Below are positions 1-64,000 of a stretch of DNA of 64,000 nt, piece after piece. Within the stretch, counting starts at the first letter, position 1; the number at the start of each line of letters is the position of its first letter. This DNA comes from Sphingopyxis sp. Root154 (GTDB lineage: Bacteria; Pseudomonadota; Alphaproteobacteria; Sphingomonadales; Sphingomonadaceae), in assembly GCF_001427105.1 (NCBI RefSeq), contig NZ_LMGI01000001.1, positions 868,001 to 932,000 of the forward strand, read 5' to 3'. Below the pieces are notes generated by a model. The model was not told the DNA's origin. It searched no databases and saw only the letters and a program-made list of their open reading frames with translations. The position numbers and the translations under genes were made by a program.

Positions 1-1506
1 GGGAATGATGATGAAGAAACGGCCGATCCACATCGCGGCGCCCAGCATGCCGTTATAGAAAGGCGTGTTGGCGGTAAGGCCCGCAAAGGCCGACCCGTTG
101 TTCGCGACCGCGCTGGTGAAGGCGTAGAGGATTTCCGAAAAGCCGTGCGGACCCTTGTTGAGCGGCCCCGCCAGCCCCGCCTCGGTCACCGACGCGATCG
201 CCGTGAAGCCGAGGATGATGAGCGGCAGGACAGCGATCGCGAGCACCGCGAGCTTCACCTCGCGCGCCTCGATCTTCTTGCCGACATATTCGGGGGTACG
301 CCCCACCATCAGCCCCGCGACGAAGATCGCGAGGATCGCGAAGAGCAGGAAGCCGTAGATGCCCGCACCGACGCCGCCGATCACGACTTCGCCAAGCTGC
401 ATGTTGAACAGCGGAATCATCCCGCCGAGCGCGGTAAAGCTGTCATGCATGCCGTTGACCGCCCCGCACGACGCGGCGGTAGTGACGACCGCGAACAGCG
501 CCGTCTGGGCGATGCCGAAGCGAACCTCCTTGCCTTCCATATTGCCGCCCATGGCGCCAAGATCATGGAGGATCGGATTGCCCGCGGCTTCCTGCCAATA
601 GGTGATCGCGGTGCCCGCGACGAACAACGTCGTCATCGCGGCAAGGATCGCCCAGCCCTGGCGCTGGTTGCCCACCGCACGGCCGAAGGTCCAGGTCAGC
701 CCGACGCCGATCGCGAAGATCGAAAGCATCTGGACGAGGTTGGTGAGCGCGGTTGGATTTTCAAACGGATGCGCCGAGTTGGCGTTGAAGAAGCCGCCAC
801 CATTGGTGCCGAGCAGCTTGATCGCTTCCTGCGAAGCGACCGGACCGAGCGCGAGCGTCTGCTTGACGCCTTCTAGCGTCGTCACGTCGACCGAACCCGC
901 CAGCGTCTGCGGCACGCCGCTCGCGATATAAAAGATCGCGATGGCGAAGCAGAGCGGGAGGAGCAGATAGAGGGTGACGCGCGTCATATCGGCCCAGAAA
1001 TTGCCGATCGTCGATGCGCTGCGCCGGGCAAAGCCGCGGAACAGTGCGAAAGCGAGCGCGATGCCCGTCGCCGCCGACAGGAAGTTGTGGATCGTCAGCC
1101 CGAGCATCTGGCTGAGGTTCGACATCGTCGATTCCCCGCCATAGCTTTGCCAGTTGGTGTTGGCAGTGAAGCTGATCGCGGTGTTGAACGCCAGATGCTC
1201 ATTGACCCCGTCAAATCCAAGCGGATTGAGCGGCAGCCCGCCCTGCAGGCGCAGGATCGCATATGTGAAGAGCGCGAGCATCGCGTTGAAGATCAGCATA
1301 TGGACCGCGTAACGGCGCCACCCCTGCTCTTCGGTCGGGTCGATGCCCGACAGGCGGTAAAAGCCCGTCTCGACCGGGCCGAGTATGCGGTGCAGCGGCG
1401 TCCGGCGCCCTTCGTAGAGCGCGAAGAGCCACTGCCCCATCGGCTTGCAGAGCAGGAGCAGGATCGCGACGAACGCGATGATGAGAAACCATCCCTGAAA
1501 GGTCAT
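1..1506 (-). CDS. kdpA: Potassium-transporting ATPase subunit A (3' part cut by window edge)
   Basis: KdpA is the K+-selective channel-like subunit of the inner-membrane KdpFABC P-type ATPase, which scavenges potassium when it is scarce. The first 502 residues are present; the family is about 550-600 long, so roughly the last 60-90 codons lie beyond base 1. Many hydrophobic helices are visible, with the four filter-like loops of the family: [10 protein letters not shown] near residue 115, the [18 protein letters not shown] loop in the middle, [11 protein letters not shown], and NNGSAFAGL near the window edge. The ATG is preceded by AAGGAGG, which overlaps the end of kdpF, so the two genes are translationally close. 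kdpB and kdpC should follow outside the window. Confidence 0.97.
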
Positions 1507-1518
1507 GGGTTCGCCTCC

Positions 1519-1608
1519 TTAGAAGCGTTCAGGCCGTGCGAGCACGGCAACGAGATAGATGAGAAGGCCGAGCGCGGTGGCGCCCGCGAGCCAGAGGTCG
1601 AGAGTCAT
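1519..1608 (-). CDS. kdpF: Potassium-transporting ATPase small subunit F
   Basis: This 29-residue single-helix protein begins MTLDLWLAGATALGLLIYLV and ends in ARPERF, the usual size and shape of KdpF, the small lipid-like stabilising peptide of the KdpABC complex. It sits 12 bases upstream of kdpA, and its stop codon region supplies the ribosome site for kdpA. It was recognised by position, length, hydrophobic profile and the ARPE.F ending. Confidence 0.9.
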   Translation of the reverse strand: MTLDLWLAGATALGLLIYLVAVLARPERF

Positions 1609-1620
1609 GGACATCATTCC

Positions 1621-1704
1621 TTATGCGTCGTCGCACAGGCGCGCGTAGCCGAGGCTCGCGGCGAGCAAGGCGAGGATGATGCCGACCCAGATGAGATCCT
1701 GCAT
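1621..1704 (-). CDS. Tiny membrane protein upstream of kdpF
   Basis: A 27-codon ORF begins MQDLIWVGIILALLAASLGY and ends ARLCDDA. It has one predicted transmembrane helix with a short polar tail containing Cys. It ends 12 bases before the kdpF start, so it is probably the first gene of the kdp operon. Small proteins of this type often precede kdpF in proteobacteria (from memory of the family). Its function is not known to me; a role as an accessory peptide of the Kdp pump is only a guess from position. Confidence 0.6.
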   Translation of the reverse strand: MQDLIWVGIILALLAASLGYARLCDDA

Positions 1705-1993
1705 GGTTTTGCTCCAGCAAGGCGCTGGCCACGGGACGTGGCACGAGTCGTCTGCGGACTCCCAAATAGGTGAGGCGCGCGTTTGAATGCGAGAGACCGA
1801 AAGGGCGGCTCGCATAGTATTCTCATATGATTTTGCAGATTTTCTGGCCGGTGAGCGCGGGCCGCGAAAACAAATGGAAATACAATGGGCGGCGCCCTTC
1901 CTCGATCTCGAATCCCTATGCGCCTCCCAATAGATTGCGGGCATCGAGTTCCGATCTTCGGGCATCGATTGAGTAGCCAAGGAGCATCTCACC
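1705..1993. other. Intergenic region, probable divergent promoters
   Basis: These 289 bases separate the leftward kdp operon from the rightward small-gene cluster. No convincing gene is present; the ORFs here overlap on both strands and have no family look. The kdp promoter must lie here, but I could not identify a KdpE box by eye. Confidence 0.5.
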
Positions 1994-2260
1994 ATGATTT
2001 CTGCGATTTCCGCGGAGCCCGACCCAGCCGGGTCGATAGTATTCGTTGGCCGCGACGCGGCCGGCCACTGGCTCGTTCAGGGCTGCAAAGGACAGCTTGA
2101 AGGCCGTTTCATTTCCCGCGACGCCGCCTGGGCTTTTGCCCGCGCCGAGTGCCGCGGCCTTCCGGGTGCGCGGATAGTCCACGCGCTGCGTCCGCTGATT
2201 TCCACCGTCTCGTTCGAGCCTTTGCGGCCCGACGAATGTGCGATCGACCGCGCGGCTTGA
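1994..2260 (+). CDS. Small conserved-looking hypothetical protein
   Basis: This 88-residue soluble protein has a regular pattern: VFVGRDAAGHWLVQ, then GRFISRDAAWAFARAE, then GARIVHAL near residue 65. It suggests a small alpha/beta fold in which a repeated residue pattern faces one side. The start is supported by AAGGAGC eight bases upstream. It is the first of three closely spaced genes divergent from kdp. I do not recognise a named family. Confidence 0.6.
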   Translation: MISAISAEPDPAGSIVFVGRDAAGHWLVQGCKGQLEGRFISRDAAWAFARAECRGLPGARIVHALRPLISTVSFEPLRPDECAIDRAA

Positions 2261-2271
2261 GGAGGCTCGTC

Positions 2272-2784
2272 ATGCATTATTCCTATAGCGCCCCTGCCGG
2301 CATCGTCTGGATGGCACCCGCCACAAACGGGTGGGGAACGCTGGTGCAAGGCGCGCAAAACCGGGCTGAGAAGGATCGCCGCTGGCCCGCCATGCTTCGC
2401 AAGCTCACGGGCCTGCGCAAGCGTGGGCGCCGCAGCATTCGCATCGTCGACGCCGATTGCGGCGCGGGCGAGCTGCTGATTCACGCCGTCCGGCGCGCAC
2501 GCGAGATGGGTTTCGTCGCGATCGAAGGCCGCGGTGTCGACGCCGATCCTCACCTGATCGCCAGCGCGCGCTGCGCGGCCACCGGGCACAGCGATCCCGC
2601 CATCGGCCTCGTCTTCGAACAGGGCGACCCGGACGAGGTCCTGCGCGAAGAAGCCGAATATCCGGCTGACCTGCTGCTCTGCCCGGCGTCCGACGCCGAC
2701 ACGCGCGAACGCGCGGCGCTGGCCCGCACCTCGGCGAACAGCGTCCTGTGGGATCGCAAGGCGAAACAGGAGCGCGGATCATGA
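2272..2784 (+). CDS. SAM-dependent methyltransferase-like protein
   Basis: This 170-residue protein carries a class I methyltransferase-like motif I, VDADCGAGELLIHAVRRA, near residues 62-79, followed by an acidic second strand, EGRGVDADPHL. The protein is short for a full methyltransferase, and the catalytic C-terminal half is abbreviated. The substrate is unknown. AGGAGG precedes the ATG by eight bases. The stop overlaps the start of the next gene (ATGA), so the two are probably translated together. Confidence 0.6.
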   Translation: MHYSYSAPAGIVWMAPATNGWGTLVQGAQNRAEKDRRWPAMLRKLTGLRKRGRRSIRIVDADCGAGELLIHAVRRAREMGFVAIEGRGVDADPHLIASARCAATGHSDPAIGLVFEQGDPDEVLREEAEYPADLLLCPASDADTRERAALARTSANSVLWDRKAKQERGS

Positions 2785-3035
2785 CCCGGCGCTATCTCTT
2801 CTGGCGTATCGCCGGGGCCGCCCTCATCGGCGCGGGCTATGTCCTGACCCACCTCGCAACCGAGGCCGGCGCCAACCTTGTCGGCATTACCGGCCTTCTC
2901 GTCGCCGCAGCCGGATTGCTTCTGATGCTCGCGGGAAAGAAGGCCGTGCTCGCGCTGCGTGTCGAGCGAAGCCGCCACCGCGAGCTGCCGGGTGCGATCC
3001 GCGCCTCGCGTCGCGCCCGGCGCGAAGAACACTAA
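2781..3035 (+). CDS. Small two-helix membrane protein
   Basis: This 84-residue protein has two hydrophobic segments (about residues 7-27 and 31-51) and a strongly basic C-terminal tail rich in Arg. It overlaps the preceding methyltransferase-like gene by four bases (ATGA). No family is recognised. The basic tail probably lies on the cytoplasmic side. Confidence 0.6.
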   Translation: MTRRYLFWRIAGAALIGAGYVLTHLATEAGANLVGITGLLVAAAGLLLMLAGKKAVLALRVERSRHRELPGAIRASRRARREEH

Positions 3036-3167
3036 GGCCTCCCCATCTAAGGATCAGTTTCATGTCCTCCTTTCACTTAGTCGGCGGCGAAATGCACGTC
3101 GAAGGGGCAGCGGCTCGCCCCGTGGATGGACGACGGCACCCCCTCGACCCGCGCCGCATGACGGCGG

Positions 3168-3848
3168 TCACGGCGCGGCGTTGAAGTCCGCCACCAGGTC
3201 GAAGCGGTCGCCGCGAAACAGCTGCCGCACATGGGTGACGACGCGCCCCGCGCGCCAGGTCGTGCGGTCGAGCTCGAGACAGGCAGCGCCCGTTCCGATC
3301 CCCAGCAGCGCCGCTTCCTTGCGCGTCGGCGTCACCGCGCGGATCACATGGCGCGCCTGCGTCCACGGAATGTGACCGAGCAGCCAGGTTCCCGGCGCTT
3401 CCCTGGCAAAGTCCGCGTCCGCTGCCTCGGGGACTTCGCTAAGCGCGATGAACCGTCGTTCGAGCGCAAAGGCTTCGCCCGCCGCCATATGCACGCCTTC
3501 AATGCGCAGCGCCGGACCGGAGAGCGGCTCACCGCCTGCGTCGGCGGTTTCTATCGACGCCAGCTCCCAGCGATAGGCTTCGCCGCGCGCGGCGATGAGT
3601 TCGGCGAGGTCGGGCACGGTCATCACCGCCGAATGAACCGGCGGATGCGCCACAAATGTCCCCGCCTTGCGGCGCCGTTCGACCAGCCCCGATGCGGCGA
3701 GTTCGCCGAGCGCCTTGCTCACCGTCGCACGCGCGCAGCCATAGCGCGCGGCGAGTTCCTGTTCGGTCGGCACGCGGTCGCCGGGGCGCCACTCGCCCGA
3801 CTGGATCGAGGCGGCGATCTCTTCGCGGATGCGCCGCGCGGGGTTCAT
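3168..3848 (-). CDS. hutC: Histidine utilisation repressor, GntR family
   Basis: HutC represses hut genes and is released by urocanate. The N-terminal third is a GntR winged helix with PTEQELAARYGCARATVSKAL; the rest is a UTRA ligand-binding domain ending with the basic-aromatic RQLFRGDRFDLV stretch. The start at 3848 gives 226 residues and an ATGA overlap with the end of hutF. An in-frame ATG 21 bases further upstream lies inside hutF and is less likely. Co-transcription with hutF makes the repressor autoregulated through the operator at 5208-5225. Confidence 0.93.
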   Translation of the reverse strand: MNPARRIREEIAASIQSGEWRPGDRVPTEQELAARYGCARATVSKALGELAASGLVERRRKAGTFVAHPPVHSAVMTVPDLAELIAARGEAYRWELASIETADAGGEPLSGPALRIEGVHMAAGEAFALERRFIALSEVPEAADADFAREAPGTWLLGHIPWTQARHVIRAVTPTRKEAALLGIGTGAACLELDRTTWRAGRVVTHVRQLFRGDRFDLVADFNAAP

Positions 3849-5194
3849 GCGAGCAGCCGCGCGATGCACGCGCGATAGGCGGCGCCGATGTCATCCGCAT
3901 CGACATGACGGCCTTTCTCGACGCGCTTGGCGCCCGCGCGCCAAACGCTGTCCACCGCACCCGCGCGCGCCGCGAATATCCAGCGATCGAGCAAGGTCGC
4001 ATCATCGGTTCCCGCGAAGGCGGAATGATCGAGGTCGAGCGAAACAATGTCGGCGGCGTGACCGACGGCGAGTCCGGCGGGCACACCCAGCGCCTGCGAC
4101 CCGCCATGCACCGCGCGTGCGAACAGGTTCGCGCCGACGAAGGGCGACGCCTCGTCCGCCAGCAATGCCCGCGCACGCTGCGCCAGACGCTGCGAATATT
4201 CGAGCGCGCGCAGTTCCTGCGCCGCGTCGACGAGGATGTTGCTGTCGGTCCCGATCCCGAAACGACCGCCCGCGGCGAGATAGTCGACCGCCGGAAAAAT
4301 GCCGTCGCCCAGATTGCCTTCGGTGATCGGGCACAGTCCGGCGACAGCGCCGCTCGCGGCGAGGCGCTGGACCTCGTTCGCATCGAGGTGGGTCGAATGG
4401 ATCAGGCACCAGCGGTCGTCGACGCCGGCGTTGTCGATCAGCCATTCGACCGGCCGCGCGCCGCTCCACGCGACGCAATCGGCGACCTCCTTCACCTGCT
4501 CAGCGGCATGGATATGCACCGGGCCAGTTGGCGACATTTCAAGCAGCGCCGCCAGCTCGTCGGGCGTCACCGCGCGCAGTGAGTGCGGCGCAACGCCGAT
4601 ATTGGCGTCGCCGGAGAGCTTTGGCCACGAAGCGTCGAGCAGCGCCGCAAATCCGTCGACGTCGTTTAGAAAGCGCCGCTGGCCGGGGCTCGGCGGCGCC
4701 GCGTCGAAATTCCCGTGCGCGTAGAAGACGGGGAGCAAGGTCAGCCCGATCCCTGTCGCGGCGCTGGCCTGCGCAATCGCCCCTGCCATCTCGGCGGGGT
4801 CGGCATAGGCGGCGCCCGCCGGATCGTGATGCAGATAGTGAAACTCGCCGACTCGCGTGAATCCCGTCTCCAGCATCTCGGCATATGCCTGCGCGGTGAT
4901 TGCCGCGACATCCTCGGGCGTCAGCCGATCGAGAAAGCGGTACATGATCTCACGCCAGCTCCAGAAATTATCGTCGGGCCGGCTGCGGCGCTCCGAGAGC
5001 CCCGCCATCCCGCGCTGGAAGCCGTGGCTGTGAACGTTGCACAGGCCGGGAAGCGCGACACGATGTCGTTCGTCTCCGGACTCCGCGGCAACGCCGGTCT
5101 CAACTGCTGCGATCCGGCCGTCGGCGACGTGCAATCGCACATCCTTCGCCCAGCCATTGTCGACCCATGCGCGTTCAAACCAGAGAGCCATCAT
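3845..5194 (-). CDS. hutF: Formimidoylglutamate deiminase
   Basis: HutF hydrolyses N-formimino-L-glutamate to N-formyl-L-glutamate and ammonia, the first half of the two-step HutF/HutG branch of histidine breakdown. The 449 residues are the normal length. Amidohydrolase metal and active-site motifs are seen in order: [15 protein letters not shown] near residue 55, [15 protein letters not shown], and [14 protein letters not shown] stands six bases from the first of two tandem ATG codons. It is transcribed leftward with hutC, divergent from hutI. Confidence 0.95.
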
Positions 5195-5207
5195 CTTTCG
5201 TCCTCAT

Positions 5208-5225
5208 ATTATGTCTAGACATAAT
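5208..5225. promoter_or_regulatory. HutC operator candidate (perfect palindrome)
   Basis: The 18 bases ATTATGTCTAGACATAAT are a perfect inverted repeat between divergent hutF and hutI. The core TGTCTAGACA fits the published HutC-subfamily GntR consensus yGTMTAKACy exactly. A further half-site-like TGTCTACAT follows at about 5244. One site here could control both hut transcripts. Confidence 0.85.
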
Positions 5226-5250
5226 GACGCGTCCGGACAACAATGTCTAC

Positions 5251-6435
5251 ATGGAGCAGCTCTGGACGAACGCCCGACTCGCAACGATGGCCGATGACAC
5301 CCTCGGCCTGATCGACCATGGCGTCGTGGCGGCGCAGAACGGCCGGATCGTCTATGCCGGCCCCGCCGACGGCGCGCCGGCGACCGCGCAAAAGGTCTAT
5401 GATTGCGAAGGCCGGCTGATCACCCCCGGCCTCATCGATTGCCACACACACCTTGTCCACGGCGGCAATCGCGCGAACGAATGGGCAATGCGGCTTGCGG
5501 GCGCGAGCTATGAGGAGATCGCGCGTGCAGGCGGCGGCATCGTCTCGACGATGCGCGCGACGCGCGACGCGAGCGAGGAGCAACTGGTTGCCAGCGCCCT
5601 TCCCCGCCTTGATGCGCTGATCGCCGAGGGCGTCACGACGATCGAGATCAAATCGGGTTACGGCCTGTCTACCGGCGACGAACTCAAGATGCTGCGCGCC
5701 GCCCGCGCGCTCGCCGGGCACCGCAACATCCGCGTCGAGCCAACCTTCCTCGGCGCGCACGCGCTGCCCCCCGAATATAAGGGTGACAGCGACGCCTATA
5801 TCGACCTCGTCGTGGGCGAGATGATCCCCGCGGCGGCGCCGCTCGCAACCGCGGTCGACGCCTTTTGCGAAGGCATCGGCTTCTCGCCCGCGCAATGCAC
5901 GCGCGTGATCGAGGCGGCCAAGGCGCACGGCCTTGCCGTCAAGCTCCACGCCGAACAATTGTCGGCGCTCAACGGCAGCGCGCTCGCCGCGCGGCACGGC
6001 GCGCTGTCGGCCGATCATCTCGAACATGCGACCGACGACGATGTCCGCGCGATGGCCGCGGCGGGCACCGTCGCGGTGCTGCTGCCCGGCGCCTATTATT
6101 TCATGCGCGAGACGAAACTGCCGCCGATCGACGCGATGCGTCGCCACGGCACCCGCATCGCGCTCGCGACCGACAACAACCCCGGCACCTCGCCGACCAC
6201 CTCGCTGCTGCTCATGCTCAATATGGGCGCGACTTTGTTCGGGCTGACGGTGGTCGAGGCGCTGCACGGGGTGACGATCAATGCCGCCGCCGCGCTCGGC
6301 CTTGGCGCCGAGATCGGCACGCTCGAGCCCGGCAAGGCGTGCGACCTCGCGATCTGGGACGTCAGCGACCCGGCCGAGCTCGTCTACCGCATCGGTTTCA
6401 ACCCGCTTCATCAACGCATCAAGGACGGACAATGA
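5251..6435 (+). CDS. hutI: Imidazolonepropionase
   Basis: HutI hydrolyses 4-imidazolone-5-propanoate to N-formimino-L-glutamate. Metal-site motifs are present: [28 protein letters not shown] and [11 protein letters not shown]. The start [13 protein letters not shown] at 5251 matches how family members usually begin (394 residues). An in-frame ATG at 5224 would overlap the operator and add nine residues. Neither start has a strong Shine-Dalgarno, so the transcript may have a very short leader. The stop overlaps hutH (ATGA). Confidence 0.95.
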
Positions 6436-7952
6436 TCATCACTCCCGGCGCCATGACACTCGCCGACTGGTGCGAAATCTATGAGGGCGCGAGCGCCGAA
6501 CTGAGCGCCGGTGCATGGGATGCGATCGACGCGAGCGCCGCCGCGGTCGCGCGCATCGTCGCGAAGGGCGCGCCGGTCTATGGCATCAATACCGGCTTCG
6601 GAAAGCTGGCGAGCGTTCGCATCGCCGACGACGATCTGGCGACGCTCCAGCGCAATATCGTGCTCAGCCACGCCGCGGGCACCGGCGCGCCGTCGCCGGT
6701 GAAGATCGTGCGGTTGATGATGGCGCTGAAGCTCGCGAGCTTTGGCATGGGCGCCTCGGGTGTGAAGCGCGAGACGGTCGCGATGATCGAGGCGATGCTC
6801 ACGAAAGGCCTCACTCCCGTCGTCCCGTCGCAGGGCTCGGTCGGCGCAAGCGGCGACCTCGCACCGCTCTCGCACATGGCGGCCGCGATGATCGGCGTCG
6901 GCGAAATCGAGATTGGCGGCAAGACCTTGCCCGCTGCCGAAGCGCTGGCGCAGGCCGGCCTCACTCCACTCGACCTCGGCCCCAAGGAAGGCCTCGCGCT
7001 GCTCAACGGCACTCAATTCTCCACCGCCAACGCGCTCGCGGGCTTGTTCCGCGCCGAGACCGTCTTCCGCTCGGCGCTGATTACCGGCGCGCTGTCGACC
7101 GAAGCCGCCAAGGGCTCGGACGCCCCCTTCGACGCGCGCATCCACGCCTTGCGCGGCCATGCGGGCCAGCGCGAGGTCGGTGATACACTCCGCAATCTGA
7201 TGGCGGGATCGGCGATCCGCGCGTCGCACGCCGTCGACGACCCGCGCGTGCAGGACCCCTATTGCCTCCGCTGCCAGCCGCAGGTGATGGGCGCGGTGCT
7301 CGACCTGCTGCGTCAGGCGGGAACGACGCTCGGCATCGAGGCAAACGGCGTTTCGGACAATCCTTTGATCTTCGCCGACACCGACGAAGCTTTGTCGGGC
7401 GGCAATTTCCACGCCGAACCCGTCGCCTTCGCTGCAGACATGATCGCGATGGCGCTCTGCGAGATCGGCTCGATTTCCGAGCGCCGCATCGCGATGCTCG
7501 TCGACCCCGCGCTGTCGGGCCTGCCCGCCTTCCTCACCCCACGCCCCGGGCTCAATTCAGGCTTCATGATCCCGCAGGTTACCGCCGCAGCGCTCGTCAG
7601 CGAGAATAAACAGCGCGCCCATCCCGCCAGCGTCGATTCAATCCCGACTTCGGCCAATCAGGAGGATCATGTTTCGATGGCCGCGCACGGCGCACGGCGC
7701 CTGCTCGAGATGGCCGACAATGTCAGTGCGGTGGTCGGGATCGAACTGCTCGCCGCGTGCCAGGGCATCGATTTCCACGCACCGCTGAAATCGAGCGATG
7801 CACTCGAAGCTGCGCACAAGCATCTGCGCGCCGAGGTTCCCACGCTCGAAGACGACCGGCATTTCCACCCCGACATGGAAGCCGCGACCGCGCTGATCCG
7901 CACGGGCAGTCTCGTCGCCGCGGTGCCCGCAAGCCTGCCGGGCGTCGGCTGA
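6432..7952 (+). CDS. hutH: Histidine ammonia-lyase
   Basis: HutH deaminates L-histidine to urocanate, the first step of the pathway. It has 506 residues, the normal size. The ASGD tripeptide source of the MIO electrophile is present in [18 protein letters not shown] near residue 143. [10 protein letters not shown] near residue 53 carries the catalytic Tyr, and HNNPL-like [11 protein letters not shown] follows later. It is joined to its neighbours by a four-base overlap at the start and a TGATG overlap at the end, so hutIHGU is one translationally coupled operon. Confidence 0.97.
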
Positions 7953-8755
7953 TGGACTGGCTGCGCGTCCATCGCGGCGACGCGCCGCTCGTCATCGCCT
8001 TTCCGCACGGCGGCACCGAGCTTGCGGGGCTCGACGAACAGTATGTCTCGCGCTGGCATGCGCAGCTCGACACCGACTGGTACATCGCCGAACTTTACGC
8101 CTTCGCTGCCGATCGAGGCGCGACGCTGGTTGCGACCGATATCTCGCGCAGCGTGATCGACATGAATCGCGACCCCTCGGGCGCGTCGCTCTATCCGGGG
8201 CAGGCGACGACCGAGCTGTGCCCGACGACGACCTTCGACGGCGAACCGCTCTATCGCTTTGATGCACCGGACGAGGCCGAGATCTTGCAACGGCTGAACT
8301 CTTACCACCGCCCCTATCACGATACGCTGAGCGAAGAGCTGGACCGCTTGAAATCGGCGCACGGCCGCGTCGTCCTCTACGACGCCCATTCGATCCGCAG
8401 CCATGTCCCGCGTCTGTTCGATGGCGAGCTGCCGCAGTTCAACATCGGCACCAATGGCGGCGCGACCTGCGCCCCCGAACTCGAAACCATCGTCGCGAAC
8501 ATCTGCGCCGCGAGCGGCAAGAGCCATGTCGTCAACGGCCGCTTCAAGAGCGGCTGGACGACACGCCACTACGGCCAGCCCGACGACGGCATCCACGCGA
8601 TCCAGATGGAGTTGGCACAGCGCGGTTACATGGCCGAGCCCGCCGAAATCACCCACGCCAACTGGCCCGCCCCTCTCGACCCCAACCCCGCGATCCGGCC
8701 CGTGCTGGAGCAAGTGATCGCCGCGGCCCTCGATTTTGCGAAAGGACAATCATGA
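7952..8755 (+). CDS. hutG: N-formylglutamate deformylase
   Basis: HutG hydrolyses N-formyl-L-glutamate to formate and glutamate, finishing the branch that HutF begins. It has 267 residues. Family motifs seen are FPHGGTEL near residue 17, [16 protein letters not shown] in the first third, and [12 protein letters not shown] in the middle. It starts on the hutH stop (TGATG) and overlaps hutU (ATGA). Confidence 0.95.
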
Positions 8756-10431
8756 CCACCCGCCCCCAGAATCCCAGACTGGACAACAGCCGCGTGATCC
8801 GCCCGGCTACCGGCAGCGAGATCAGCGCGAAAAGCTGGCTCACCGAAGCCCCGATGCGGATGCTGATGAACAACCTCCACCCCGACGTTGCCGAGCGGCC
8901 CGAGGAACTGGTCGTCTATGGCGGCATCGGCCGCGCCGCGCGCGACTGGGAAAGCTATGACCGGATCGTCGAAACGCTGAAGCGGCTCAACGACGACGAA
9001 ACCCTGCTCATCCAGTCGGGTAAGCCGGTGGGCGTGTTCCGCACCCACGCCGATGCCCCGCGCGTCCTGCTCGCCAATTCGAACCTCGTCCCCGAATGGG
9101 CGAACTGGGAGCATTTTCACGAGCTCGATAAAAAGGGCCTGATGATGTACGGCCAGATGACCGCGGGCAGCTGGATTTACATCGGCAGCCAGGGCATCGT
9201 TCAGGGCACCTACGAAACCTTCGTCGAAATGGGCCGCCAGCATTATGGCGGCAGCCTTGCGGGCCGCTGGCTGCTCACCGCCGGCCTCGGCGGCATGGGC
9301 GGGGCGCAGCCGCTCGCGGCGGTGATGGCGGGCGCGAGCTGCCTCGCGATCGAATGCCAGCCGAGCCGCATCGAAATGCGCCTGCGAACCGGTTATCTCG
9401 ACAAGCAGGCGAACAGCATCGACGAAGCCATCGCGATGATCGAGGCGAGCCATGCCGATGGCAAGCCCATATCGGTCGGCCTGCTCGGCAACGCCGCCGA
9501 AATCCTGCCCGAAATCTTCCGCCGCGGCATCCGTCCCGATCTGCTCACCGACCAGACCTCGGCGCACGATCCGGTCAACGGCTATCTCCCCGCGGGCTGG
9601 ACGCTCGACGAGTGGTTTTCGAAGCGCGAGAGCGATCCCGACGCCGTCGCAAAAGCGGCCAAGGCGTCAATGGCGGTGCATGTGGAGGCGATGCTCGACC
9701 TGCAGGCTGCGGGCGTGCCGACCACCGACTATGGCAATAACATCCGGCAGGTGGCGAAGGACGAAGGCGTCGAGAATGCGTTCGACTTTCCGGGTTTCGT
9801 CCCCGCCTATGTCCGCCCGCTCTTCTGCCGCGGCGTCGGCCCCTTCCGCTGGGTGGCGCTGTCGGGCGATCCCGAGGATATCTACAAGACCGACGCCAAG
9901 GTGAAGGAGCTGCTCCCCGACAATACGCACCTCCACAACTGGCTCGATATGGCGCGCGAGAAGATCCAGTTTCAGGGTCTGCCCGCGCGCATCTGCTGGG
10001 TCGGACTGGGCGACCGCCACCGGCTCGGCCTCGCCTTCAACGAGATGGTGGCATCGGGCGAACTTAAGGCGCCCATCGTCATCGGCCGCGACCATCTGGA
10101 CTCGGGCTCCGTTGCGAGCCCCAATCGCGAGACCGAGGCGATGCGCGACGGCAGCGATGCCGTATCCGACTGGCCGCTGCTCAACGCCCTCCTCAATACC
10201 GCGAGCGGCGCGACCTGGGTGTCGCTGCATCATGGCGGCGGGGTCGGCATGGGCTATTCGCAGCACGCCGGCATGGTCATCGTCGCCGACGGCACCCCCG
10301 AAGCGGCGAAGCGCCTTGAGCGCGTGCTATGGAACGACCCCGGCACCGGCGTGATGCGCCACGCCGACGCAGGCTATGACATCGCGATCGACTGCGCGCG
10401 CGAAAAGGGCCTCGACCTGCCGAGCATCTAG
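8752..10431 (+). CDS. hutU: Urocanate hydratase
   Basis: HutU converts urocanate to imidazolonepropionate using tightly bound NAD+. It has 559 residues, the usual length. The dinucleotide site is visible in [13 protein letters not shown] near residue 180, the catalytic Tyr region in the N-terminal third, and the Cys-containing [14 protein letters not shown] near residue 413. It is the last gene of the hut operon. Confidence 0.97.
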
Positions 10432-10470
10432 CGCTTGTTTCAGTTGCACCGAAACAGCTTCGCATCCTAA

Positions 10471-10498
10471 GGCTCTCCCCGACGATGAGGGGAGAGCC
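10471..10498 (+). terminator. Hairpin after hutU, overlapping the next ribosome site
   Basis: GGCTCTCCCC and GGGGAGAGCC form a perfect 10-bp stem with an 8-base loop. There is no T-run, so it is not a classic intrinsic terminator. Its 3' arm supplies the only purine-rich Shine-Dalgarno-like sequence (GGGGAGAG) for the acyl-CoA dehydrogenase start at 10507. It could therefore hide that site, or simply stabilise the 3' end of the hut mRNA. Confidence 0.6.
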
Positions 10499-10506
10499 AG
10501 ACGCCG

Positions 10507-11670
10507 ATGTCCGAAGCCCAGCCGCCAAGCCATCCCGAAATCCGCGACGCGGTGCGCCGCCTCTGCGCCGATTTTCCCGGCGAATATTGGCAGCGGCTCG
10601 ACCGCGACCGCATCTATCCGACCGAATTCGTGCGCACGCTCACTGAAGCGGGTTTCCTGTCGGTCCTGATACCAGAGGAATATGGCGGATCGGGCCTCGG
10701 CCTCGGTGCCGCGACTGCGGTGCTTGAGGAAATCCACCGTTCGGGCTGCAACGGCGGTGCGTGCCATGCGCAGATGTACACGATGGGCACGCTGCTGAAA
10801 CATGGGTCGGAGGCGCAGAAGCAGGCCTATCTGCCCGCAATCGCGCGCGGTGACCTCCGCCTGCAGGCGTTCGGCGTGACCGAGCCGACCGCGGGCACCG
10901 ACACCACGCGCATCCGCACCTTCGCCAAAAGAGTCAGCGACAAATATATCGTCAACGGCCAGAAGATCTGGATCAGCCGCGCCGAGCATTCGGACCTGAT
11001 GGTCCTCCTCTGCCGCACTACCCCGCGCGAGGAATGCGCAAAGCCGTCCGACGGGATGAGCGTCCTCCTCGTCGACATGCGCGAGGCCGAGGGCAAGGGT
11101 CTGACGATCCGCCCCGTCCGCACGATGCTCAACCATGCGACAACCGAGCTGTTCTTCGACGATCTCGAAGTCCCCGCCGCGAACCTGATCGGCGAGGAGG
11201 GCAAGGGCTTCCGCTATATCCTCTCGGGAATGAACGCCGAGCGCATCCTGATTGCGTCCGAATGCATCGGCGACGGCCGATTTTTCATCGACCGCGCCAC
11301 CGCATACGCCAAGGACCGCGAAGTCTTCGGCCGCGCGATCGGCACGAACCAGGGCGTCCAGTTCCCGATCGCGCGCGCCTATGTCCAGATCGCCGCCGCC
11401 GCCGAAATGGTCGACAAGGCCGCGCGGCTGTTCGACGCCGGGCAGGACGGCGGGACCGAGGCCAACATGGCAAAGATGCTCGCATCCGAAGCAAGCTGGT
11501 ACGCCGCCGACATGTGCGTTCAGACGCACGGCGGCTTCGGCTTTGCCGAGGAATATGACATCGAACGCAAGTTCCGCGAGACGCGCCTCTACCAAGTCGC
11601 ACCGATCAGCACGAACCTGATCCTGAGCCATGTCGCGACGCACGCGCTCGGCCTGCCCAAGAGCTTCTGA
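10507..11670 (+). CDS. Acyl-CoA dehydrogenase family protein
   Basis: This FAD-dependent enzyme introduces a double bond into an acyl-CoA. It has 387 residues. Family features are LIPEEYGGSGLGLG near residue 56, AFGVTEPTAGTDTTRI near 120 (flavin and substrate contacts), QKIWISRAEHSDL near 155, and the C-terminal QTHGGFGFAEEYDIER. It is followed four bases later by a hydratase-like gene, so the two probably act on the same CoA ester. The substrate cannot be told from sequence; no thiolase or ligase is adjacent. Confidence 0.9.
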   Translation: MSEAQPPSHPEIRDAVRRLCADFPGEYWQRLDRDRIYPTEFVRTLTEAGFLSVLIPEEYGGSGLGLGAATAVLEEIHRSGCNGGACHAQMYTMGTLLKHGSEAQKQAYLPAIARGDLRLQAFGVTEPTAGTDTTRIRTFAKRVSDKYIVNGQKIWISRAEHSDLMVLLCRTTPREECAKPSDGMSVLLVDMREAEGKGLTIRPVRTMLNHATTELFFDDLEVPAANLIGEEGKGFRYILSGMNAERILIASECIGDGRFFIDRATAYAKDREVFGRAIGTNQGVQFPIARAYVQIAAAAEMVDKAARLFDAGQDGGTEANMAKMLASEASWYAADMCVQTHGGFGFAEEYDIERKFRETRLYQVAPISTNLILSHVATHALGLPKSF

Positions 11671-11674
11671 GCCG

Positions 11675-12517
11675 ATGGACGATTATTCCGCCTGGGTCGG
11701 CCGCAGCGAAACCCGCGAGGATGTCGCGGCCGCGGCACCGCTCGCCGGTCTCGCCGCCTTGCTCGATCATGACAGCTCGCCATGGTTACCCGGTACGGTG
11801 CCGCCGCTGGCCCATTGGCTCTATTTCCTGCCCACCGCGCGCCAGTCGGCGATCGGCGAGGACGGTCACCCGCGCCGCGACGGCGCGGGCCTCCTCCCGC
11901 CCGTCCCGCTTCGGCGCCGCATGTGGGCGGGTAGCCGCATCGACTTCCTTTCCCCGGTCGCGGTCGGTGCCGCACTGACGCGCGTCACCACGATCGACGC
12001 GATCAAGCCAAAGCACGGCGCGAGCGGCGACCTCCTGTTCGTGACGCTGCGTCACGACATTACTGCGGATGGCGTTGCCGCGATCCGCGAGGAGCAGGAC
12101 ATCGTCTTTCGCGAACCCGCGCCGACGGCGCCTGCACCCGCCGCCGTTCCGGTCGAACCGGCGGAACCCGAGCCCGCCGATGCTGTGCGTAGCCTATCGC
12201 CCGATCCTGTACTCCTGTTCCGCTATTCGGCGCTCACCTTCAACGCTCACCGCATCCACTACGACCGCGATTATGCGCAGAATGTCGAAGGCTATGCCGG
12301 GCTGGTCGTCCACGGCCCGCTGATCGCGACCTTGCTGATGGATCACCTTCTGCGCACCGCGCCCGGCGCAACACCGCGCCGTTTCAGCTTCCGCGCCGAA
12401 GCACCGTTGATCGACGGCGCCCCCTTCGACCTCTGTCTCGCCCGCGATGGCGATGCGACGCGATTGTGGGCGCGCGATGCAGCAGGACGCGCGACGATGC
12501 GCGCCGACGTCGCATAG
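11675..12517 (+). CDS. MaoC-like hydratase, mesaconyl-CoA/itaconyl-CoA hydratase type
   Basis: This 280-residue protein resembles the FAS1-like/mesaconyl-C4-CoA hydratase group. An N-terminal hot-dog-like half contains LPPVPLRRRMWAGSRIDF. A Pro/Glu-rich linker lies at about residues 148-168. The second hot-dog half has the catalytic-type motif FSALTFNAHRIHYD shortened here as SALTFNAHRIHYD, then YAGLVVHGPLIATLL. It follows the dehydrogenase after four bases, so it likely hydrates the enoyl-CoA that enzyme makes. Exact chemistry is an inference. Confidence 0.75.
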   Translation: MDDYSAWVGRSETREDVAAAAPLAGLAALLDHDSSPWLPGTVPPLAHWLYFLPTARQSAIGEDGHPRRDGAGLLPPVPLRRRMWAGSRIDFLSPVAVGAALTRVTTIDAIKPKHGASGDLLFVTLRHDITADGVAAIREEQDIVFREPAPTAPAPAAVPVEPAEPEPADAVRSLSPDPVLLFRYSALTFNAHRIHYDRDYAQNVEGYAGLVVHGPLIATLLMDHLLRTAPGATPRRFSFRAEAPLIDGAPFDLCLARDGDATRLWARDAAGRATMRADVA

Positions 12518-12719
12518 CCGGGCCCGGTCAAGGCGAATCCACCCACCGAGAACATCTGGGTATTTCTCCGCTCCCGACATTGCCAATTCGCAAAGCGGGT
12601 CATGCCGCGGCGGATCATGATCGCCTTGTTCGCACCGATGCGGACGGAGTCGGGGAGGATCCGCATCAGCCATGCCATTCGGCATCGCGCGCCATCCCCT
12701 TTTTGTAAGGAGAGTAGTC

Positions 12720-13244
12720 ATGATCAAGAAAGTCATGCTGGCGGTGTCGACGCTGGCGCTTGCCGTCTCGGCCGCACCTGCCTTCGCGCAGGGAAGCCAA
12801 GATCAGGACAATGACAACACCACGACGGGTGCTTCGGGCAACAACAGCGACACCGTCGTCGTCAACGACCTGATCGACCTGTTCGTCCAGGACAATGCCG
12901 CCGACACCTTCTCGGATGACGATCAGGACAATGACGGCAATGGCTCGCTCAACGGCAACAGCCTCGTTGTGGCGACCCAAACGCTCAATGCCAACAACAC
13001 CAACCAGCAGATGGACGAACTCGTCGACCTGGACGGTGAGGACGACAGCGACACGGCGGTCGGCTACAACAGCGGCAACAACAGTGTGAGCGGCAGCGCC
13101 TTCGCGGCCTACGCCGGCATCCTGAACGCCGCCTGGAACACGGGCATCAACTCGAACGCCCAGGCTGCAACCAACATCGCGGCAAGCGGCACTGTGAGCT
13201 TCGGCGACAGCGCTCCGGCCGGTGGCGACGGCGGCGCCGACTAA
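12720..13244 (+). CDS. Secreted Asn/Asp/Gln-rich protein, candidate amyloid-like subunit
   Basis: This 174-residue protein has a clear signal peptide (MIKKVMLAVSTLALAVSAAP, cleavage near AFA/Q at 23). The mature part is very rich in Asn, Asp, Gln, Ser and Thr, with two DQDND copies and Asn-rich stretches such as LNANNTNQQ, and no Cys. Low complexity of this kind is typical of surface fibre subunits. Strong TAAGGAGAG precedes the ATG, and a strong hairpin follows the gene, which suits an abundant product. Its neighbours are a C39 peptidase and a coiled-coil outer-membrane protein, the partners FapB/FapC have in Pseudomonas. Homology to Fap subunits is not shown by sequence alone. Confidence 0.7.
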   Translation: MIKKVMLAVSTLALAVSAAPAFAQGSQDQDNDNTTTGASGNNSDTVVVNDLIDLFVQDNAADTFSDDDQDNDGNGSLNGNSLVVATQTLNANNTNQQMDELVDLDGEDDSDTAVGYNSGNNSVSGSAFAAYAGILNAAWNTGINSNAQAATNIAASGTVSFGDSAPAGGDGGAD

Positions 13245-13257
13245 CCGGTCCCCCCGG

Positions 13258-13291
13258 ATGGCCGGCCCGGCACCACTGGCGGGCCGGCCAT
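13258..13291 (+). terminator. Strong GC hairpin after the first secreted-protein gene
   Basis: ATGGCCGGCCCG and CGGGCCGGCCAT form a perfect 12-bp stem with a 10-base loop, followed by TTCCC. It stands between the first secreted-protein gene and the three genes downstream. It probably acts as a partial terminator or mRNA stabiliser that raises the level of the first product over the rest. Confidence 0.7.
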
Positions 13292-13326
13292 TTCCCAATG
13301 TTTCGCTTTCGAGGAGCGCCCGCGTC

Positions 13327-13734
13327 ATGAAACCCCCGATCGTCCCGGCCCTGCTGGTCCTGGCAGGCCTGTCCGTGCCCGTATCGGCACAGCTGCCTCC
13401 GCCCGAAGCAGCGGCGCCGCGCGTGGTTGAGGCCGTCCCGGCCGGAGCCTATGCAGCCCCGGCGATCCCGGCGCAGCCCGAACGCAAATCGCCGATGCTG
13501 AAAGACAAAGAGCTCGACACGTTGCGCGGTGGCCAGTCGCTCGTCATCACCAACCAGACGATGGAATCGATCGTCAGCGGCAACGTCCTGAAGGGCGACT
13601 ATACCGCGGGCGCGGTCACGTTGAGCGATTTCGCGCTCTCCAACTTCAATGGTGTCGGCAACCTGCTGATCAACACCGGTGCGCAGGTCAGTGCCCAGAG
13701 CGGCATGAACCTGACCATCAACCTCGGCGATTGA
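13327..13734 (+). CDS. Secreted protein with a double-glycine processing motif
   Basis: This 135-residue protein has a signal peptide (about 1-21, VSA/Q) and then a Pro/Ala-rich stretch. LKDKELDTLRGG at residues 58-69 fits the double-glycine leader pattern LSxxELxxIxGG cut by C39 peptidases. After the Gly-Gly comes a 66-residue Asn/Ser/Thr-rich segment with alternating polar and small hydrophobic residues (VTLSDFALSNFNGVGNLLIN), plausible for beta-rich fibre or adhesin material. The next gene encodes a C39 peptidase. I infer that the mature product is residues 70-135. No named family is recognised; FapE-like is a possible reading. Confidence 0.65.
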   Translation: MKPPIVPALLVLAGLSVPVSAQLPPPEAAAPRVVEAVPAGAYAAPAIPAQPERKSPMLKDKELDTLRGGQSLVITNQTMESIVSGNVLKGDYTAGAVTLSDFALSNFNGVGNLLINTGAQVSAQSGMNLTINLGD

Positions 13735-13741
13735 GTCCGCC

Positions 13742-14476
13742 ATGCGGCCCATGCGCGCCTTGATCGCGGGCATGTTGTGCGCCCTTGCGGCCGCCCCCGT
13801 CGCCGCCGAGGTCCGGCTGACCGGGCCCGAAACGGGAGGCAATTACCAGCTTCAGGTGATGACCTGGTGGGATATTCCTTTCCGCTCGGTCGTTCGACAA
13901 CGCTATGATTTCAGTTGCGGTTCCGCCGCGATCGCGACCCTGCTCACCTATCATTATGGCGCGCCGACATCGGAAACGATGCCCTTCCGCGCGATGTGGG
14001 AAAAGGGTGACCGCGAGGCGATCCGCAAGGTCGGCTTCTCAATGCTCGACATGAAAAACTATCTCGCCTCGCGCGGCTATCGTGCCGAAGGCTTCCGGAT
14101 CACCGCCGAGCAATTGAAGCAGGTGAAGCGCCCGACGATCGTCCTGATGGACCTGAAAGGCTTCAAGCATTTCGTGGTCGTCAAAGGCGTCCGCGGCGAC
14201 CGCGTGCTCACCGGCGATTCGGTTCTCGGCCTCAACGAATATTCGCTCAGCGATTTCGAGAAGCATTGGAACGGCATTGCACTGGCCATCGTCGAGGGTG
14301 GACAAAAGCGTCCTTCCTTCAACCTTGCTGGCGACTGGGGCCCTTGGTCGCAGGCGCCGCTCGAAGATGAGGGCGCGCTTCGCGTTTCGATCAGCGATCT
14401 GACGACCAACCTTCCCCCGCAATATCAGCTGACGCCGCAGATCCTGCTCGATGTGCGCGTCGGCACCGTGAAATGA
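13742..14476 (+). CDS. Secreted C39-family peptidase (FapD-like)
   Basis: This 244-residue protein has a signal peptide (about 1-22) and a papain-like C39 domain. The oxyanion Gln is at 53 and the catalytic Cys at 59 in YDFSCGSAAIATLL. His is at 143 in KGFKHFVVVKG and Asp at 159 in VLTGDS, so the triad is intact. There is no ABC transporter fused or nearby, unlike bacteriocin exporters; stand-alone exported C39 proteins of this kind include FapD. The two flanking secreted proteins carry Gly-Gly motifs, its probable cut sites. It overlaps the following gene by four bases (ATGA). Confidence 0.85.
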   Translation: MRPMRALIAGMLCALAAAPVAAEVRLTGPETGGNYQLQVMTWWDIPFRSVVRQRYDFSCGSAAIATLLTYHYGAPTSETMPFRAMWEKGDREAIRKVGFSMLDMKNYLASRGYRAEGFRITAEQLKQVKRPTIVLMDLKGFKHFVVVKGVRGDRVLTGDSVLGLNEYSLSDFEKHWNGIALAIVEGGQKRPSFNLAGDWGPWSQAPLEDEGALRVSISDLTTNLPPQYQLTPQILLDVRVGTVK

Positions 14477-15051
14477 GGCCGCCCATGTCCCTCCGCATCC
14501 TCCTGCTCGCCTTCGCGCCGGTGATCCTCGCGGCGAGCGAGCCCGCGGCCGACGATCCGCTTGTGGACGCCGAGACGGTATCGGATGAGGTGCTGGCGAC
14601 GCAGCGCGGCGGCTTTGCCTTTCAGGGCATGGTGATCGCCTTCGGTGCCGATATTCGCAGCTTCGTGAACGACGAACTCGCGCTCCGCACGATCGTCAGC
14701 TGGACGCCCCAAGGGTCCTCGATCGAGCGCTTCGTGTCGCCGGCGCTGACCGCGGTCGATGCGGCGCAGATCCAGGGCGGCATTTTGACCAGCGGCGGCA
14801 TCACCATGCGCGTGGGCGACGAACCGGTGTTCCTCGCGAACAACGGCCAGACCGCGCTGATCCAGAATACCGACGCGATCCAGAATGTATTGATCAACAC
14901 CGCCAGCAACGTGTCGCTGAACCAGCAGGTCGACGCCGTGCTCGACCTCAGCGGCTATGAAGGGTTCCGCGACGCGCTGGCCTCCACGCGGATGAGCGAC
15001 GCAATCGGCGCCGCGATGGGCGCGCAGACGGTCGGCGCGCTCGGCAACTGA
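14473..15051 (+). CDS. Secreted protein with RGG motif, second candidate C39 substrate
   Basis: This 192-residue protein has a signal peptide (about 1-21). VSDEVLATQRGG at residues 36-47 partly fits the double-glycine leader pattern, with Gly-Gly at 46-47. The C-terminal part (INTASNVSLNQQVDAVLDLS) has the same alternating Asn/Ser/Leu character as the 135-residue protein upstream, including an INT(A/G) segment shared by both. It overlaps the C39 gene by ATGA; an alternative Met is four codons in. It is the last gene of the plus-strand unit and is followed by a strong terminator. Confidence 0.7.
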   Translation: MRPPMSLRILLLAFAPVILAASEPAADDPLVDAETVSDEVLATQRGGFAFQGMVIAFGADIRSFVNDELALRTIVSWTPQGSSIERFVSPALTAVDAAQIQGGILTSGGITMRVGDEPVFLANNGQTALIQNTDAIQNVLINTASNVSLNQQVDAVLDLSGYEGFRDALASTRMSDAIGAAMGAQTVGALGN

Positions 15052-15063
15052 ACGACCCCCCGC

Positions 15064-15119
15064 CCCTGTTTCGACAGGGACGGTTCACCTCGCCCCGCCT
15101 CTTTTGGCGGGGCTTCTTT
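15064..15119 (+). terminator. Tandem hairpins, intrinsic terminator
   Basis: The first hairpin is CCCTGT-TTCG-ACAGGG (15064-15079), with a stable UUCG tetraloop. The second is GCCCCGCC-TCTTTT-GGCGGGGC (15092-15113), followed by TTCTTT. The second is a convincing rho-independent terminator for the plus-strand unit, and it separates that unit from the convergent outer-membrane protein gene. Confidence 0.9.
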
Positions 15120-15155
15120 ATGTCGCCCTTATGTCGCTGGATCAGGCCGCCGGGA

Positions 15156-16592
15156 TCATAGTTTCCCGCCGAACGGCATGCGCAGCGTGATCGACACGTC
15201 GGGCGCATCTTCGGTCACGCCGATCTCGAAACCCATGTTCAGAACGTCGCGCTCGGTCAGGCGATAGGACATGCCGAAATTGAGCGAACCGACGTGGATA
15301 TAGTTGGATTTCTGATGCGTATCGCCAATCTCGGTCTTGGTCGGGAAGATATAATTGTGCCGGTAACCCAGCGAGAAAGAGAAGCGCGGGTTGAGCGCGA
15401 AACCGAAGCCGATATTGGCCGAAACCGCGTCGCCCGGATCGACGCGCCCGATCAGCACGTCGCCGACCAATTCATTCACATCGCGCGGGATATGATAAAG
15501 ATAGGCCGCGCCGCCATAGATCACCGCGGGATCCGACGGCATCAGGAAATTGAGCCCCGGCTGCACCGCCCAGAAGCCCGACCCGGTGGCCAGCCCCGTC
15601 GCGACACCGAATTCGTCGTAGCCGACCTCGAACGGCCCCTTGCCCGTGTCCGATTTCACGCGCAGCGTCCCGACGAAGATCGGCTTTTGCCCGACCGGGC
15701 GATTGAATTGATAGCGCAGCGAGAATTCGGCATCGCCGATCCCGTCCTCGCGCAGCGCGATCGACCGGACGATGCCTTCGTCGCGCTGCTGGACGACCTC
15801 GATCCGGTCGTTGCGATAGAGATAGGGGATGCGCACCTCTGCCTCGAGCCGGTCGCTGATTCCGTAACGCAGCGAGGCCGTGCCGACGAGCGTATCGCGG
15901 TCGGCGTCGGTCGCCTCGATCAGCCCGATCTGGATCCCCGGGATCAGCTCGATCCCGCGAAAGACGAGGCGATTGGTCGACGAGCGCGTATATTCGAACG
16001 AGGGTTCGAAAATGAGATTGCCGGCGCGCGTCAGCACCCCCTGTCCTTCGGGAACCGCCGCGACGCGTTCGGTGGTCGACTCGCCCGGAGGCGGTGCCTC
16101 GCCGACCGGCGCATCGGGCAGCGCGACCGCGTCGCTGCCGGGGCCCGGAAGCGCAGGGCCGGCAACGCCCTGCCCCATGCCGGTTCCGCGAAACATTTCG
16201 AGCGGTGCCTCGGCTAGCGCGAAGGACGATAGCCGGTCGACCTGCGCCTGCTGGGTAATAAGCTGTCCCTGCATCTTCACGATCTGCTGCCGCTGCTCGG
16301 CGAGCATCGCGTTCTGCTGATCGATCATCGCGCGCTGTTCGGCGATGATCCGGCGCTGCGCGTCGATCTCGCTCTCGGCGCTCGCGGCCGGCGGGCTATC
16401 GGCGGCGGCGCCCGGGGCGCCCGCCGCCGCGTTCCACGTCGGCGCGGTGTCGAGAAAGGGAAGCGCATCGCACAAGCATTCGAGCGCCGGTGTTTCATGC
16501 GCCCTGGCCTGCGAGGGCGTAAAAACCGCCGACAGCCCGACGGCGGCCACACCCATATGGCGCAGCACGGGCGGCGCTGATAAATTGCTCAT
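15156..16592 (-). CDS. Outer-membrane beta-barrel protein with periplasmic coiled coil (FapF-like)
   Basis: This 478-residue protein has a signal peptide (about 1-31), a Cys pair at 39-41, a Pro/Ala linker, and a long Gln/Glu-rich coiled coil at about residues 72-122 (RRIIAEQRAMIDQQNAMLAE is typical). A Pro/Gly-rich link follows, then about 280 residues of alternating beta-strand pattern (TASLRYGISDRLEAEVRIPY, FGFALNPRFSFSLGYRHNY) ending in RMPFGGKL. Coiled coil plus C-terminal barrel is the layout of FapF, the trimeric pore that exports Fap amyloid subunits. The start overlaps the Crp gene stop (ATGA). Family identity is inferred from architecture and neighbours. Confidence 0.75.
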   Translation of the reverse strand: MSNLSAPPVLRHMGVAAVGLSAVFTPSQARAHETPALECLCDALPFLDTAPTWNAAAGAPGAAADSPPAASAESEIDAQRRIIAEQRAMIDQQNAMLAEQRQQIVKMQGQLITQQAQVDRLSSFALAEAPLEMFRGTGMGQGVAGPALPGPGSDAVALPDAPVGEAPPPGESTTERVAAVPEGQGVLTRAGNLIFEPSFEYTRSSTNRLVFRGIELIPGIQIGLIEATDADRDTLVGTASLRYGISDRLEAEVRIPYLYRNDRIEVVQQRDEGIVRSIALREDGIGDAEFSLRYQFNRPVGQKPIFVGTLRVKSDTGKGPFEVGYDEFGVATGLATGSGFWAVQPGLNFLMPSDPAVIYGGAAYLYHIPRDVNELVGDVLIGRVDPGDAVSANIGFGFALNPRFSFSLGYRHNYIFPTKTEIGDTHQKSNYIHVGSLNFGMSYRLTERDVLNMGFEIGVTEDAPDVSITLRMPFGGKL

Positions 16593-17269
16593 GCGCCTGC
16601 CCCCTGCCCGGTGAACGATCGCCGCGGCTGCATCGCGCGCAACTTGTCGATCGCGACGCCCATTTCTTCGCCGGCAATCGCGCGCAGCCCGTCGAGGTCG
16701 ACCAGCCGGCACAATTGCGGGCCCTCCAGCTCGATCAGGCCCTGGCGGACAAAACCCGAAATCGTCCGGCTGACCGTATGGATCGTCAGGCCCAGATGAT
16801 CGGCAATATCGCCGCGCGTCATCGGCAAGGGAACGCTGCCGAGCGCCGACAGCCGCTTCGCCGCGATCAACAGGAACGCCGCGACGCGTTCGTTGGCATT
16901 GCGGCGGCCGAGCAGGAAGATGCATTGATTCGCGCTGTCCAGCGCGCGTTCGAGCGCCCGGTTCTGCCCGAGCGAATCGGGGTCGCCATTCAGCGCCGGA
17001 CGGCGGGTCAGGATTGTGTTGGTGACCGCTTCGGCGGCCGCGTCGCGCGCGCCATATTCGACGCCGAAGACGTCACCCTGATAGAAGAACCCCGTCAGCT
17101 GGCGGTGCCCGTCGACGTGGAAATGACAGGTTCTGACAGTGCCCGAGATGACTTCGAACCAGCAATCGCCGGGATCGCCCTGCGAGAAAATAATCTCGCC
17201 TTTCCGGAATTTTAGGATGGTGTCCTGCGGAATGGACCCGCGTTGAAACTCTGCCGAAAGACCTTGCAC
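16589..17269 (-). CDS. Crp/Fnr-family transcription regulator
   Basis: This 226-residue protein has an N-terminal cyclic-nucleotide-type beta-roll (KGEIIFSQGDPGDCWFEVIS, then GFFYQGDVFGVE). A dimer helix contains NANERVAAFLL, and the C-terminal helix-turn-helix has MTRGDIADHLGLTIHTVSRT. The FNR-type cluster of four N-terminal Cys is absent, so it looks more like FixK than an oxygen sensor. It is translationally coupled to the outer-membrane protein and lies beside an AT-rich promoter region, so it probably controls the secretion cluster. Confidence 0.9.
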   Translation of the reverse strand: MQGLSAEFQRGSIPQDTILKFRKGEIIFSQGDPGDCWFEVISGTVRTCHFHVDGHRQLTGFFYQGDVFGVEYGARDAAAEAVTNTILTRRPALNGDPDSLGQNRALERALDSANQCIFLLGRRNANERVAAFLLIAAKRLSALGSVPLPMTRGDIADHLGLTIHTVSRTISGFVRQGLIELEGPQLCRLVDLDGLRAIAGEEMGVAIDKLRAMQPRRSFTGQGAGA

Positions 17270-17576
17270 GCCACGTCTCCAATCTGGAATTGGTATTTGC
17301 GGCGACCCCGTTTGCGAGTCTCATCTCCCTTTGCGGGTGCTGAATCCATCCGCATAAAAACCAAGGAATTCGTGTGTATGAACAGCCTAGGAAAATCACT
17401 TACGTAAATTTCCTTAGCGTTTGAGGATGGATTAAGACTGAATTTCAATAGTATAGGTATTTTGGCACACGCAGTGTCTCTATATACTTAATTAGCTTAG
17501 GTTAATTGATAAACAGCACACAAACATATATCATCGACACCAGAGCAGGTGGGTTGCGGGTCGTGCCGCGCAAAAG
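17270..17576. promoter_or_regulatory. AT-rich divergent regulatory region
   Basis: These 307 bases lie between the leftward Crp gene and the rightward LuxR gene. From about 17340 on they are much richer in A and T than the surroundings. Seen here are the 8-bp palindrome TTACGTAA (17400-17407), a TTAATTAG/TTAATTGA direct repeat (17488-17509), and a TATATACT box near 17481. No gene was found. The composition suggests a heavily regulated divergent promoter; no canonical FNR box was visible. Confidence 0.6.
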
Positions 17577-17894
17577 ATGCTCGTCGGTCGCACAGTGTCT
17601 AAGCCTTGGGTATCAGGGGATTGCGCCGTGCATCAAAACGCTTTGAACGTCGAACCGCATTTGACCTTTCGTGAACATCAAATACTCGAACTGGTCGCCG
17701 TCGGCTGCTCGGCTAAGCAGATCGCGATCGAAATCAATATCGCGCCACGAACCGTCGAACGGCACATCGAGAATGTGCGGCTGAAACTCAATGCGCGCAA
17801 CCGCGCGCATCTGATAACCCAGGCCATGCACCTGGGCCTGCTGGTCATCGAAACACCATCGCCCGACGAACCGACGCTATTCGAACTTAAATGA
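17577..17894 (+). CDS. HTH-only LuxR-type regulator
   Basis: This 105-residue protein is little more than a LuxR/FixJ C-terminal helix-turn-helix: LTFREHQILELVAVGCSAKQ, then APRTVERHIENVRLKLNARN. No receiver or ligand domain is present. A GTG at about 17628 is an alternative start, leaving the HTH intact. It diverges from the Crp gene across the AT-rich region and may act with it on the secretion cluster. Confidence 0.75.
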   Translation: MLVGRTVSKPWVSGDCAVHQNALNVEPHLTFREHQILELVAVGCSAKQIAIEINIAPRTVERHIENVRLKLNARNRAHLITQAMHLGLLVIETPSPDEPTLFELK

Positions 17895-18069
17895 CGGGCA
17901 TCCGAAATGCATATGATGGGCACTCGATGAACGCCCTGAAGCGTGGCGAGCAGGTATTCGCTGCCGTCCATTGGTTGAAGCAGGTTAAACGGGCGAACCT
18001 CGTCGCAGGTTGTTCCCGACCGGGGAGTCCATCATCCGCACAGATTGGAGGGCCCGCGGAGCTATTCGA

Positions 18070-18345
18070 TCAAAATTCCGAGATCGTTTCATCCTCGATC
18101 GCCGCACGGATCATCCGGTCCCAGACATCGGCGTCGCCGACCGCGAGCATCCGCCCGCTCGGCTCGCGCAGCGTACGGAGCGCGGCGAGCGCGGCGTCGG
18201 TATAGTCGGGCCATAGTGCATCGACCGCCGGACCCGCCGACGTAAGCTCGCCTTCAGCATTTCTGCTCAGCGCATGACCGGCGAGAGCGCGCGCGACACG
18301 CTCGACGGGAGCGGTCGCGGCATGGTCGAGATTGCCGTGCGACAT
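18070..18345 (-). CDS. Small hypothetical protein
   Basis: This 91-residue, acidic, Ala-rich, helical protein begins MSHGNLDHAATAPVERVARAL and has a WPDYTDAALAALRTLREPSG segment in the middle. AAAGGAGAT stands seven bases from the ATG, which makes expression likely. It has no recognised domain, signal peptide or membrane segment. Confidence 0.6.
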   Translation of the reverse strand: MSHGNLDHAATAPVERVARALAGHALSRNAEGELTSAGPAVDALWPDYTDAALAALRTLREPSGRMLAVGDADVWDRMIRAAIEDETISEF

Positions 18346-18536
18346 GTTGGATCTCCTTTTCGTGACATGAGCTCAACGTCCGCACAGCCGCGCGGGTTGC
18401 AGGTCGGCGCGGCAAGCAGGCGATGGATACCGACCGTGCGCTGCACCCGCGCAAAAGCGAGCAACCGCTTGCGGGCGGGAACGATCGATGCCGTGATGCG
18501 TCAGTCGATCGCCCACCCCAGACCGCGGGAGCGAGA

Positions 18537-18827
18537 ATGGCAGGAAGCGGAAAATTCGACCGTCCAAAGGCCGACCTGATCGTTGCCCTCGCGCGCACCC
18601 CGATCAGCATCGCGACCGCCGAAAGCTGTACCGGCGGCCAGCTTGCCGCCTTGCTTGCCGGCGATGTCTCGCTCGGACCGCATCTCGAACGCGGGTTCGT
18701 TGCCTATTCGAAGGACGCCAAGCGCGAACTCCTCGACGTCCCCGCCGAAGCCACCGAGCGTTGTGACGCGGTCAACGCCCACGCCGCCGAAGCGATGGCG
18801 GGGGGCGCCATATGGACTTCGCGGTAG
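18537..18827 (+). pseudogene. Truncated CinA C-terminal-domain protein
   Basis: The 96 codons match the first half of the CinA C-terminal (nicotinamide nucleotide amidase) domain: ISIATAESCTGGQLAALLAG, GFVAYSKDAKRELLDVP, and AVNAHAAEAMAGGA. The usual domain is about 155-160 residues and continues with a VTGIAGPGGG-type segment, which is missing. Translation stops 16 bases into the following GH130 gene. I read it as a remnant left when the downstream genes were joined here, although a short protein could still be made. Confidence 0.7.
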
Positions 18828-19930
18828 ATCACCTCATCTTCGGCCCCGACGACGTCAATCTCGGGCGCTCGCCGCTCGCCGGCGCGTTCGATGCCGAAAC
18901 CTATGTGCTCGGCGCCTTCAATCCCGGCCTTACGCGGCTCGAAAACGGCAATCTGCTGATGATGGTGCGCATCGCCGAAGCATTGCGCGATCCGATCGCC
19001 GATGGCCATGTGCGCGCCATTCGCCGGGCCGCGGACGGCTATCGCCTCGATGTCTGGCCGCTTGACCTTTGCGATACCGCCGACCCGCGCAAATTCATGG
19101 TGCGCGACGGCGCGTGGCGCGTGATGGCGCTGACCTCGCTCTCCTGGCTCCTCCCCGTCGAACTTTCGCCCGACGGGCTCGAGCGCGTCGCGATCCATTA
19201 TGACAAAGCGGTGGCGCCGCAAGGCAGCTTCCAATGCTATGGTGTCGAGGATGCGCGTATTTCGCGGGTGGATGGCCGCTGGCTGATGACGACCTGCTCG
19301 GTAAGCCCCGAACGGCATTCGACAACGCTCTACAGCTCAACGAACGGGATCGACTGGCGCTTCGAGGACATCGTCCTCGATCACCAGAACAAGGACATGC
19401 TCATTTTCGAAGGCCGCATCGACGGGCATTACTGGGCACAGACGCGCCCGCTGGGCGACCTCTATTTCGCCTATCCGCCGGGCTCGGAGTGGCGCGCGGG
19501 TCCGTCGATCAACCTCGCGACCTCACCCGACGCCCTTCACTGGAAACCCCATCTAGCGCCGGGCATCCGCCCGCATGCCGACACTCTTGCAACCGCGCGG
19601 ATCGGCGGCGGCACCCCGCCGATCCTCACCGATGAAGGCTGGCTAACGCTCTGGCACGGGGTCGAACCCAAGGAAATCGTCGGAATCTACCGCACCTATT
19701 GGTCGCTACTCGACCGGCGCGATCCGTCTAAAATCCTGCGAAGCGGCCACCAGCCGTTGATCGAAGCCAATGCCGACCTCACGCGCCCGCTGGAGGACCG
19801 GCTCTACGTCCGCGACGTCGTGTTCACGACGGGGATCGCCGACGGAGGTGACCATTATGTCGTCGCGTCGGGTGAAGCCGACCTCGCCTGCCGCATCACC
19901 CATATCCCGAAGTCGGTTTTCGCCGCCTGA
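18812..19930 (+). CDS. GH130 family glycosidase or phosphorylase
   Basis: This 372-residue protein has the five-bladed propeller pattern of GH130, a family known for beta-mannoside phosphorylases and hydrolases. Visible are GAFNPGLTRLENGNLLMMVR near residue 33, the signature CYGVEDARISRVDGRW near 139, and GGGTPPILTDEGWLTLWHG near 270. It has no signal peptide, so it is cytoplasmic. Phosphorylase or hydrolase activity cannot be decided by eye. It overlaps the truncated cinA remnant and belongs with the second GH130 and the glycosyltransferase to its right. Confidence 0.85.
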   Translation: MDFAVDHLIFGPDDVNLGRSPLAGAFDAETYVLGAFNPGLTRLENGNLLMMVRIAEALRDPIADGHVRAIRRAADGYRLDVWPLDLCDTADPRKFMVRDGAWRVMALTSLSWLLPVELSPDGLERVAIHYDKAVAPQGSFQCYGVEDARISRVDGRWLMTTCSVSPERHSTTLYSSTNGIDWRFEDIVLDHQNKDMLIFEGRIDGHYWAQTRPLGDLYFAYPPGSEWRAGPSINLATSPDALHWKPHLAPGIRPHADTLATARIGGGTPPILTDEGWLTLWHGVEPKEIVGIYRTYWSLLDRRDPSKILRSGHQPLIEANADLTRPLEDRLYVRDVVFTTGIADGGDHYVVASGEADLACRITHIPKSVFAA

Positions 19931-20029
19931 GATGCGGGAGGCTCCCCCGGCAGCAAAAACGTCCGGACACCATCGCCGGGCTGCAACTATCGCCGCGTCG
20001 CGCCGTTGCCTTCTTCGAGAGGAAAACAG

Positions 20030-20368
20030 ATGGCAAAGGTCGCGGAATCGCATCCGGATGTAACCCGGCTCCGGGGCTTCGCGGGGATACTCGGCGGCAT
20101 CGCGCTCGCCTGGCTCGCGGCACGCGCGATAAGCAGGCGGACCGCGCCCGCGAAGGCCGACCGCCATTCGGCTGCCTTTCGCGACCGCGAGACCGATGCT
20201 GAAAATTTCGATCAGACACGATCGGCCGGCCCGGACGCGATGCGCGACGGGATCCGCCGGCCATGGGAGGCGATCGATCAGGCGATCGATGAGTCCTTTC
20301 CGGCGAGCGACCCGCCGGCAACTTACGGATCCGGGAACGCCCGCCCCTCAGGCGAGGTGGCGAAGTAG
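20030..20368 (+). CDS. Small membrane-anchored protein with SFPASDPP tail motif
   Basis: This 112-residue protein has one hydrophobic segment (about residues 16-36, FAGILGGIALAWLAARAI) and a polar C-terminal part ending with AIDESFPASDPPATYGSG. The ESFPASDPP motif recurs in small uncharacterised proteins of alphaproteobacteria. GAGAGGAAAA precedes the ATG. It converges on, and overlaps by 21 bases, the minus-strand GH130 gene. Function unknown. Confidence 0.65.
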   Translation: MAKVAESHPDVTRLRGFAGILGGIALAWLAARAISRRTAPAKADRHSAAFRDRETDAENFDQTRSAGPDAMRDGIRRPWEAIDQAIDESFPASDPPATYGSGNARPSGEVAK

Positions 20369-21655
20369 GTCGTCGATCGAGGCAGTCGCGAAGCCGATCG
20401 CACTGTCCGATATCCCGAACGGAATGAAAAGCTCGTCGCCGACGCGCATCGCGCCGCAGGTATAGACGACATTGGGCACATAGCCTTCGCGGTCGCTCTC
20501 GGCGGCGGCGAGGATCGGGCAGGACGTGCGCGCGAGGACGCGCGATGGGTCGTCGCGATCGAGGAGCGCCGCCCCCAGGCTGTATTTGCGCATCGCCCCG
20601 ACGCCATGGGTGAGGAGAAGCCAACCCGCATCGCACTCGATCGGGCTTCCGCAATTTCCCATCTGGACGAATTCCCATGGAAATTCCGGGCGCATCAGGA
20701 TCGACCCTTCCTCGTCCCAGCGCGTTAGCGTATCGGACGCGAGCAGGGTGATATTCTTGCCATCCTGTCGCCCGACCATCAGATAGCGTCCATCGATCTT
20801 GCGCGGGAACAGCGCCATGCCCTTGTGCCGCGCGGCACGCCCGGTGAGCGGCGCGAGGCTGAAGCTTGTGAAGTCGCGGGTGCGCAGCAATTCGGAGCGG
20901 ATCGCCTGCCCCGAATAGGCGGTGTACGTTCCGATATATTCGGTGCTGCCATCGTCGTGAACGAAGCGCACGAGGCGGAGATCCTCGAGCCCGTTACGTT
21001 GCGCCTCGGTCACGGGAAAGAGCACGCTGTTCGAGATCGCGCTGCCAGGCTGGCGGTGCACGGTCACGGCATCGTCGGGACCGATATGATGGCGGTCGTC
21101 GGCAACCGCGGCCATCGCCGGCCCCGATTGCGGCCAGAGATGGAAATCGCCGCCGGGGCCGATGATGCCCTCGCGGAACGCGACCGAGCTGATATGGCCC
21201 TCGCCCACCGCGCGCATCGACATCAGGAAACGCTGCTGGTGCGCGGCGAGCCCCGTCTGGTCGGGATGCGGCACGACGCTCGGGTTCATCAGCGCCGCCG
21301 CGGCGTAACTATATTCGTGGCAGAAATAGGCACCGATCAGCCGCCGCTTGACCGGCGAGACGCTGCTCACGGAAAGCGCCAGATCCTCGGCGATCTCGGC
21401 GAAGCGTTCGTCGAAAATGCGGCCGATCTGCCAGTGTCGCTCGGAAAAATCCTTCCAGATCAGCCCAAGCTCGAGCTCCGCCTGGTCCTCGTCGAGCGCG
21501 ACGACGTCGGCGACGAGTTGCGCGGCGCGCGGCGGTTCGGAAACATTCGACGCCCATGCGAGGTGGAAGGGTCGCAAGACGACCCGCGCGGGATCGGCGC
21601 TGAGCTTTTCATTGAGTATGTGCAGCGGCGACTGGTCGGGTCTGCAAATCAGCAT
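20348..21655 (-). CDS. GH130 family protein, second copy
   Basis: This 435-residue protein has GH130-type features: the GLEDLRLVRFVHDDG signature in the middle, then GMALFPRKIDGRYLMVGRQD, NCGSPIECDAGWLLLTHGVG, and a C-terminal GISDSAIGFATASIDDL. It is longer than the first copy by an N-terminal helical region of about 120 residues. The start at 21655 lies inside the end of the glycosyltransferase gene (47-base overlap), so the two are co-transcribed. It probably acts in the cytoplasm on the same glycan as the glycosyltransferase and the first GH130. Confidence 0.85.
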   Translation of the reverse strand: MLICRPDQSPLHILNEKLSADPARVVLRPFHLAWASNVSEPPRAAQLVADVVALDEDQAELELGLIWKDFSERHWQIGRIFDERFAEIAEDLALSVSSVSPVKRRLIGAYFCHEYSYAAAALMNPSVVPHPDQTGLAAHQQRFLMSMRAVGEGHISSVAFREGIIGPGGDFHLWPQSGPAMAAVADDRHHIGPDDAVTVHRQPGSAISNSVLFPVTEAQRNGLEDLRLVRFVHDDGSTEYIGTYTAYSGQAIRSELLRTRDFTSFSLAPLTGRAARHKGMALFPRKIDGRYLMVGRQDGKNITLLASDTLTRWDEEGSILMRPEFPWEFVQMGNCGSPIECDAGWLLLTHGVGAMRKYSLGAALLDRDDPSRVLARTSCPILAAAESDREGYVPNVVYTCGAMRVGDELFIPFGISDSAIGFATASIDDLLRHLA

Positions 21656-23954
21656 CGATAAGGCCCGCCTTTTCTTTGATCTCTCCCTGCCAGAATAGGT
21701 CGTCCATCGCGTGATAGGCAAGGTGAAATGCCAGCACCGACTCGGCGCCGACATTCGTATTAACGCCCCGCGGGGTCAGTCCGTCGCAGCAGCGCCCGGT
21801 CGCGGCGCTTGCGAGCGCGAGCGATCGGTCATTGTCACCGTGGAACCAGCGCCAGGCCATATCGGCGCGCGCGCTCCAGCGCGGCAGCCCGGTCGAGACG
21901 AAAGCCTCGCCACAGGCGGCAATCGTCGCCCACGCCTCGAGCGGCTGCTGGTCGAAAGGCAAGGTTTCGCCGACGAGACCGAAGCCCTCAGACCCCGCCG
22001 GGCGGAACCATCCCCCCGCGCCCGTCTGGCGATCGCAAAGCCAGTCGAGCGCCGCAAGCCCCGCCTTCTCGAGGGGGAGCGAGCCCAGCCGGAGACCAGC
22101 GCGCATGAGCGCCTCGGCGAGCCGGGCATTGTCATAGGCAAGCCCGGCTTCGAACCAGTCCCACCCGGGGCGGCGCGATGATTTCCAGAGCGTGAGGAGG
22201 AACGCGCCGCCACGCTCGATCAGCGCGCGCGCATCCGCATGCGCAGGATGCCGCAGAAGCAATTCGTCGGCGCCGAGCATCGCGAAAGCGATCGCGCGCG
22301 GGCTCCGGAAATCTCGGGTCATCTCGGCGGTGCGCCCGAACCATTCAAGCCCCCAGTCGGCGAGCCCGGAAAGCGGCGCGCGGCCGGCACAATGACCAAG
22401 CGCCCAGAGGGCGCGCCCGTTGCTGTCCTCCGATCCCTCCGCCTCGAGCCATTGACGGTCATAGCCCATGAAGTTGCGGAAGCGGCCGTTCGCGGGATTC
22501 CATGCATGCTGGACAAAGCTCGCATAGCGCATGGCGAGCGCTTCGTTTCTGGCGAAAGCCTCGGGTCCGAGACTGTTGAGGAGCATTAGCGCGCGCGCAT
22601 TGTCATCGATGCAATACCCGTGTGCGCGATCGGGGACGATACCGAGGCCATGCTGGAGGATCCCCACCCCGTCGCTCATCGCGCGGATCGCGCCGAGCGA
22701 CGGCGGTGCGCGCACCTCCCTGATCGCTGCCGCCGGCGCAAGCTGGCCAAGCAGCGCGGCGTATTGTCGGGCGATTTCGGGCCAGGCGGTGCGCCGTCCG
22801 CGCATATAGGCGCGTTGCTGGAGGGCGCGGCGCTCCTCCGGGGCCGAGAGAAGGAGGAGCACCGCCTCCGCGATCGCGTCGCTGTCACCCTGCGGCACCA
22901 ATATGCCGACATCGTCCGCGAGAAGCTCGCGGGCGTGAACGAAGGGTGTCGAGACGACCGCGCGTCCGAGCGCGACGGCATAGGCAAGCGTGCCCGATGT
23001 GATCTGGGCGAGATTGGGATAGGGCGCGAGATAGATGTCACACAGTTCGATCTGGTCGAGCAGCTCCCCGGTTTCGAGGAAACGGTTCTCCCAGGCGATA
23101 TTATCCTTCACCCCCAGGCTTTCGGCGAGCGTCTTGAGGCTCTCGCGGTACGCCTCGCCTTCGGACGCGACAAGGTTGGGATGGGTCGCGCCGACGATGC
23201 GGTAGAGGATGTCGGGATATTGCGCGGCAATGACCGGCAAGGCGCGGATCGCGGTTTCGAGCCCCTTGCCGGGACCAAGGAGCCCAAACGTCGAAAGGAC
23301 GGGCCGCGCGGCGATCCCGAGCGCCGCGCGCAGCGGCGGCGATGGGGTGAAGGGCCGGTCGGGAGTCCCATGTTCGATCTGAACGACCGAAGCGGGTTCC
23401 GCGCCATAGACTTCAATCAGCGTCCGGCGCCCGAATTCGCTCATCACCACAAGCCGCGAAGCGCGCGCGACGAACTGCGCGATCACGCGCCGCTGCGCCT
23501 CGCTCGGCTCGGCGAGCACGGTGTGCAGCGTGACAATCAACGGCGCTGCGATGCGATCGACCAGCTCGAGGATCAGGTCGCCCGCAGGCCCGCCGAAGAT
23601 GCCGAATTCATGCTGGAGCCAGACCGCCGCCGCGGCGCTGCGATTGATCGCCGCTGCGGCGGCTCGATAGGAGGCGGGGTTGTCGTCGTCGATCGAACAG
23701 GTGATCGCCGCGTCGCTGCCCTGCGCATGCAACGAACGCATCGCGTAAACATCGACCGCGAGGCCCGCCCCGGTCGCCATGAGATGGTCATAAACGTCGG
23801 CGGTGAACGTCGCGATCCCGCATTGACGGGGCCGGAAGCAACCGACCAGCGCGATCCTCTTTAGCGCTTGCGGCGGCAATTTTTCGGAGATTCCGCGGAG
23901 GAGAACGTCGCCTGAAACGTCTGAAAGAGACAGGGCTTTCGGATCATATTTCAT
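21609..23954 (-). CDS. GT4 glycosyltransferase fused to an (alpha/alpha)-barrel-like domain
   Basis: This 781-residue protein has two parts. Residues about 30-400 form a GT-B glycosyltransferase of family 4, with LVGCFRPRQCGIATFTADVY, a donor-side FGLLGPGKGLETAIRALPVI, and APYPNLAQITSGTLAYAVAL. Residues about 430-781 are helical with repeated Trp/Gly-rich segments (DNARALMLLNSLG, GLAYDNARLAEALMRAGLRL, QTGAGGWFRP), like an (alpha/alpha)6 barrel. It probably builds or remodels a sugar polymer together with the GH130 genes. The start at 23954 was chosen to begin with MKYDPKALSLSD; a longer in-frame start exists at 24029. Confidence 0.8.
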   Translation of the reverse strand: MKYDPKALSLSDVSGDVLLRGISEKLPPQALKRIALVGCFRPRQCGIATFTADVYDHLMATGAGLAVDVYAMRSLHAQGSDAAITCSIDDDNPASYRAAAAAINRSAAAAVWLQHEFGIFGGPAGDLILELVDRIAAPLIVTLHTVLAEPSEAQRRVIAQFVARASRLVVMSEFGRRTLIEVYGAEPASVVQIEHGTPDRPFTPSPPLRAALGIAARPVLSTFGLLGPGKGLETAIRALPVIAAQYPDILYRIVGATHPNLVASEGEAYRESLKTLAESLGVKDNIAWENRFLETGELLDQIELCDIYLAPYPNLAQITSGTLAYAVALGRAVVSTPFVHARELLADDVGILVPQGDSDAIAEAVLLLLSAPEERRALQQRAYMRGRRTAWPEIARQYAALLGQLAPAAAIREVRAPPSLGAIRAMSDGVGILQHGLGIVPDRAHGYCIDDNARALMLLNSLGPEAFARNEALAMRYASFVQHAWNPANGRFRNFMGYDRQWLEAEGSEDSNGRALWALGHCAGRAPLSGLADWGLEWFGRTAEMTRDFRSPRAIAFAMLGADELLLRHPAHADARALIERGGAFLLTLWKSSRRPGWDWFEAGLAYDNARLAEALMRAGLRLGSLPLEKAGLAALDWLCDRQTGAGGWFRPAGSEGFGLVGETLPFDQQPLEAWATIAACGEAFVSTGLPRWSARADMAWRWFHGDNDRSLALASAATGRCCDGLTPRGVNTNVGAESVLAFHLAYHAMDDLFWQGEIKEKAGLIDADLQTRPVAAAHTQ

Positions 23955-24474
23955 CGCAACGCCTTTTTTGATTTCCCCCTCAATTGACCTGGACTCGGTG
24001 CCCCGACCGCCTGGAGACGCGGCAGGCACATCATCACAACCTGATCAACGCCTGCACCGCCTCACAAGTTGCGCCGCGCCGCCGCGAGAAAAAGGCGTTC
24101 CGGCTCGGTCCACGAGATCGCGCCCGTCGCCGCCGCCCTCTTCCCGCGCAACCGCGACTACATGGTCGAGTTCAGCGGCCGGCAGCCTCTCAGTCTCCGC
24201 TCGACGCTTCAGTTCCTCCTTCCGCGCCGGCATCCGTTCGCCGATCGCGGCGAGATCGACGTCGGCAGCACGCTTGCCGGAACATATTGTCGTGCTGCTT
24301 TTCTTCTTCCGCAACATGATGCCTGATCTCTTCGGAGAGCATGGTGACTTCGCTGCGAAAAATTCATCGCCGGAACCCGCGGCGACGATCTTCATTTATT
24401 AGGGGAGGCCAAACGCAGCCTATGAGAAAGTCTCGAATTACGAGACGTTAACGATATTAGGACATGATCTCGAC
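23955..24474. other. Intergenic region between divergent genes, no confident gene
   Basis: The 520 bases between the glycosyltransferase and the diguanylate cyclase hold overlapping open frames on both strands (plus 23968-24402, minus 24045-24395). Neither has a family look or a clear ribosome site. The plus frame is full of Ser/Arg/Pro runs typical of out-of-frame GC-rich DNA. The last 90 bases are more AT-rich and probably hold the promoter of the cyclase. Confidence 0.45.
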
Positions 24475-25686
24475 ATGAAACGATCGGACACCCCCACACC
24501 GATCGAGTCGCAGTGGCGCTTGCGGATTTTCCCAAGTCCGGCGACTCTTCCGCTATCGGTCTATCGCGACTTCGTCGACATGCTGTTCAGCATGCGGCTT
24601 CCCATATTCGGCCTCGGCGTGGTGTTCGTCGGTGTATGCATTCTTGTCGGCCGCGAGCTAGGCAGCAACTTTCTTCTCGCCCTCGGAGCGCTGGGGACGC
24701 TGACGACGTTTCTGCGGCTCGCCACGCTTCGCGCCTATTCCCGCGCACGCCCGGTACGTGATTTCGAAGAGTTGAGGCGCTGGGAGCGCCGCTATGCGAT
24801 CGGCAATTATGTGTCGGCCGTGCTGCTTGCGCTCCTCAATCTGGTGGCCATAGCCGCCCATTATCCATTGCTCCATCTCATCACTGTCAGCCTCGTCTTC
24901 GGCTTCGGCGCGGGCATCGTTTCGCGGACCTCGATCCGGCCGAATATCTGCGTAACCAGCCTGCTGCTCGCGACCGTGCCAACCGTCGCCGCGCTGGTAT
25001 GGCACCCGATGCAGCCGCACGCGACGCCCCTCCACGCCGAGCTGTTTCTGATCGAGGCCCTCATCGTCGCCATGATAACCGGGCTCAGCCTCCAGACCGT
25101 TGCCCACCTCTATCGCTCGGCGATCGAGCACCACACGGCGCGGCACGACATGGCGAAGCTCGCCCGGACCGATGCTCTCACCGGCCTGTCGAACCGCCTG
25201 TTGCTGCGCGAACTTTTTCAGGATCGCGCCGCGACGGCGATGCGCGCGAAGAATCTCGTCGCGCTGCATTTTCTCGATCTCGACGGCTTCAAAGCGATCA
25301 ACGATCGCTACGGCCACCCGGCGGGCGATGCGCTGCTTGAACAGGTGGCGCGGCGGCTCGAAGGGATGGTGCGCAGCGACGATGTCGTCGCGCGGCTCGG
25401 CGGCGACGAATTCGTCGTGCTGCAGGTTGATCTGAGCGATGAAAGCGAAGCCGAACTCCTGGCCCGCCGGATAATCCGCGAGATCAGCAAACCCTATCTC
25501 GTGGACGATATATCGATGTCGGTATCGGTCAGCGTCGGGATCGCCACCGCCCCGAAACTCGGCCTCGAACTGGAACGGCTCCTCTCGTGCGCCGATGCCG
25601 CGCTCTATCGCGCGAAGGCCGGAGGGAAAGCGCGAGCCCTCTTCTGCGTCGAAGAAGACGCCGCGATAGCCAATATCGCGGCGTGA
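24475..25686 (+). CDS. Membrane-bound diguanylate cyclase
   Basis: This 403-residue protein makes c-di-GMP. The N-terminal half (about residues 35-205) has five or six hydrophobic helices. The C-terminal GGDEF domain begins at DALTGLSNRLLLRELF. The catalytic motif RLGGDEFVV is intact (GGDEF at 309-313), with an inhibitory-site RSDD at 300-303, exactly five residues before GGDEF, so product inhibition is likely. No EAL domain is present. c-di-GMP usually governs the switch to biofilm life, but no direct link to the secretion cluster 7 kb away can be shown. Confidence 0.93.
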   Translation: MKRSDTPTPIESQWRLRIFPSPATLPLSVYRDFVDMLFSMRLPIFGLGVVFVGVCILVGRELGSNFLLALGALGTLTTFLRLATLRAYSRARPVRDFEELRRWERRYAIGNYVSAVLLALLNLVAIAAHYPLLHLITVSLVFGFGAGIVSRTSIRPNICVTSLLLATVPTVAALVWHPMQPHATPLHAELFLIEALIVAMITGLSLQTVAHLYRSAIEHHTARHDMAKLARTDALTGLSNRLLLRELFQDRAATAMRAKNLVALHFLDLDGFKAINDRYGHPAGDALLEQVARRLEGMVRSDDVVARLGGDEFVVLQVDLSDESEAELLARRIIREISKPYLVDDISMSVSVSVGIATAPKLGLELERLLSCADAALYRAKAGGKARALFCVEEDAAIANIAA

Positions 25687-25854
25687 TGTGGAGAGTGAAA
25701 TGAGCTTGCCGCGATCATTGGTAAAGATCGTCGCCGCTTTTCGAGGCGGATGTAGATCGAGCTGATGCGGGGCTCGGCCGCCTTGAGATCGGCCTCCACT
25801 CCTCGATCAATGTTTCAGCGCGGCCCATTGACAGTGCGACGTCAAAGTCTGCGC

Positions 25855-26469
25855 TTACCGGCTCGCCGCGACGAAATCGTCGGCATGCCGTTTCAGCTCG
25901 CCAAGGGCCATGCCGGGGCGATAGAGCGCGCCGCCCAGCCCGAACCCGGACGCGCCCGATGCCCTCCACAGCGCCAATTTGTCAGGGGTGATGCCGCCCG
26001 TGACGATCACGGGGACACCGGAAGGCAAGACCGTTTTCAACGCTTTCAAGATATGGGGAGACGAGGCTTCGGCCGGGAAATATTTCAGCGCCGTCGCACC
26101 GGCCGCATGCGCGGCGAACGCCTCCGACGGGGTCAGGAAGCCAGGGACCGACGCGAGGCCCGCTTCCACCGTCGCGGCAATGACGGCGGCGTCGGTGTTG
26201 GGTGACACGATGAGCCGCCCGCCCGCTACGGCGACGTCGGTCACCTGCTGGCGCGACAACACCGTCCCGGCGCCAACGATCGCACGATCGCCGACCGTGC
26301 CGGCCAGAATCTCGATGCTGCGCAGCGGGTCGGGCGAATTCAGCGGGACCTCGATCAGGGTGAACCCCGAATCGACAAGCATCTCACCCGCCGCCGCCGC
26401 CTCTTCCGGCCGGATTCCCCGAAGAATGGCGACAAGCGGGCATTGTTCCAGCGCCGAAGCGAAATTCAT
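25855..26469 (-). CDS. dgoA: 2-dehydro-3-deoxy-6-phosphogalactonate aldolase
   Basis: This enzyme splits 2-keto-3-deoxy-6-phosphogalactonate into pyruvate and glyceraldehyde 3-phosphate. The 204-residue KDPG/KDPGal aldolase fold shows LVAILRGIRPEEA at residues 12-24 (catalytic Glu region), GAGTVLSRQQV, VSPNTDAAVI, and the Schiff-base Lys segment TALKYFPAE. It starts on the stop of dgoK (TGATG), so the two are coupled. Together they form the last two steps of the galactose route in this locus. Confidence 0.93.
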   Translation of the reverse strand: MNFASALEQCPLVAILRGIRPEEAAAAGEMLVDSGFTLIEVPLNSPDPLRSIEILAGTVGDRAIVGAGTVLSRQQVTDVAVAGGRLIVSPNTDAAVIAATVEAGLASVPGFLTPSEAFAAHAAGATALKYFPAEASSPHILKALKTVLPSGVPVIVTGGITPDKLALWRASGASGFGLGGALYRPGMALGELKRHADDFVAASR

Positions 26470-27341
26470 CACAATTCTCTCCAGATTCGGGTGATGCCGG
26501 CGACGAAGGCCGCATGGCTGTCGACAAGGATCGCCGAGCCGCCGAGTTCCTCGATCGCGCAGCGGTAAAGCCCGCCAAGATAGGCGTCGGCCAGCACATG
26601 CACCGCCTCCGACGGATCGGTGAGGCGCGCGCGGACGTCGCTGCCGATGAGCAATCCGCTGGTAAAGGATGCGCTTTGCTCGAGCGGCAGCGATCCGAGC
26701 AGGCGTGCCGCGCGGACGGAGAAGAGCAGCGATAGCAAATCCTGCCCCTGCGCCTGGCGCACGCCCGCCAGAAACCCGTCGTTCGGTCCGACATCGCCGT
26801 CGAGAAGATCGGCAAGCAGGCTGTGCTGCTTGAGCAGCGCGAACAATTCGCCGGTCATCGTCGTGGTAAAATCGACGAGACGCCCGCCCGCGACCCGCGC
26901 CCATTTGCAATGGGTGCCAGGCTGGCAGAGCATCGCCCCATCGGGCACCAGCCCCGCCTCGAGCGCGCCGAGAAACTGCACTTCCTCGCCGCGCATCACG
27001 TCGGCGCGGCTGTCGTCAAGGCGGCACACGCCGGGGACGATGGCTACGCGCTGCCCCTCGATCCACCGCGTCCCGCGCACGACGGCCGCGAAGTCGGCGG
27101 GCGCGGGCACATAGGGAATTTCGTGCCAGCCGCGCTTCGATCCGACCATGCCGGCACAAAGCATCGGGGCATCGCCAAAGCGCGCACGGATGCCCGCCGC
27201 CTCGGCATCGAAACTGCCCGGCGCAATCGCCAGGACGCCGCGGTCGTCACGCTCGGTTTCGATCACCGCACCGCCCGCATCGATGCTGTACACGCGGCGG
27301 TTGGTGGTGCCCCAGTCTATGGCGAGAAAATGTCCGTCCAT
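26469..27341 (-). CDS. dgoK: 2-dehydro-3-deoxygalactonokinase
   Basis: DgoK phosphorylates 2-keto-3-deoxygalactonate at C6 with ATP. It has 290 residues. Seen are the phosphate-1 motif LAIDWGTTNRRVYSID at the N-terminus, MVGSKRGWHEIPY, the substrate segment LCQPGTHCKWARV, and FTTTMTGELFALL. It lies 12 bases downstream of the symporter gene, forming a symporter-dgoK-dgoA operon. Confidence 0.95.
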   Translation of the reverse strand: MDGHFLAIDWGTTNRRVYSIDAGGAVIETERDDRGVLAIAPGSFDAEAAGIRARFGDAPMLCAGMVGSKRGWHEIPYVPAPADFAAVVRGTRWIEGQRVAIVPGVCRLDDSRADVMRGEEVQFLGALEAGLVPDGAMLCQPGTHCKWARVAGGRLVDFTTTMTGELFALLKQHSLLADLLDGDVGPNDGFLAGVRQAQGQDLLSLLFSVRAARLLGSLPLEQSASFTSGLLIGSDVRARLTDPSEAVHVLADAYLGGLYRCAIEELGGSAILVDSHAAFVAGITRIWREL

Positions 27342-27353
27342 ACGCCGTCCGAC

Positions 27354-28937
27354 CTACCACCAGGTCGCATAGAGCGCGATCAGGATCGCGATCACGGCGC
27401 CGCTCGCCACGTTGAAGCCGGTCGTGGTGCGGAAACTGACGCCTTCGGCGGTGATGCGGTCCTTGTCGGCGGTGGCGGGCATCAGCAGCGACAGGCCGAT
27501 CGCCAGCGCGAGCGCGATCAGGAACACAATCCCCATGCGATCCATGAACGGGATCGAAGGCGCGAGCACCTTGAACAGATAGGAGAAACCGACCGACGCC
27601 ACCGCCGCGGCGATCGCACCAGCCTCGCTCGCCCGCTTCCAGAACAGGCCGAGCAGGAAGATCACCGTGATACCGGGGGTGAAGAAGCCCGAAAATTCCT
27701 GGATAAACTGGAACGCCTGATCCGAACCGCCGAGCAAGGGGCGCGCCGTGATCAGCGCGAGCAGCGTCGCGACGACGGCAACCATGCGCCCGACGAGCAC
27801 CAGCTTCTTCTCGCTCGCCTCGGTCTTTTCCCCGGCATGCACAGGCGAGAATTTGGCATAGAGATCGAGCGTGAAGATCGTCGCGATCGAATTGATCTTC
27901 GAGGCGGTCGACGCCACCACTGCGGCCATCAACGCTGCGAAGACGAGACCCAATATGCCCGCGGGCAGCAGCCGCATCATCGTCGGATAAGCCTCGTCGG
28001 GTTTCGCGAGGTCGGGCGCAAGCATCACCGCGGCGATCCCCGGCAGCACGACGATCACCGGCATCAGCAGCTTCAGAAAAGCGGCGAACACGATGCCCTT
28101 TTGCGCCTCTGCCAGGCTCTTCGCCGCGAGCGCACGCTGGATGATATATTGGTTGAACCCCCAATAGGAGAGGTTCGCGATCCACATGCCGCCGATCAGC
28201 ACCGAGATGCCGGGCAGATCCTTGTAGAAGGGGTTGTCGGACGTCAGGATCATGTCGAAATGCCCGGGCAACTCGCTGGTCAGGCGGCTGAATCCGCCGA
28301 TGATGCCCGCGTCGCCGCCGATTTCGCTGAGCGTGATGCCCGAGATGAGCAAACCGCCGAGAACGAGCAAAGTGACCTGGACGATGTCGGTGAGCGCGAC
28401 CGCTTTCAGCCCGCCGTAAAGCTGATAGAGAAGCGCGAAGCCGCCGAGCGCGAACAGCGCGACGTCCTGATCGACGCCCGCCACCTTATTGACCGCGATC
28501 GATCCCAGCCACACGATCGATGTGAGGTTTACGAAGATGTAGAGCGCGAGCCAGAAGATCGCCATCAGCGTGCGGATGTTGGTGCCGTAGCGCTGTTCGA
28601 GGAACTGCGGCATCGTGAAGATCTCGTTGCGGATGAAAATCGGCAGGAAATATTTGCCGACGATCAGCAGCGTGAGCGCCGCCATCCATTCGTAGGACGC
28701 GATCGCGAGACCGATCGCATAGCCCGATCCCGACATGCCGACGATCTGCTCGGCAGAAATATTGGCGGCGATCAGCGATGCGCCGATCGCCCACCAGGGC
28801 AGATTCTTCGACGCGAGGAAATAGTCGGCGCTGTCCTTGGCCTTGCCGCCCTTTTCGCGGCTGACCCACTGCGCCAACCCGAAAATCCCGATCGCATAAG
28901 CGACGATCACCGCCACATCGAGAGTCGTCAGCGTCAT
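27354..28937 (-). CDS. Sodium/sugar symporter (SSS family), probably galactose
   Basis: This 527-residue inner-membrane protein of the sodium:solute symporter family has about 14 hydrophobic helices. Family features are LPWWAIGASLIAANISAEQI near residue 45, YGGLKAVALTDIVQVTLL in the first half, and the helix-8 segment AALMAAVVASTASKINSIAT that lines the Na+ site in SGLT-like proteins. The start at 28937 follows GGGGATA. Its neighbours suggest galactose or a galactose-containing sugar as the substrate. It diverges from the GntR regulator. Confidence 0.9.
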   Translation of the reverse strand: MTLTTLDVAVIVAYAIGIFGLAQWVSREKGGKAKDSADYFLASKNLPWWAIGASLIAANISAEQIVGMSGSGYAIGLAIASYEWMAALTLLIVGKYFLPIFIRNEIFTMPQFLEQRYGTNIRTLMAIFWLALYIFVNLTSIVWLGSIAVNKVAGVDQDVALFALGGFALLYQLYGGLKAVALTDIVQVTLLVLGGLLISGITLSEIGGDAGIIGGFSRLTSELPGHFDMILTSDNPFYKDLPGISVLIGGMWIANLSYWGFNQYIIQRALAAKSLAEAQKGIVFAAFLKLLMPVIVVLPGIAAVMLAPDLAKPDEAYPTMMRLLPAGILGLVFAALMAAVVASTASKINSIATIFTLDLYAKFSPVHAGEKTEASEKKLVLVGRMVAVVATLLALITARPLLGGSDQAFQFIQEFSGFFTPGITVIFLLGLFWKRASEAGAIAAAVASVGFSYLFKVLAPSIPFMDRMGIVFLIALALAIGLSLLMPATADKDRITAEGVSFRTTTGFNVASGAVIAILIALYATWW

Positions 28938-28993
28938 CTTCGGTATCCCCTTTCCAGCGGTGTCCCGCAAAACGCCGCGCCGAAAAACGCGCG

Positions 28994-29037
28994 ATCGTCT
29001 ATTTATACGATTTATAGGACTTTATATTTATATGATC
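28994..29037. promoter_or_regulatory. AT-rich operator-like region between symporter and GntR genes
   Basis: ATCGT-N8-ACGAT (28994-29011) is an inverted repeat, and a further TTATATGATC lies at 29028-29037. Similar TAT(A/G)YGAT half-sites occur in the other promoter gaps of the sugar locus (35091, 38871-38896, 40990-41017). They may be bound by the adjacent regulator; this is inference. Confidence 0.45.
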
Positions 29038-29149
29038 TATGCCACTTGTCTAGAGCCTAGCTGCGGGCGATACGAAGCGCGAGGGACCCGCGCGCGGCAG
29101 GATGCCGTAAAGTGCCTGATCTGGCACAGCGGACAAGAGAGGGAATAGC

Positions 29150-29881
29150 GTGCAACCAGGTGATCCGGCGGAACTGCGAACCCGATTGGGACGCAACCTG
29201 ACCTATGGCCTCCTCGATTCGCTGGGCCGCGCGATCGTCATCGGCGCTTATGAAGACCAGCCCTTTCCGACCGAGGCCGAATTGGCGAAGCAGCATGGCG
29301 TCAGCCGGCAGGTGACGCGCGAGGCGGTGAAGATGCTGACCGCCAAGGGGCTGCTCAGCGCGCGCCCGCGACAGGGCACGATCGTCCAGCCGTCCACCAC
29401 GTGGAACCTGTTCGACACCGACGTGCTGCGCTGGCTTCTCGAGCGCAAATTCTCGGTCGACCTGCTGCGCCACTTCAACCAGTTGCGCGTTGCGATCGAG
29501 CCCGAGGCTGCGGCGCTCGCCGCCGCCAATGCGAGCGATGCCGAGCTCGAGCCGATCCTCGCGGGACTCCGGCGGATGGAAGCGGCGGAGCGCGGACTCG
29601 ACGATACGCTCGACGCCGACATCGCCTTTCACGTCGCCATCCTGCGCGCGTCGGGCAACCCCTTTTTCGTCCAGTTCCGCGACGTCGTGACCACCGCGCT
29701 GCGCAGTTCGATCCGCTTCACCAATCGCATCAAGGGCCGTTCGGCGAGTGTCGCCGACCATGCGGCGGTCAGCGAGGCGATCGCGCGCCGCAATCCCGAC
29801 CGCGCGCGCAAGGCGATGAAGAAAATCATCGGCGACGTCCTCGACCTCATCGAAACGAGCGAAAGCCCCGCCGAGAGCTGA
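29150..29881 (+). CDS. FadR-type GntR transcription regulator of the sugar locus
   Basis: This 243-residue protein has an N-terminal winged helix with FPTEAELAKQHGVSRQVTRE and an all-helical FCD effector domain (LRHFNQLRVAIEPEAAALAA, then DIAFHVAILRASGNPFF and DHAAVSEAIARRNPDRARKA, carrying the metal-ligand Asp and His residues of FCD proteins). A GTG start follows GAGAGGGAATA. It is divergent from the symporter-dgoKA operon and next to the TonB receptor, so it most likely represses the locus and responds to a galactonate-type sugar acid, as DgoR does. Confidence 0.9.
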   Translation: MQPGDPAELRTRLGRNLTYGLLDSLGRAIVIGAYEDQPFPTEAELAKQHGVSRQVTREAVKMLTAKGLLSARPRQGTIVQPSTTWNLFDTDVLRWLLERKFSVDLLRHFNQLRVAIEPEAAALAAANASDAELEPILAGLRRMEAAERGLDDTLDADIAFHVAILRASGNPFFVQFRDVVTTALRSSIRFTNRIKGRSASVADHAAVSEAIARRNPDRARKAMKKIIGDVLDLIETSESPAES

Positions 29882-29886
29882 GGGTG

Positions 29887-29921
29887 AGGCAAGGCGCCGC
29901 GATGATCGCGACGCCTTGCCT
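29887..29921. terminator. Bidirectional hairpin between convergent genes
   Basis: AGGCAAGGCG and CGCCTTGCCT form a 10-bp stem. The loop contains CGCGA-TGA-TCGCG, which extends the pairing. It lies between the stop codons of the GntR gene and the TonB receptor and can serve both. Confidence 0.75.
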
Positions 29922-29927
29922 GTCGGC

Positions 29928-32642
29928 TCAGAAGCGCGCGCGCAGGCTCGCCCCATAGAAGCTGTCGTCGACCCGGATGTCGTGCGGGAAGCCCGGCGTG
30001 TGGAAATAGCTGTGATACTTACTCCGCAACACGTTCACGCCATCGACGCTGAGCGCCAGATGCTCGTTGATGTCATAGCTCACCGAGAAATCGAGCCGGC
30101 CGTTCGCCTTCACGCGGTTGAACTTCGCGCCGTCGCCCGGCACCAGCAAGCCGCCGCCGAACAGGCCCTCATTGAACTTGCCGCGCCATGTGTAGACGAC
30201 GCGCGCGGTGATGCCGTATTTCTCGTACAGGCCGCCGATATTATAGCTGTATTTCGACACGCCGAGCAGCGGTTCGCCGACGAGCGGATCGGTCGGGGTC
30301 TTGATCTTGCTGTCGGCGATCGTGAAGTTCCCGAACATGCCGAGGCCGTCGAGCCCTTCGGGCAGGAAATCGAAGAAGACCTGCCCGCTGACCTCGACAC
30401 CCTTCAGCTGCGCGCCGCCCAGATTGCGCGGACGCGAGATATTATAGGTGATGCCGTCGATGACCTCGGGCTCGACCCCGATCGCGACGCGGTCCTTGAT
30501 CTCGCGATAATAGACGGCGGCCGACACATAGCTCGACGGGCCGAAATAATATTCGGCGGTGGCATCCCACGCGTCCGATTTCTGCGACCTGAGGTCGGGG
30601 TTGCCGCCGCTGCCGTTGGGGCGGATGTTGGCGTTGTTCGGCACCTCGTAAAAGAGGCCCGGATTGAGGTCGCCGAACGTCGGACGCGACAGCGTGCGCG
30701 CATAGCTGGCGCGGAGCTGCAGCTCGGGCGAAAGCTTCAGCCGGATGCTTGCGTTCGGCAGGAAGTCGGTTTCGCTGGTCGACCGCCGTACGGGAGTCAG
30801 CACACCGCTGACCCGGCCCGTGCCTTGCAGATCGCGGTCGTTGGTTACCCAGCGCACCCCGACGAGGCCGTCGATCAGCGCGTCGCCGCCAAGGTCGGCG
30901 GCATATTTGATCTGCGCATAGCCCGACATCGTCTTTTCATTCGCGCGGTAGCTGCGCGAAGGGTCGGGCGCGGGGTCGCCCGCGGGCGCGCCATAGAGCT
31001 GGCGCAGCAGATCCGTGTTTTCGCGCAGGAAATCGGGATCGGGGGTGTACCAGTTCGCACCATTGTTGATGAACGGGATCGACGCCGGCGACAGGATCAG
31101 GAAATCCGACGGCAAGCCGACCGAATTGACCAGCGTGACGCGGTTGCCGCCGGGCGCGGCGGGTCCGCCGGCAAAGCCCTCGAACGATGCCTTGCGGTCG
31201 GCATAGCGGAAGCCGAGCTGGATCTGGTCGATGAAGCTTTCGACGTCATAGCTGAAGTCGGTCCGCCACGCCTTCAGCGAACTTTTCGAGGTGTTGATGT
31301 CCTGGAACAGGCTGTTCGCGAAACGGAAATCATTGGCATCGCTGAGCGGATCGCCCGTCATCACGGTCGTGCCATGCCCATTGTCGTTGATGATGACATT
31401 CACCGACGGGATCGTCTTGCCGATGTCGACGATGATGTTGCGCGCCTTGAACGTCGTGTCGAAATAGGAAAGATCGGTCTCGAAATGGATGCGGTCATTG
31501 TCGTACCGCATGCCGCCCGCGATCAGCCACTGGTCGGTCTTGTCGCGCTTTGCCTGCGTGCTGGTGAGGCCGGGGACATTGTTGAAGGTCGCGCTTTCGC
31601 CAAGACACAGATTCTGGGTGGTCCCGCCGTTGCTTGTCGGAAAGCCGCCGCCGTCGACCTGCGCCGTAAAACATTCGCTGCCCGCCACCGCATTGGTGAT
31701 GCTTTGCGCCGCAAAGATGTCGGAGAAGATGAAGTTGGTGGCGAAGCGCGAGCGATAGCCGCTGTAAAGGCCGTCGACGTAGAGCTCGAGTTCGGGGGTC
31801 GGCTTCCACTGGAGTGCGAGGTTCGCCTGCGGGCGACGATAGCCGCCGGTGTCGGTAAGCCCGCCGACGCAGGTCGGCAGCACGATCCCCGCCGCACCCG
31901 GAGGGCCGTTGGAGCCCGAGCGCGGATCGCAGTTGAACGAGATCGGCCGGTTGAAATTCTGATCCGAATAGGAAATGTTGAGGAGCGCGCCAAATTCGCC
32001 GTCGCCGACGTTCCAGCGGCCGCTGATGAGCCCACCCAGCGTATAGCTGAACTTGTCGACTTCCTTGCCATAGCTGCCGCGCGCGTTGAGCGCGACGCTG
32101 ACGCCTTCCTTGAAATTGAACGGCTTTTGCAGCTTGAGGTTGATCACCCCGGCAACCCCGCCTTCGAGCAGATTGGCGGAGTTGGATTTATAGACTTCGG
32201 CCCCCGCCAGCGCTTCGGCGGGAAGATCCTGAAAGGCAAAGCCGCGTCCGACGCCGGTGAAGATCTCGCGCCCGTCGAGGGTCGTCAAAATATCGCCGAT
32301 GCCGCGCACAAGCGGGCTGACGACCTCGTTGTTAAAGCCGTTGACGGTCTGGATGCCGGGAACGCGTTGCAACGCGGCCGCCACGGTGGAGTCGGGAAAT
32401 TTTCCGATGTCGTCGGCGACGATAACCTCGACCACCTGGTCCGAATTGCGCTTGATGTTGCGGGCGGCCTGCAGGCTGGCGCGCTGGCCGGTCACGACGA
32501 TTTCGCGATCGGTCGCCGCGGTGCCTTCGCTGGCCACGCTGCCGGTTTCCACTTGCTCGTCCGACGTCTGCGCCGCGGCGGACGCCGATGCGAGCAGGGC
32601 CGCCATCGACGCACTCGTAAACATGAACAATCTCGTCTTCAT
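29928..32642 (-). CDS. TonB-dependent receptor, carbohydrate type
   Basis: This 904-residue outer-membrane receptor imports a bulky substrate using TonB energy. The signal peptide is about residues 1-25, followed by EIVVTGQRASLQAARNIKRN (TonB-box and plug start) and a plug with VVEVIVADDIGKFPDSTVAA and ALQRVPGIQTVNGFNNEV. A 22-strand barrel ends in aromatic GASLRARF. The ADDIGKFPDSTVAAALQR plug is typical of sphingomonad and Caulobacter sugar receptors. The start at 32642 has GGGAGA nine bases away; another ATG lies 15 bases further upstream. It is the first and largest gene of the leftward group and probably brings in oligosaccharides. Confidence 0.93.
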   Translation of the reverse strand: MKTRLFMFTSASMAALLASASAAAQTSDEQVETGSVASEGTAATDREIVVTGQRASLQAARNIKRNSDQVVEVIVADDIGKFPDSTVAAALQRVPGIQTVNGFNNEVVSPLVRGIGDILTTLDGREIFTGVGRGFAFQDLPAEALAGAEVYKSNSANLLEGGVAGVINLKLQKPFNFKEGVSVALNARGSYGKEVDKFSYTLGGLISGRWNVGDGEFGALLNISYSDQNFNRPISFNCDPRSGSNGPPGAAGIVLPTCVGGLTDTGGYRRPQANLALQWKPTPELELYVDGLYSGYRSRFATNFIFSDIFAAQSITNAVAGSECFTAQVDGGGFPTSNGGTTQNLCLGESATFNNVPGLTSTQAKRDKTDQWLIAGGMRYDNDRIHFETDLSYFDTTFKARNIIVDIGKTIPSVNVIINDNGHGTTVMTGDPLSDANDFRFANSLFQDINTSKSSLKAWRTDFSYDVESFIDQIQLGFRYADRKASFEGFAGGPAAPGGNRVTLVNSVGLPSDFLILSPASIPFINNGANWYTPDPDFLRENTDLLRQLYGAPAGDPAPDPSRSYRANEKTMSGYAQIKYAADLGGDALIDGLVGVRWVTNDRDLQGTGRVSGVLTPVRRSTSETDFLPNASIRLKLSPELQLRASYARTLSRPTFGDLNPGLFYEVPNNANIRPNGSGGNPDLRSQKSDAWDATAEYYFGPSSYVSAAVYYREIKDRVAIGVEPEVIDGITYNISRPRNLGGAQLKGVEVSGQVFFDFLPEGLDGLGMFGNFTIADSKIKTPTDPLVGEPLLGVSKYSYNIGGLYEKYGITARVVYTWRGKFNEGLFGGGLLVPGDGAKFNRVKANGRLDFSVSYDINEHLALSVDGVNVLRSKYHSYFHTPGFPHDIRVDDSFYGASLRARF

Positions 32643-32706
32643 CGGTCGTCTCCCCATAGAGCTGCCAGGTGGTGTTTCACCCGATCTTGTTGATTTTAAA
32701 TATCTT

Positions 32707-32721
32707 ATTTGTAATACAAAT
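32707..32721. promoter_or_regulatory. FadR/GntR-type operator upstream of the TonB receptor
   Basis: ATTTGTAATACAAAT is a perfect 7-1-7 inverted repeat that fits the TnGTnnnACnA consensus of FadR-subfamily GntR proteins. It stands 65 bases upstream of the receptor start, in AT-rich DNA. The GntR protein encoded at 29150 is the obvious candidate to bind it. Confidence 0.7.
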
Positions 32722-32758
32722 TATTCAGGCACAAAAAATTTGAGAGATTGGAAAGGCG

Positions 32759-33889
32759 CTACTTCACCGGCACGACGCCCTTCGGCGCGGCGGTCAGGCG
32801 CTTGATCAGGTCGACTTCCGCCTGGCGATAGGGCGTGCCGTCGCTGCGCAGAACTTCGTGGAACCAGATCGGCGGCTCGTCGCCGGTGTAGGGTTTTTTC
32901 CAGCTGTCCCATGGCAGCCGCGTCTGCGACTTGCCGTCGACGAAGCCCCAGTTGATCATCGCGACGCCATATTTCTTGCCCAGCGGCAGCGAGCCGTCGA
33001 AGGTCGATCCATTGCCGCGCGCCATATATTCGGTGCACAGCAGCGGCCGGCCATAGACCTGGAGTTGCTTGACGCGACGTTCAAACGTCTCGGGCCAGTT
33101 ATAGTCGTGGAAGGAAATGACGTCCGACTGCGCGACCTGAATCTTCTCGACCGCATCAAGCTTATTCACGTCCGACCATTCGTCGCCGATCCACAGCCCG
33201 CTGGTCAGCGGCTGTTTCGGCTTTGCACTGCGCGCCCAGTCGAAGACCTGACCCAGCAGGCCGGCAACCATCGCCTTCTTGTTCGGCGTCGGTTTGTAAT
33301 TGCCGCCGCCCTCATTGTTCGGCTCGTTCCAGACGTCCCAGGCGAGGACGCGATCGTCGTTCGCGAAACGGCCGACGACGTCCTTCACATAGGCTTCGAG
33401 CTTGCCGTGCTGCGACTTGTCGGCAAGCCGCACGGCGCCCGGCGCCTGCATCCAGCCGCTGTTGTGAACGCCGGGGATCGGCGGGTGCTGCGGGCCCGCA
33501 ACGGGGTTCGGGTCCCAACAGCTGTCGAACAGCACGAACATCGGCTTGATCTTGTGCTTCGCCGCGATGGCGAGGAACTGGTCCATCCGCTGCTTCAGCC
33601 CTTCGGGATCATTTTCCCAGAGCAGATTGTGCAGGTAGACGCGCATGGTGTTCATGCCCATCGCCGACGCCCAGCCGAGTTCCTTGTCGATCGTTGCGGG
33701 ATCGAAGGTTTCCGCCTGCCACATTTCGAACTGGTTGATCGCGGTCGCCGGGTTGTAATTGGCCCCGACGAGCCACGGCTGCGCCTCGTACCAGCTGTGC
33801 GCCTGCGCCTTGGTCCAGCGTTCGGCGGCATGCGCGGGCGATATCAGGAACAGCGCGGCGCAGACCAGCGCCATCAGCGTACGAAGCAT
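32759..33889 (-). CDS. Secreted glycoside hydrolase, GH5/cellulase-like
   Basis: This 376-residue protein has a signal peptide (about 1-21, AHA/A). TIM-barrel clan GH-A features are LGWASAMGMNTMRVYLHNLL in the first third, VLAWDVWNEPNNEGG near residue 190 with the acid/base Glu, SFHDYNWPETFE, and RPLLCTEYMARGNGS near residue 290 with the nucleophile Glu. Both catalytic Glu are present. The substrate is unknown; the galactose locus suggests a galactan, arabinogalactan or similar. It ends before the TonB receptor promoter region and starts one base after galM. Confidence 0.85.
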   Translation of the reverse strand: MLRTLMALVCAALFLISPAHAAERWTKAQAHSWYEAQPWLVGANYNPATAINQFEMWQAETFDPATIDKELGWASAMGMNTMRVYLHNLLWENDPEGLKQRMDQFLAIAAKHKIKPMFVLFDSCWDPNPVAGPQHPPIPGVHNSGWMQAPGAVRLADKSQHGKLEAYVKDVVGRFANDDRVLAWDVWNEPNNEGGGNYKPTPNKKAMVAGLLGQVFDWARSAKPKQPLTSGLWIGDEWSDVNKLDAVEKIQVAQSDVISFHDYNWPETFERRVKQLQVYGRPLLCTEYMARGNGSTFDGSLPLGKKYGVAMINWGFVDGKSQTRLPWDSWKKPYTGDEPPIWFHEVLRSDGTPYRQAEVDLIKRLTAAPKGVVPVK

Positions 33890-33890
33890 C

Positions 33891-35036
33891 TCACTCTCCG
33901 AAAAAGAGACGGTAAACCATCTTGTTCATATAGGTCTGACCCGGGGCCAGCCGGGCCGAACCGAGCGCAGGCTGGTTCGGCGTGTCCGGAAAAATCTGCG
34001 GCTCGAGCACGATCGCATCGCCCTGGCGATAGAGCTTGCCCGCCTTACCGACGACAGTGCCGTCGAGGAAATTGCCCGAATAAAATTGCACCCCGGGCTG
34101 GTTCGACCACAGTTCGAAGCCGCGGCCCGAAATGGGTTCCTTGACCCGTGCGAGCTGGCGCAGCGCCTTCGACACGGTCTTTGCGACGACGAAATTATGA
34201 TCATAGCCCTTGCCGGTCACGATTTGCGGATCGCTCGCGTCACGCACCCGCTCGCCAACCGCGTGCGGCGTGTTGAAATCGAACACCGTGCCCGCGACGG
34301 GCTGGAACGCGCCGGTCGGGATCAGCGTTTCGTCGACCGGGGTATAAGCTGCTGCGGGAATGGTCAGGACATGCCCCAACGCCCCCTGCCCCGATCCCTC
34401 GCCGGCGAGATTCCAATAGCCGTGATTGGTGATGTTGACGATCGTCGGCTTGTCGGTCGTCGCGCGATATTCGATGCCGAGCTCATTCTGCTCGTTGAGC
34501 GAATAGGTCGCCAGCACGGTGAGCTTGCCCGGATAGCCTTGATCGCCGTCGGGGCTGACATAGCGCAGCGTCACCGACGCGGTGTCGCCCTGCTTTACCT
34601 CGACAACCTCCCACAGCACCTTGTCGAAACCGGCGGTGCCGCCATGGAGCGAATTGCCGATGTTGTTGACCGGCGTCTGATAATGTTTGCCGTCGAGACT
34701 GAACTTGCCCTTCGCGATGCGGTTGGCAAAGCGTCCGACCGTCGCGCCGAAATATTCGGATTTGGTCAGATAGCCGTCGAGCGTGGGGTAACCGAGCTGG
34801 ACGTCGGCGACCTTGCCCTGCTTGTCGGGCATCATCAGCGACTGGATCGCGGCGCCCCAGTTGATGATCGTCGCCGAGACGCCCTGGGCATTGGTTAGCG
34901 TCACCGCCTCGACCTGCCGTCCGTCGGGCAGCGCCCCAAAAGGCTTGCGCTGGATTTCCGCCGCGCCCGCGGGGGCAAGGGCCAGCGCCCAGCCGGCCGC
35001 CCCGATTGCGAGCGATGCCGCAAGCTTCGCCTTCAT
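33891..35036 (-). CDS. galM: Secreted aldose 1-epimerase (galactose mutarotase)
   Basis: GalM interconverts the alpha and beta anomers of galactose and other aldoses. It has 381 residues including a signal peptide (about 1-24), so it acts in the periplasm. Active-site segments are GRFANRIAKGKFSLDGKHY, LHGGTAGFDKVLWEV (His), NITNHGYWNLAGEGSG (second His), and the C-terminal LEPQIFPDTPNQPALGSARL with the catalytic Glu. GGGAGA precedes the ATG. It directly precedes the secreted glycosidase gene. Confidence 0.95.
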   Translation of the reverse strand: MKAKLAASLAIGAAGWALALAPAGAAEIQRKPFGALPDGRQVEAVTLTNAQGVSATIINWGAAIQSLMMPDKQGKVADVQLGYPTLDGYLTKSEYFGATVGRFANRIAKGKFSLDGKHYQTPVNNIGNSLHGGTAGFDKVLWEVVEVKQGDTASVTLRYVSPDGDQGYPGKLTVLATYSLNEQNELGIEYRATTDKPTIVNITNHGYWNLAGEGSGQGALGHVLTIPAAAYTPVDETLIPTGAFQPVAGTVFDFNTPHAVGERVRDASDPQIVTGKGYDHNFVVAKTVSKALRQLARVKEPISGRGFELWSNQPGVQFYSGNFLDGTVVGKAGKLYRQGDAIVLEPQIFPDTPNQPALGSARLAPGQTYMNKMVYRLFFGE

Positions 35037-35102
35037 GATGATCTCTCCCTTTTCATGGTCTATCACGCACCTTTTTGCGAGTAAAGCCGTTTAATATGAT
35101 AA

Positions 35103-35963
35103 TTAACTTGCGAATTGGCGTGGAGCGAATCCCCGGACGCCGGCATCGACCTCGAACAAGGCACCGGCGTGCGGCGACGCGGTGTCGTCTTCGGCGGCAG
35201 AGGTGACGAACAGGCGGTCCAAATCGGCGCCCGCGAAGGCGCAGCTGGTGAGTTGTGCCGCGGGCAGCGGGATGCTGCGGTCGAGGCTGGCGTCGGGCGC
35301 ATAGCGTTCGATGCGGCCGGCGCCCCAGAGCGCGATCCACAGCCCGCCTTCGGCATCGAAGGTCATGCCGTCGGGGGTGCCGTCGCTATCCGAAAAATCG
35401 AGAAAAATGCTGCGATCGTGCAGACTGCCGTCGTCGGCGATGCGGTAGCGATAGACGTGTCCCAGCTTGCTGTCGGTGTGGAACAGATGCTCGCCCCCGG
35501 GCATCAGCGCGGGACCGTTCGCGATCGTATAGCCAGTATCGACCCGCGTGACGCGGCGATCGGGATCGAGCCGATAGAGGCTTCCACTCGCGCCTTCGCA
35601 ATCGAACGGCATCGTCCCCGCCCAGATGCGCCCCGCGTCGTCGGCCTTGGCGTCGTTCATCCGGTTCGCGGGCAGGCCGGGCTCGGGATCATGGAACGGA
35701 GTTACTGAGAAAGGATCGAGCCGTAGCTCGGCGAAACCGCTTTGCAGCCCCGCGATAAAACCGTCGCCCGGCGCGCGTTCGATCACCCAGCCGATCGGCT
35801 CGGCGTGCGTCCAGCGGGCCACATCCCCGCCCGCGAGGTCGAACCGATTGAGCCCGCAGCCAAGGATGTCGACCCAATAGAGCGCATTGTCGCGCGGCGA
35901 CCACAAAGGCCCCTCGCCCAGCCGGTCGCGCGTATCGCGCTCGACAATTGCGAAAGCGCTCAA
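35103..35963 (-). CDS. SMP-30/gluconolactonase-family sugar lactonase
   Basis: This enzyme opens the sugar lactone made by the dehydrogenase, here probably galactono-lactone to galactonate. It has 286 residues. Metal and active-site motifs are [20 protein letters not shown] near the N-terminus (metal Glu), [20 protein letters not shown] (Asn/Asp), and [15 protein letters not shown]. No ATG stands at the right place; a TTG at 35963 overlaps the dehydratase stop (TTGA) and gives the family's normal start and length. The TTG start with overlap implies coupling to the dehydratase. Confidence 0.88.
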
Positions 35964-37774
35964 TGGCTGTCCCTCGGCAGGCCGGCATTTTGGGCTAGGC
36001 GCTGAAATCTGGTCGCGTCCTCCAGCGCGGCGCCGGTAGCGAACTGACCGACCAATTGGCGCTGAATTTCCTGCCAAGGGGTCTGCGAAGCTGGATAGGC
36101 ATAGCCGCCCGCTTGCTCAAGCCGGGCGCGCCGTACCGCAAGCTCGGCGTCGTCGACCAGCATGTCGGCGGTCCGGCGGACCAGATCGACGCGAATGATG
36201 TCGCCCGTCGCCAGCAGCCCGAGGCCGCCGCCGGCGGCGGCCTCGGGCGATGCGTTCAGGATCGACGGGCTACCCGACGTGCCCGACTGCCGCCCGTCGC
36301 CGATGCAGGGCAAGGTATGGATCCCGCGCTTGATGAGCGCGACGGGGGGCTGCATGTTCACGACTTCGGCGCCGCCGGGATAGCCGATCGGTCCCGCACC
36401 GCGGATGACAAGAATGCAATCCTCGTCGATGCCGAGTGCGGGATCGTCGATGCGCGCATGATAATCTTCGGGGCCGTCAAAGACGATCGCACGGCCTTCG
36501 AAGACGTTCGGCCGGTCGGGGTCCGACAGATAGCGGGCGCGGAAGGCGTCGGAGATCACGCTCGCCTTCATCACCGCCGAATCGAACAGATTGCCGCTGA
36601 GCACCATCAACCCCGCATCCTCGCGAAGCGGCGACGCAAAGGGCCGGATCACCGCCGCGTCCTGCGTCACGGCTTCGCCGCAATTTTCGGCGAGCGTGCG
36701 GCCGTTGGCGGTCAGTACAGTCCCGTCGAGCAACCCCTGACGTAGCAACTCACCGATCACCGCCGGGACGCCGCCGGCGCGATAAAAATCCTCGCCCAGA
36801 TATTCGCCCGCGGGCTGCAGGTTGACGAGCAGGGGAACATCCTCGCCTTCGCGCTGCCAGTCGTCCATCGTCAGCTCGACCCCGATATGCCGCGCGATCG
36901 CGTTGAGATGGATCGGCGCATTCGTCGAGCCACCGAGCGCGGCGTTGACCTTGATCGCATTGAGAAACGCGGCGCGGGTCAAGATGTCGGAGGGCTTACG
37001 ATCGGCGTGGACCATCTCGACGATCGTACGACCGGTCTGCCACGCGCATTCCTGGCGGTCGCGATACGGCGCGGGGATCGCCGCCGAGCCCGGCAACGCC
37101 ATGCCGAGCGCTTCGGCCAGGCTGTTCATCGTCGTCGCGGTGCCCATCGTATTGCAATAGCCGGTCGACGGCGCCGAGGAGGCGACGAGTTCGACAAAGC
37201 CCTTATAGTCGATTTCGCCCGCCGCGAGCATCTCGCGCGCTTTCCACACGATCGTGCCCGACCCGGTGCGCTGCCCCTTGTACCAGCCGTTGATCATCGG
37301 CCCCACCGACAGTGCGGCCGCCGGAATGTTCACCGTCGCCGCGGCCATCAGGCATGCCGGGGTCGTCTTGTCGCAGCCGATGGTCAGCACGACCCCATCG
37401 AGCGGATAGCCATAGAGCGTCTCGACGAGACCGAGATAGGCGAGGTTGCGGTCGAGCCCCGCCGTCGGGCGCTTGCCCGTTTCCTGAATGGGGTGCACCG
37501 GAAATTCGATCGGGATGCCGCCCGCGTCGCGGATCCCCTGCTTCACCCGATCGGCGAGAATGATGTGGTGGCGATTGCACGGCACAAGATCGCTGCCCGT
37601 CTGCGCGATCCCGATGATCGGACGGTTCGACTGCAACTCTTCGAGCGACAGGCCGTAATTCAGATAGCGCTCGACATAGAGCGCGGTCATGTCGGGATTG
37701 TCGGGATTGTCGAACCACAACCGCGACCTCAGTGCCGGCCGCTTCGATCCGCCGTCTTGCTTGTCGTCCGTCAC
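35960..37774 (-). CDS. Sugar-acid dehydratase, IlvD/Edd family
   Basis: This 604-residue iron-sulfur dehydratase belongs to the arabonate/xylonate/galactonate type. In this locus it most likely turns galactonate into 2-keto-3-deoxygalactonate. Cluster and substrate motifs are [17 protein letters not shown] near residue 135, [20 protein letters not shown] near 205, [18 protein letters not shown] near 280, and [20 protein letters not shown] in the C-terminal third. It belongs to the IlvD/Edd fold, not the enolase-type DgoD. It heads the unit with the lactonase. Confidence 0.9.
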
Positions 37775-37798
37775 ATTATTTCCTGACTTGGCTCAATG

Positions 37799-38824
37799 TC
37801 ATTTGAAGGCCGCGACCAGCTTGTCATACTGCGCCTTGCTGATCTCGATCATCGACCCGTGGCGCGCGCCGGCGGGCACCGCGTATCGATTCCATTCGGT
37901 CACACCGCTGTTCCCCGACATCTGGAACCACGGCCCCTCGAGCCGCGGCGCTTTGGAAACGCCGTAGCTGGTGCCCGCATATTGCTCGTAATAAAGCAGC
38001 CAGTCGGCGCCGTTGGGCGCGCGGATGATCGTCGGCGCCTCGCGGAAATTGGGGCTGAGCGCCGGGCCGGGGGTCGGATAGGGGCCGGTCAATTCCTTGG
38101 CGCAGGTGATGCGAACGGTCTTGCCCGTCGTCCAGGCATAGGAGGGGTAACGCTCGTCCTTCAGGATCGCGCAATAGCCGCCCTCGGGGTTCGGCTGGAT
38201 GACCGTGTCGATCGTCGCCATTTCCCATTCGAACAGGCGCCGAGGCGGCCCGGCAAAGCTTTTGAGGTCGGGGGACAGGACGTAAAGCGTGCGCTGGCTT
38301 TCCCAATAACGTTCGGGGTCGCTCGCCGATCCGGGAATGGTGGGCGTGTGCCAGCTCAGCAGGAAACGCTTCGACGGCTTGTCGAAATAGAGTTTGGGGG
38401 CACCGATGCGCTGCAGCGGATTGGCAAGGCCGACCGCGGACTGAAGGTCGGGCTGATAGGTGCCGTAGGGCGCCCAAGTGATGAGGTCGTCCGACACCCA
38501 GAAGCGGATCAGCGGGTCCTCGTCGCTCTTGTTGCCGACCAGATAATAGCGTCCGTCAGCCCCCTGTGCGATCGAAGCGTGGCCGTGATAATCCTTCGAC
38601 ACCGGCTTTCCGCCGTTGAGCTCGGTCCAATAAAGGCCGTCGCGGCTGACCGAATAATAGAGGATGCCGTAATGATCCGTTTTCATATGCGCGAACAGAT
38701 AGGCTTTGTCGGGATGGACATAGGTGCCCGGCGCCGCGGACGGCTGCGTGTTATCTTGCGCCAGGGCCGGCGCCATGAGCGCGGCGAGCGCAAAGCAAGC
38801 CATCGACAGTCTGCGAAGCGACAT
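37799..38824 (-). CDS. Secreted five-bladed-propeller glycosidase, GH43-like
   Basis: This 341-residue protein has a signal peptide (about 1-22, ALA/Q). The repeat pattern of short blades with ISRDGLYWTEL-type segments suits a GH43/GH32-like propeller: YYSVSRDGLYWTELNGGKPV, FWVSDDLITWAPYGTYQPDL, LQRIGAPKLYFDKPSKRFLL (general base or Asp region), NFREAPTIIRAPNGADWLLY (Glu-containing). It likely trims side chains from the glycan outside the cytoplasm. GGGGAGAG precedes the ATG. Exact family and linkage are uncertain. Confidence 0.72.
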   Translation of the reverse strand: MSLRRLSMACFALAALMAPALAQDNTQPSAAPGTYVHPDKAYLFAHMKTDHYGILYYSVSRDGLYWTELNGGKPVSKDYHGHASIAQGADGRYYLVGNKSDEDPLIRFWVSDDLITWAPYGTYQPDLQSAVGLANPLQRIGAPKLYFDKPSKRFLLSWHTPTIPGSASDPERYWESQRTLYVLSPDLKSFAGPPRRLFEWEMATIDTVIQPNPEGGYCAILKDERYPSYAWTTGKTVRITCAKELTGPYPTPGPALSPNFREAPTIIRAPNGADWLLYYEQYAGTSYGVSKAPRLEGPWFQMSGNSGVTEWNRYAVPAGARHGSMIEISKAQYDKLVAAFK

Positions 38825-38912
38825 GATCTCTCCCCTGTTGGGCCTGCGTCGACCCCTTGCATAAGCTTCGATCTCGTATAAGCAGATATATATGATAAAT
38901 AAAGAGGACGCG

Positions 38913-39875
38913 ATGAACGACGGAAAAGATTTTTCACGGGGTAGCGCGGGAACGGAAATCCGCCTCGCGCTGTTCGGCATCGGCAAGATCGCGCGCGATC
39001 AGCACCTGCCCGCGATCGCCGCCGATCCGCGTTTCCGGCTGGCCGCGACCGCGAGCCGCAACGATTCGGTCGATGGCGTGCCGGGCTATCGCGACATCGA
39101 CGATCTGCTTGCCGCCGGCGTCCAGCTCGACGCCGTGGCGCTGTGTACGCCGCCCGAAGGCCGCGCCGATATCGCGCGCCGCGCGATCGACGCAGGCCTG
39201 CACGTGATGCTCGAAAAGCCGCCCGGCGTCACCGCCGACGAAGTGCGCGCGCTTGCGCGCCACGCGGCGGCGAAAGGCGTCACGCTGTTCGCGTCCTGGC
39301 ACTCGCGCGAAGCCGCCGCGGTCGATAGCGCGCGCGACTGGCTGTCGGGTCGTGTCGTCACCGGCGGGCGGATTATATGGAAAGAGAATATCCGCCAATG
39401 GCACCCCGGCCAAGAGTGGATCCTCGAGCGCGCGGGCATGGGTGTCTTCGATCCCGCGATCAACGCGCTCTCGATCCTGACCCGCATCCTGCCGGCACGC
39501 TTCGACGTCGAGGCCGCCACCCTCGACATTCCAAGCAACCGGTCCGCCGCGATCGCCGCCGCCTGCACATTGCGCAGCGCCGAAGGCTATAAGATCGAAG
39601 CCGATCTCGATTTCCTGTTCGGCGGCGCGCCAAGCTGGGACATCGAAATTGCGACCGATGCCGGGCGATTGATCCTGCGCGACGGCGGCGCGACGGTCGA
39701 GCTGCCCGGCGCCGCGCCGAATAGCGGCGAAAATTGCGAATATCCTCGCCTCTACGGTCGCTTCCACGCGCTGGTCGAAGCCGCGGAAATCGAAGCCGAC
39801 ACCGCGCCGCTCGAACTCGTCGAACAAGCCTACCGTGTTGGTGAGGCGCGCGCCGCGCCGCCTTTCGCTTTCTGA
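38913..39875 (+). CDS. Gfo/Idh/MocA oxidoreductase, probable D-galactose 1-dehydrogenase
   Basis: This 320-residue NAD(P)-dependent enzyme has the Rossmann start IRLALFGIGKIARDQHLPAI and the LHVMLEKPPGVTADE segment with the catalytic Lys (EKPPG). GRIIWKENIRQWHPGQEWIL follows in the substrate domain, as in galactose and arabinose dehydrogenases of this family. AAAGAGGA precedes the ATG. It is the first oxidation step of the pathway, feeding the lactonase and dehydratase. It is divergent from the GH43-like gene across a short AT-rich promoter with TAT(A/G)YGAT half-sites. Confidence 0.85.
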   Translation: MNDGKDFSRGSAGTEIRLALFGIGKIARDQHLPAIAADPRFRLAATASRNDSVDGVPGYRDIDDLLAAGVQLDAVALCTPPEGRADIARRAIDAGLHVMLEKPPGVTADEVRALARHAAAKGVTLFASWHSREAAAVDSARDWLSGRVVTGGRIIWKENIRQWHPGQEWILERAGMGVFDPAINALSILTRILPARFDVEAATLDIPSNRSAAIAAACTLRSAEGYKIEADLDFLFGGAPSWDIEIATDAGRLILRDGGATVELPGAAPNSGENCEYPRLYGRFHALVEAAEIEADTAPLELVEQAYRVGEARAAPPFAF

Positions 39876-39899
39876 CCCCGGCGCGGCGTCAACGGGCGC

Positions 39900-40967
39900 T
39901 CAGCGAGCGCGCGATCCGGCGGGGACAGGCGATTGCGTTCCGACGGCTACGGGCTCGCCGAAATCCGGCCAACCCGCGGCGGTCCATCCAAAACGCTGGA
40001 TATGCGGGGCCCGTTTCGCCGTGCAGCCCATGCCGGGGGCCGGGTTGGCATGATAGACAATCCAGCTTTCCCGGCCGTCGGGCGACCGGAAAAAGCCGTT
40101 GTGGCCGGTCGCATAGACGCCGTTGGCGCTCTTGAAGACAGGCTGCGGCGACTTGCTCCACGCGGCGGCGTCGAGCGGATCGGCGCCCGGCGGCGCGCGG
40201 AGCAGCCCCAGCGAATAATCGTCGGACCAGCAGGCACTGGCCGAATAGGTCAGAAACAGGTCGCCCTTTGGCCCCGGCAGGAATTCGGGGCCCTCGACAA
40301 TCTGCCGCCCGCCCAGCCTTTCCCAGACATGGTCGGGCCGCGCGATCACCGTCTCGCGCCCCTTCAGCGTCCAGGGATCCTCCATCTCGGCAATCGCGAT
40401 GGCGCTGTCGGGCCCGATATAGGGCGAGTAAGCGAAATAGCGCTTGCCACCGTGATCGAAGATGGTGCCGTCGATCCCGGCATGCGCCGTATTGACGCGG
40501 CCGCGGTCGATCCACTTTCCGCGCATCGGATCGGGCCCCGCATTTTCCAAAACAAAGATCGCGCGATGATCGTCATCGGTGAAACCGCTGGCGGTCGCCG
40601 AATAATAGAGGAACCATTTCCCATCGATGCGGTGCAGCTCGGGCGCCCATATCGAATGGGCGTTCGCGCCCTCCTTCGGCGGCGTCCAGACAACCACCGG
40701 CTCGACCTCGCCCAGCCTCGCCACATTGTCGGTCCGCCACAGCGCGATCCGGTCGCCGAGCGTATGAGTGTAATAATAATGTCCGCCGACCTGCAGTATC
40801 CACGGATCGGGGCCAGAGGACAGCAGGGGATTGGCGAAGGTGGCGACGCCCGCCTCCTCAGCCGCCGCAGGCAATGCGAGACCGCCGATTGCCGAGACCG
40901 CAACACCCCATGCGATCCGCCGGACGAAACGGCGCGCAAGACAGGTGACCGAACCCGAAAAAAGCAT
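39900..40967 (-). CDS. Secreted GH43 glycosidase, arabinan/galactan type
   Basis: This 355-residue protein has a signal peptide (about 1-36, AAA/E). GH43 propeller features are NPLLSSGPDPWILQVGGHYY near residue 46 with the catalytic Asp, SIWAPELHRIDGKWFLYYSA near 105, AHAGIDGTIFDHGGKRYFAY near 160 with the second Asp, and GRQIVEGPEFLPGPKGDLFL near 220 with the acid Glu. All three acidic residues are present. Typical substrates are arabinosides or galactosides; this cannot be decided by eye. It converges on the Gfo/Idh gene with 24 bases between. Confidence 0.88.
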   Translation of the reverse strand: MLFSGSVTCLARRFVRRIAWGVAVSAIGGLALPAAAEEAGVATFANPLLSSGPDPWILQVGGHYYYTHTLGDRIALWRTDNVARLGEVEPVVVWTPPKEGANAHSIWAPELHRIDGKWFLYYSATASGFTDDDHRAIFVLENAGPDPMRGKWIDRGRVNTAHAGIDGTIFDHGGKRYFAYSPYIGPDSAIAIAEMEDPWTLKGRETVIARPDHVWERLGGRQIVEGPEFLPGPKGDLFLTYSASACWSDDYSLGLLRAPPGADPLDAAAWSKSPQPVFKSANGVYATGHNGFFRSPDGRESWIVYHANPAPGMGCTAKRAPHIQRFGWTAAGWPDFGEPVAVGTQSPVPAGSRAR

Positions 40968-41404
40968 GCGCCTCTCCTCCTTTTGCTCTGATCGTTATTT
41001 ATAATATAAGTATGATCAAAATGGCAACCTGCGACTTGGGCGCGTATGAGTGGATGCGGCCTGGTTGCCGTTGCAAGCGCCAGAATCGCGGAAGTCCGGC
41101 AAAGGGCCGGCGACGACGAGCACCACACGGCCGACAATCGTTTGGTGCCCAGCTTTCTGCCGGTGTTCCAAGCCGGACGCGGCAATCCCATGATCATTCT
41201 CCTACAGCCGAAATGGCCGGGAGCGGTCGTCCACCACGTAAAGCTTTCGCGCTCCATCCAGACTGTGGCCGTAGCGCCACAGCGCCGGATGATTCGTATC
41301 CGGCGGGAGATTGGCGTTCATCCTAACCGTTTTCCCGAGCGTTGCTGACGCGGCTGCCGGATTTCGGCGACCGCACATATGCCTGAAAACAACAGGAGGA
41401 GAGG
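40968..41404. promoter_or_regulatory. Divergent promoter region with inverted operator-like half-sites
   Basis: These 437 bases separate the GH43 gene from the second TonB receptor. At 40990-41017, GATCGTTA and GTATGATC face each other across AT-rich DNA, resembling the site between the symporter and GntR genes. The rest holds only weak frames; a minus-strand 39-codon frame starting near 41320 has no family look. AGGAGGAGAGG directly precedes the receptor start. Confidence 0.5.
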
Positions 41405-44263
41405 ATGATGACCCAATTCCAGCAATTTGCTCGGTCGGGAACGGCCGGCATCGCCGTCGCGGCAGCTCTGGCAGGCGCCGCCCCCTGCAACGCACAGCAA
41501 TCGGAACCGCTTCCGCAGGACAGCACGGCCGAAGCATCGGGGGAAACCATTGTCGTCACCGGTTCGCGCATCCGCCGCGACCCGCTGGATCAGGAAGCCC
41601 CAATCGCGTTCATCGGTCAGGAGGATATCGCGAAGACCGGTCTCAATTCGGTCAACGACGTGCTCCAGCGGCTACCCAGTTCGGGAGGCGGTCTAAACAG
41701 CAAGTTCAACAACAGCGGCAACCTCGGCAATCCGCCCGACGGCGGCGGGGTCGGCGCGGGCGCGGCGGAAATCGACCTGCGTTATCTGGGATCGCGCCGC
41801 GTGCTCGTGCTCGTCGATGGCATCCGCTATGTGAACGGCGCCTCGGCGAGCGGCGTGCCCGGATCGACCGACCTCAACTCGATCCCCGAAAGCGCGATCG
41901 AGCGCATCGAAGTTTTGCAGGACGGCGCCTCGGCGATTTACGGGTCGGACGCGATCGCCGGCGTCGTCAACATCATCACCAAGAAGAGCCAGGAGGGCCT
42001 CCGCGCCAGCGCGCAGGTCGGCGGCTATGGCCAGGGCGACGGCTTTACCAAGAGCGCGCAGGTCAGCTGGGGCAACGGTCGCGGCCCGACGCAGATCGTC
42101 GTCGGCGCCAACTATGTCCAGCAGGACGGCGTCCTCGCAGGCAGCCGGGCGATTTCGCGGTTTCCGGCGCCCTATTCGGATACCTGTCTCGATGGCGGCT
42201 GCTCGGGCTTCGTGCCGCTCGGGCGCTTTATCGTCTTCGGCAACGACCTGACGCTGCGCGGCCCGGTGATCGGCCGCAACCCGGTGTACAACGCCGGAAA
42301 TCCGACCGATCCCGCGAGCGATTTCAAGGCGTTTGGCGATGCCGACCGCTTCAATTTCGGTCCGTTCAACTATCTGCAGATTCCGGTCGAACGCTATGGC
42401 GCCTTCATCAACGCGCGGCAGGAAATCTCCGACAGCATCAATTTCTCGGTTCGCGGGATCTGGAACCAGCGTAAATCGAAAAACCAGGCCGCGCCGCTGC
42501 CCTTCGGTTTCGGTCCCGCCGCGGGGCTGACCCCGGTGCTCGACGCGATCACCGTCGATGCGACCAACCCCTTCAACCCGTTCGGGGTGACGCTCGACGC
42601 AAGCAACACCGATCTGGTCTATCGCCGTTTCGTCGAGGGCGGTCCGCGCCGCTTCAACCAGACCGTGACGACCCTCTATGGCGTCGCGACGCTCGACGGC
42701 AGCTTCGACATCGGTGGCGGGCGCAAATGGTATTGGGACGTCAACGCCGCCTATGGCCGCAACAAGGCCAAGCAGACGATGTTCGGCAACATCAATTCGG
42801 ATCGCCTGCGCCAGGCGCTCGGCCCCGTCGCCGCCTGCACCGGCGAATGCGTGCCGTTCAACATCTTCGGCGGCGCCGGTTCGATCACCCAGCCGATGCT
42901 CGACTATGTCATGTTCACCCAGCGCGACCGCAGCCGCCAGTCGACCTTCAGCGCCTCGGCCAACGTCACCGGCAGCCTGTTCGACCTGCCCGGCGGGCCG
43001 CTCGGCATCGCGGTCGGGGTCGAATATCGCAAACTGAAAGGCAGCTTCGATCCCGACCCGATCGTCGCCGCTGGCTTCAGTTCGGACATCCCGGCGCTGC
43101 CGACGCGCGGCAGCTATAATGTCAAGGAAGCCTATGCCGAACTCAGCGCTCCGGTGCTGTCCAACACCCCCTTCTTCGACCTGCTCGAATTCACCGGCGC
43201 GGTGCGCTGGTCGGACTATTCGACTTCGGGCTCGACGACGACGCTGAAGGGAGGCGTCAACTGGAAGCCGATCGAGGACCTGCGCCTCCGCGCCTCCTAT
43301 GCCGAAGGCTTCCGCGCCCCGTCGATCGGCGAATTGTTCGGCACCCAGTCGCGCTTCGACCAGCCGATCAACGATCCCTGCTCGACCTCCACGACCACGG
43401 GCCAGAACTGGAACAATAACACAACCGTTAGGGCCAATTGCATCGCGCAGGGCGTTCCCGCCGCCGGCTATGCCCAAGCCAATCCGCAGATTTCGGTGCT
43501 CGTCGGCGGCAACGAGGATCTGGCGGCCGAAAGTTCGAAGAGCTGGATTTTCGGCGGCGTGTACAGTCCCGGTTTCATCCCCGGCCTGTCGATCGAGGCC
43601 AATTATTACGACATAAAGATCAAGGGGGCGATCCAGGCGGTGAATGCCGAGATCACGCTGGGCCAGTGTGTCGCGCAGAATGATGCCGACGCCTGCGCGC
43701 TCGTCACCCGCGCGGGCGGCGGACAGCTCACCTTCGTCGAGGGGCTGCTCCAGAATATCGCCGGCATCCGCACCAAGGGGATCGACGCGAACCTGACCTA
43801 CCGGACGCAGAAAACCGCCGCCGGCCGGTTCGGCTTCACCTGGAACAACACGTTCCTCACCCAATATGACGTGATCGTGCCGACCGCCGACGGCCCTCTC
43901 GTCGTCAGCCGCGAGGGGACCGAACAGGGCAGCCCCAGCCAGGTCTTCCCCAAATGGAAGTCGGTCGGCATAATCGACTGGGACGGCACATCAATCGGTG
44001 CAACGCTGACAGGCCGTTATGTTTCAGCCGTCAGGGAGCCGCTGGCCGACGACAACAAGTTGAAGGCGCGCTTTTACACCGACTTCCAGCTGCGCTGGTT
44101 CCCGGCGGACGATCCCGAGGCCTTCGGCTTCGCGCTCGGCGTGAACAATCTGTTCAACGTCAAGGCGCCGGGCTGCATCAGCTGCGACATCAACAATTTC
44201 GATCCGACGGGCTATGACCTGCCCGGACGCTATTATTACGTCCGCGCCAGCTTCAAGATGTAG
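41405..44263 (+). CDS. TonB-dependent receptor, second copy
   Basis: This 952-residue outer-membrane receptor has a signal peptide (about 1-35, ending near CNAQ), [17 protein letters not shown] as the TonB-box/plug start, and a plug with [38 protein letters not shown] and GVVNIITKK. The barrel has large loops and ends [10 protein letters not shown]. The [11 protein letters not shown] and [18 protein letters not shown] plug differs from that of the first receptor, so they belong to different subgroups and may take different oligosaccharides. Two tandem ATGs follow a strong AGGAGG. Confidence 0.93.
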
Positions 44264-44279
44264 GCGTTCGGGTTTGGAG

Positions 44280-44309
44280 GGCGATCGATCTCGCGTGAGA
44301 TCGATCGCC
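44280..44309 (+). terminator. Hairpin after the second TonB receptor
   Basis: GCGATCGATCTC-GCGT-GAGATCGATCGC is a perfect 12-bp stem (44281-44308), with one extra G-C pair outside it, followed by CTCTTCCC. It is a likely terminator, though with a weak T-tail. Confidence 0.75.
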
Positions 44310-44931
44310 TCTTCCCATTGGGATCCAACATCCTATCTGATGGGCGGAACGAAGGAGGCGAAAGCGTCCGGCATTACGGCACGTGGCGCTTCATCAAACC
44401 TTCATCCACTGTATCGATATAATCCTCAACCCCTCCGTTCAGCGACCCAGAACGGGGGCGCCCGCTGCGAACCGGCTAATTTGGCCGGTTTGGGACAGTC
44501 CGCTTCCAGGAGTAAATCTGAGACAGCGGACGTGGGCACGGTTTTGATCTGAGATTTGTTCTGGCCCGATGTGATGTCGAGCGACCAATGATCGCGTATC
44601 GACCAATTTCCAGCCGATCGGCCGGTTGGAACTGTTGCTCTGCGCCGCGCCGGAGACGTAACTGCATAGATAGTGCTAGGCTATCACAGCATCCTCTCGA
44701 CAGTATTGGACGACTCTACCTTCTGGCCGCATCTTCTGCGGCAGGAGATATATTATAATCGAATTTTTACAGCGCGTGGTGCTCGTTCGCGGGGCCGGAC
44801 GCGGGTTGGAGTCCGGCTGTGTGGGAGCCCTCGCCGGTCGCGGCGCATCGATGATGGTAAGCGATGATGTCACGATGTCCGCATATTCAGCCGCAATTGG
44901 CGGCAAACACTGAGCACAAGGAGATCGCCCG
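44310..44931. other. Gene-free stretch, possible insertion boundary
   Basis: These 622 bases contain no convincing gene. Seen are AACCGGC-N7-GCCGGTT (44470-44490) and GTCCGCT...AGCGGAC (44498-44531), two inverted repeats close together. The region marks the change from the sugar locus to less GC-rich accessory genes. The end contains ACAAGGAGAT, the ribosome site of the LysE gene. Confidence 0.5.
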
Positions 44932-45561
44932 ATGCTGGATTTAACCTTGCTTCTCGCCTTTCTGGGGGCGGCCTGCGTCCTCACTGTGACGCCTGGCGTA
45001 GACACGGCAATGGTGCTGCGCGCCGCGACGATCGATGGTCGGCATTCAGCAGTTTTCGCCTCTATCGGCATTGCTCTTGGCTGCCTGATCTGGGGCGCTG
45101 CCGTTTCGCTCGGCCTGGGCACTATTCTCCGCGCATCGGACTGGGCTTACACTATCCTCAAGTCAGCCGGCGCTGCTTACCTGCTATGGCTTGGCGCGAA
45201 GCTGTTGCTGGAGCCGCGTGACGAACTGGATGCCTCAACCCTTCAACCCGTTTCAATTGGCCTCAGAGGCGCCTTTTCGCGAGGCTTCCTGACAAATCTG
45301 CTGAATCCGAAAATAGGCGTATTCTACGTCACCTTCCTACCTCAATTCGTGCCCGTCGGCGCAAATATCGCCGGATATTCGTTCTTCCTCGCGGTGCTAC
45401 ACGTCGCTCTGACGCTCGTATGGTTTACGGCTCTGATCACTGCCACAGTGCCGCTAGGTAAGGTCTTGCGCTCACCAAAGGCGATTAAGACGCTGGATCG
45501 GCTGACAGGGCTTGTTCTTGTGACATTCGGACTCAAACTGGCGGCATCTTCAGCGCGTTGA
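44932..45561 (+). CDS. LysE/RhtB-family amino-acid exporter
   Basis: This 209-residue inner-membrane protein has about six helices. The family start is ACVLTVTPGVDTAMVLRAAT (TPG motif near residue 22), followed by AGAAYLLWLGAKLLLEP in the middle and FLTNLLNPKIGVFYVTFLPQ, the conserved NPK segment. AAGGAGAT precedes the ATG. It probably exports an amino acid or homoserine-like compound; the substrate is unknown. Confidence 0.9.
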   Translation: MLDLTLLLAFLGAACVLTVTPGVDTAMVLRAATIDGRHSAVFASIGIALGCLIWGAAVSLGLGTILRASDWAYTILKSAGAAYLLWLGAKLLLEPRDELDASTLQPVSIGLRGAFSRGFLTNLLNPKIGVFYVTFLPQFVPVGANIAGYSFFLAVLHVALTLVWFTALITATVPLGKVLRSPKAIKTLDRLTGLVLVTFGLKLAASSAR

Positions 45562-45666
45562 CCATTGGGATCCCACGGTTGCCAAACCACAGCCAAGACG
45601 GAATTGGGCGAAGCGCGCGCGATCTTAAGCACCGGGTCGCAGAGGCTTGCGGCGGGGCGACGCAAG

Positions 45667-46098
45667 CTAGGCGCGCGTGGATTCATGAGAATGTTCATCG
45701 GGCGGCATACGCTGGAAATGTTTTGCCGTCCCCTCAAGCTGGACCCACTTATGTTTCGATTGCTCGAATAGTGACATGTCAGGTGGTGCAAAGGACGGCT
45801 CGGCAAGCGAACCTACCGCCACCCCAATCATGAATGGCGAAGCATCGGGTTTCCAGTAAACGGTCGAGCCGCAAGTTGGGCAGAAATGCATCCGGACTTT
45901 TCGACCGCTCTCGGCGGTACGGATGAATTCTGTAGACGCTCCGGTAATTTGGACACCATCTATGGGATAGAATGCGTTTGCGCTGAACGGCGCACCCGTT
46001 CTTCGCTGGCAGGCGAAACAGTGACACACCGCCGTCAATCGGGGTGGCCCGCTAAGCGCCAGCCTAAGAGCGCCACAAGCGCATTGGGGGTCGGGCAT
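45667..46098 (-). CDS. GFA/CENP-V-family zinc-binding protein
   Basis: This 143-residue protein has the cysteine set of the GFA family: CACGALRL near residue 7, CHCFACQRRTGAPF near 26, and FCPTCGSTVYWKP near 72. Members are often annotated glutathione-dependent formaldehyde-activating, but most have no proven function. A strong GGAGGAGG stands before the ATG at 46098. It is transcribed against its neighbours. Confidence 0.85.
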   Translation of the reverse strand: MPDPQCACGALRLALSGPPRLTAVCHCFACQRRTGAPFSANAFYPIDGVQITGASTEFIRTAESGRKVRMHFCPTCGSTVYWKPDASPFMIGVAVGSLAEPSFAPPDMSLFEQSKHKWVQLEGTAKHFQRMPPDEHSHESTRA

Positions 46099-46351
46099 GG
46101 AACCTCCTCCGGTAGCACGATGAGATATGGTTAGATGTGCATCGAGCACGAACGCAGGCTGAAACCGCACTTCGGGCGTATCGCCCACAGTTGATGGCAA
46201 CAGGCTGTCGAACTTACGAGGCGGCGCATATCGTCGGTGTATCGAAAACGACATATGTGTGGGTTCGTTCACCACAGATTGGTGCGTATCCGTGCCGGAG
46301 CAAAAAAGACATCCTCTACCACTTAGCCTGCCCAGCGCGTATATTCAGAGT

Positions 46352-47251
46352 ATGAGACCCGACGATATTCCTCGCATCGATCTTCGCATTTTGCGGCAAT
46401 TCGTTGCAGTAGCAGAAGAGCTGCATTTTCGGCGCGCGGCGGAGCGTTTGGCAATGTCGCAGCCGCCGCTGACGGCTGCAATCCGACGGCTGGAAGAAGA
46501 GGTTGGCGCGACCCTGATCGAGCGTGGTCGCAAAACCGTCAGACTGACCGCCGCAGGCAAGGTCTTGCTTACCGAGGCGCGGCGGTTGCTCATTGCCGCG
46601 GGAGATGCACTAGCTGCTACACGCGATGCTGCCGAGGGCCGGAGAGGCCATGTGCGGTTGAGCTATGTGGGCAGTGCCATGTATGGTCGCCTGCCTCAAG
46701 ATTTGCGCCTTTTTCGGCAAATGAACTCGGGCGTTCGGATCGATCTGCGCGAGATGACCACCGCGATGCAGATAGCGGCTCTGCGAGCCGACGAGATCGA
46801 CCTGGCGATCGTTATTCCGCCGCTGAGCGCCGCGGACGGGTTGCGGATCGAACCTTATGATGCCGACCGCCTGGCGATTGCGCTGCCTCTATCGCATCGC
46901 CTCGCCGCTTCACCTGACCTGAAACTATCAGATATCGCCGGAGAGCAGATGATTATTTGGCCCCGTTCGCAGGGACCGGGCTTTTACGATCAGGTGATGC
47001 GACTTTGTGGCGAAGCCGGATTTGCTCCATGCATTGTACAAGAGGCGCACGGCATGCATGCGGTGCTGTCACTCGTAGCGATAGAAATGGGGCTCGCCAT
47101 CGTGCCGGCGAGTATGGCTTCGGTTCGACCCGGAGAAATAAGCTATCGCGTGCTCGATGGCGAAGCAGCGACATTCGAGATATTGCTATGTCATCGCGCG
47201 AATATTGATAATTCCGCAGCCGCGCTCCTTGCCGGGGTTTTGCGTCGATAG
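46352..47251 (+). CDS. LysR-family transcription regulator
   Basis: This 299-residue protein has the N-terminal helix-turn-helix LHFRRAAERLAMSQPPLTAA followed by IRRLEEEVGATLIERGRKTV. The effector domain starts at GHVRLSYVGSAMYGRLP. The chosen start (MRPDDIPRIDLRILRQFV) gives the standard length. It lies 82 bases upstream of the SDR/SMP-30 fusion on the same strand, and probably regulates that gene or LysE. Confidence 0.92.
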   Translation: MRPDDIPRIDLRILRQFVAVAEELHFRRAAERLAMSQPPLTAAIRRLEEEVGATLIERGRKTVRLTAAGKVLLTEARRLLIAAGDALAATRDAAEGRRGHVRLSYVGSAMYGRLPQDLRLFRQMNSGVRIDLREMTTAMQIAALRADEIDLAIVIPPLSAADGLRIEPYDADRLAIALPLSHRLAASPDLKLSDIAGEQMIIWPRSQGPGFYDQVMRLCGEAGFAPCIVQEAHGMHAVLSLVAIEMGLAIVPASMASVRPGEISYRVLDGEAATFEILLCHRANIDNSAAALLAGVLRR

Positions 47252-47333
47252 CTGCCGCCTATCACGGCGTCCTGTCATCGGTATTGGAACATTTTCAACG
47301 GCGTTCGCATCTTCCGCAGCAAGGAGATGTGCC

Positions 47334-49049
47334 ATGATAGATTTCACCGGCCGGGTTGCTTTGATAACCGGAGCGGGGCGAGGTTTGGGTTTCGCTTATG
47401 CCCAAGCGCTTGCGGCGCGAGGTGCCATTGTCATCGTGCAAGACAGCGGCACAAAGGACGATGGAACGGGCGATGATCGCCTGGTAGCAGAAGGTGCCGC
47501 GAGACGGATTGGGGCGGACGACGCGCGCGCCATTGCGTCATCGGACCCTATCGCGACGCGCGAGGAGTGCGCGGCCTTAATTGGGCGGATCCTCGCCGAT
47601 CATGGACGGCTCGATATCCTGATCCACAACGCTGGCTGGGTCGGATACCAGCCAATCGAGGAACTGAAGCCCGACTACCTCGACCGCATGATGCGATTGA
47701 GCGTCGACACGTCGTTGTGGCTGGCGCAGGCGGCGTGGCCCGCGATGCGCAAGGCCCGTTTCGGGCGTATTCTGCTGACGACGTCGGACCGCGCCATCTA
47801 TCCTGAATATGCGCAGGAGGGTCTGGCCGCCTATGCCGCCGCGAAGATGGCGACGATCGGCATCGTCAATACGCTAGCGCTCGAAGGTGAAAAGCACGGC
47901 ATCTTGGTCAACGCGATTTCACCGGTCGCCAAGACAAGGATGTGGGGCATCGAGGACGAACCTGACGATCTGATGCCCAACGCGGTGGCCCCCGGAGCGC
48001 TTTATCTCGTCTCGCCCGACTGCAACAAAAGCGGCTGGGTGCTCCGGGCGGCGGGTGGCCAGTTCGTGGCAACCAAAGCGCGCGAGGCGACGGATGTTTC
48101 CTATCCTCACGACCTAGCCGCAGTGAATGCCGCCACTCCCGAAGCGGTCGCCAATACGTGGTCACGGATAGCTGTCGATCAGCCCGAATTGCGCACGCGG
48201 AGTCCGAAACGCGTGAGCGCGGCATTCGAGGCGATGGCGGTCCTCGGCGAGTGCCCATTGTGGAGCGAACGGCGCCAACGCCTGTTGTGGGTCGACACAG
48301 AGGGGCGGACGCTCAACCACTTCGATCCGACAACGGGCCGTAACCGCGCGATCGGGGTGCCAGACCTGATCGGTATGGTTGCCGAGCGCGCCGACGGGGT
48401 GCTGATAATAGCTTTGGGCTGCGATCTCGCGACGATCGACGACGATGGTAAAGTCGAACCTTTCGCGACGGCGCCACATGATGGGGACAATTTCCGGCTG
48501 AATGACGGTCGCTTCGACGAGCAAGGACGTCTCTGGGTCGGCCTGATGCACAAGGCGATCGGCAAGGACACCGGGCTTCTCTATCGCTATGATCCCGACG
48601 GAAGCTGGCATGTGATGGATCGTGGCTTCACGCTGATTAATGGCTTGGACTGGAGCCCGGATCGCCGGACGCTCTACGTTACCGACAGCCGCGTACCGGT
48701 CATTTATGCCTATGACTTCGATGCGACGAACGGCACGGTCGGGACTCGCCGATCCTTTGCGAGCTTCGGCGGTGATGACGGTTTCCCTGACGGCCTGCTT
48801 GTCACATCAGACGGCAGTATGTGGAGCACGCTGTTTAACTGCGGCGCGATCCAGAAAGTCGAAGCCGACGGCCGCTTTTCACACCGGATCGATCTACCTG
48901 TCTCACGACCCACCAGCTGCGCGCTTGGACCCGAGGGAACTCTCTTTGTCACCACGGCGCGACTTGGCCTCGACGTTGAGGCGCTCCTCCACGAGCCCCT
49001 TGCGGGCGCGCTGCTGACCGTCGTTGGCGTCGGTGAGCCGGCCGAATGA
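47334..49049 (+). CDS. SDR dehydrogenase fused to an SMP-30 lactonase
   Basis: This 571-residue protein joins two enzymes. Residues 1-250 are a short-chain dehydrogenase with TGAGRGLG (12-19), HNAG (98-101), Ser151 and the YAAAK pair Tyr167/Lys171, close to the SDRs of MFE-2-type enzymes. Residues about 295-565 are an SMP-30/gluconolactonase domain with VLGECPLWSE (metal Glu306), FRLNDGRFDEQGRLWVG and NGLDWSPDRRTLYVTDS. One polypeptide could oxidise a sugar or related alcohol to a lactone and open it. AAGGAGAT precedes the ATG. The frame is open throughout, without a stop at the junction. Confidence 0.85.
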   Translation: MIDFTGRVALITGAGRGLGFAYAQALAARGAIVIVQDSGTKDDGTGDDRLVAEGAARRIGADDARAIASSDPIATREECAALIGRILADHGRLDILIHNAGWVGYQPIEELKPDYLDRMMRLSVDTSLWLAQAAWPAMRKARFGRILLTTSDRAIYPEYAQEGLAAYAAAKMATIGIVNTLALEGEKHGILVNAISPVAKTRMWGIEDEPDDLMPNAVAPGALYLVSPDCNKSGWVLRAAGGQFVATKAREATDVSYPHDLAAVNAATPEAVANTWSRIAVDQPELRTRSPKRVSAAFEAMAVLGECPLWSERRQRLLWVDTEGRTLNHFDPTTGRNRAIGVPDLIGMVAERADGVLIIALGCDLATIDDDGKVEPFATAPHDGDNFRLNDGRFDEQGRLWVGLMHKAIGKDTGLLYRYDPDGSWHVMDRGFTLINGLDWSPDRRTLYVTDSRVPVIYAYDFDATNGTVGTRRSFASFGGDDGFPDGLLVTSDGSMWSTLFNCGAIQKVEADGRFSHRIDLPVSRPTSCALGPEGTLFVTTARLGLDVEALLHEPLAGALLTVVGVGEPAE

Positions 49050-49118
49050 TAGGAGGCGATCGATACATTCATTTTCGGGCGCTCTGAACAAATCGCATCA
49101 CAACACGCAGCCAAAAAA

Positions 49119-51593
49119 TCAGTCGAGGGATAGCCCCCCTGCTGGGGTCACCCTGGCGGCCCGGCGCGCAGGGAGGATGCTGGCGAGGAGTCCGGTCAGG
49201 GCGGCGATGAGGAAAACGACGCCAAGCGCTGGCCAGGGGACTTGCATGGTCGCCTCGCCGAGAGCCCGCTTCACGAACGTCTCATAGCCAACCCAGGCGA
49301 ACCCGACGCCGATGGCGGTGCCGAGCAAGGTCGCCATGATAGATAACAGCAGCGCCTCGAAAGCCAGCATTCGCCGCAATTGCCTGCGAGTGAGTCCGAG
49401 CGCGCGCAGCAGCGCGTGTTCGCGGGCGCGTTCGAGAACGGAGAGCCCGAGGGTGTTCGCAATTCCGATCAGGGCGATCACCACGGAGATGCCGAGCAGG
49501 CCGAGCGCCGACCAGGTGAGGATGTCCAGCTGCCGGTTCCCCACGGCGCGGGCTTGCAAACGATCTTCGAACACGGCGCCGGAAGCATCCGCCAGCCCGT
49601 CCAGGTCATCGACGAGTTCGAGCCAATTGGCGCCCGGAGCTGCGCGGACCCAGATAACATGCGGTTGGGACGTGTCGGTGAGCTGCGCGAAGGTCTCGGG
49701 CGCGACCATGGCGGCCTTGCCCCAACCGCCCAGGAGGATGGCCCGCAGTCTGACTTGACGATCGCCGACACGCACCGTCACCCTGTCTCCGGGTTTGATA
49801 TTCAGTTCCTTGTGAGGGGAGCGAAAAGCATCATGGTCTAGTCTGATCGTCCCCGGCTCTATCTGGTGGGCGAACGCCCCGCCATCGCGGGCCACCTGCG
49901 CCGCCTCCCGCGTTGTCAGGACGGGGATTGGTGCGTCCCAACCCGTGATCCGGGCCAAGGTGCCATCCACGGCGATGGCCCTTTCCACACCGGGCGTGCG
50001 ACGTACATCGTCTAGAAGGTCGGCGGTGACCGGCTTGTTGAGGAGGGTAAGCGAGGCATCGATGGGGATTCGCGTGTCCCGGTGTTTGTCCATCGCCATG
50101 CGCCATGTGGCCATCCCGGTGAGCATCGCGGTCGCCAGGGTGACGCCGACCAGCAGCGCGGCCATAGTGGCCGCGGTCCGGCGCGGATTGCGCGCCGCAT
50201 TTTCGGCTGCCATGCGGCCATATCGACCCAGCGGCGCGCCGAGGGCGCGGACAAGGGCGGGAACGAACGCCGGCCCAAGCAGCAGAACCCCGGCGAACAT
50301 CGCTGCGCCGCCGCTCACCATGAGCACCGTGCTGCCCTGGATCATCGCCATCCCGAGCTGGACTGGCCCGGTGACCAGGAGGAAAGCGCTCAGCGCCAGC
50401 TGCACCCGGCCGGCGGTTTGGTGCACGTCAACCGTGGTCTCCGGGCGCAGCGCCGCCAGCGGGCTCACCCGGACCACGCGCCGGGTCGGCAACCAGGATG
50501 CGGCCATCGTGACCATCAATCCGACAGCCAACCCGCCCAGCAACCAGAGCGTAGGCATCGTAGGAGGCCCCATCGGGGTACGAGGCGCGAGGGCGTTGAT
50601 CAGCGGGATCAGGCCGTAGCCGAGTCCGACGCCGACCAGTGTCCCGGCCAGCGACGCGAGTAGCCCGACGGCGGCCGCCTCGCGGCGCACCGAACCCATG
50701 ACCTGCCGCCGGGTCGCGCCCACGCAACGGAGCAGGGCAAAGTCACGCAGGCGTTGCGCGAACAGGATGGAGAAGGTGTTGGCGACAACCAGCACCGAAA
50801 CGAAGAGCGCAACGCTGGCGAAAAGCAGCAGCATCAATGCGAAGGCGTCCGTGCCGTTATTGAGGCGCGCCAGGCTCTCGGTGACATATTCCGCCGCCGG
50901 ATGCACCGCCATGCCTTCCGGGAGCCGACCGACGTCCCCTCGCACCGCCACGCTGCCGATATGGAAAGTGGCGTGGTCTCGCCACTGCAAATATTGCGGC
51001 CAGCTGACGTACATGGATGCCTGAGTCCAGGTTGTGGGGGACTCGACGAAGCCGACAATTTCCAGGTCGGTCGCGGTCGCCCGTTCGCCGACGCGAATGC
51101 GGTCTCCTATCGCGATGTCCTGGGCTTTCGCGTCCCACACATGCATCACCGCTTCGCCCATGCGTGCGGGGAAACGGCCCGAAACGAGCTTCTGCCAGCG
51201 CATCTCGGTCGCGGTGGCAATCGGGCCCACGGTCGTCTCGCCCCGCATGTCGCCGGAACCTAGCGGCGCCCCGCCTTCGTCGTGCGCGGGCAACGCGACG
51301 CGGCCAAGCCCGGATGCGTTCTCGCCGAGCCGCTCGATGAGCTCGATCGCGGCAGATGTGTTCAGCGTTCCGGGGCAGCATGACGGGCCCGGCGATGGGC
51401 GGCCCTCGGGCGCGTCGATCACATAGTCGGCACCGCGGTAGGGCGCTCCGTCGCTTTGCATGAGTCCGGCGCGCGCGCCGGATATGAGCACGCCGATCAC
51501 AACGACGAAGGCGACCGAGACGATCACCGCGATCGCCGCGGCCACGTACCTGCGGCTTGAGGCGCGCAGCGATGCGAAGAAGACGGTTCGCAT
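49119..51593 (-). CDS. ABC transporter permease with two FtsX domains
   Basis: This 824-residue protein has an N-terminal transmembrane helix, a large extracytoplasmic region (about residues 40-250), and then two FtsX-type transmembrane blocks (about 255-480 and 690-815), each with a VANTFSILFAQRLRDFALLR or IANTLGLSVLERAREHALLR segment. This is the large MacB-unrelated form common in Actinobacteria. It starts on the ATPase stop (TGATG). It probably moves a lipid or peptide out of the membrane and does not import. Confidence 0.88.
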   Translation of the reverse strand: MRTVFFASLRASSRRYVAAAIAVIVSVAFVVVIGVLISGARAGLMQSDGAPYRGADYVIDAPEGRPSPGPSCCPGTLNTSAAIELIERLGENASGLGRVALPAHDEGGAPLGSGDMRGETTVGPIATATEMRWQKLVSGRFPARMGEAVMHVWDAKAQDIAIGDRIRVGERATATDLEIVGFVESPTTWTQASMYVSWPQYLQWRDHATFHIGSVAVRGDVGRLPEGMAVHPAAEYVTESLARLNNGTDAFALMLLLFASVALFVSVLVVANTFSILFAQRLRDFALLRCVGATRRQVMGSVRREAAAVGLLASLAGTLVGVGLGYGLIPLINALAPRTPMGPPTMPTLWLLGGLAVGLMVTMAASWLPTRRVVRVSPLAALRPETTVDVHQTAGRVQLALSAFLLVTGPVQLGMAMIQGSTVLMVSGGAAMFAGVLLLGPAFVPALVRALGAPLGRYGRMAAENAARNPRRTAATMAALLVGVTLATAMLTGMATWRMAMDKHRDTRIPIDASLTLLNKPVTADLLDDVRRTPGVERAIAVDGTLARITGWDAPIPVLTTREAAQVARDGGAFAHQIEPGTIRLDHDAFRSPHKELNIKPGDRVTVRVGDRQVRLRAILLGGWGKAAMVAPETFAQLTDTSQPHVIWVRAAPGANWLELVDDLDGLADASGAVFEDRLQARAVGNRQLDILTWSALGLLGISVVIALIGIANTLGLSVLERAREHALLRALGLTRRQLRRMLAFEALLLSIMATLLGTAIGVGFAWVGYETFVKRALGEATMQVPWPALGVVFLIAALTGLLASILPARRAARVTPAGGLSLD

Positions 51594-52345
51594 CAGACGA
51601 TCCTCCCGTCCTGCATGGAGATCACATCGTCGGCGTATTTCGCGGCGTCCTGATCATGCGTGACCATTACGACCGTCTGGCCGAGCTCGCGCACTGCCCG
51701 GCGCAGGTGGTCCAGCACCTCCACCGCCGTAGCGCTATCCAGGTTCCCGGCAGGCTCGTCGGCAAATAGCAGATCGGGTTGCGTCAACAGGGCCCGAGCA
51801 ATCGCAACACGTTGCTGCTGGCCGCCCGACAGTTCGGCGGGCAGATGAGCGAGCCTGTCTGACACGCCGAGCGCTTCGGCGAGCGACCGCGCGCGCTCCC
51901 GCGCCGCATCGTCGATTCCGCGACCAGCGAGCTCAAGCGGGAGAAGGATGTTCTGGCTTGCGGTAAGCATCGGCAGCAGATTGAAGGACTGAAAAACGAA
52001 GCCGATGTGTTCGCGGCGGAAGATCGTTAGCGCGTCGTCGTCGAGCGATCCGAGGTCGGTTCCGGCGACGGTGACGGCGCCGCCGCTGCCCTGATCGAGT
52101 CCGGCAAGGCAATGCATCAGCGTCGACTTGCCCGATCCGCTCGGCCCCATGATGGCCGTGAACCGGCCTCGCGGGAGGTCGAGGTCGATCCCGCGCAAGG
52201 CATGGACCTCGGCTTCACCCCGGCCGAAGGTCTTGGTCAGGTTCCGCGCGCTTGCGGCCGTCGTTGTGTGGATGGCGTTCTGTGTGGCGGCCGACATGGC
52301 AGAGCGCGGTAGCGCTGGCGGGCCCGGAGTCATTCGGCTGATCAT
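51593..52345 (-). CDS. ABC transporter ATPase
   Basis: This 250-residue protein shows Walker A GPSGSGKST, Q-loop FVFQSFNLLPML, signature LSGGQQQRVAIARALL, Walker B DLLFADEPAGNLDS, and H-loop VTHD. The FNLLPML and DEPAGNLDS forms are typical of LolD/MacB/FtsE-type exporters. The start at 52345 overlaps the peptidase stop (ATGA); a second Met 16 codons in is possible. It forms the energy module for the FtsX permease. Confidence 0.95.
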   Translation of the reverse strand: MISRMTPGPPALPRSAMSAATQNAIHTTTAASARNLTKTFGRGEAEVHALRGIDLDLPRGRFTAIMGPSGSGKSTLMHCLAGLDQGSGGAVTVAGTDLGSLDDDALTIFRREHIGFVFQSFNLLPMLTASQNILLPLELAGRGIDDAARERARSLAEALGVSDRLAHLPAELSGGQQQRVAIARALLTQPDLLFADEPAGNLDSATAVEVLDHLRRAVRELGQTVVMVTHDQDAAKYADDVISMQDGRIV

Positions 52346-53052
52346 TGTTGCATCCTTGGATCATGCGTTGGGTCGGGATATTGGGGCGGGCATCCTGCAT
52401 GAGCAGCTCCTGGACGCAGCTCGTAGTGCCACGGCTCGTTGCGATAGATCTGGCACAGCCCGTATTCAGCGCCGTTCCTCGACAGCCAGGCAATTGCGCT
52501 GGGAGGACCAATGTCGACCGCGTCCCCCGAAACATGAGAAGAGGTTTTTACCGTGGCGACCCAGCGGACGGCTGCCTCTTGCGAGCCGTATTTCAGGACC
52601 GCCCGGTCGAGCAGCTGTTGCTGGCGCTTCTGCGAACGCCAGCCGCTGTTGATGTAGATGGTGACCCCGCTCCTCGCGGCATCCCTTGCGGCCCGGCCAA
52701 GGGCCCGGCGCATATCGGGATCAAGGTTGGCTACGGCCGGCACGCCGCGATCGACGACTGTTATGCCGCGAGCGGCGGAACCTTGAACCCGGCCATCTGC
52801 GTCACGATGACCGCCGCGGAGAGGGGGCGGCGGGCCGGGACGACGAGGCCGATGCGCCCGAAGGTCGCCGATTTGCTCGGCCGCCATCGCTGCAATTGCT
52901 CGCGGCCGGATATTGCGGGTCGCCGAAGCAAAGGACGCTGAGGACAGATGGTATCCGAGCGCCACGGCGCCCGCAGCGATCCCCACGGCGACGGGGATGG
53001 GGATTTTCCGCCGTTGTGGGCGGGTTGCTGTCCGGGTTCGTTCGTAGGTCAT
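52342..53052 (-). CDS. M15-family D,D-carboxypeptidase, VanY-like
   Basis: This 236-residue protein has one N-terminal membrane anchor (about 20-40) and a basic, Pro-rich linker to about residue 95. Its M15 domain shows YINSGWRSQKRQQQLLDRA (133-151), then SSHVSGDAVDIGPP with zinc His173 and Asp180, and YRNEPWHYEL with catalytic Glu206 and zinc His209. It removes the terminal D-Ala from peptidoglycan stems. Anchored outside the membrane, it fits a wall-remodelling or glycopeptide-response role. It is the first gene of the leftward operon and is divergent from the two-component system. Confidence 0.9.
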   Translation of the reverse strand: MTYERTRTATRPQRRKIPIPVAVGIAAGAVALGYHLSSASFASATRNIRPRAIAAMAAEQIGDLRAHRPRRPGPPPPLRGGHRDADGRVQGSAARGITVVDRGVPAVANLDPDMRRALGRAARDAARSGVTIYINSGWRSQKRQQQLLDRAVLKYGSQEAAVRWVATVKTSSHVSGDAVDIGPPSAIAWLSRNGAEYGLCQIYRNEPWHYELRPGAAHAGCPPQYPDPTHDPRMQQ

Positions 53053-53141
53053 GCCGCCAATAAGGCAGCGTTGTTGTTGTCAGCCCGTAGGTGTTTTTCG
53101 ATATGCTGACGATATGTGCCAGCGCGTAGTATAACGGCGTT

Positions 53142-53837
53142 ATGCGCGTGTTGATCGTCGAGGACGAACCCTATCTGGCCGAAGCCATCCGCGACGGCCT
53201 GCGCCATGAAGCGATCGCCGGCGACATCGCCTATGACGGCGACTCCGCTCAGGAGCTGCTGAGCATCAACACCTACGACATTGCCGTCCTCGACCGCGAT
53301 ATTCCCGGCCCTTCGGGCGACGAGATCGCAAAAGGCATTATCGCGTCCGGGAGCGGCATGCCGATCCTGATGCTCACCGCCGCCGACCGGCTGGATGACA
53401 AGGCCTCCGGCTTTGAACTGGGCGCCGACGACTACCTCACTAAGCCCTTCGAGCTTCGAGAACTCGTGCTCAGGCTCAGAGCGCTCGACCGCAGGCGCGC
53501 GCATAACAGGCCGCCCGTGCGGGAGATCGCGGGCCTGCGCCTCGATCCGTTCCGCCGTGAGGTCTACCGCGAGGGACGATATGTCGCGCTCACCCGGAAA
53601 CAGTTCGCGGTGCTCGAAATCCTCGTCGCGGCCGAAGGCGGTGTCGTCAGCGCCGAGGCGCTGCTGGAGCAGGCTTGGGACGAGAATGCCGACCCGTTCA
53701 CCAACGCCGTTCGCATCACCGTGTCGGCCCTGCGCAAACGGCTCGGCGAACCTTGGCTCGTCGCCACGGTGCCCGGCGTCGGCTATCGAATCCACACCGC
53801 TCCGGCGGCCGAAAATGAGGGAAGTGCTGGTGCTTAG
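53142..53837 (+). CDS. OmpR/PhoB-type response regulator
   Basis: This 231-residue protein has a receiver domain with VEDEP near the start, the phospho-acceptor Asp51 in VLDRDIPGPSGDE, and LGADDYLTKPFELRELVLRL. A C-terminal winged helix ends with DPFTNAVRITVSALRKRLGE. There is no strong ribosome site. The DRDIPG form and the sequence as a whole look like actinobacterial regulators. It overlaps the sensor kinase gene by 23 bases. Confidence 0.93.
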   Translation: MRVLIVEDEPYLAEAIRDGLRHEAIAGDIAYDGDSAQELLSINTYDIAVLDRDIPGPSGDEIAKGIIASGSGMPILMLTAADRLDDKASGFELGADDYLTKPFELRELVLRLRALDRRRAHNRPPVREIAGLRLDPFRREVYREGRYVALTRKQFAVLEILVAAEGGVVSAEALLEQAWDENADPFTNAVRITVSALRKRLGEPWLVATVPGVGYRIHTAPAAENEGSAGA

Positions 53838-55047
53838 AAAGCCGGGATTGAGCGTTCGGCTCAAACTTGCCATCAGCTATGTCGGGTTCCTTATGCTGGC
53901 GGGCGCCCTGCTGCTCGCTGCTGTGTGGGTATTCCTGCTGCGAGATCGTCCTTTCAGAGCGCTCGTTCCGAACCTCTCCGACTTTCCACGCGTGTTCGAC
54001 CCAAGCAATTTCGGTCCGATCATCTTCGCCCCCGCGGCAGTCATCGTGCTGGGGTTCATGCTGATGTTCGGCCTTGTGGGAGGATGGATTCTCGCGGGAC
54101 GCATGCTCGCGCCCCTGACCCGCATCAGCGATGCAACACGCGTGGCCGCAACCGGGTCGCTCTCCCACCGGATCGGGCTGGAAGGCCGTCAAGACGAGTT
54201 CCGCGAACTCGCCGACAGCTTTGATGCCATGCTCGCGCGGCTCGAGGCGCAGGCCGCCGAACAGCAGAGGTTCGCGGCCAACGCCTCACACGAGCTGCGC
54301 ACCCCGCTCGCGATCTCGCAGACCCTTCTCGAGGTCGCTCGCAACGATCCGAACCGCGACGCCGGCGAACTCATCGAGCGCCTCCACGCCGTCAACGTCC
54401 GAGCAATCGATCTCACGGAAGCATTGCTCCTTCTAAGCCGCGCCGACCAACGGTCCTTCGCCCGAGAGCAGGTCGACCTGTCCCTCATGGCGGAAGAGGC
54501 TATCGAAACGCTCCTCCTTCTCGCTGAAAAGCATGGCGTCTCCATCGAAACCTCTGGCGACATCGCGCCAACCATGGGCTCGCAGGCGCTCTTGCAGCAA
54601 TTGGCTACGAATCTCCTGCACAACGCGATCGTCCACAACCTGCCTGAACACGGCACCATTTGGGTCACAACAAGCGTTCATCCCGGTAGAGTGACGCTCA
54701 CCATCGAAAACACGGGCGAGACGCTGACCCGGCAATCGGCTCCCAGGCTTACCGAACCATTTCAGCGCGGCGCCGAACGAATACGCTCCGACCACGCAGG
54801 TGTCGGCCTCGGCCTGGCCATCGTCCAAAGCATCACCCAAGCGCATGACGGGACTCTCACCCTGACGCCCCGCGCCGGCGGCGGGCTTCGCGTCACGGTG
54901 CAATTACCCGCCGCGTCGCCGCATAGTGGCACGTCACGCGATAGCAATGGGCGGGCCGCTCAGCGCGAAGGCGGCACCTTGGTCGGCAGCGAGACCATAG
55001 CGAACGAAGTGTGCGACGCCGCTCGGCTGGAACGCTCGAAGACATGA
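53815..55047 (+). CDS. Sensor histidine kinase
   Basis: This 410-residue protein has two membrane helices (about 18-42 and 68-97) around a short extracytoplasmic loop of about 25 residues. A HAMP domain follows (RMLAPLTRISDATRVAATGS), then the HisKA box ASHELRTPLAISQTLLEVAR with His159, N-box NLLHNAIVHN, and G-box HAGVGLGLAIVQ. The loop is too short for a large ligand pocket, so it may sense a membrane component or the ABC exporter itself. It overlaps the regulator gene. Confidence 0.93.
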   Translation: MREVLVLRKPGLSVRLKLAISYVGFLMLAGALLLAAVWVFLLRDRPFRALVPNLSDFPRVFDPSNFGPIIFAPAAVIVLGFMLMFGLVGGWILAGRMLAPLTRISDATRVAATGSLSHRIGLEGRQDEFRELADSFDAMLARLEAQAAEQQRFAANASHELRTPLAISQTLLEVARNDPNRDAGELIERLHAVNVRAIDLTEALLLLSRADQRSFAREQVDLSLMAEEAIETLLLLAEKHGVSIETSGDIAPTMGSQALLQQLATNLLHNAIVHNLPEHGTIWVTTSVHPGRVTLTIENTGETLTRQSAPRLTEPFQRGAERIRSDHAGVGLGLAIVQSITQAHDGTLTLTPRAGGGLRVTVQLPAASPHSGTSRDSNGRAAQREGGTLVGSETIANEVCDAARLERSKT

Positions 55048-55232
55048 ATACAGGCAACCGGGCGCTCTCGTTTGCGAGGAAGAACAGTCTCTCCGCCATG
55101 CTGGAAAGACGGGAGAACTGCGATCTTGCTCGGCGCGATGCACGGAGAGAAGCAGCGCTCGCGAGGAGGTCATCACCGGGCCAGCTGCGCGACTATCAGG
55201 CGATTTGCAGCGCAAGGCAACGAGGAGGGAAT

Positions 55233-56432
55233 ATGAACGGTATCCAGACGCTGCCGATCGACAGTATTTATAAGTGGGCGCGGCAGCTGGTCGAAGCGAG
55301 CGACACGTATCGGCCCGGCAAGCGCCCATTGGGCAAGGTCGGCGTGACCCTTTGGACCATGGCGATGTTGCTCATATATACCGCCGATGCCCCGGCCGCC
55401 GCGCAAGAGGCAGGATCGCTGCCATGGAGCGCCGCACCGACGACGAAAATTGTAACCGAAAGCAAAACGTTCCGTAACGGCGATGCGACGCTGGGTGGAA
55501 CGCTGTATTTGCCCGAGGGCGGGCAGGCATTGGGCGCCATTGTGGTCACGCACACCGCCTCGAAGCCGCTCGCAGACGCGTTGCTCTACCGACACCTGAC
55601 GCAAATGCTGCCGCCAATCGGAATCGCGGTGCTAACCTACGACCGGCGTGGCAGCGGACAATCGGGCGGAAGCTTGAAGGACAGCGACTATGCGATGCTT
55701 GCTGATGACGCGATCGCCGCGGTGCAGATGCTCAAGACCGATCCGCGGATAAATCCCAGGCGGATTGGGATATGGGGGCTGAGCCAGGGCGGCTGGCTGT
55801 CGCTGCTGGCGGCGACGCGCAGCTCCGACATAAGCTTCGTTGTCTCGATCGCCGCGCCGGTGGTCGCGCCAGACGTTCAGATGATGTTCCGATCCGAAAG
55901 CTACATGCGCATTAACGGCTATTCGGAGGCCGAGATCGACCAGATGCGCGCGATGCGCAAAGCGGTCGACGATTATATGCGGGGAAGCGGCGACCGCGTG
56001 GGGGCGCAGTCGCTTGTTGACGCGGCCAAGACGAAGCCGTGGTTCGATCAGCTTTATATGAGCAAGACCGTGGCTGATCGGACAACATCGCGCTGGCGCA
56101 AGGAGATCGAGTACGACCCGCTGCCAACGCTCGACAAGGTCCGGGTGCCCGCGTTGATTCTGTTTGGCGCCAACGATCCGGTGGTGCCGGTGGCGACGTC
56201 AGTCGCGCGGATCAACGCCCGGTCGCGCCCGGGCATCACCGTACGCGTGATCGCGGGCGCGGACCATCATATGGCAACCTCGATGGATCCTAAAGCGCAG
56301 ATGGACCCCGCCCGGACGGAGCAAGTACGGCCTGAAGCGCCTGAGTATTTCTCGACACTGGTGAGCTGGATGACCGGGCAAAAAATCTCGCACGCGCCTC
56401 GCTCGGCCCGGCGACGGGTCGCAAAGCAGTAA
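55233..56432 (+). CDS. Secreted or membrane-anchored alpha/beta hydrolase
   Basis: This 399-residue protein has an N-terminal hydrophobic segment (about 38-57, signal or anchor). The hydrolase fold shows VVTHTASKPLADALLYRHLT, VLTYDRRGSGQSGGSLKDSD near residue 138, the nucleophile elbow WGLSQGGWLSLL, the acid loop LFGANDPVVPV, and the His in IAGADHHMATSMD. The catalytic triad is complete. The substrate is unknown. AACGAGGAGG precedes the ATG, 185 bases after the kinase gene, so it may be a separate unit. Confidence 0.85.
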   Translation: MNGIQTLPIDSIYKWARQLVEASDTYRPGKRPLGKVGVTLWTMAMLLIYTADAPAAAQEAGSLPWSAAPTTKIVTESKTFRNGDATLGGTLYLPEGGQALGAIVVTHTASKPLADALLYRHLTQMLPPIGIAVLTYDRRGSGQSGGSLKDSDYAMLADDAIAAVQMLKTDPRINPRRIGIWGLSQGGWLSLLAATRSSDISFVVSIAAPVVAPDVQMMFRSESYMRINGYSEAEIDQMRAMRKAVDDYMRGSGDRVGAQSLVDAAKTKPWFDQLYMSKTVADRTTSRWRKEIEYDPLPTLDKVRVPALILFGANDPVVPVATSVARINARSRPGITVRVIAGADHHMATSMDPKAQMDPARTEQVRPEAPEYFSTLVSWMTGQKISHAPRSARRRVAKQ

Positions 56433-56539
56433 CGCTGTCGCCGAAGCCCATCGAGCAGCTGATCTCGATACTTTCCCGGAGCAATCCTGTTGGGCCTTCG
56501 CAAACTCAAATGGCATCGCAGCATCGAAGGAGAGCCAAT

Positions 56540-56944
56540 TTGCCCGCATCCTCGACAACCCGTATTGTTGTTGCCGCTCTGGCCGCGTTCGTGCTCAGCG
56601 CCACCTATTATGGCGTGGTTGTGGGGACCGTCTGGCATGAGCTTTCGGGGGCTTCAGCCGACGCTTTTGCGCCGTGGCAACCTATTGCCCAGATCATCCG
56701 AAACCTGGTCGTCGCATATGCCCTGGACTACATTCTGCTGCGCACATCGGCTGTCGGGGTGTTGGCGTCGCTGCAGATATCGTTCCGGCTCTGGCTTGGC
56801 TTTCAGGCCATGGCAATTATTGGGTCGGTCATCCACGAGGGCTATCCGGTCATCCTCTACTGCGTCCATGCCTTTGATGCGCTCATGACGGTGGCCGTCA
56901 TGACAATCTGCCTCAGGGCCAACCTCAGGAAGCAGGCGACGTAG
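56540..56944 (+). CDS. DUF1761-family membrane protein
   Basis: This 134-residue protein has about four hydrophobic helices in the DUF1761 pattern: FVLSATYYGVVVGTVWHELS near the start, then LRTSAVGVLASLQISFRLW and a C-terminal segment. The TTG at 56540 is preceded by AAGGAGAG at good spacing and is my chosen start. An in-frame ATG at 56510 would add 10 residues and lacks a ribosome site. Function unknown. Confidence 0.7.
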   Translation: MPASSTTRIVVAALAAFVLSATYYGVVVGTVWHELSGASADAFAPWQPIAQIIRNLVVAYALDYILLRTSAVGVLASLQISFRLWLGFQAMAIIGSVIHEGYPVILYCVHAFDALMTVAVMTICLRANLRKQAT

Positions 56945-56989
56945 CGCCACACCGCCTTTCATGACATTTCAACTCGGGAGTTTCCGATC

Positions 56990-57307
56990 ATGACAACGTC
57001 ACCGCTCGCAAGTTTCCAAGCCACCATCGAGAAGAGCCCCAACAAGGGTGGCTGGACCTACGTTGTCTGGCCGGAATCGGCCAGCTTCTTTGGCACCAAA
57101 GGCATGGTGAAGATAAAGGCCACGATCGACGGTTCGCCCATCGCGAGCGCGTTTATGGCCATTGGCGGTGGGAGACATAAGCTGCCGGTAAAGGCAGAAC
57201 TTCTCAAAGCGCTGAACAAGGGAGTTGGTGATGTTGTGGATGTTAGTCTGCTCGAGCGCATTCATTCCGTCGGCGCCCGACCAGCGGCCCCGAGATATCG
57301 GGGTTAG
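56990..57307 (+). CDS. DUF1905-family protein
   Basis: This 105-residue soluble protein has the DUF1905 pattern: FQATIEKSPNKGGWTYVVWP at the N-terminus, VKIKATIDGSPIASAFMAIG in the middle, and KLPVKAELLKALNKGVGDVV. Members are small beta-barrel proteins, often fused to YdeI-type domains in other bacteria. Function is unknown. CGGGAG precedes the ATG. Confidence 0.8.
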   Translation: MTTSPLASFQATIEKSPNKGGWTYVVWPESASFFGTKGMVKIKATIDGSPIASAFMAIGGGRHKLPVKAELLKALNKGVGDVVDVSLLERIHSVGARPAAPRYRG

Positions 57308-57463
57308 GATTCGCCGCGGAGCCACAGGAGACGGCATCGCACGACATCGCGGAGGCGGCGCGTGGAAGCCGGCACCGCAATTGAGCCGTTCGTTGGCAAA
57401 CCCGTTGCGCTTCGCGCGGTGCGCAATAATTCCGCTTGAGCCAGCCATAGGAGCCTCGACATC

Positions 57464-58210
57464 ATGACCTTCCCCGCTCGCCCCACCCCGCGTCTCGCCG
57501 CTACGATGATCGGGAATATGACGACGGCCGCCCTTCTGGCGACCGGCTGCGTGCCCGTTAAGGCGCAGGAAACATCGGTTGCAGCGCAGGAGGCACCCAC
57601 GGTCGCAGCGCCGGAGGCGCAGGTCAGGGGACGATCGGTCCTCCATCCACGCGAAGGGTTGACGGTGCGGGTGCCGGCGAATGCCGTCTATCTAGGCGCC
57701 GAACGCTTCGCGCTTTACGGCGTGGCCGATTGCGAGATCCATCTGTTCGTCGAGGCGGGTCCCGACCGGCGCGTCCGCCGCCTTTATTGGGTGCATTTCG
57801 AATCCTATTTGCCGAGCCGACCCGACTCGCGTTTCACCTATGGGGATATCGACCGGCGAATGAACCTGCTCGGCGCCGTCACCTGGGTGCGCGGCTCGCT
57901 GATGGACACCACCCGGCCGCCGCGCCGCGCCGGATCGGACACCGAACGTGTCCGCACAATGATCGCACGCGCCGGCTACACCCTCCCGCCCTATCTGGCG
58001 AGCGCGCGCCTTGTCCGTCTGCTCGACGACCCGAAGGGCACGGGCTATGGCCGCCGCGAGCTGATGCTGATCCACGCGGAAGATCTGGCGGAACGGGGCG
58101 TCACGCGCGACGAGGCGGTCGGCGACGATCCCGAGAACCGGCTGCGCGAGCCGTTCGCTGCGGAGACGATCGCCCGCGCCGCGGCGGCGTTCCGGGTGAA
58201 GGCGCGCTAG
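57464..58210 (+). CDS. Exported hypothetical protein
   Basis: This 248-residue protein has an N-terminal region with a hydrophobic stretch and a Cys after LLATG (TGCVPVKAQ), which could be a lipoprotein or signal-peptide site. The mature part begins SVLHPREGLTVRVPANAVYL and contains LYWVHFESYLPSRPDSRF. I do not recognise a family. It is preceded by AGGAGC. It converges on the arginase-family gene with 22 bases between. Confidence 0.65.
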   Translation: MTFPARPTPRLAATMIGNMTTAALLATGCVPVKAQETSVAAQEAPTVAAPEAQVRGRSVLHPREGLTVRVPANAVYLGAERFALYGVADCEIHLFVEAGPDRRVRRLYWVHFESYLPSRPDSRFTYGDIDRRMNLLGAVTWVRGSLMDTTRPPRRAGSDTERVRTMIARAGYTLPPYLASARLVRLLDDPKGTGYGRRELMLIHAEDLAERGVTRDEAVGDDPENRLREPFAAETIARAAAAFRVKAR

Positions 58211-58232
58211 GGCGGCTGGTTGTGGCCGCTCG

Positions 58233-59120
58233 CTATGTCTGTGCGAGCGCTGCAGCTAGCAGGTCGGCCAGGCCGCGCCCGGCGTAGCCATCTTCATCAA
58301 GCCTGGGATTGTAGATGGTGATCTCCAGGCCGACCGCCTTGCCGCTCGCCAAGGCCATTCGAAGCGTCGCCCCCAGCTCGTCCCACGACAACCCGCCCGG
58401 CACGCGGAAATCGACAGCCGGCATGACGGCATCGTCGAGGCAATCGGCATCGAGATGGATGAAGAAGCCGTCCAGATCCTCTCGCGTCAGATGGCCAACC
58501 GCTTCGCGCGCCGCGGCTTCGATACCCATCGCACGCACGGCGGGAAGGTCAATTGCCTTAAGCTCTTTCGGGAGCGGTTGGCTTCCGTACTCGGCCTGGT
58601 CCTCGTGATCACGATACGCGAACGCGACAGCGTCTTCGGGACGGACCAGGGGACAAAGACCTTCGATATCGGTCAGGCGCGACGGACCAAAGCCCGTGAC
58701 AAGGGCAAGGTCCATCGAGGCGCCCTCGCCATTGGGATCCGCCTCGGGCTGGAAAAAATCGGCGTTGCCATCGATGAAGAACAGGCCGTAGCGGCCGCGC
58801 CGCCGCAGCGCGAGCATCGAGCCCAGCACGATCGTGCAATCGCCGCCCAGCACGATCGGAAATTCACCCGCGTCCAGCACCGATTCTACTATGTCGGCGA
58901 GCTTCGGCGACCACGCCGCAATTGCACTGCTATTCAGGATGCCGGTCTCGGGATCGGGCACAGGGTTCCTCGGAGGTACCGCCAGCCGGGCTGCGCTGCG
59001 CGCATGGATGCGCTCCGCAAGGCCGAAATCCAGGAGCTGCCCGGGCAAGCGCTCCACTCCGTCAGTCGCCAGGCCCAGTGTGGAAGGGGCTTCGATAATA
59101 GCATAGGAACGCGTCGGCAT
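58233..59120 (-). CDS. Arginase/agmatinase-family protein with altered metal site
   Basis: This 295-residue protein has the ureohydrolase fold. The metal-binding motifs differ from the classic GGDHS and DAHxD: here GGDC at 92-95 (His replaced by Cys95) and DGNADF at 117-122 (His replaced by Asn119). LDADCLDD at 223-230 keeps its acidic ligands. Family members with GGDC exist, so loss of activity is not proven; a different substrate or metal is possible. The start at 59120 follows AAAGGAGG at good spacing; a longer in-frame start at 59159 lacks one. Confidence 0.85.
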   Translation of the reverse strand: MPTRSYAIIEAPSTLGLATDGVERLPGQLLDFGLAERIHARSAARLAVPPRNPVPDPETGILNSSAIAAWSPKLADIVESVLDAGEFPIVLGGDCTIVLGSMLALRRRGRYGLFFIDGNADFFQPEADPNGEGASMDLALVTGFGPSRLTDIEGLCPLVRPEDAVAFAYRDHEDQAEYGSQPLPKELKAIDLPAVRAMGIEAAAREAVGHLTREDLDGFFIHLDADCLDDAVMPAVDFRVPGGLSWDELGATLRMALASGKAVGLEITIYNPRLDEDGYAGRGLADLLAAALAQT

Positions 59121-59476
59121 GCGTGCCTCCTTTGGCGGCCATTTTACGGAGTCGGTCACCGCCTCGATTTGGTGCCCTTCTGATTTCCGGACAAACGCGC
59201 CATAACAGTTTGCAACTTATCTCCAGAGCGACGCTCGACTGAACGAATGGCACATTTTAGTCGCCACACGGTCCCCTGGAGGGCTGCCATCGGGCGCAAA
59301 GCAGACGCAGAAACGCATCCCCAAATCCAGTGCGCGCTACGTGGTTGCTGTTGAAAGCCACATATGCCGATCCCGCCAATAATCCTCAAGAGATTAAAGG
59401 CTCTACCGAATTACCCGAGCCGCGAGCCCTCAGTTGTAAAGGGCTTGTGGTCATATTGTTCTAAGTCCTTGAGAAA
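59121..59476. other. Gene-free stretch before tRNA-Arg
   Basis: The 356 bases between the arginase-family gene and the tRNA gene (both minus strand) hold no convincing gene, repeat or integrase remnant. Confidence 0.5.
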
Positions 59477-59553
59477 TGGTGCACCCGGCGGGATTCGAAC
59501 CCACGGCCCCCAGATTAGGAATCTGATGCTCTATCCTGCTGAGCTACGGGTGC
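59477..59553 (-). tRNA. tRNA-Arg, anticodon CCT
   Basis: Read on the minus strand, the 77 bases start GCACCCG and end CGGGTGC-A-CCA, with encoded CCA. Present are the D-arm AGCTCAGCAGGATAGAGC, the anticodon loop TTCCTAA within a 5-bp stem (TCAGA/TCTGG), and the T-loop GGTTCGAATCC. Anticodon CCT reads AGG. No duplicate 3' end or integrase was seen. Confidence 0.96.
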
Positions 59554-59602
59554 GCCGTCGCTCGTGTAGCGGCGGAGCGCGCAAAGCGTCAATCGCGATG
59601 GA

Positions 59603-60067
59603 TCAATTGGTCGCCTCGGGCGGGACGATCGGCACGAGCAGGGGCATCGCCGCGATCCCGTCGTCGTGCAGCGATCGCGCCTCTTCGGGCGAGGCCTGGC
59701 CGTGGATCAGGTCTTCGGCCGCGCGTCCTTCGTGCATCGCGCGCGCCGCATCGGCGAACTCGCGCCCTACCCAGCGCGACTGCGGCAGCATTTCGGCCTG
59801 CTTCGCGGCAATGTCGGCGAGCAATTTGCGCACCAGGTCGGGTGACGGCTCGCCCGGGCCGGGTTTCGCGGGCGGCGGGGCCAGTGCCTGACGGTTGGAC
59901 TTGGCACTTACTCGTGGCGCCATCACCGCCTTTTTTACATCGTCATCGCCGCACACGGGACAGTTGATCAACCCGCGCCCCTGCTGGTCGGAGAAGCTCT
60001 CGCTGCTCGCGAACCAGGCTTCGAAGCGATGATCGCCCGCGGCGCAGCAAAGGTCGAAAACGATCAA
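59603..60067 (-). CDS. DUF1178-family protein
   Basis: This 154-residue protein begins LIVFDLCCAAGDHRFEAWFA and contains the zinc-like pair CPVCGDDDVKKAVMAP near residue 40, then a helical C-terminal half. This is the DUF1178 layout. The start is a TTG at 60067, three bases after the grxC stop, because no ATG stands at the right place. It is co-transcribed with grxC and comF. Confidence 0.85.
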   Translation of the reverse strand: MIVFDLCCAAGDHRFEAWFASSESFSDQQGRGLINCPVCGDDDVKKAVMAPRVSAKSNRQALAPPPAKPGPGEPSPDLVRKLLADIAAKQAEMLPQSRWVGREFADAARAMHEGRAAEDLIHGQASPEEARSLHDDGIAAMPLLVPIVPPEATN

Positions 60068-60069
60068 GG

Positions 60070-60330
60070 TCAGACCAGCCCCAACAGCGGATCGAGCCCG
60101 CCGCGTGCATCGAGCGCGGCCAGATCGTCGCTGCCGCCGACATGCTTGCCGTCGATGAAAATCTGCGGAACGGTACGGGCGCCGCCCGCGCGTGCGACCA
60201 TGGCGTCGAACCCGGCGCGGTCCATCGTCAGGTCGATCTCCTGATATTCGACGCCCTTGCGTTCGAGCAGCGCCTTTGCGCGCGAGCAATAGGGGCAGAA
60301 GAACTTCGTAAAAACTTCAATCTTGGCCAT
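60070..60330 (-). CDS. grxC: Glutaredoxin 3
   Basis: This small redox protein of 86 residues reduces disulfides with glutathione. The active site is FFCPYCSRAKALL at residues 10-22, TVPQIFIDGKHVGGSDDL gives the cis-Pro and glutathione-binding segment, and the length is standard. It is followed by the DUF1178 gene and preceded by comF with 12 bases between. Confidence 0.96.
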   Translation of the reverse strand: MAKIEVFTKFFCPYCSRAKALLERKGVEYQEIDLTMDRAGFDAMVARAGGARTVPQIFIDGKHVGGSDDLAALDARGGLDPLLGLV

Positions 60331-60342
60331 GCGGCTATCCTG

Positions 60343-61197
60343 TCATCCTTCACGCGCCATATCGGAATCCAACGAAGCAAAGTCAAATATGTTGCTTGTC
60401 ATCAGGGCTTCAGGAACGACGCGCGCCCAGGTGAGCGCCGACACCTGCGCGGCGCCGCTGCGCCCGAGCACCCGCGCGGCCGCGCGCAGCGTCGCGCCGC
60501 TGGCATGGACATCGTCGAGCAACACCAGATGCCGCCCCGCCGCGCGCGCCTTGCCATCGCCCGCCAGCGCAAAGGCACCGGCGACGATCCGATCGCGCTC
60601 GCGCCGCCCCTTGCCGCGCAGCGATGCGGTCGCCTTGATCCGCAAAAGCAGATGATGATCGCGTGGCGCCCCCGTCAGCCGCGACAGTTCGTCCGCGATC
60701 AGCGCCGCCTGATTGAACCCGCGAGACCAGAGCCGCCAGCGGTGCAACGGCACCGGAACCAACAGCATCGCCTCCACGTCTCCCAGCATCGCAAGGTGCC
60801 GTGCCATTAGTCGCGCCATCAACCGGGCATGCCCTGTCCGCCGCCCATATTTGAGGCGCAGCGCCACCGTGCGCGCGACGGGGCCATAGGCGACCGCCGC
60901 GGGCGCGCCCTCGAACGGCGGCGCGCTCGCCATGCACGCGCCGCACTGGGTCGGCCCGCCGGGCAAGGCGGCGGGCAACGGAATCGAGCAGCGCGAACAG
61001 CAAGGTCCGTCGAGAAAATCGAGCGACGACCAGCAGGTCAGGCAGAATTGGCGGTCTTCGCCGACGATGATGCCGCATCCCGGACAGCGCGGAGGCAGCG
61101 CATAATCGACGACCGCGCGCACCGCGGCGCGCAAACCGCCCGGCCATGCCCCGGCCGGCGCGCCGTCTTTTTCGACATCCCCCGTCGTCGTCGCCAT
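60343..61197 (-). CDS. comF: ComF-family phosphoribosyltransferase-like protein
   Basis: This 284-residue protein has an N-terminal double zinc finger (RCPGCGIIVGEDRQFCLTCW and CCSRCSIPLPAAL, then CGACM) and a C-terminal PRTase domain with LLVPVPLHRWRLWSRGFNQA and the PRPP loop LVLLDDVHASGATLRAAA. ComF proteins take part in DNA uptake or metabolism. The start at 61197 (MATTTGDVE) was chosen; GTG 61230 and ATG 61215 are in-frame alternatives, and none has a strong ribosome site. Confidence 0.9.
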   Translation of the reverse strand: MATTTGDVEKDGAPAGAWPGGLRAAVRAVVDYALPPRCPGCGIIVGEDRQFCLTCWSSLDFLDGPCCSRCSIPLPAALPGGPTQCGACMASAPPFEGAPAAVAYGPVARTVALRLKYGRRTGHARLMARLMARHLAMLGDVEAMLLVPVPLHRWRLWSRGFNQAALIADELSRLTGAPRDHHLLLRIKATASLRGKGRRERDRIVAGAFALAGDGKARAAGRHLVLLDDVHASGATLRAAARVLGRSGAAQVSALTWARVVPEALMTSNIFDFASLDSDMAREG

Positions 61198-61239
61198 CAC
61201 CGGCTTGTGAAGCATCGCCGGGGACGGCACAAGCGGCGG

Positions 61240-62091
61240 ATGTCGCAGCCTCCCCGCCCGCTATTCTCCCCGGCCCGCCACGGCGCCCAGCGCGACCGCA
61301 TGGCGCGCCTGCCCGCATCGGCCAATTTCCTCGCGCCGCTTATCGCCGAAACCTTGCTCGACCGGCTCGCGATGGTGACGCGCGAATTTTCCCGCACGCT
61401 GCTGATCGGCGCGCATGATGCCGCGCTCGCCGATCATCTGCGCGCGACCGGCACCGACCTCACCATCGCCGAGGCGGGGCCGCGCCTTGCCGCGGGAACC
61501 GGAGCCATCGCGGTCGAGGCCGACTCCATCGACCTGCCCTTTGCCAGTTTCGATCTCATCGTCTGGCCCGGGGGGCTCGATAGCGTCAACGACGTACCCG
61601 GCGCGCTCCTCCGCCTCCGCGCGCTGCTCGCCCCCGATGGCCTGCTGCTCGGCGCCTTCGTCGGCGACGGCAGCCTGCCCCGGCTGCGCCGTGCGGTGAT
61701 GACCGACGGGGTGCGTTCGATCGCGCGGCTGCATCCGCAGATCGACCTCGCCGCGATGGGCAATTTGCTCCAGCGCGTCGGCTTCACCCTGCCCGTCGTC
61801 GATGTCGACGCGCTGACGGTGCGTTATGGCGACTGGTTCGCACTCGTTCGCGACCTGCGCGCCGCCGGCCTGTCGAGCCGGCTCACGCCCGCGCCGCCGC
61901 CCCTGACGCGCGAGGAAGCCGCGCGGATTGCCGCCGCGTTCGCGGGACAGGGCGATCCCGACGGCCGAATCGCCGAAAGCTTCCGCATCGTCCATTTCAG
62001 CGGCTGGGCGCCGCATCCCGATCAGCCGCAACCCGCACGGCGCGGCAGTGGCACCGCCTCGCTCGCCGAAGCGCTCAAGCCGAAAGATTAG
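61240..62091 (+). CDS. BioC/NDUFAF5-like SAM methyltransferase
   Basis: This 283-residue protein belongs to the class I SAM-dependent group close to BioC and NDUFAF5. The N-terminal part has ANFLAPLIAETLLDRL. The central domain has a LIGAHDAALADHLRATG motif-I-like loop, FDLIVWPGGLDSVNDVPGAL, and LLAPDGLLLGAFVGDGSL. The C-terminal end has FSGWAPHPDQPQPARRGSG, as in NDUFAF5 homologues. It is divergent from comF. Motif I is weak compared with true BioC, so the activity is inferred. Confidence 0.82.
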   Translation: MSQPPRPLFSPARHGAQRDRMARLPASANFLAPLIAETLLDRLAMVTREFSRTLLIGAHDAALADHLRATGTDLTIAEAGPRLAAGTGAIAVEADSIDLPFASFDLIVWPGGLDSVNDVPGALLRLRALLAPDGLLLGAFVGDGSLPRLRRAVMTDGVRSIARLHPQIDLAAMGNLLQRVGFTLPVVDVDALTVRYGDWFALVRDLRAAGLSSRLTPAPPPLTREEAARIAAAFAGQGDPDGRIAESFRIVHFSGWAPHPDQPQPARRGSGTASLAEALKPKD

Positions 62092-62516
62092 ATCAGCGCC
62101 TCCAGAAGCCCGATCAGCGGCTTATCGGCAGGCGGCATGTCGAGGCCGTGCAGTTCGACGGGGCGTACCCAGCGCAGCGCGCTGGCGTGCTGCGCCACCG
62201 GCGTCCCGCGCCATTTGCGGCAGACGAACAGTAACAGCAGCAGATGCCGGTCGCCGAGCATGTCGCTCGCAAAACAGGCGGGCGCAAGGCACGCATGATC
62301 GACATCGATCGCAAGTTCCTCACCCACTTCACGGATCAACGCCTGCTCGGGCGTTTCGCCGGGTTCCAGCTTGCCGCCGGGGAATTCCCACAAGCCCGCC
62401 ATCGACAGGCCCTCGGGACGCTGCTGGACAAGTAGCCTTCCGTCGCGGTCGACGAGCGCGGCCGCCACGACGATGAGCGAGGTTTCCTGCGGCTTTCCGG
62501 GGTCTGGCACGGACAA
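62088..62516 (-). CDS. mutT: MutT-type Nudix hydrolase (8-oxo-dGTP diphosphatase)
   Basis: This 142-residue protein carries the Nudix box: G-K-L-E-P-G-E-T-P-E-Q-A, then L-I-R-E-V-G-E-E-L, fitting GX5EX7REUXEEXGU. WEFPGGKLEPGE and DGRLLVQQRPEG place it with MutT, which clears oxidised GTP. There is no ATG: TTG 62516 or GTG 62510 starts translation. The stop overlaps the convergent methyltransferase stop by four bases. Confidence 0.9.
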   Translation of the reverse strand: MSVPDPGKPQETSLIVVAAALVDRDGRLLVQQRPEGLSMAGLWEFPGGKLEPGETPEQALIREVGEELAIDVDHACLAPACFASDMLGDRHLLLLLFVCRKWRGTPVAQHASALRWVRPVELHGLDMPPADKPLIGLLEALI

Positions 62517-62582
62517 ATTGTTAACCTTCCTGTGTGAATATGGGCACCCTCGGGAACTATAATTTCAGTCAGGGGTGGAACA

Positions 62583-62753
62583 ATGCGAAACTTTTACAGG
62601 CTGATGCGGTCGACCAGGGCCGCGACAGCCGTCGAATATGGGCTGATCCTGGCCCTTGTCTTTTTGGCGGCCGTCGTTGCGGTAGGCAATGTCGCCAACT
62701 CCACAAACAACATGTGGGGAAGCGTCTCCAAAGCTGCCGAAAACAATATGTAG
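62583..62753 (+). CDS. Flp/Fap-type pilin, first copy
   Basis: This 56-residue protein has the basic leader MRNFYRLMRSTRAATAVEYG, with the conserved Glu-Tyr pair, then a hydrophobic helix LILALVFLAAVVAVGNVA and a short polar tail. This is the Flp prepilin pattern, exported and assembled by the Tad secretion system. It is followed 147 bases later by a second copy. No tad assembly gene is in the window. Confidence 0.85.
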   Translation: MRNFYRLMRSTRAATAVEYGLILALVFLAAVVAVGNVANSTNNMWGSVSKAAENNM

Positions 62754-62900
62754 GACCGCGGCCGCCGTCCCTTTTCGGGGCGGAAGCTCACCGGTTTCGG
62801 GCGGGTGCCATTAAGATTTTCAAAACCTATTCGCCCTAAACCCCCGGATGTTGACCCAGACCAGACCGTCAACAGGGTAAGTGAAATCAGGAGACCAGTC

Positions 62901-63083
62901 ATGAAGTTCATCAAGAAGTTCGTTCGCGATACCAAAGCCGCCACCGCCATCGAATATGGCCTGATCGCGGCCCTCATCGCCGTCGCCGGTATCGCCGCGA
63001 TGGGCGCAGTCGGCAACAGCGTCGGCAACACCTTCAACAAGGTTTCGACCGAGCTCAACAATAAGACGACCGCCACCCCGTAA
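62901..63083 (+). CDS. Flp/Fap-type pilin, second copy
   Basis: This 60-residue pilin has the leader MKFIKKFVRDTKAATAIEYG and hydrophobic helix LIAALIAVAGIAAMGAVG. It is closer to the classic Flp sequence than the first copy, and it has its own ribosome site (CAGGAGACC). A strong terminator follows. Assembly genes must lie elsewhere. Confidence 0.9.
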   Translation: MKFIKKFVRDTKAATAIEYGLIAALIAVAGIAAMGAVGNSVGNTFNKVSTELNNKTTATP

Positions 63084-63123
63084 TCGGGTCGGCTTGCGCC
63101 GCTAATTGCGGTGGAAATCCGGA

Positions 63124-63154
63124 AAGGGCGGTGGAGCAATCCACCGCCCTTTTT
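63124..63154 (+). terminator. Intrinsic terminator after the pilin genes
   Basis: AAGGGCGGTGGA-GCAA-TCCACCGCCCTT is a perfect 12-bp stem with a GCAA tetraloop, followed by TTTC. It is strong and oriented for the pilin transcript, and can also serve the convergent protease gene. Confidence 0.93.
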
Positions 63155-63174
63155 CTTGCTCTCGCAGAAAGCAA

Positions 63175-64000
63175 TTACCTGCTGGCGTACACGACAATCT
63201 TCACCCGCTGTCCCGGGGTCAGGCGGCTCGATGCCGTCAGGCGGTTGAGCACCTGGAACCGCTCGGTCTGATAATTGCTATAGGCCATTCGCCGCGCGAG
63301 GCTGGCGACCGTATCGCCGCGCCCAACGGTCACGACGTCGATCCGGCGCGGCCTGATCGCCGCCGCTTCCGCCGTGCTCAGCCGCCGGACGCTATTGAAC
63401 ATCGAATTGAACACGCTGCCGCCCCCCGCCTGCGTCAGCGTGACGAAGTGAAACGTGCTGTTGCGCGAAAATTCATAAGCGAAGACGGTGACATCGACCT
63501 GCCCCGACTGGGTATTCACCCGCGCGGTCGAATAGGATGCCGGGATGCCGTTGACCGTCGTGCGCTGGATCGTGCCCGGGCTGATCGACGCGTTGCCCGC
63601 CACCGCCCTGAACGCGGCGGCGATATAGGCGTTCATGTCGCCACTGTACGCGCCGGTCGTAAATTGCGCCTGCCCGCCATTGCCGCTGACCGACACCGCG
63701 TCGGCACCATTTTGCATGCCATAACCGTTCGGCACCGTGAACCGCAGCTTGAGGTCGGGATGCAGGAAATCGCGCCCCTCGACCACACCCTGCGCGGGAT
63801 CGTCGCCGTAAAGCACATTATCGAGCGAAGCGAGGAACGCGTCGGCGTTGCGGGTGCCGCCGCTGCCGCCCGCCCGGCTCGCCAGCGTTTGCGCGTTGCG
63901 GACGCGCGACGCGGGATCGGGGTGGGTGCTCGCCCATTCGGGCAATGAGCGCGCATCGCCGCCCGACAGGCGCGCATCGAGCGTCGTCTGGTTGGCGAGG
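63175..64000 (-). CDS. M48-family metalloprotease, C-terminal part (cut by window edge)
   Basis: The visible 274 codons contain LPEWASTHPDPASRVRNAQT, a typical M48 segment downstream of the active site, and then NADAFLASLDNVLYGDDPAQ with VVEGRDFLHPDLKLRFTVPN, as in BepA/YggG-like proteins of sphingomonads. The end is LysM-like (VTVGRGDTVASLARRM, then NRLTASSRLTPGQRVKIVVY). The HExxH motif lies in the part outside the window, so the call rests on the C-terminal pattern. Confidence 0.8.
   Translation of the reverse strand, partial: LANQTTLDARLSGGDARSLPEWASTHPDPASRVRNAQTLASRAGGSGGTRNADAFLASLDNVLYGDDPAQGVVEGRDFLHPDLKLRFTVPNGYGMQNGADAVSVSGNGGQAQFTTGAYSGDMNAYIAAAFRAVAGNASISPGTIQRTTVNGIPASYSTARVNTQSGQVDVTVFAYEFSRNSTFHFVTLTQAGGGSVFNSMFNSVRRLSTAEAAAIRPRRIDVVTVGRGDTVASLARRMAYSNYQTERFQVLNRLTASSRLTPGQRVKIVVYASR

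Follow-up and report, generated by a model that had tools for sequence, protein, structure and literature searches.

Does a group of secreted-protein genes found in a sphingomonad encode an amyloid exporter of the Pseudomonas Fap type and, if so, what might its C39 peptidase cut? The window (the whole stretch of Sphingopyxis DNA analysed here, 64,000 nucleotides) carries at 12,720-17,894 seven genes that a first-pass annotation had read as a Fap-like export system split into two convergent units. Each of the parts it listed turned out to be an open frame at or near the coordinates assigned to it (Table 1), and the convergent layout was borne out: the genes for P1, P2, the C39 peptidase and P4 follow one another on the + strand, and the Crp/Fnr and fapF-like genes converge on them from the - strand, the ends of the two units facing each other. 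Signal peptides were judged by eye.

Table 1. Features of the cluster, in window coordinates
Feature	Position	Strand	Length	Basis
P1, secreted, acidic and rich in N/D/G/S/T; candidate for the major fibre subunit	12720..13244	+	174 aa	signal peptide by eye, composition
P2, small and secreted, predicted double-glycine leader LKDKELDTLRGG; candidate minor subunit or nucleator	13327..13734	+	135 aa	family alignments, matrix test
Predicted double-glycine leader of P2, cut expected after second Gly	13498..13533	+		family alignments, matrix test; register per PMC10885120
FapD-like C39 cysteine peptidase, signal peptide and Cys/His/Asp triad	13742..14476	+	244 aa	profile matches
P4, secreted, FapE-like at N-terminus, predicted double-glycine leader	14473 (or 14485)..15051	+		FapE profile, hhalign, model
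Predicted double-glycine leader of P4, VSDEVLATQRGG	14578..14613	+		invariant columns L37, R41, G42, G43
Terminator-like hairpin between the convergent units	15092..15113	+		consensus match only
FapF-like exporter of the outer membrane, made up of a helix/coiled coil (aa 72-125), a linker and a beta-barrel (aa 192-477)	15156..16592	-	478 aa	profile, model
Possible third FapD site: leader-like LAEAPLEMFRGT within the linker of FapF	16182..16217	-		p = 0.016 linker-only, -1 ignored; p = 0.062 whole-protein
FixK-like regulator of the Crp/Fnr type, immediately upstream of fapF	16589..17269	-		Pfam 6.7e-17; NCBIfam FixK 9e-40, below cut-off
Small DNA-binding protein of LuxR/GerE type, oriented divergently from crp-fapF	17577..17894	+		Pfam GerE 9.4e-17

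Conservation of the gene set

The open frames did not come together by chance, because all seven proteins were matched in 13/13 Sphingopyxis-type loci (L027-L039; in L033 the LuxR match is truncated by the contig end) and because Croceibacterium soli and Sphingomonas sp. LaA6.9 encode P1, P2, C39, P4, FapF and Crp that are 37-61% identical, in loci that lack the genes flanking the cluster in the window. A survey of related loci found P2, C39 and P4 consecutive in 68 of 70 type-A loci, Sphingopyxis-type loci included and the duplicate Croceibacterium record L075 dropped, from Alpha-, Beta- and Gammaproteobacteria. The position of fapF in those 68 loci varied: in 24 it shares their strand and lies no more than 1.5 kb away, in 39 it is on the opposite strand, and in 5 the distance is greater. 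The gene set, like the motifs described below, is conserved.

The regulators credited to the cluster as its own do adjoin it, the stop of the Crp/Fnr gene overlapping the fapF-like start as ATGA, but Crp is a local feature, found beside fapF in 25/71 related loci (a count that takes in Sphingopyxis-type loci and the Croceibacterium record twice). A LuxR-type gene also neighbours the cluster in the same subclade. Both were rejected as defining parts beyond one sphingomonad subclade. Terminator-like sites such as the hairpin between the units numbered 7 across the region, with 4.6 expected. An Rfam scan of 12400-18400 gave no match, and no direct repeats were found within 12500-12720 or, separately, within 59300-59700.

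The accompanying statement that Fap is known mainly from Beta-, Gamma- and Deltaproteobacteria reflects the view of 2013, when the system was described as confined to these classes (PMC3792158), and is superseded: a 2025 screen (PMC12822426) reports Fap from numerous families of Pseudomonadota as well as from further phyla, and one genome of the Sphingomonadaceae, the family to which the window belongs, proved to carry canonical-type fap genes. The Fap hits of this screen and of a 2018 survey may include sphingomonads. According to PMC12392863 and PMC12822426, the two 2025 screens required FapB/C repeats and would miss the type-A clade; among the papers listed by our searches of an open-licence PubMed Central library, none describes this clade or its leader motif in its title or in the opening of its abstract.

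Homologues of the Fap export proteins

The core of the first-pass proposal, a Fap-like export system, was supported for both FapF and FapD. The 478-aa protein is a homologue of FapF: it matched the NCBIfam FapF model at 9e-37 (126.8 bits, below the equivalog cut-off of 700), a sequence search against the PDB returned the FapF crystal structures at 1e-29, and its predicted model superposed on the FapF crystals 5o65 and 5o67 with a TM-score by target of 0.79-0.82 and an rmsd of 3.1-4.7 A. In a tree of FapF sequences it falls in a FapF-like lineage distinct from canonical FapF (branch support 99). The peptidase is likewise a homologue of FapD, with a match to NCBIfam C39_FapD at 6.2e-47 (159.7 bits against a cut-off of 330) and an intact triad, as had been claimed, with Cys59, His143 and Asp159 all at motif positions. 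Peptidase_C39 was its sole Pfam match (4.4e-16), and its closest PDB relative was 6mpz, a double-glycine-motif protease (1.2e-6). No ABC transporter was found among the seven cluster proteins by Pfam scan. Export of a microcin or bacteriocin by type 1 secretion was ruled out by the free-standing peptidase and the Sec signals.

FapA was correctly reported as absent, since neither FapA model matches any of the seven window proteins and both match the FapA of the Pseudomonas-type locus L134. This chaperone is often missing in accepted Fap operons.

The assignment of a FapE part extends to the N-terminus of P4, which appears homologous to that of FapE. The NCBIfam FapE model matched the window's P4 at E 0.002, below its curated cut-off, and 13 of 40 P4 family members (best 1.2e-4), and hhalign aligned P4 with FapE at 5e-11 across the N-terminal 55 columns. 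A FapE profile deprived of the leader, however, misses P4 and matches no type-A locus at 1e-5, so that the P4-FapE homology is confined to the leader and the residues directly following. P4 gave no clear structural match with Foldseek or VIA (best E 6.5e-3, Z <= 4.7) and we therefore claim no fold for it; its profile retrieved just two PDB sequences, at E 0.39 and 0.59.

Secreted proteins and a conserved leader

P1 and P2 had been equated with FapB/C subunits, a label that holds by position and secretion only, because neither is a detectable homologue of FapB or FapC. With a limit of E 1, the corresponding profiles matched neither P1 nor P2, and they matched none of 32 P1 family members; FapB matched 1 of 59 P2 family members (5.6e-4). 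An hhalign comparison of P1 and P2 with 82 pattern-picked repeat stretches from 35 canonical-locus ORFs, a blunt test, returned nothing. FapB and FapC carry imperfect repeats, usually three, of about 38-39 residues each. A mosquitocidal-toxin Pfam match in 1 of 59 P2 members (0.0011) was taken as chance.

Past residue 22, P1 is composed of 14.5% N and 14.5% D, with 24 acidic residues and no K/R or Cys. Its relatives are 161-805 aa long, save one 56-aa row with an uncertain start, and several of them are long proteins made of N/D/S/T repeats, which differ greatly in length and whose repeats also vary. This composition, together with the failure to find FapB/C-type repeats in P1, would suit a low-complexity acidic polymer, unfolded or forming a non-amyloid matrix, and what the cluster exports might accordingly be a disordered, hydrophilic coat or adhesin on the cell surface. 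Against this reading, which we regard as unlikely though credible, P1 and P2 have a conserved C-terminal module in common (hhalign 7e-10) and sit with homologues of FapD and FapF, whose known clients are amyloid.

What the peptidase acts upon is suggested by a leader conserved in P2 and P4, which we compared in the C39 leader register given in the accessible part of PMC10885120. The only invariant columns of the 39-row P4 alignment are those listed in Table 1 (numbering from 14485). Among 55 non-redundant P4 sequences (near-identical sequences were dropped by a 3-mer overlap rule in the P4, P2, matrix, FapF-tree and linker counts), Leu stands at -7 in 55, Arg at -3 in 53, Gly at -2 in 55 and at -1 in 53, and L/V/M/I at -12 in 51; position -4 is often Gln rather than a hydrophobic residue (16/55, the window included). 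The window's P4 leader has Val at -12, Leu at -7 and Gln at -4, its P2 leader has Leu at all three, and both contain RGG. In the P4 model a helix (34-40) directly precedes this RGG (41-43), with a pLDDT there of only 66-68. P2 sequences (n=53) have Gly at -2 in 51, Gly at -1 in 28 and L/M at -7 in 51. At p<=0.01 a matrix of the P4 leader detected the motif in 36/55 P2 and, in the other sets, in 2/76 FapD, 2/31 P1 and 0/8 other window proteins; at p<=0.05 it also matched 8/76 FapD and 7/31 P1. Canonical FapE, found by the leader-free profile in 30/32 canonical loci, carries the motif in 30/30 (29 by pattern, L103 by eye) with K/R at -1. This count replaces a P4-matrix test on FapE rows (15/15, p<=0.01), which was biased because the rows had been picked by the P4 profile and included one type-A fragment (L166).

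Conservation alone does not prove cleavage, and R/K at -1, found in 18/53 P2 rows as well as in all 30 canonical FapE, is not classical GG cleavage; RGG might thus serve P4 and P2 as a structural element or as a site for binding a chaperone. We consider this rather improbable. The motif follows the C39 leader register (-12, -7, GG and, in part, -4) and lies between a signal peptide and a beta domain, beside a triad-bearing C39 peptidase. In addition, mass spectrometry of Pseudomonas sp. UK4 is reported in the 2017 FapF paper (PMC5557850) to have yielded no FapE peptides from the first ~70 residues; there, the FapD target is called unclear, processing of FapE is considered, and the Fap proteins are said to be without canonical C39 sequences.

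The FapF linker may hold a third FapD site. A whole-protein motif test gave a weak signal at p<=0.01 (5/52 type-A and 2/25 canonical FapF rows), and a linker-only test ignoring -1, designed after this result was seen and omitting FapF rows of fewer than 400 residues, matched, again at p<=0.01, 9/45 type-A and 5/19 canonical rows as against 0/128 barrel segments; type-A here denotes all non-canonical rows, including a few that fit neither class. We keep this site as a suggestion, because some matches are coiled-coil heptads, the linker-only test was post hoc and no such site is seen in L134 and L136, two FapF rows of Pseudomonas type.

Taken together, the cluster is probably a divergent sister of Fap, namely a Fap-like fibre exporter in which FapD removes the leader from P4 and P2. 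That the leader is cut, that the proteins are exported and that they form amyloid fibres is what we infer here. Judging from their signal peptides, P1, P2, P4 and the peptidase would cross the inner membrane by Sec. The periplasmic FapD-like peptidase would recognise the P4 and P2 leader and cut after its second glycine, in the manner of bacteriocin C39 domains, as the conservation and correct register of the motif suggest. Through the FapF-like pore, whose coiled coil is periplasmic, P1 and P2 would then be exported, giving surface fibres, and the cut P4 may, by analogy with Pseudomonas Fap, prime or anchor the exporter.

A broader proposal, which we hold with evenly balanced confidence, is that FapD is a periplasmic double-glycine-leader peptidase, by which the logic of bacteriocin maturation would operate behind Sec and control an amyloid exporter of the outer membrane. 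It would cut FapE (after RG[K/R] in the canonical system and after RGG in the new clade), P2 and some FapF linkers, and so license export; the FapD-E-F machine would not be tied to FapB/C, a large second clade using it with unrelated, repeat-variable fibre proteins. If true, this would contradict the literature, which portrays Fap as a fixed system, change the view that it is evolutionarily fixed, and supply a large number of candidate biofilm fibres from environmental members of the Alpha-, Beta- and Gammaproteobacteria. The leader and the degenerate canonical FapE site name residues for testing the FapD target, and a second, widespread clade of export machines with other fibre proteins would escape screens built on FapB/C repeats.

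Comparison with known systems

In the Fil system of Acinetobacter, too, a FapF-like barrel has a C39 peptidase as its neighbour, and the window's two proteins match FilB (7.5e-29, 101 bits, cut-off 475) and FilC (3.7e-16, 59.4 bits, cut-off 630). A Fil-like pilus system in place of a Fap-like one is nevertheless very improbable: these scores are weaker than those for FapD and FapF, FilA, FilE and FilF are not among the genes here, and the A. baumannii row falls outside the clade on a very long branch, its placement being unsure according to the tool. That the barrel is a COG4313/phenol-MetA uptake channel and the C39 peptidase unrelated can be dismissed almost outright, since the fold likeness (Pfam Phenol_MetA_deg 7.7e-4, below cut-off; 4rl8 in Foldseek at 5.5e-12, TM by target 0.70) falls far short of that to FapF structures (2.7e-22, 0.80), the protein has a coiled-coil helix, C39, P2 and P4 lie beside or near the barrel in 68/70 loci, and no C39 partner is reported for such channels in the accessible part of PMC6173800.

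With the C39 exporters of bacteriocins and RiPPs (LahT, PCATs) the cluster shares the triad, the hydrophobic residues at -12 and -7 (partly at -4) and GG, but here the peptidase is free-standing with a signal peptide and a Sec signal precedes the substrate leader. FapD and FapF are members of larger families (PMC3792158), and homologues of fapD and fapF no more than 5 kb apart were reported in 2018 from five additional phyla (PMC6173800); for such pairs outside Fap operons the accessible text describes no gene set, fibre protein or leader, and some of them could possibly overlap with the type-A clade.

The closest comparison is with Pseudomonas fapABCDEF, with which the cluster shares a FapD-type exported C39 peptidase, a FapF-type coiled-coil barrel and a FapE-like N-terminus; same-strand relatives, for example those in Croceicoccus and Polymorphobacter, also have the Fap order subunits-D-E-F. 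In contrast to Fap, fapF in the window lies on the opposite strand behind a Crp gene, and P4 and P2 have GG leaders as against the RG[K/R] of FapE. Because FapB/FapC repeats were undetected in P1 and P2 and no FapA was found, the scores lie below the NCBIfam cut-offs and the FapF lineage is distinct, the cluster is not Fap proper but probably a divergent sister. With its many relatives in other bacteria, it has the appearance of a sister to the Fap machine of Pseudomonas that has drawn little notice.

Components of the Fap-like cluster

The 478-residue coiled-coil/barrel protein encoded in the cluster matches the NCBIfam FapF model (9e-37, 126.8 bits, short of the strict equivalog cut-off of 700 bits) and aligns with the sequences of FapF crystal structures at 1e-29. 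Its structural model, built from a 59-row alignment (mean pLDDT 80), predicts a single long helix (72-125) and a barrel (192-477), and the best 18 Foldseek matches to it were FapF chains throughout (best E 2.7e-22, TM by target 0.78-0.83, rmsd 3.1-6.1 Å), with the COG4313 channel 4rl8 ranking below them (5.5e-12, TM 0.70). The C39 peptidase matches FapD (6.2e-47, 159.7 bits; strict equivalog cut-off of 330 bits not reached), and among solved structures its closest match by sequence is the double-glycine-motif protease domain 6mpz (1.2e-6). P4 matches FapE weakly (0.002), 13 of 40 members of its family match the same model, and profile comparison aligned P4 with FapE at 5e-11 across the N-terminal 55 columns. 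Since a leader-free FapE profile matched none of the type-A loci (those like the window's) at 1e-5, homology between P4 and FapE is supported at the N-terminus and not over the full length.

Genes of the Fap-like cluster and their arrangement in the window
Feature	Position	Strand	Remarks
P1	12720-13244	+	open frame
P2	13327-13734	+	open frame
C39 peptidase	13742-14476	+	open frame
P4	14473 or 14485-15051	+	open frame
Coiled-coil/barrel protein, 478 residues	15156-16592	-	open frame
Crp/Fnr gene	16589-17269	-	precedes barrel gene; its stop overlaps the barrel start codon
Small LuxR-type gene	17577-17894	+	oriented opposite to the Crp/Fnr-barrel pair

One C-terminal module is common to P1 and P2, the candidate fibre proteins (hhalign 7e-10); hhalign found no match to it among 82 repeat stretches of FapB/C type that a pattern search had picked out of canonical (Pseudomonas-type) loci. 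The NCBIfam FapB and FapC models matched none of the window's cluster proteins and none of 32 P1 members; a single P2 member out of 59 matched FapB (5.6e-4), so P2 may be distantly related. P1 relatives measure 161-805 residues, leaving aside a single row whose start is uncertain; N/D/S/T repeats abound in the long ones inspected.

A terminator-like hairpin lies between the two convergent units, and all seven cluster proteins found matches in 13/13 Sphingopyxis-type loci. The Crp gene adjoins fapF in 25 of 71 type-A loci, all of them from sphingomonads near the window's FapF, where a divergent LuxR gene often accompanies it. The nearest NCBIfam model of the Crp protein is FixK (9e-40, below cut-off), and low oxygen may be a cue for cluster expression through this FixK-like regulator.

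A predicted double-glycine leader in P2 and P4 and its counterpart in FapE

Downstream of their signal peptides, P2 and P4 carry the 12-residue motifs LKDKELDTLRGG and VSDEVLATQRGG, respectively. According to passages of a 2023 review (PMC10885120), C39 proteases of the double-glycine type cleave after GG, GA or GS, and the LahT peptidase contacts hydrophobic residues at -4, -7 and -12 along the leader helix. Counting back from the predicted cut after the second Gly, P2 agrees with LahT-type leaders at every position and P4 at all save -4, which is Gln. Among 55 non-redundant P4 relatives we found Leu at -7 in 55, Arg at -3 in 53, Gly at -2 in 55, Gly at -1 in 53 and L/V/M/I at -12 in 51, with -4 variable (Gln 16, Met 14, Leu 10, Tyr 5); the leader's L, R, G and G are the sole invariant columns of a 39-row P4 alignment. 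In P2 relatives (n=53), Gly occupies -2 in 51 and -1 is Gly in 28, Arg in 13 and Lys in 5. The P4 model (mean pLDDT 76; 66-68 around the leader) predicts a short helix (34-40) stopping right before RGG (41-43), followed by beta strands.

A matrix built from P4 leaders, with significance taken against shuffles of each protein, scored at p≤0.01 and p≤0.05 in, respectively, 36 and 48 of 55 P2 proteins, 5 and 12 of 52 type-A FapF, 2 and 6 of 25 canonical FapF, 2 and 8 of 76 FapD, 2 and 7 of 31 P1, and in 0/8 other window proteins at either threshold. The FapF linker carries a weaker leader-like motif (p≤0.01 in 9/45 type-A and 5/19 canonical rows, as compared to 0/128 barrel segments) in a test devised after the matrix test had been run; the window's own linker gave p = 0.016.

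The leader-free profile located FapE in 30 of 32 canonical loci, L105 and L106 being absent from the matches. Each of the 30 has the leader motif in the corresponding position, where -2 is Gly and -1 is either Lys or Arg (29 recognised by pattern and the one in L103 by eye; example from L134: LKDAEMADLRGR), and none of the 30 has GG at -2/-1.

Two clades of FapF-like systems and their distribution

Profiles grown from the window's proteins were run on 110 loci: 15 loci from the Sphingopyxis-type search, 55 places from the order search, 20 of 46 places from the phylum search, 15 of 20 from the class search and 5 of 18 plasmid records. Counts rest on stop-to-stop ORFs and profile thresholds. Type A, defined by a P2 or P4 match, comprised 71 loci (70 after removal of a duplicate record); 32 loci (L103-L123, L134-L143, L174), chosen because their FapF either shares little identity with that of the window or scores high against the FapF profile, formed the canonical set, and 7 were assigned to neither. 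FapA/B/C/E models were checked in two of the 32 canonical loci: L134 matched all four, FapC below cut-off, and L110 all four below cut-off. L110 (genome G091, of the window's family; 2385-8272) is a canonical-type fapABCDEF locus with an additional gene of ~200 aa between fapE and fapF. The 21 FapF matches of L103-L123, from the order search, resemble that of L110, and FapE has an RGK or HGK motif in 19 of them.

P2, C39 and P4 are consecutive in 68/70 type-A loci, a co-occurrence partly selected by the definition of the type. Of these 68, 24 have fapF on the same strand and 39 on the other strand, in both cases within 1.5 kb, and 5 have it further away; P1 was recognised in 45. The trio also occurs in Cupriavidus metallidurans and on a Vibrio plasmid. 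Two local variants were seen: a tandem duplicate of the P1-P2-C39-P4 set (L150, genome G590, 1531-6970) and a pair of adjacent P1-type genes upstream of P2 (L073, genome G204, 10372-11621).

In a FapF tree of 74 rows built by a quick method, one branch (support 99) sets 46 type-A rows and 2 others on one side, 46 of these 48 rows carrying a P2 or P4 match, and another (support 99) groups 20 of 21 canonical rows. The window's FapF-like system thus falls in a clade separate from canonical Fap. Genome G167 holds both types (L093 and L120). A more distant FapF-like and C39 pair, with no P2/P4 matches, is found in other Alphaproteobacteria (L175, L176, L177), where the FapF rows form their own branch (support 100).

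Counting both clades and the window's own genome, FapF-like matches occurred, in tool-drawn genome samples that are no census, in 25/80 genomes of the genus at 1e-10 (23 sharing 74-100% identity and two sharing 30-35%), 57/396 genomes and 26/84 genera of the order, 18/385 of the class at 1e-8 and, with the FapF profile, 38/398 of the phylum, 7 above the curated cut-off. Among 72,556 plasmid records 18 matched, every one below 60% identity (Acinetobacter, Cupriavidus, Polymorphobacter, Croceicoccus, Photobacterium, Vibrio, Indioceanicola, Aeromonas).

In 3 of 7 cluster-less Sphingopyxis genomes examined (L185, L186, L187), DNA that matches the window from 59471 onward begins within ~25-400 bp of the end of the gene at 11630-12517; ~47 kb (window 12512-59471) is thus present or absent at this place, and the cluster stands at its left end. 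In the window, a tRNA-Arg (59477-59553) lies in that right-hand flanking DNA. The remaining four showed different DNA.

Proposed mechanism and relation to Pseudomonas Fap

Sequence comparison shows the homologies, the gene set and the motifs; the remaining steps of the model are inferred from Pseudomonas Fap and bacteriocin C39 peptidases. Soluble parts would be exported by Sec, in the periplasm P4 and P2 would be cut after GG by the FapD-like peptidase, this cleavage might open or license the FapF-like pore, and P1 and P2 would then be exported and form surface fibres.

In the same-strand sets of Croceicoccus and Polymorphobacter the order P1-P2-C39-P4-fapF is that of the fap genes. Passages of two 2025 surveys (PMC12392863; PMC12822426) demand FapB/C-repeat homologues, so that clusters like the window's would escape such screens, and the latter judges Fap evolutionarily fixed. 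Earlier hints stand in parts of PMC3792158, where FapD and FapF profiles match larger families, and of PMC6173800, with fapD-fapF pairs in five additional phyla. As described in sections of PMC5557850, FapD is required for secretion via its catalytic Cys, its target is unclear, Fap proteins are without a canonical C39 site, though GG and GA motifs occur in FapE, and no peptides were detected from the first ~70 residues of FapE; a passage of PMC12822426, a 2025 review, has FapD 'thought to' process FapE and FapF. The leader motif bears on the question of FapD's target: the window clade shows the putative site in a clean form, and through it the degenerate one in canonical FapE can be recognised.
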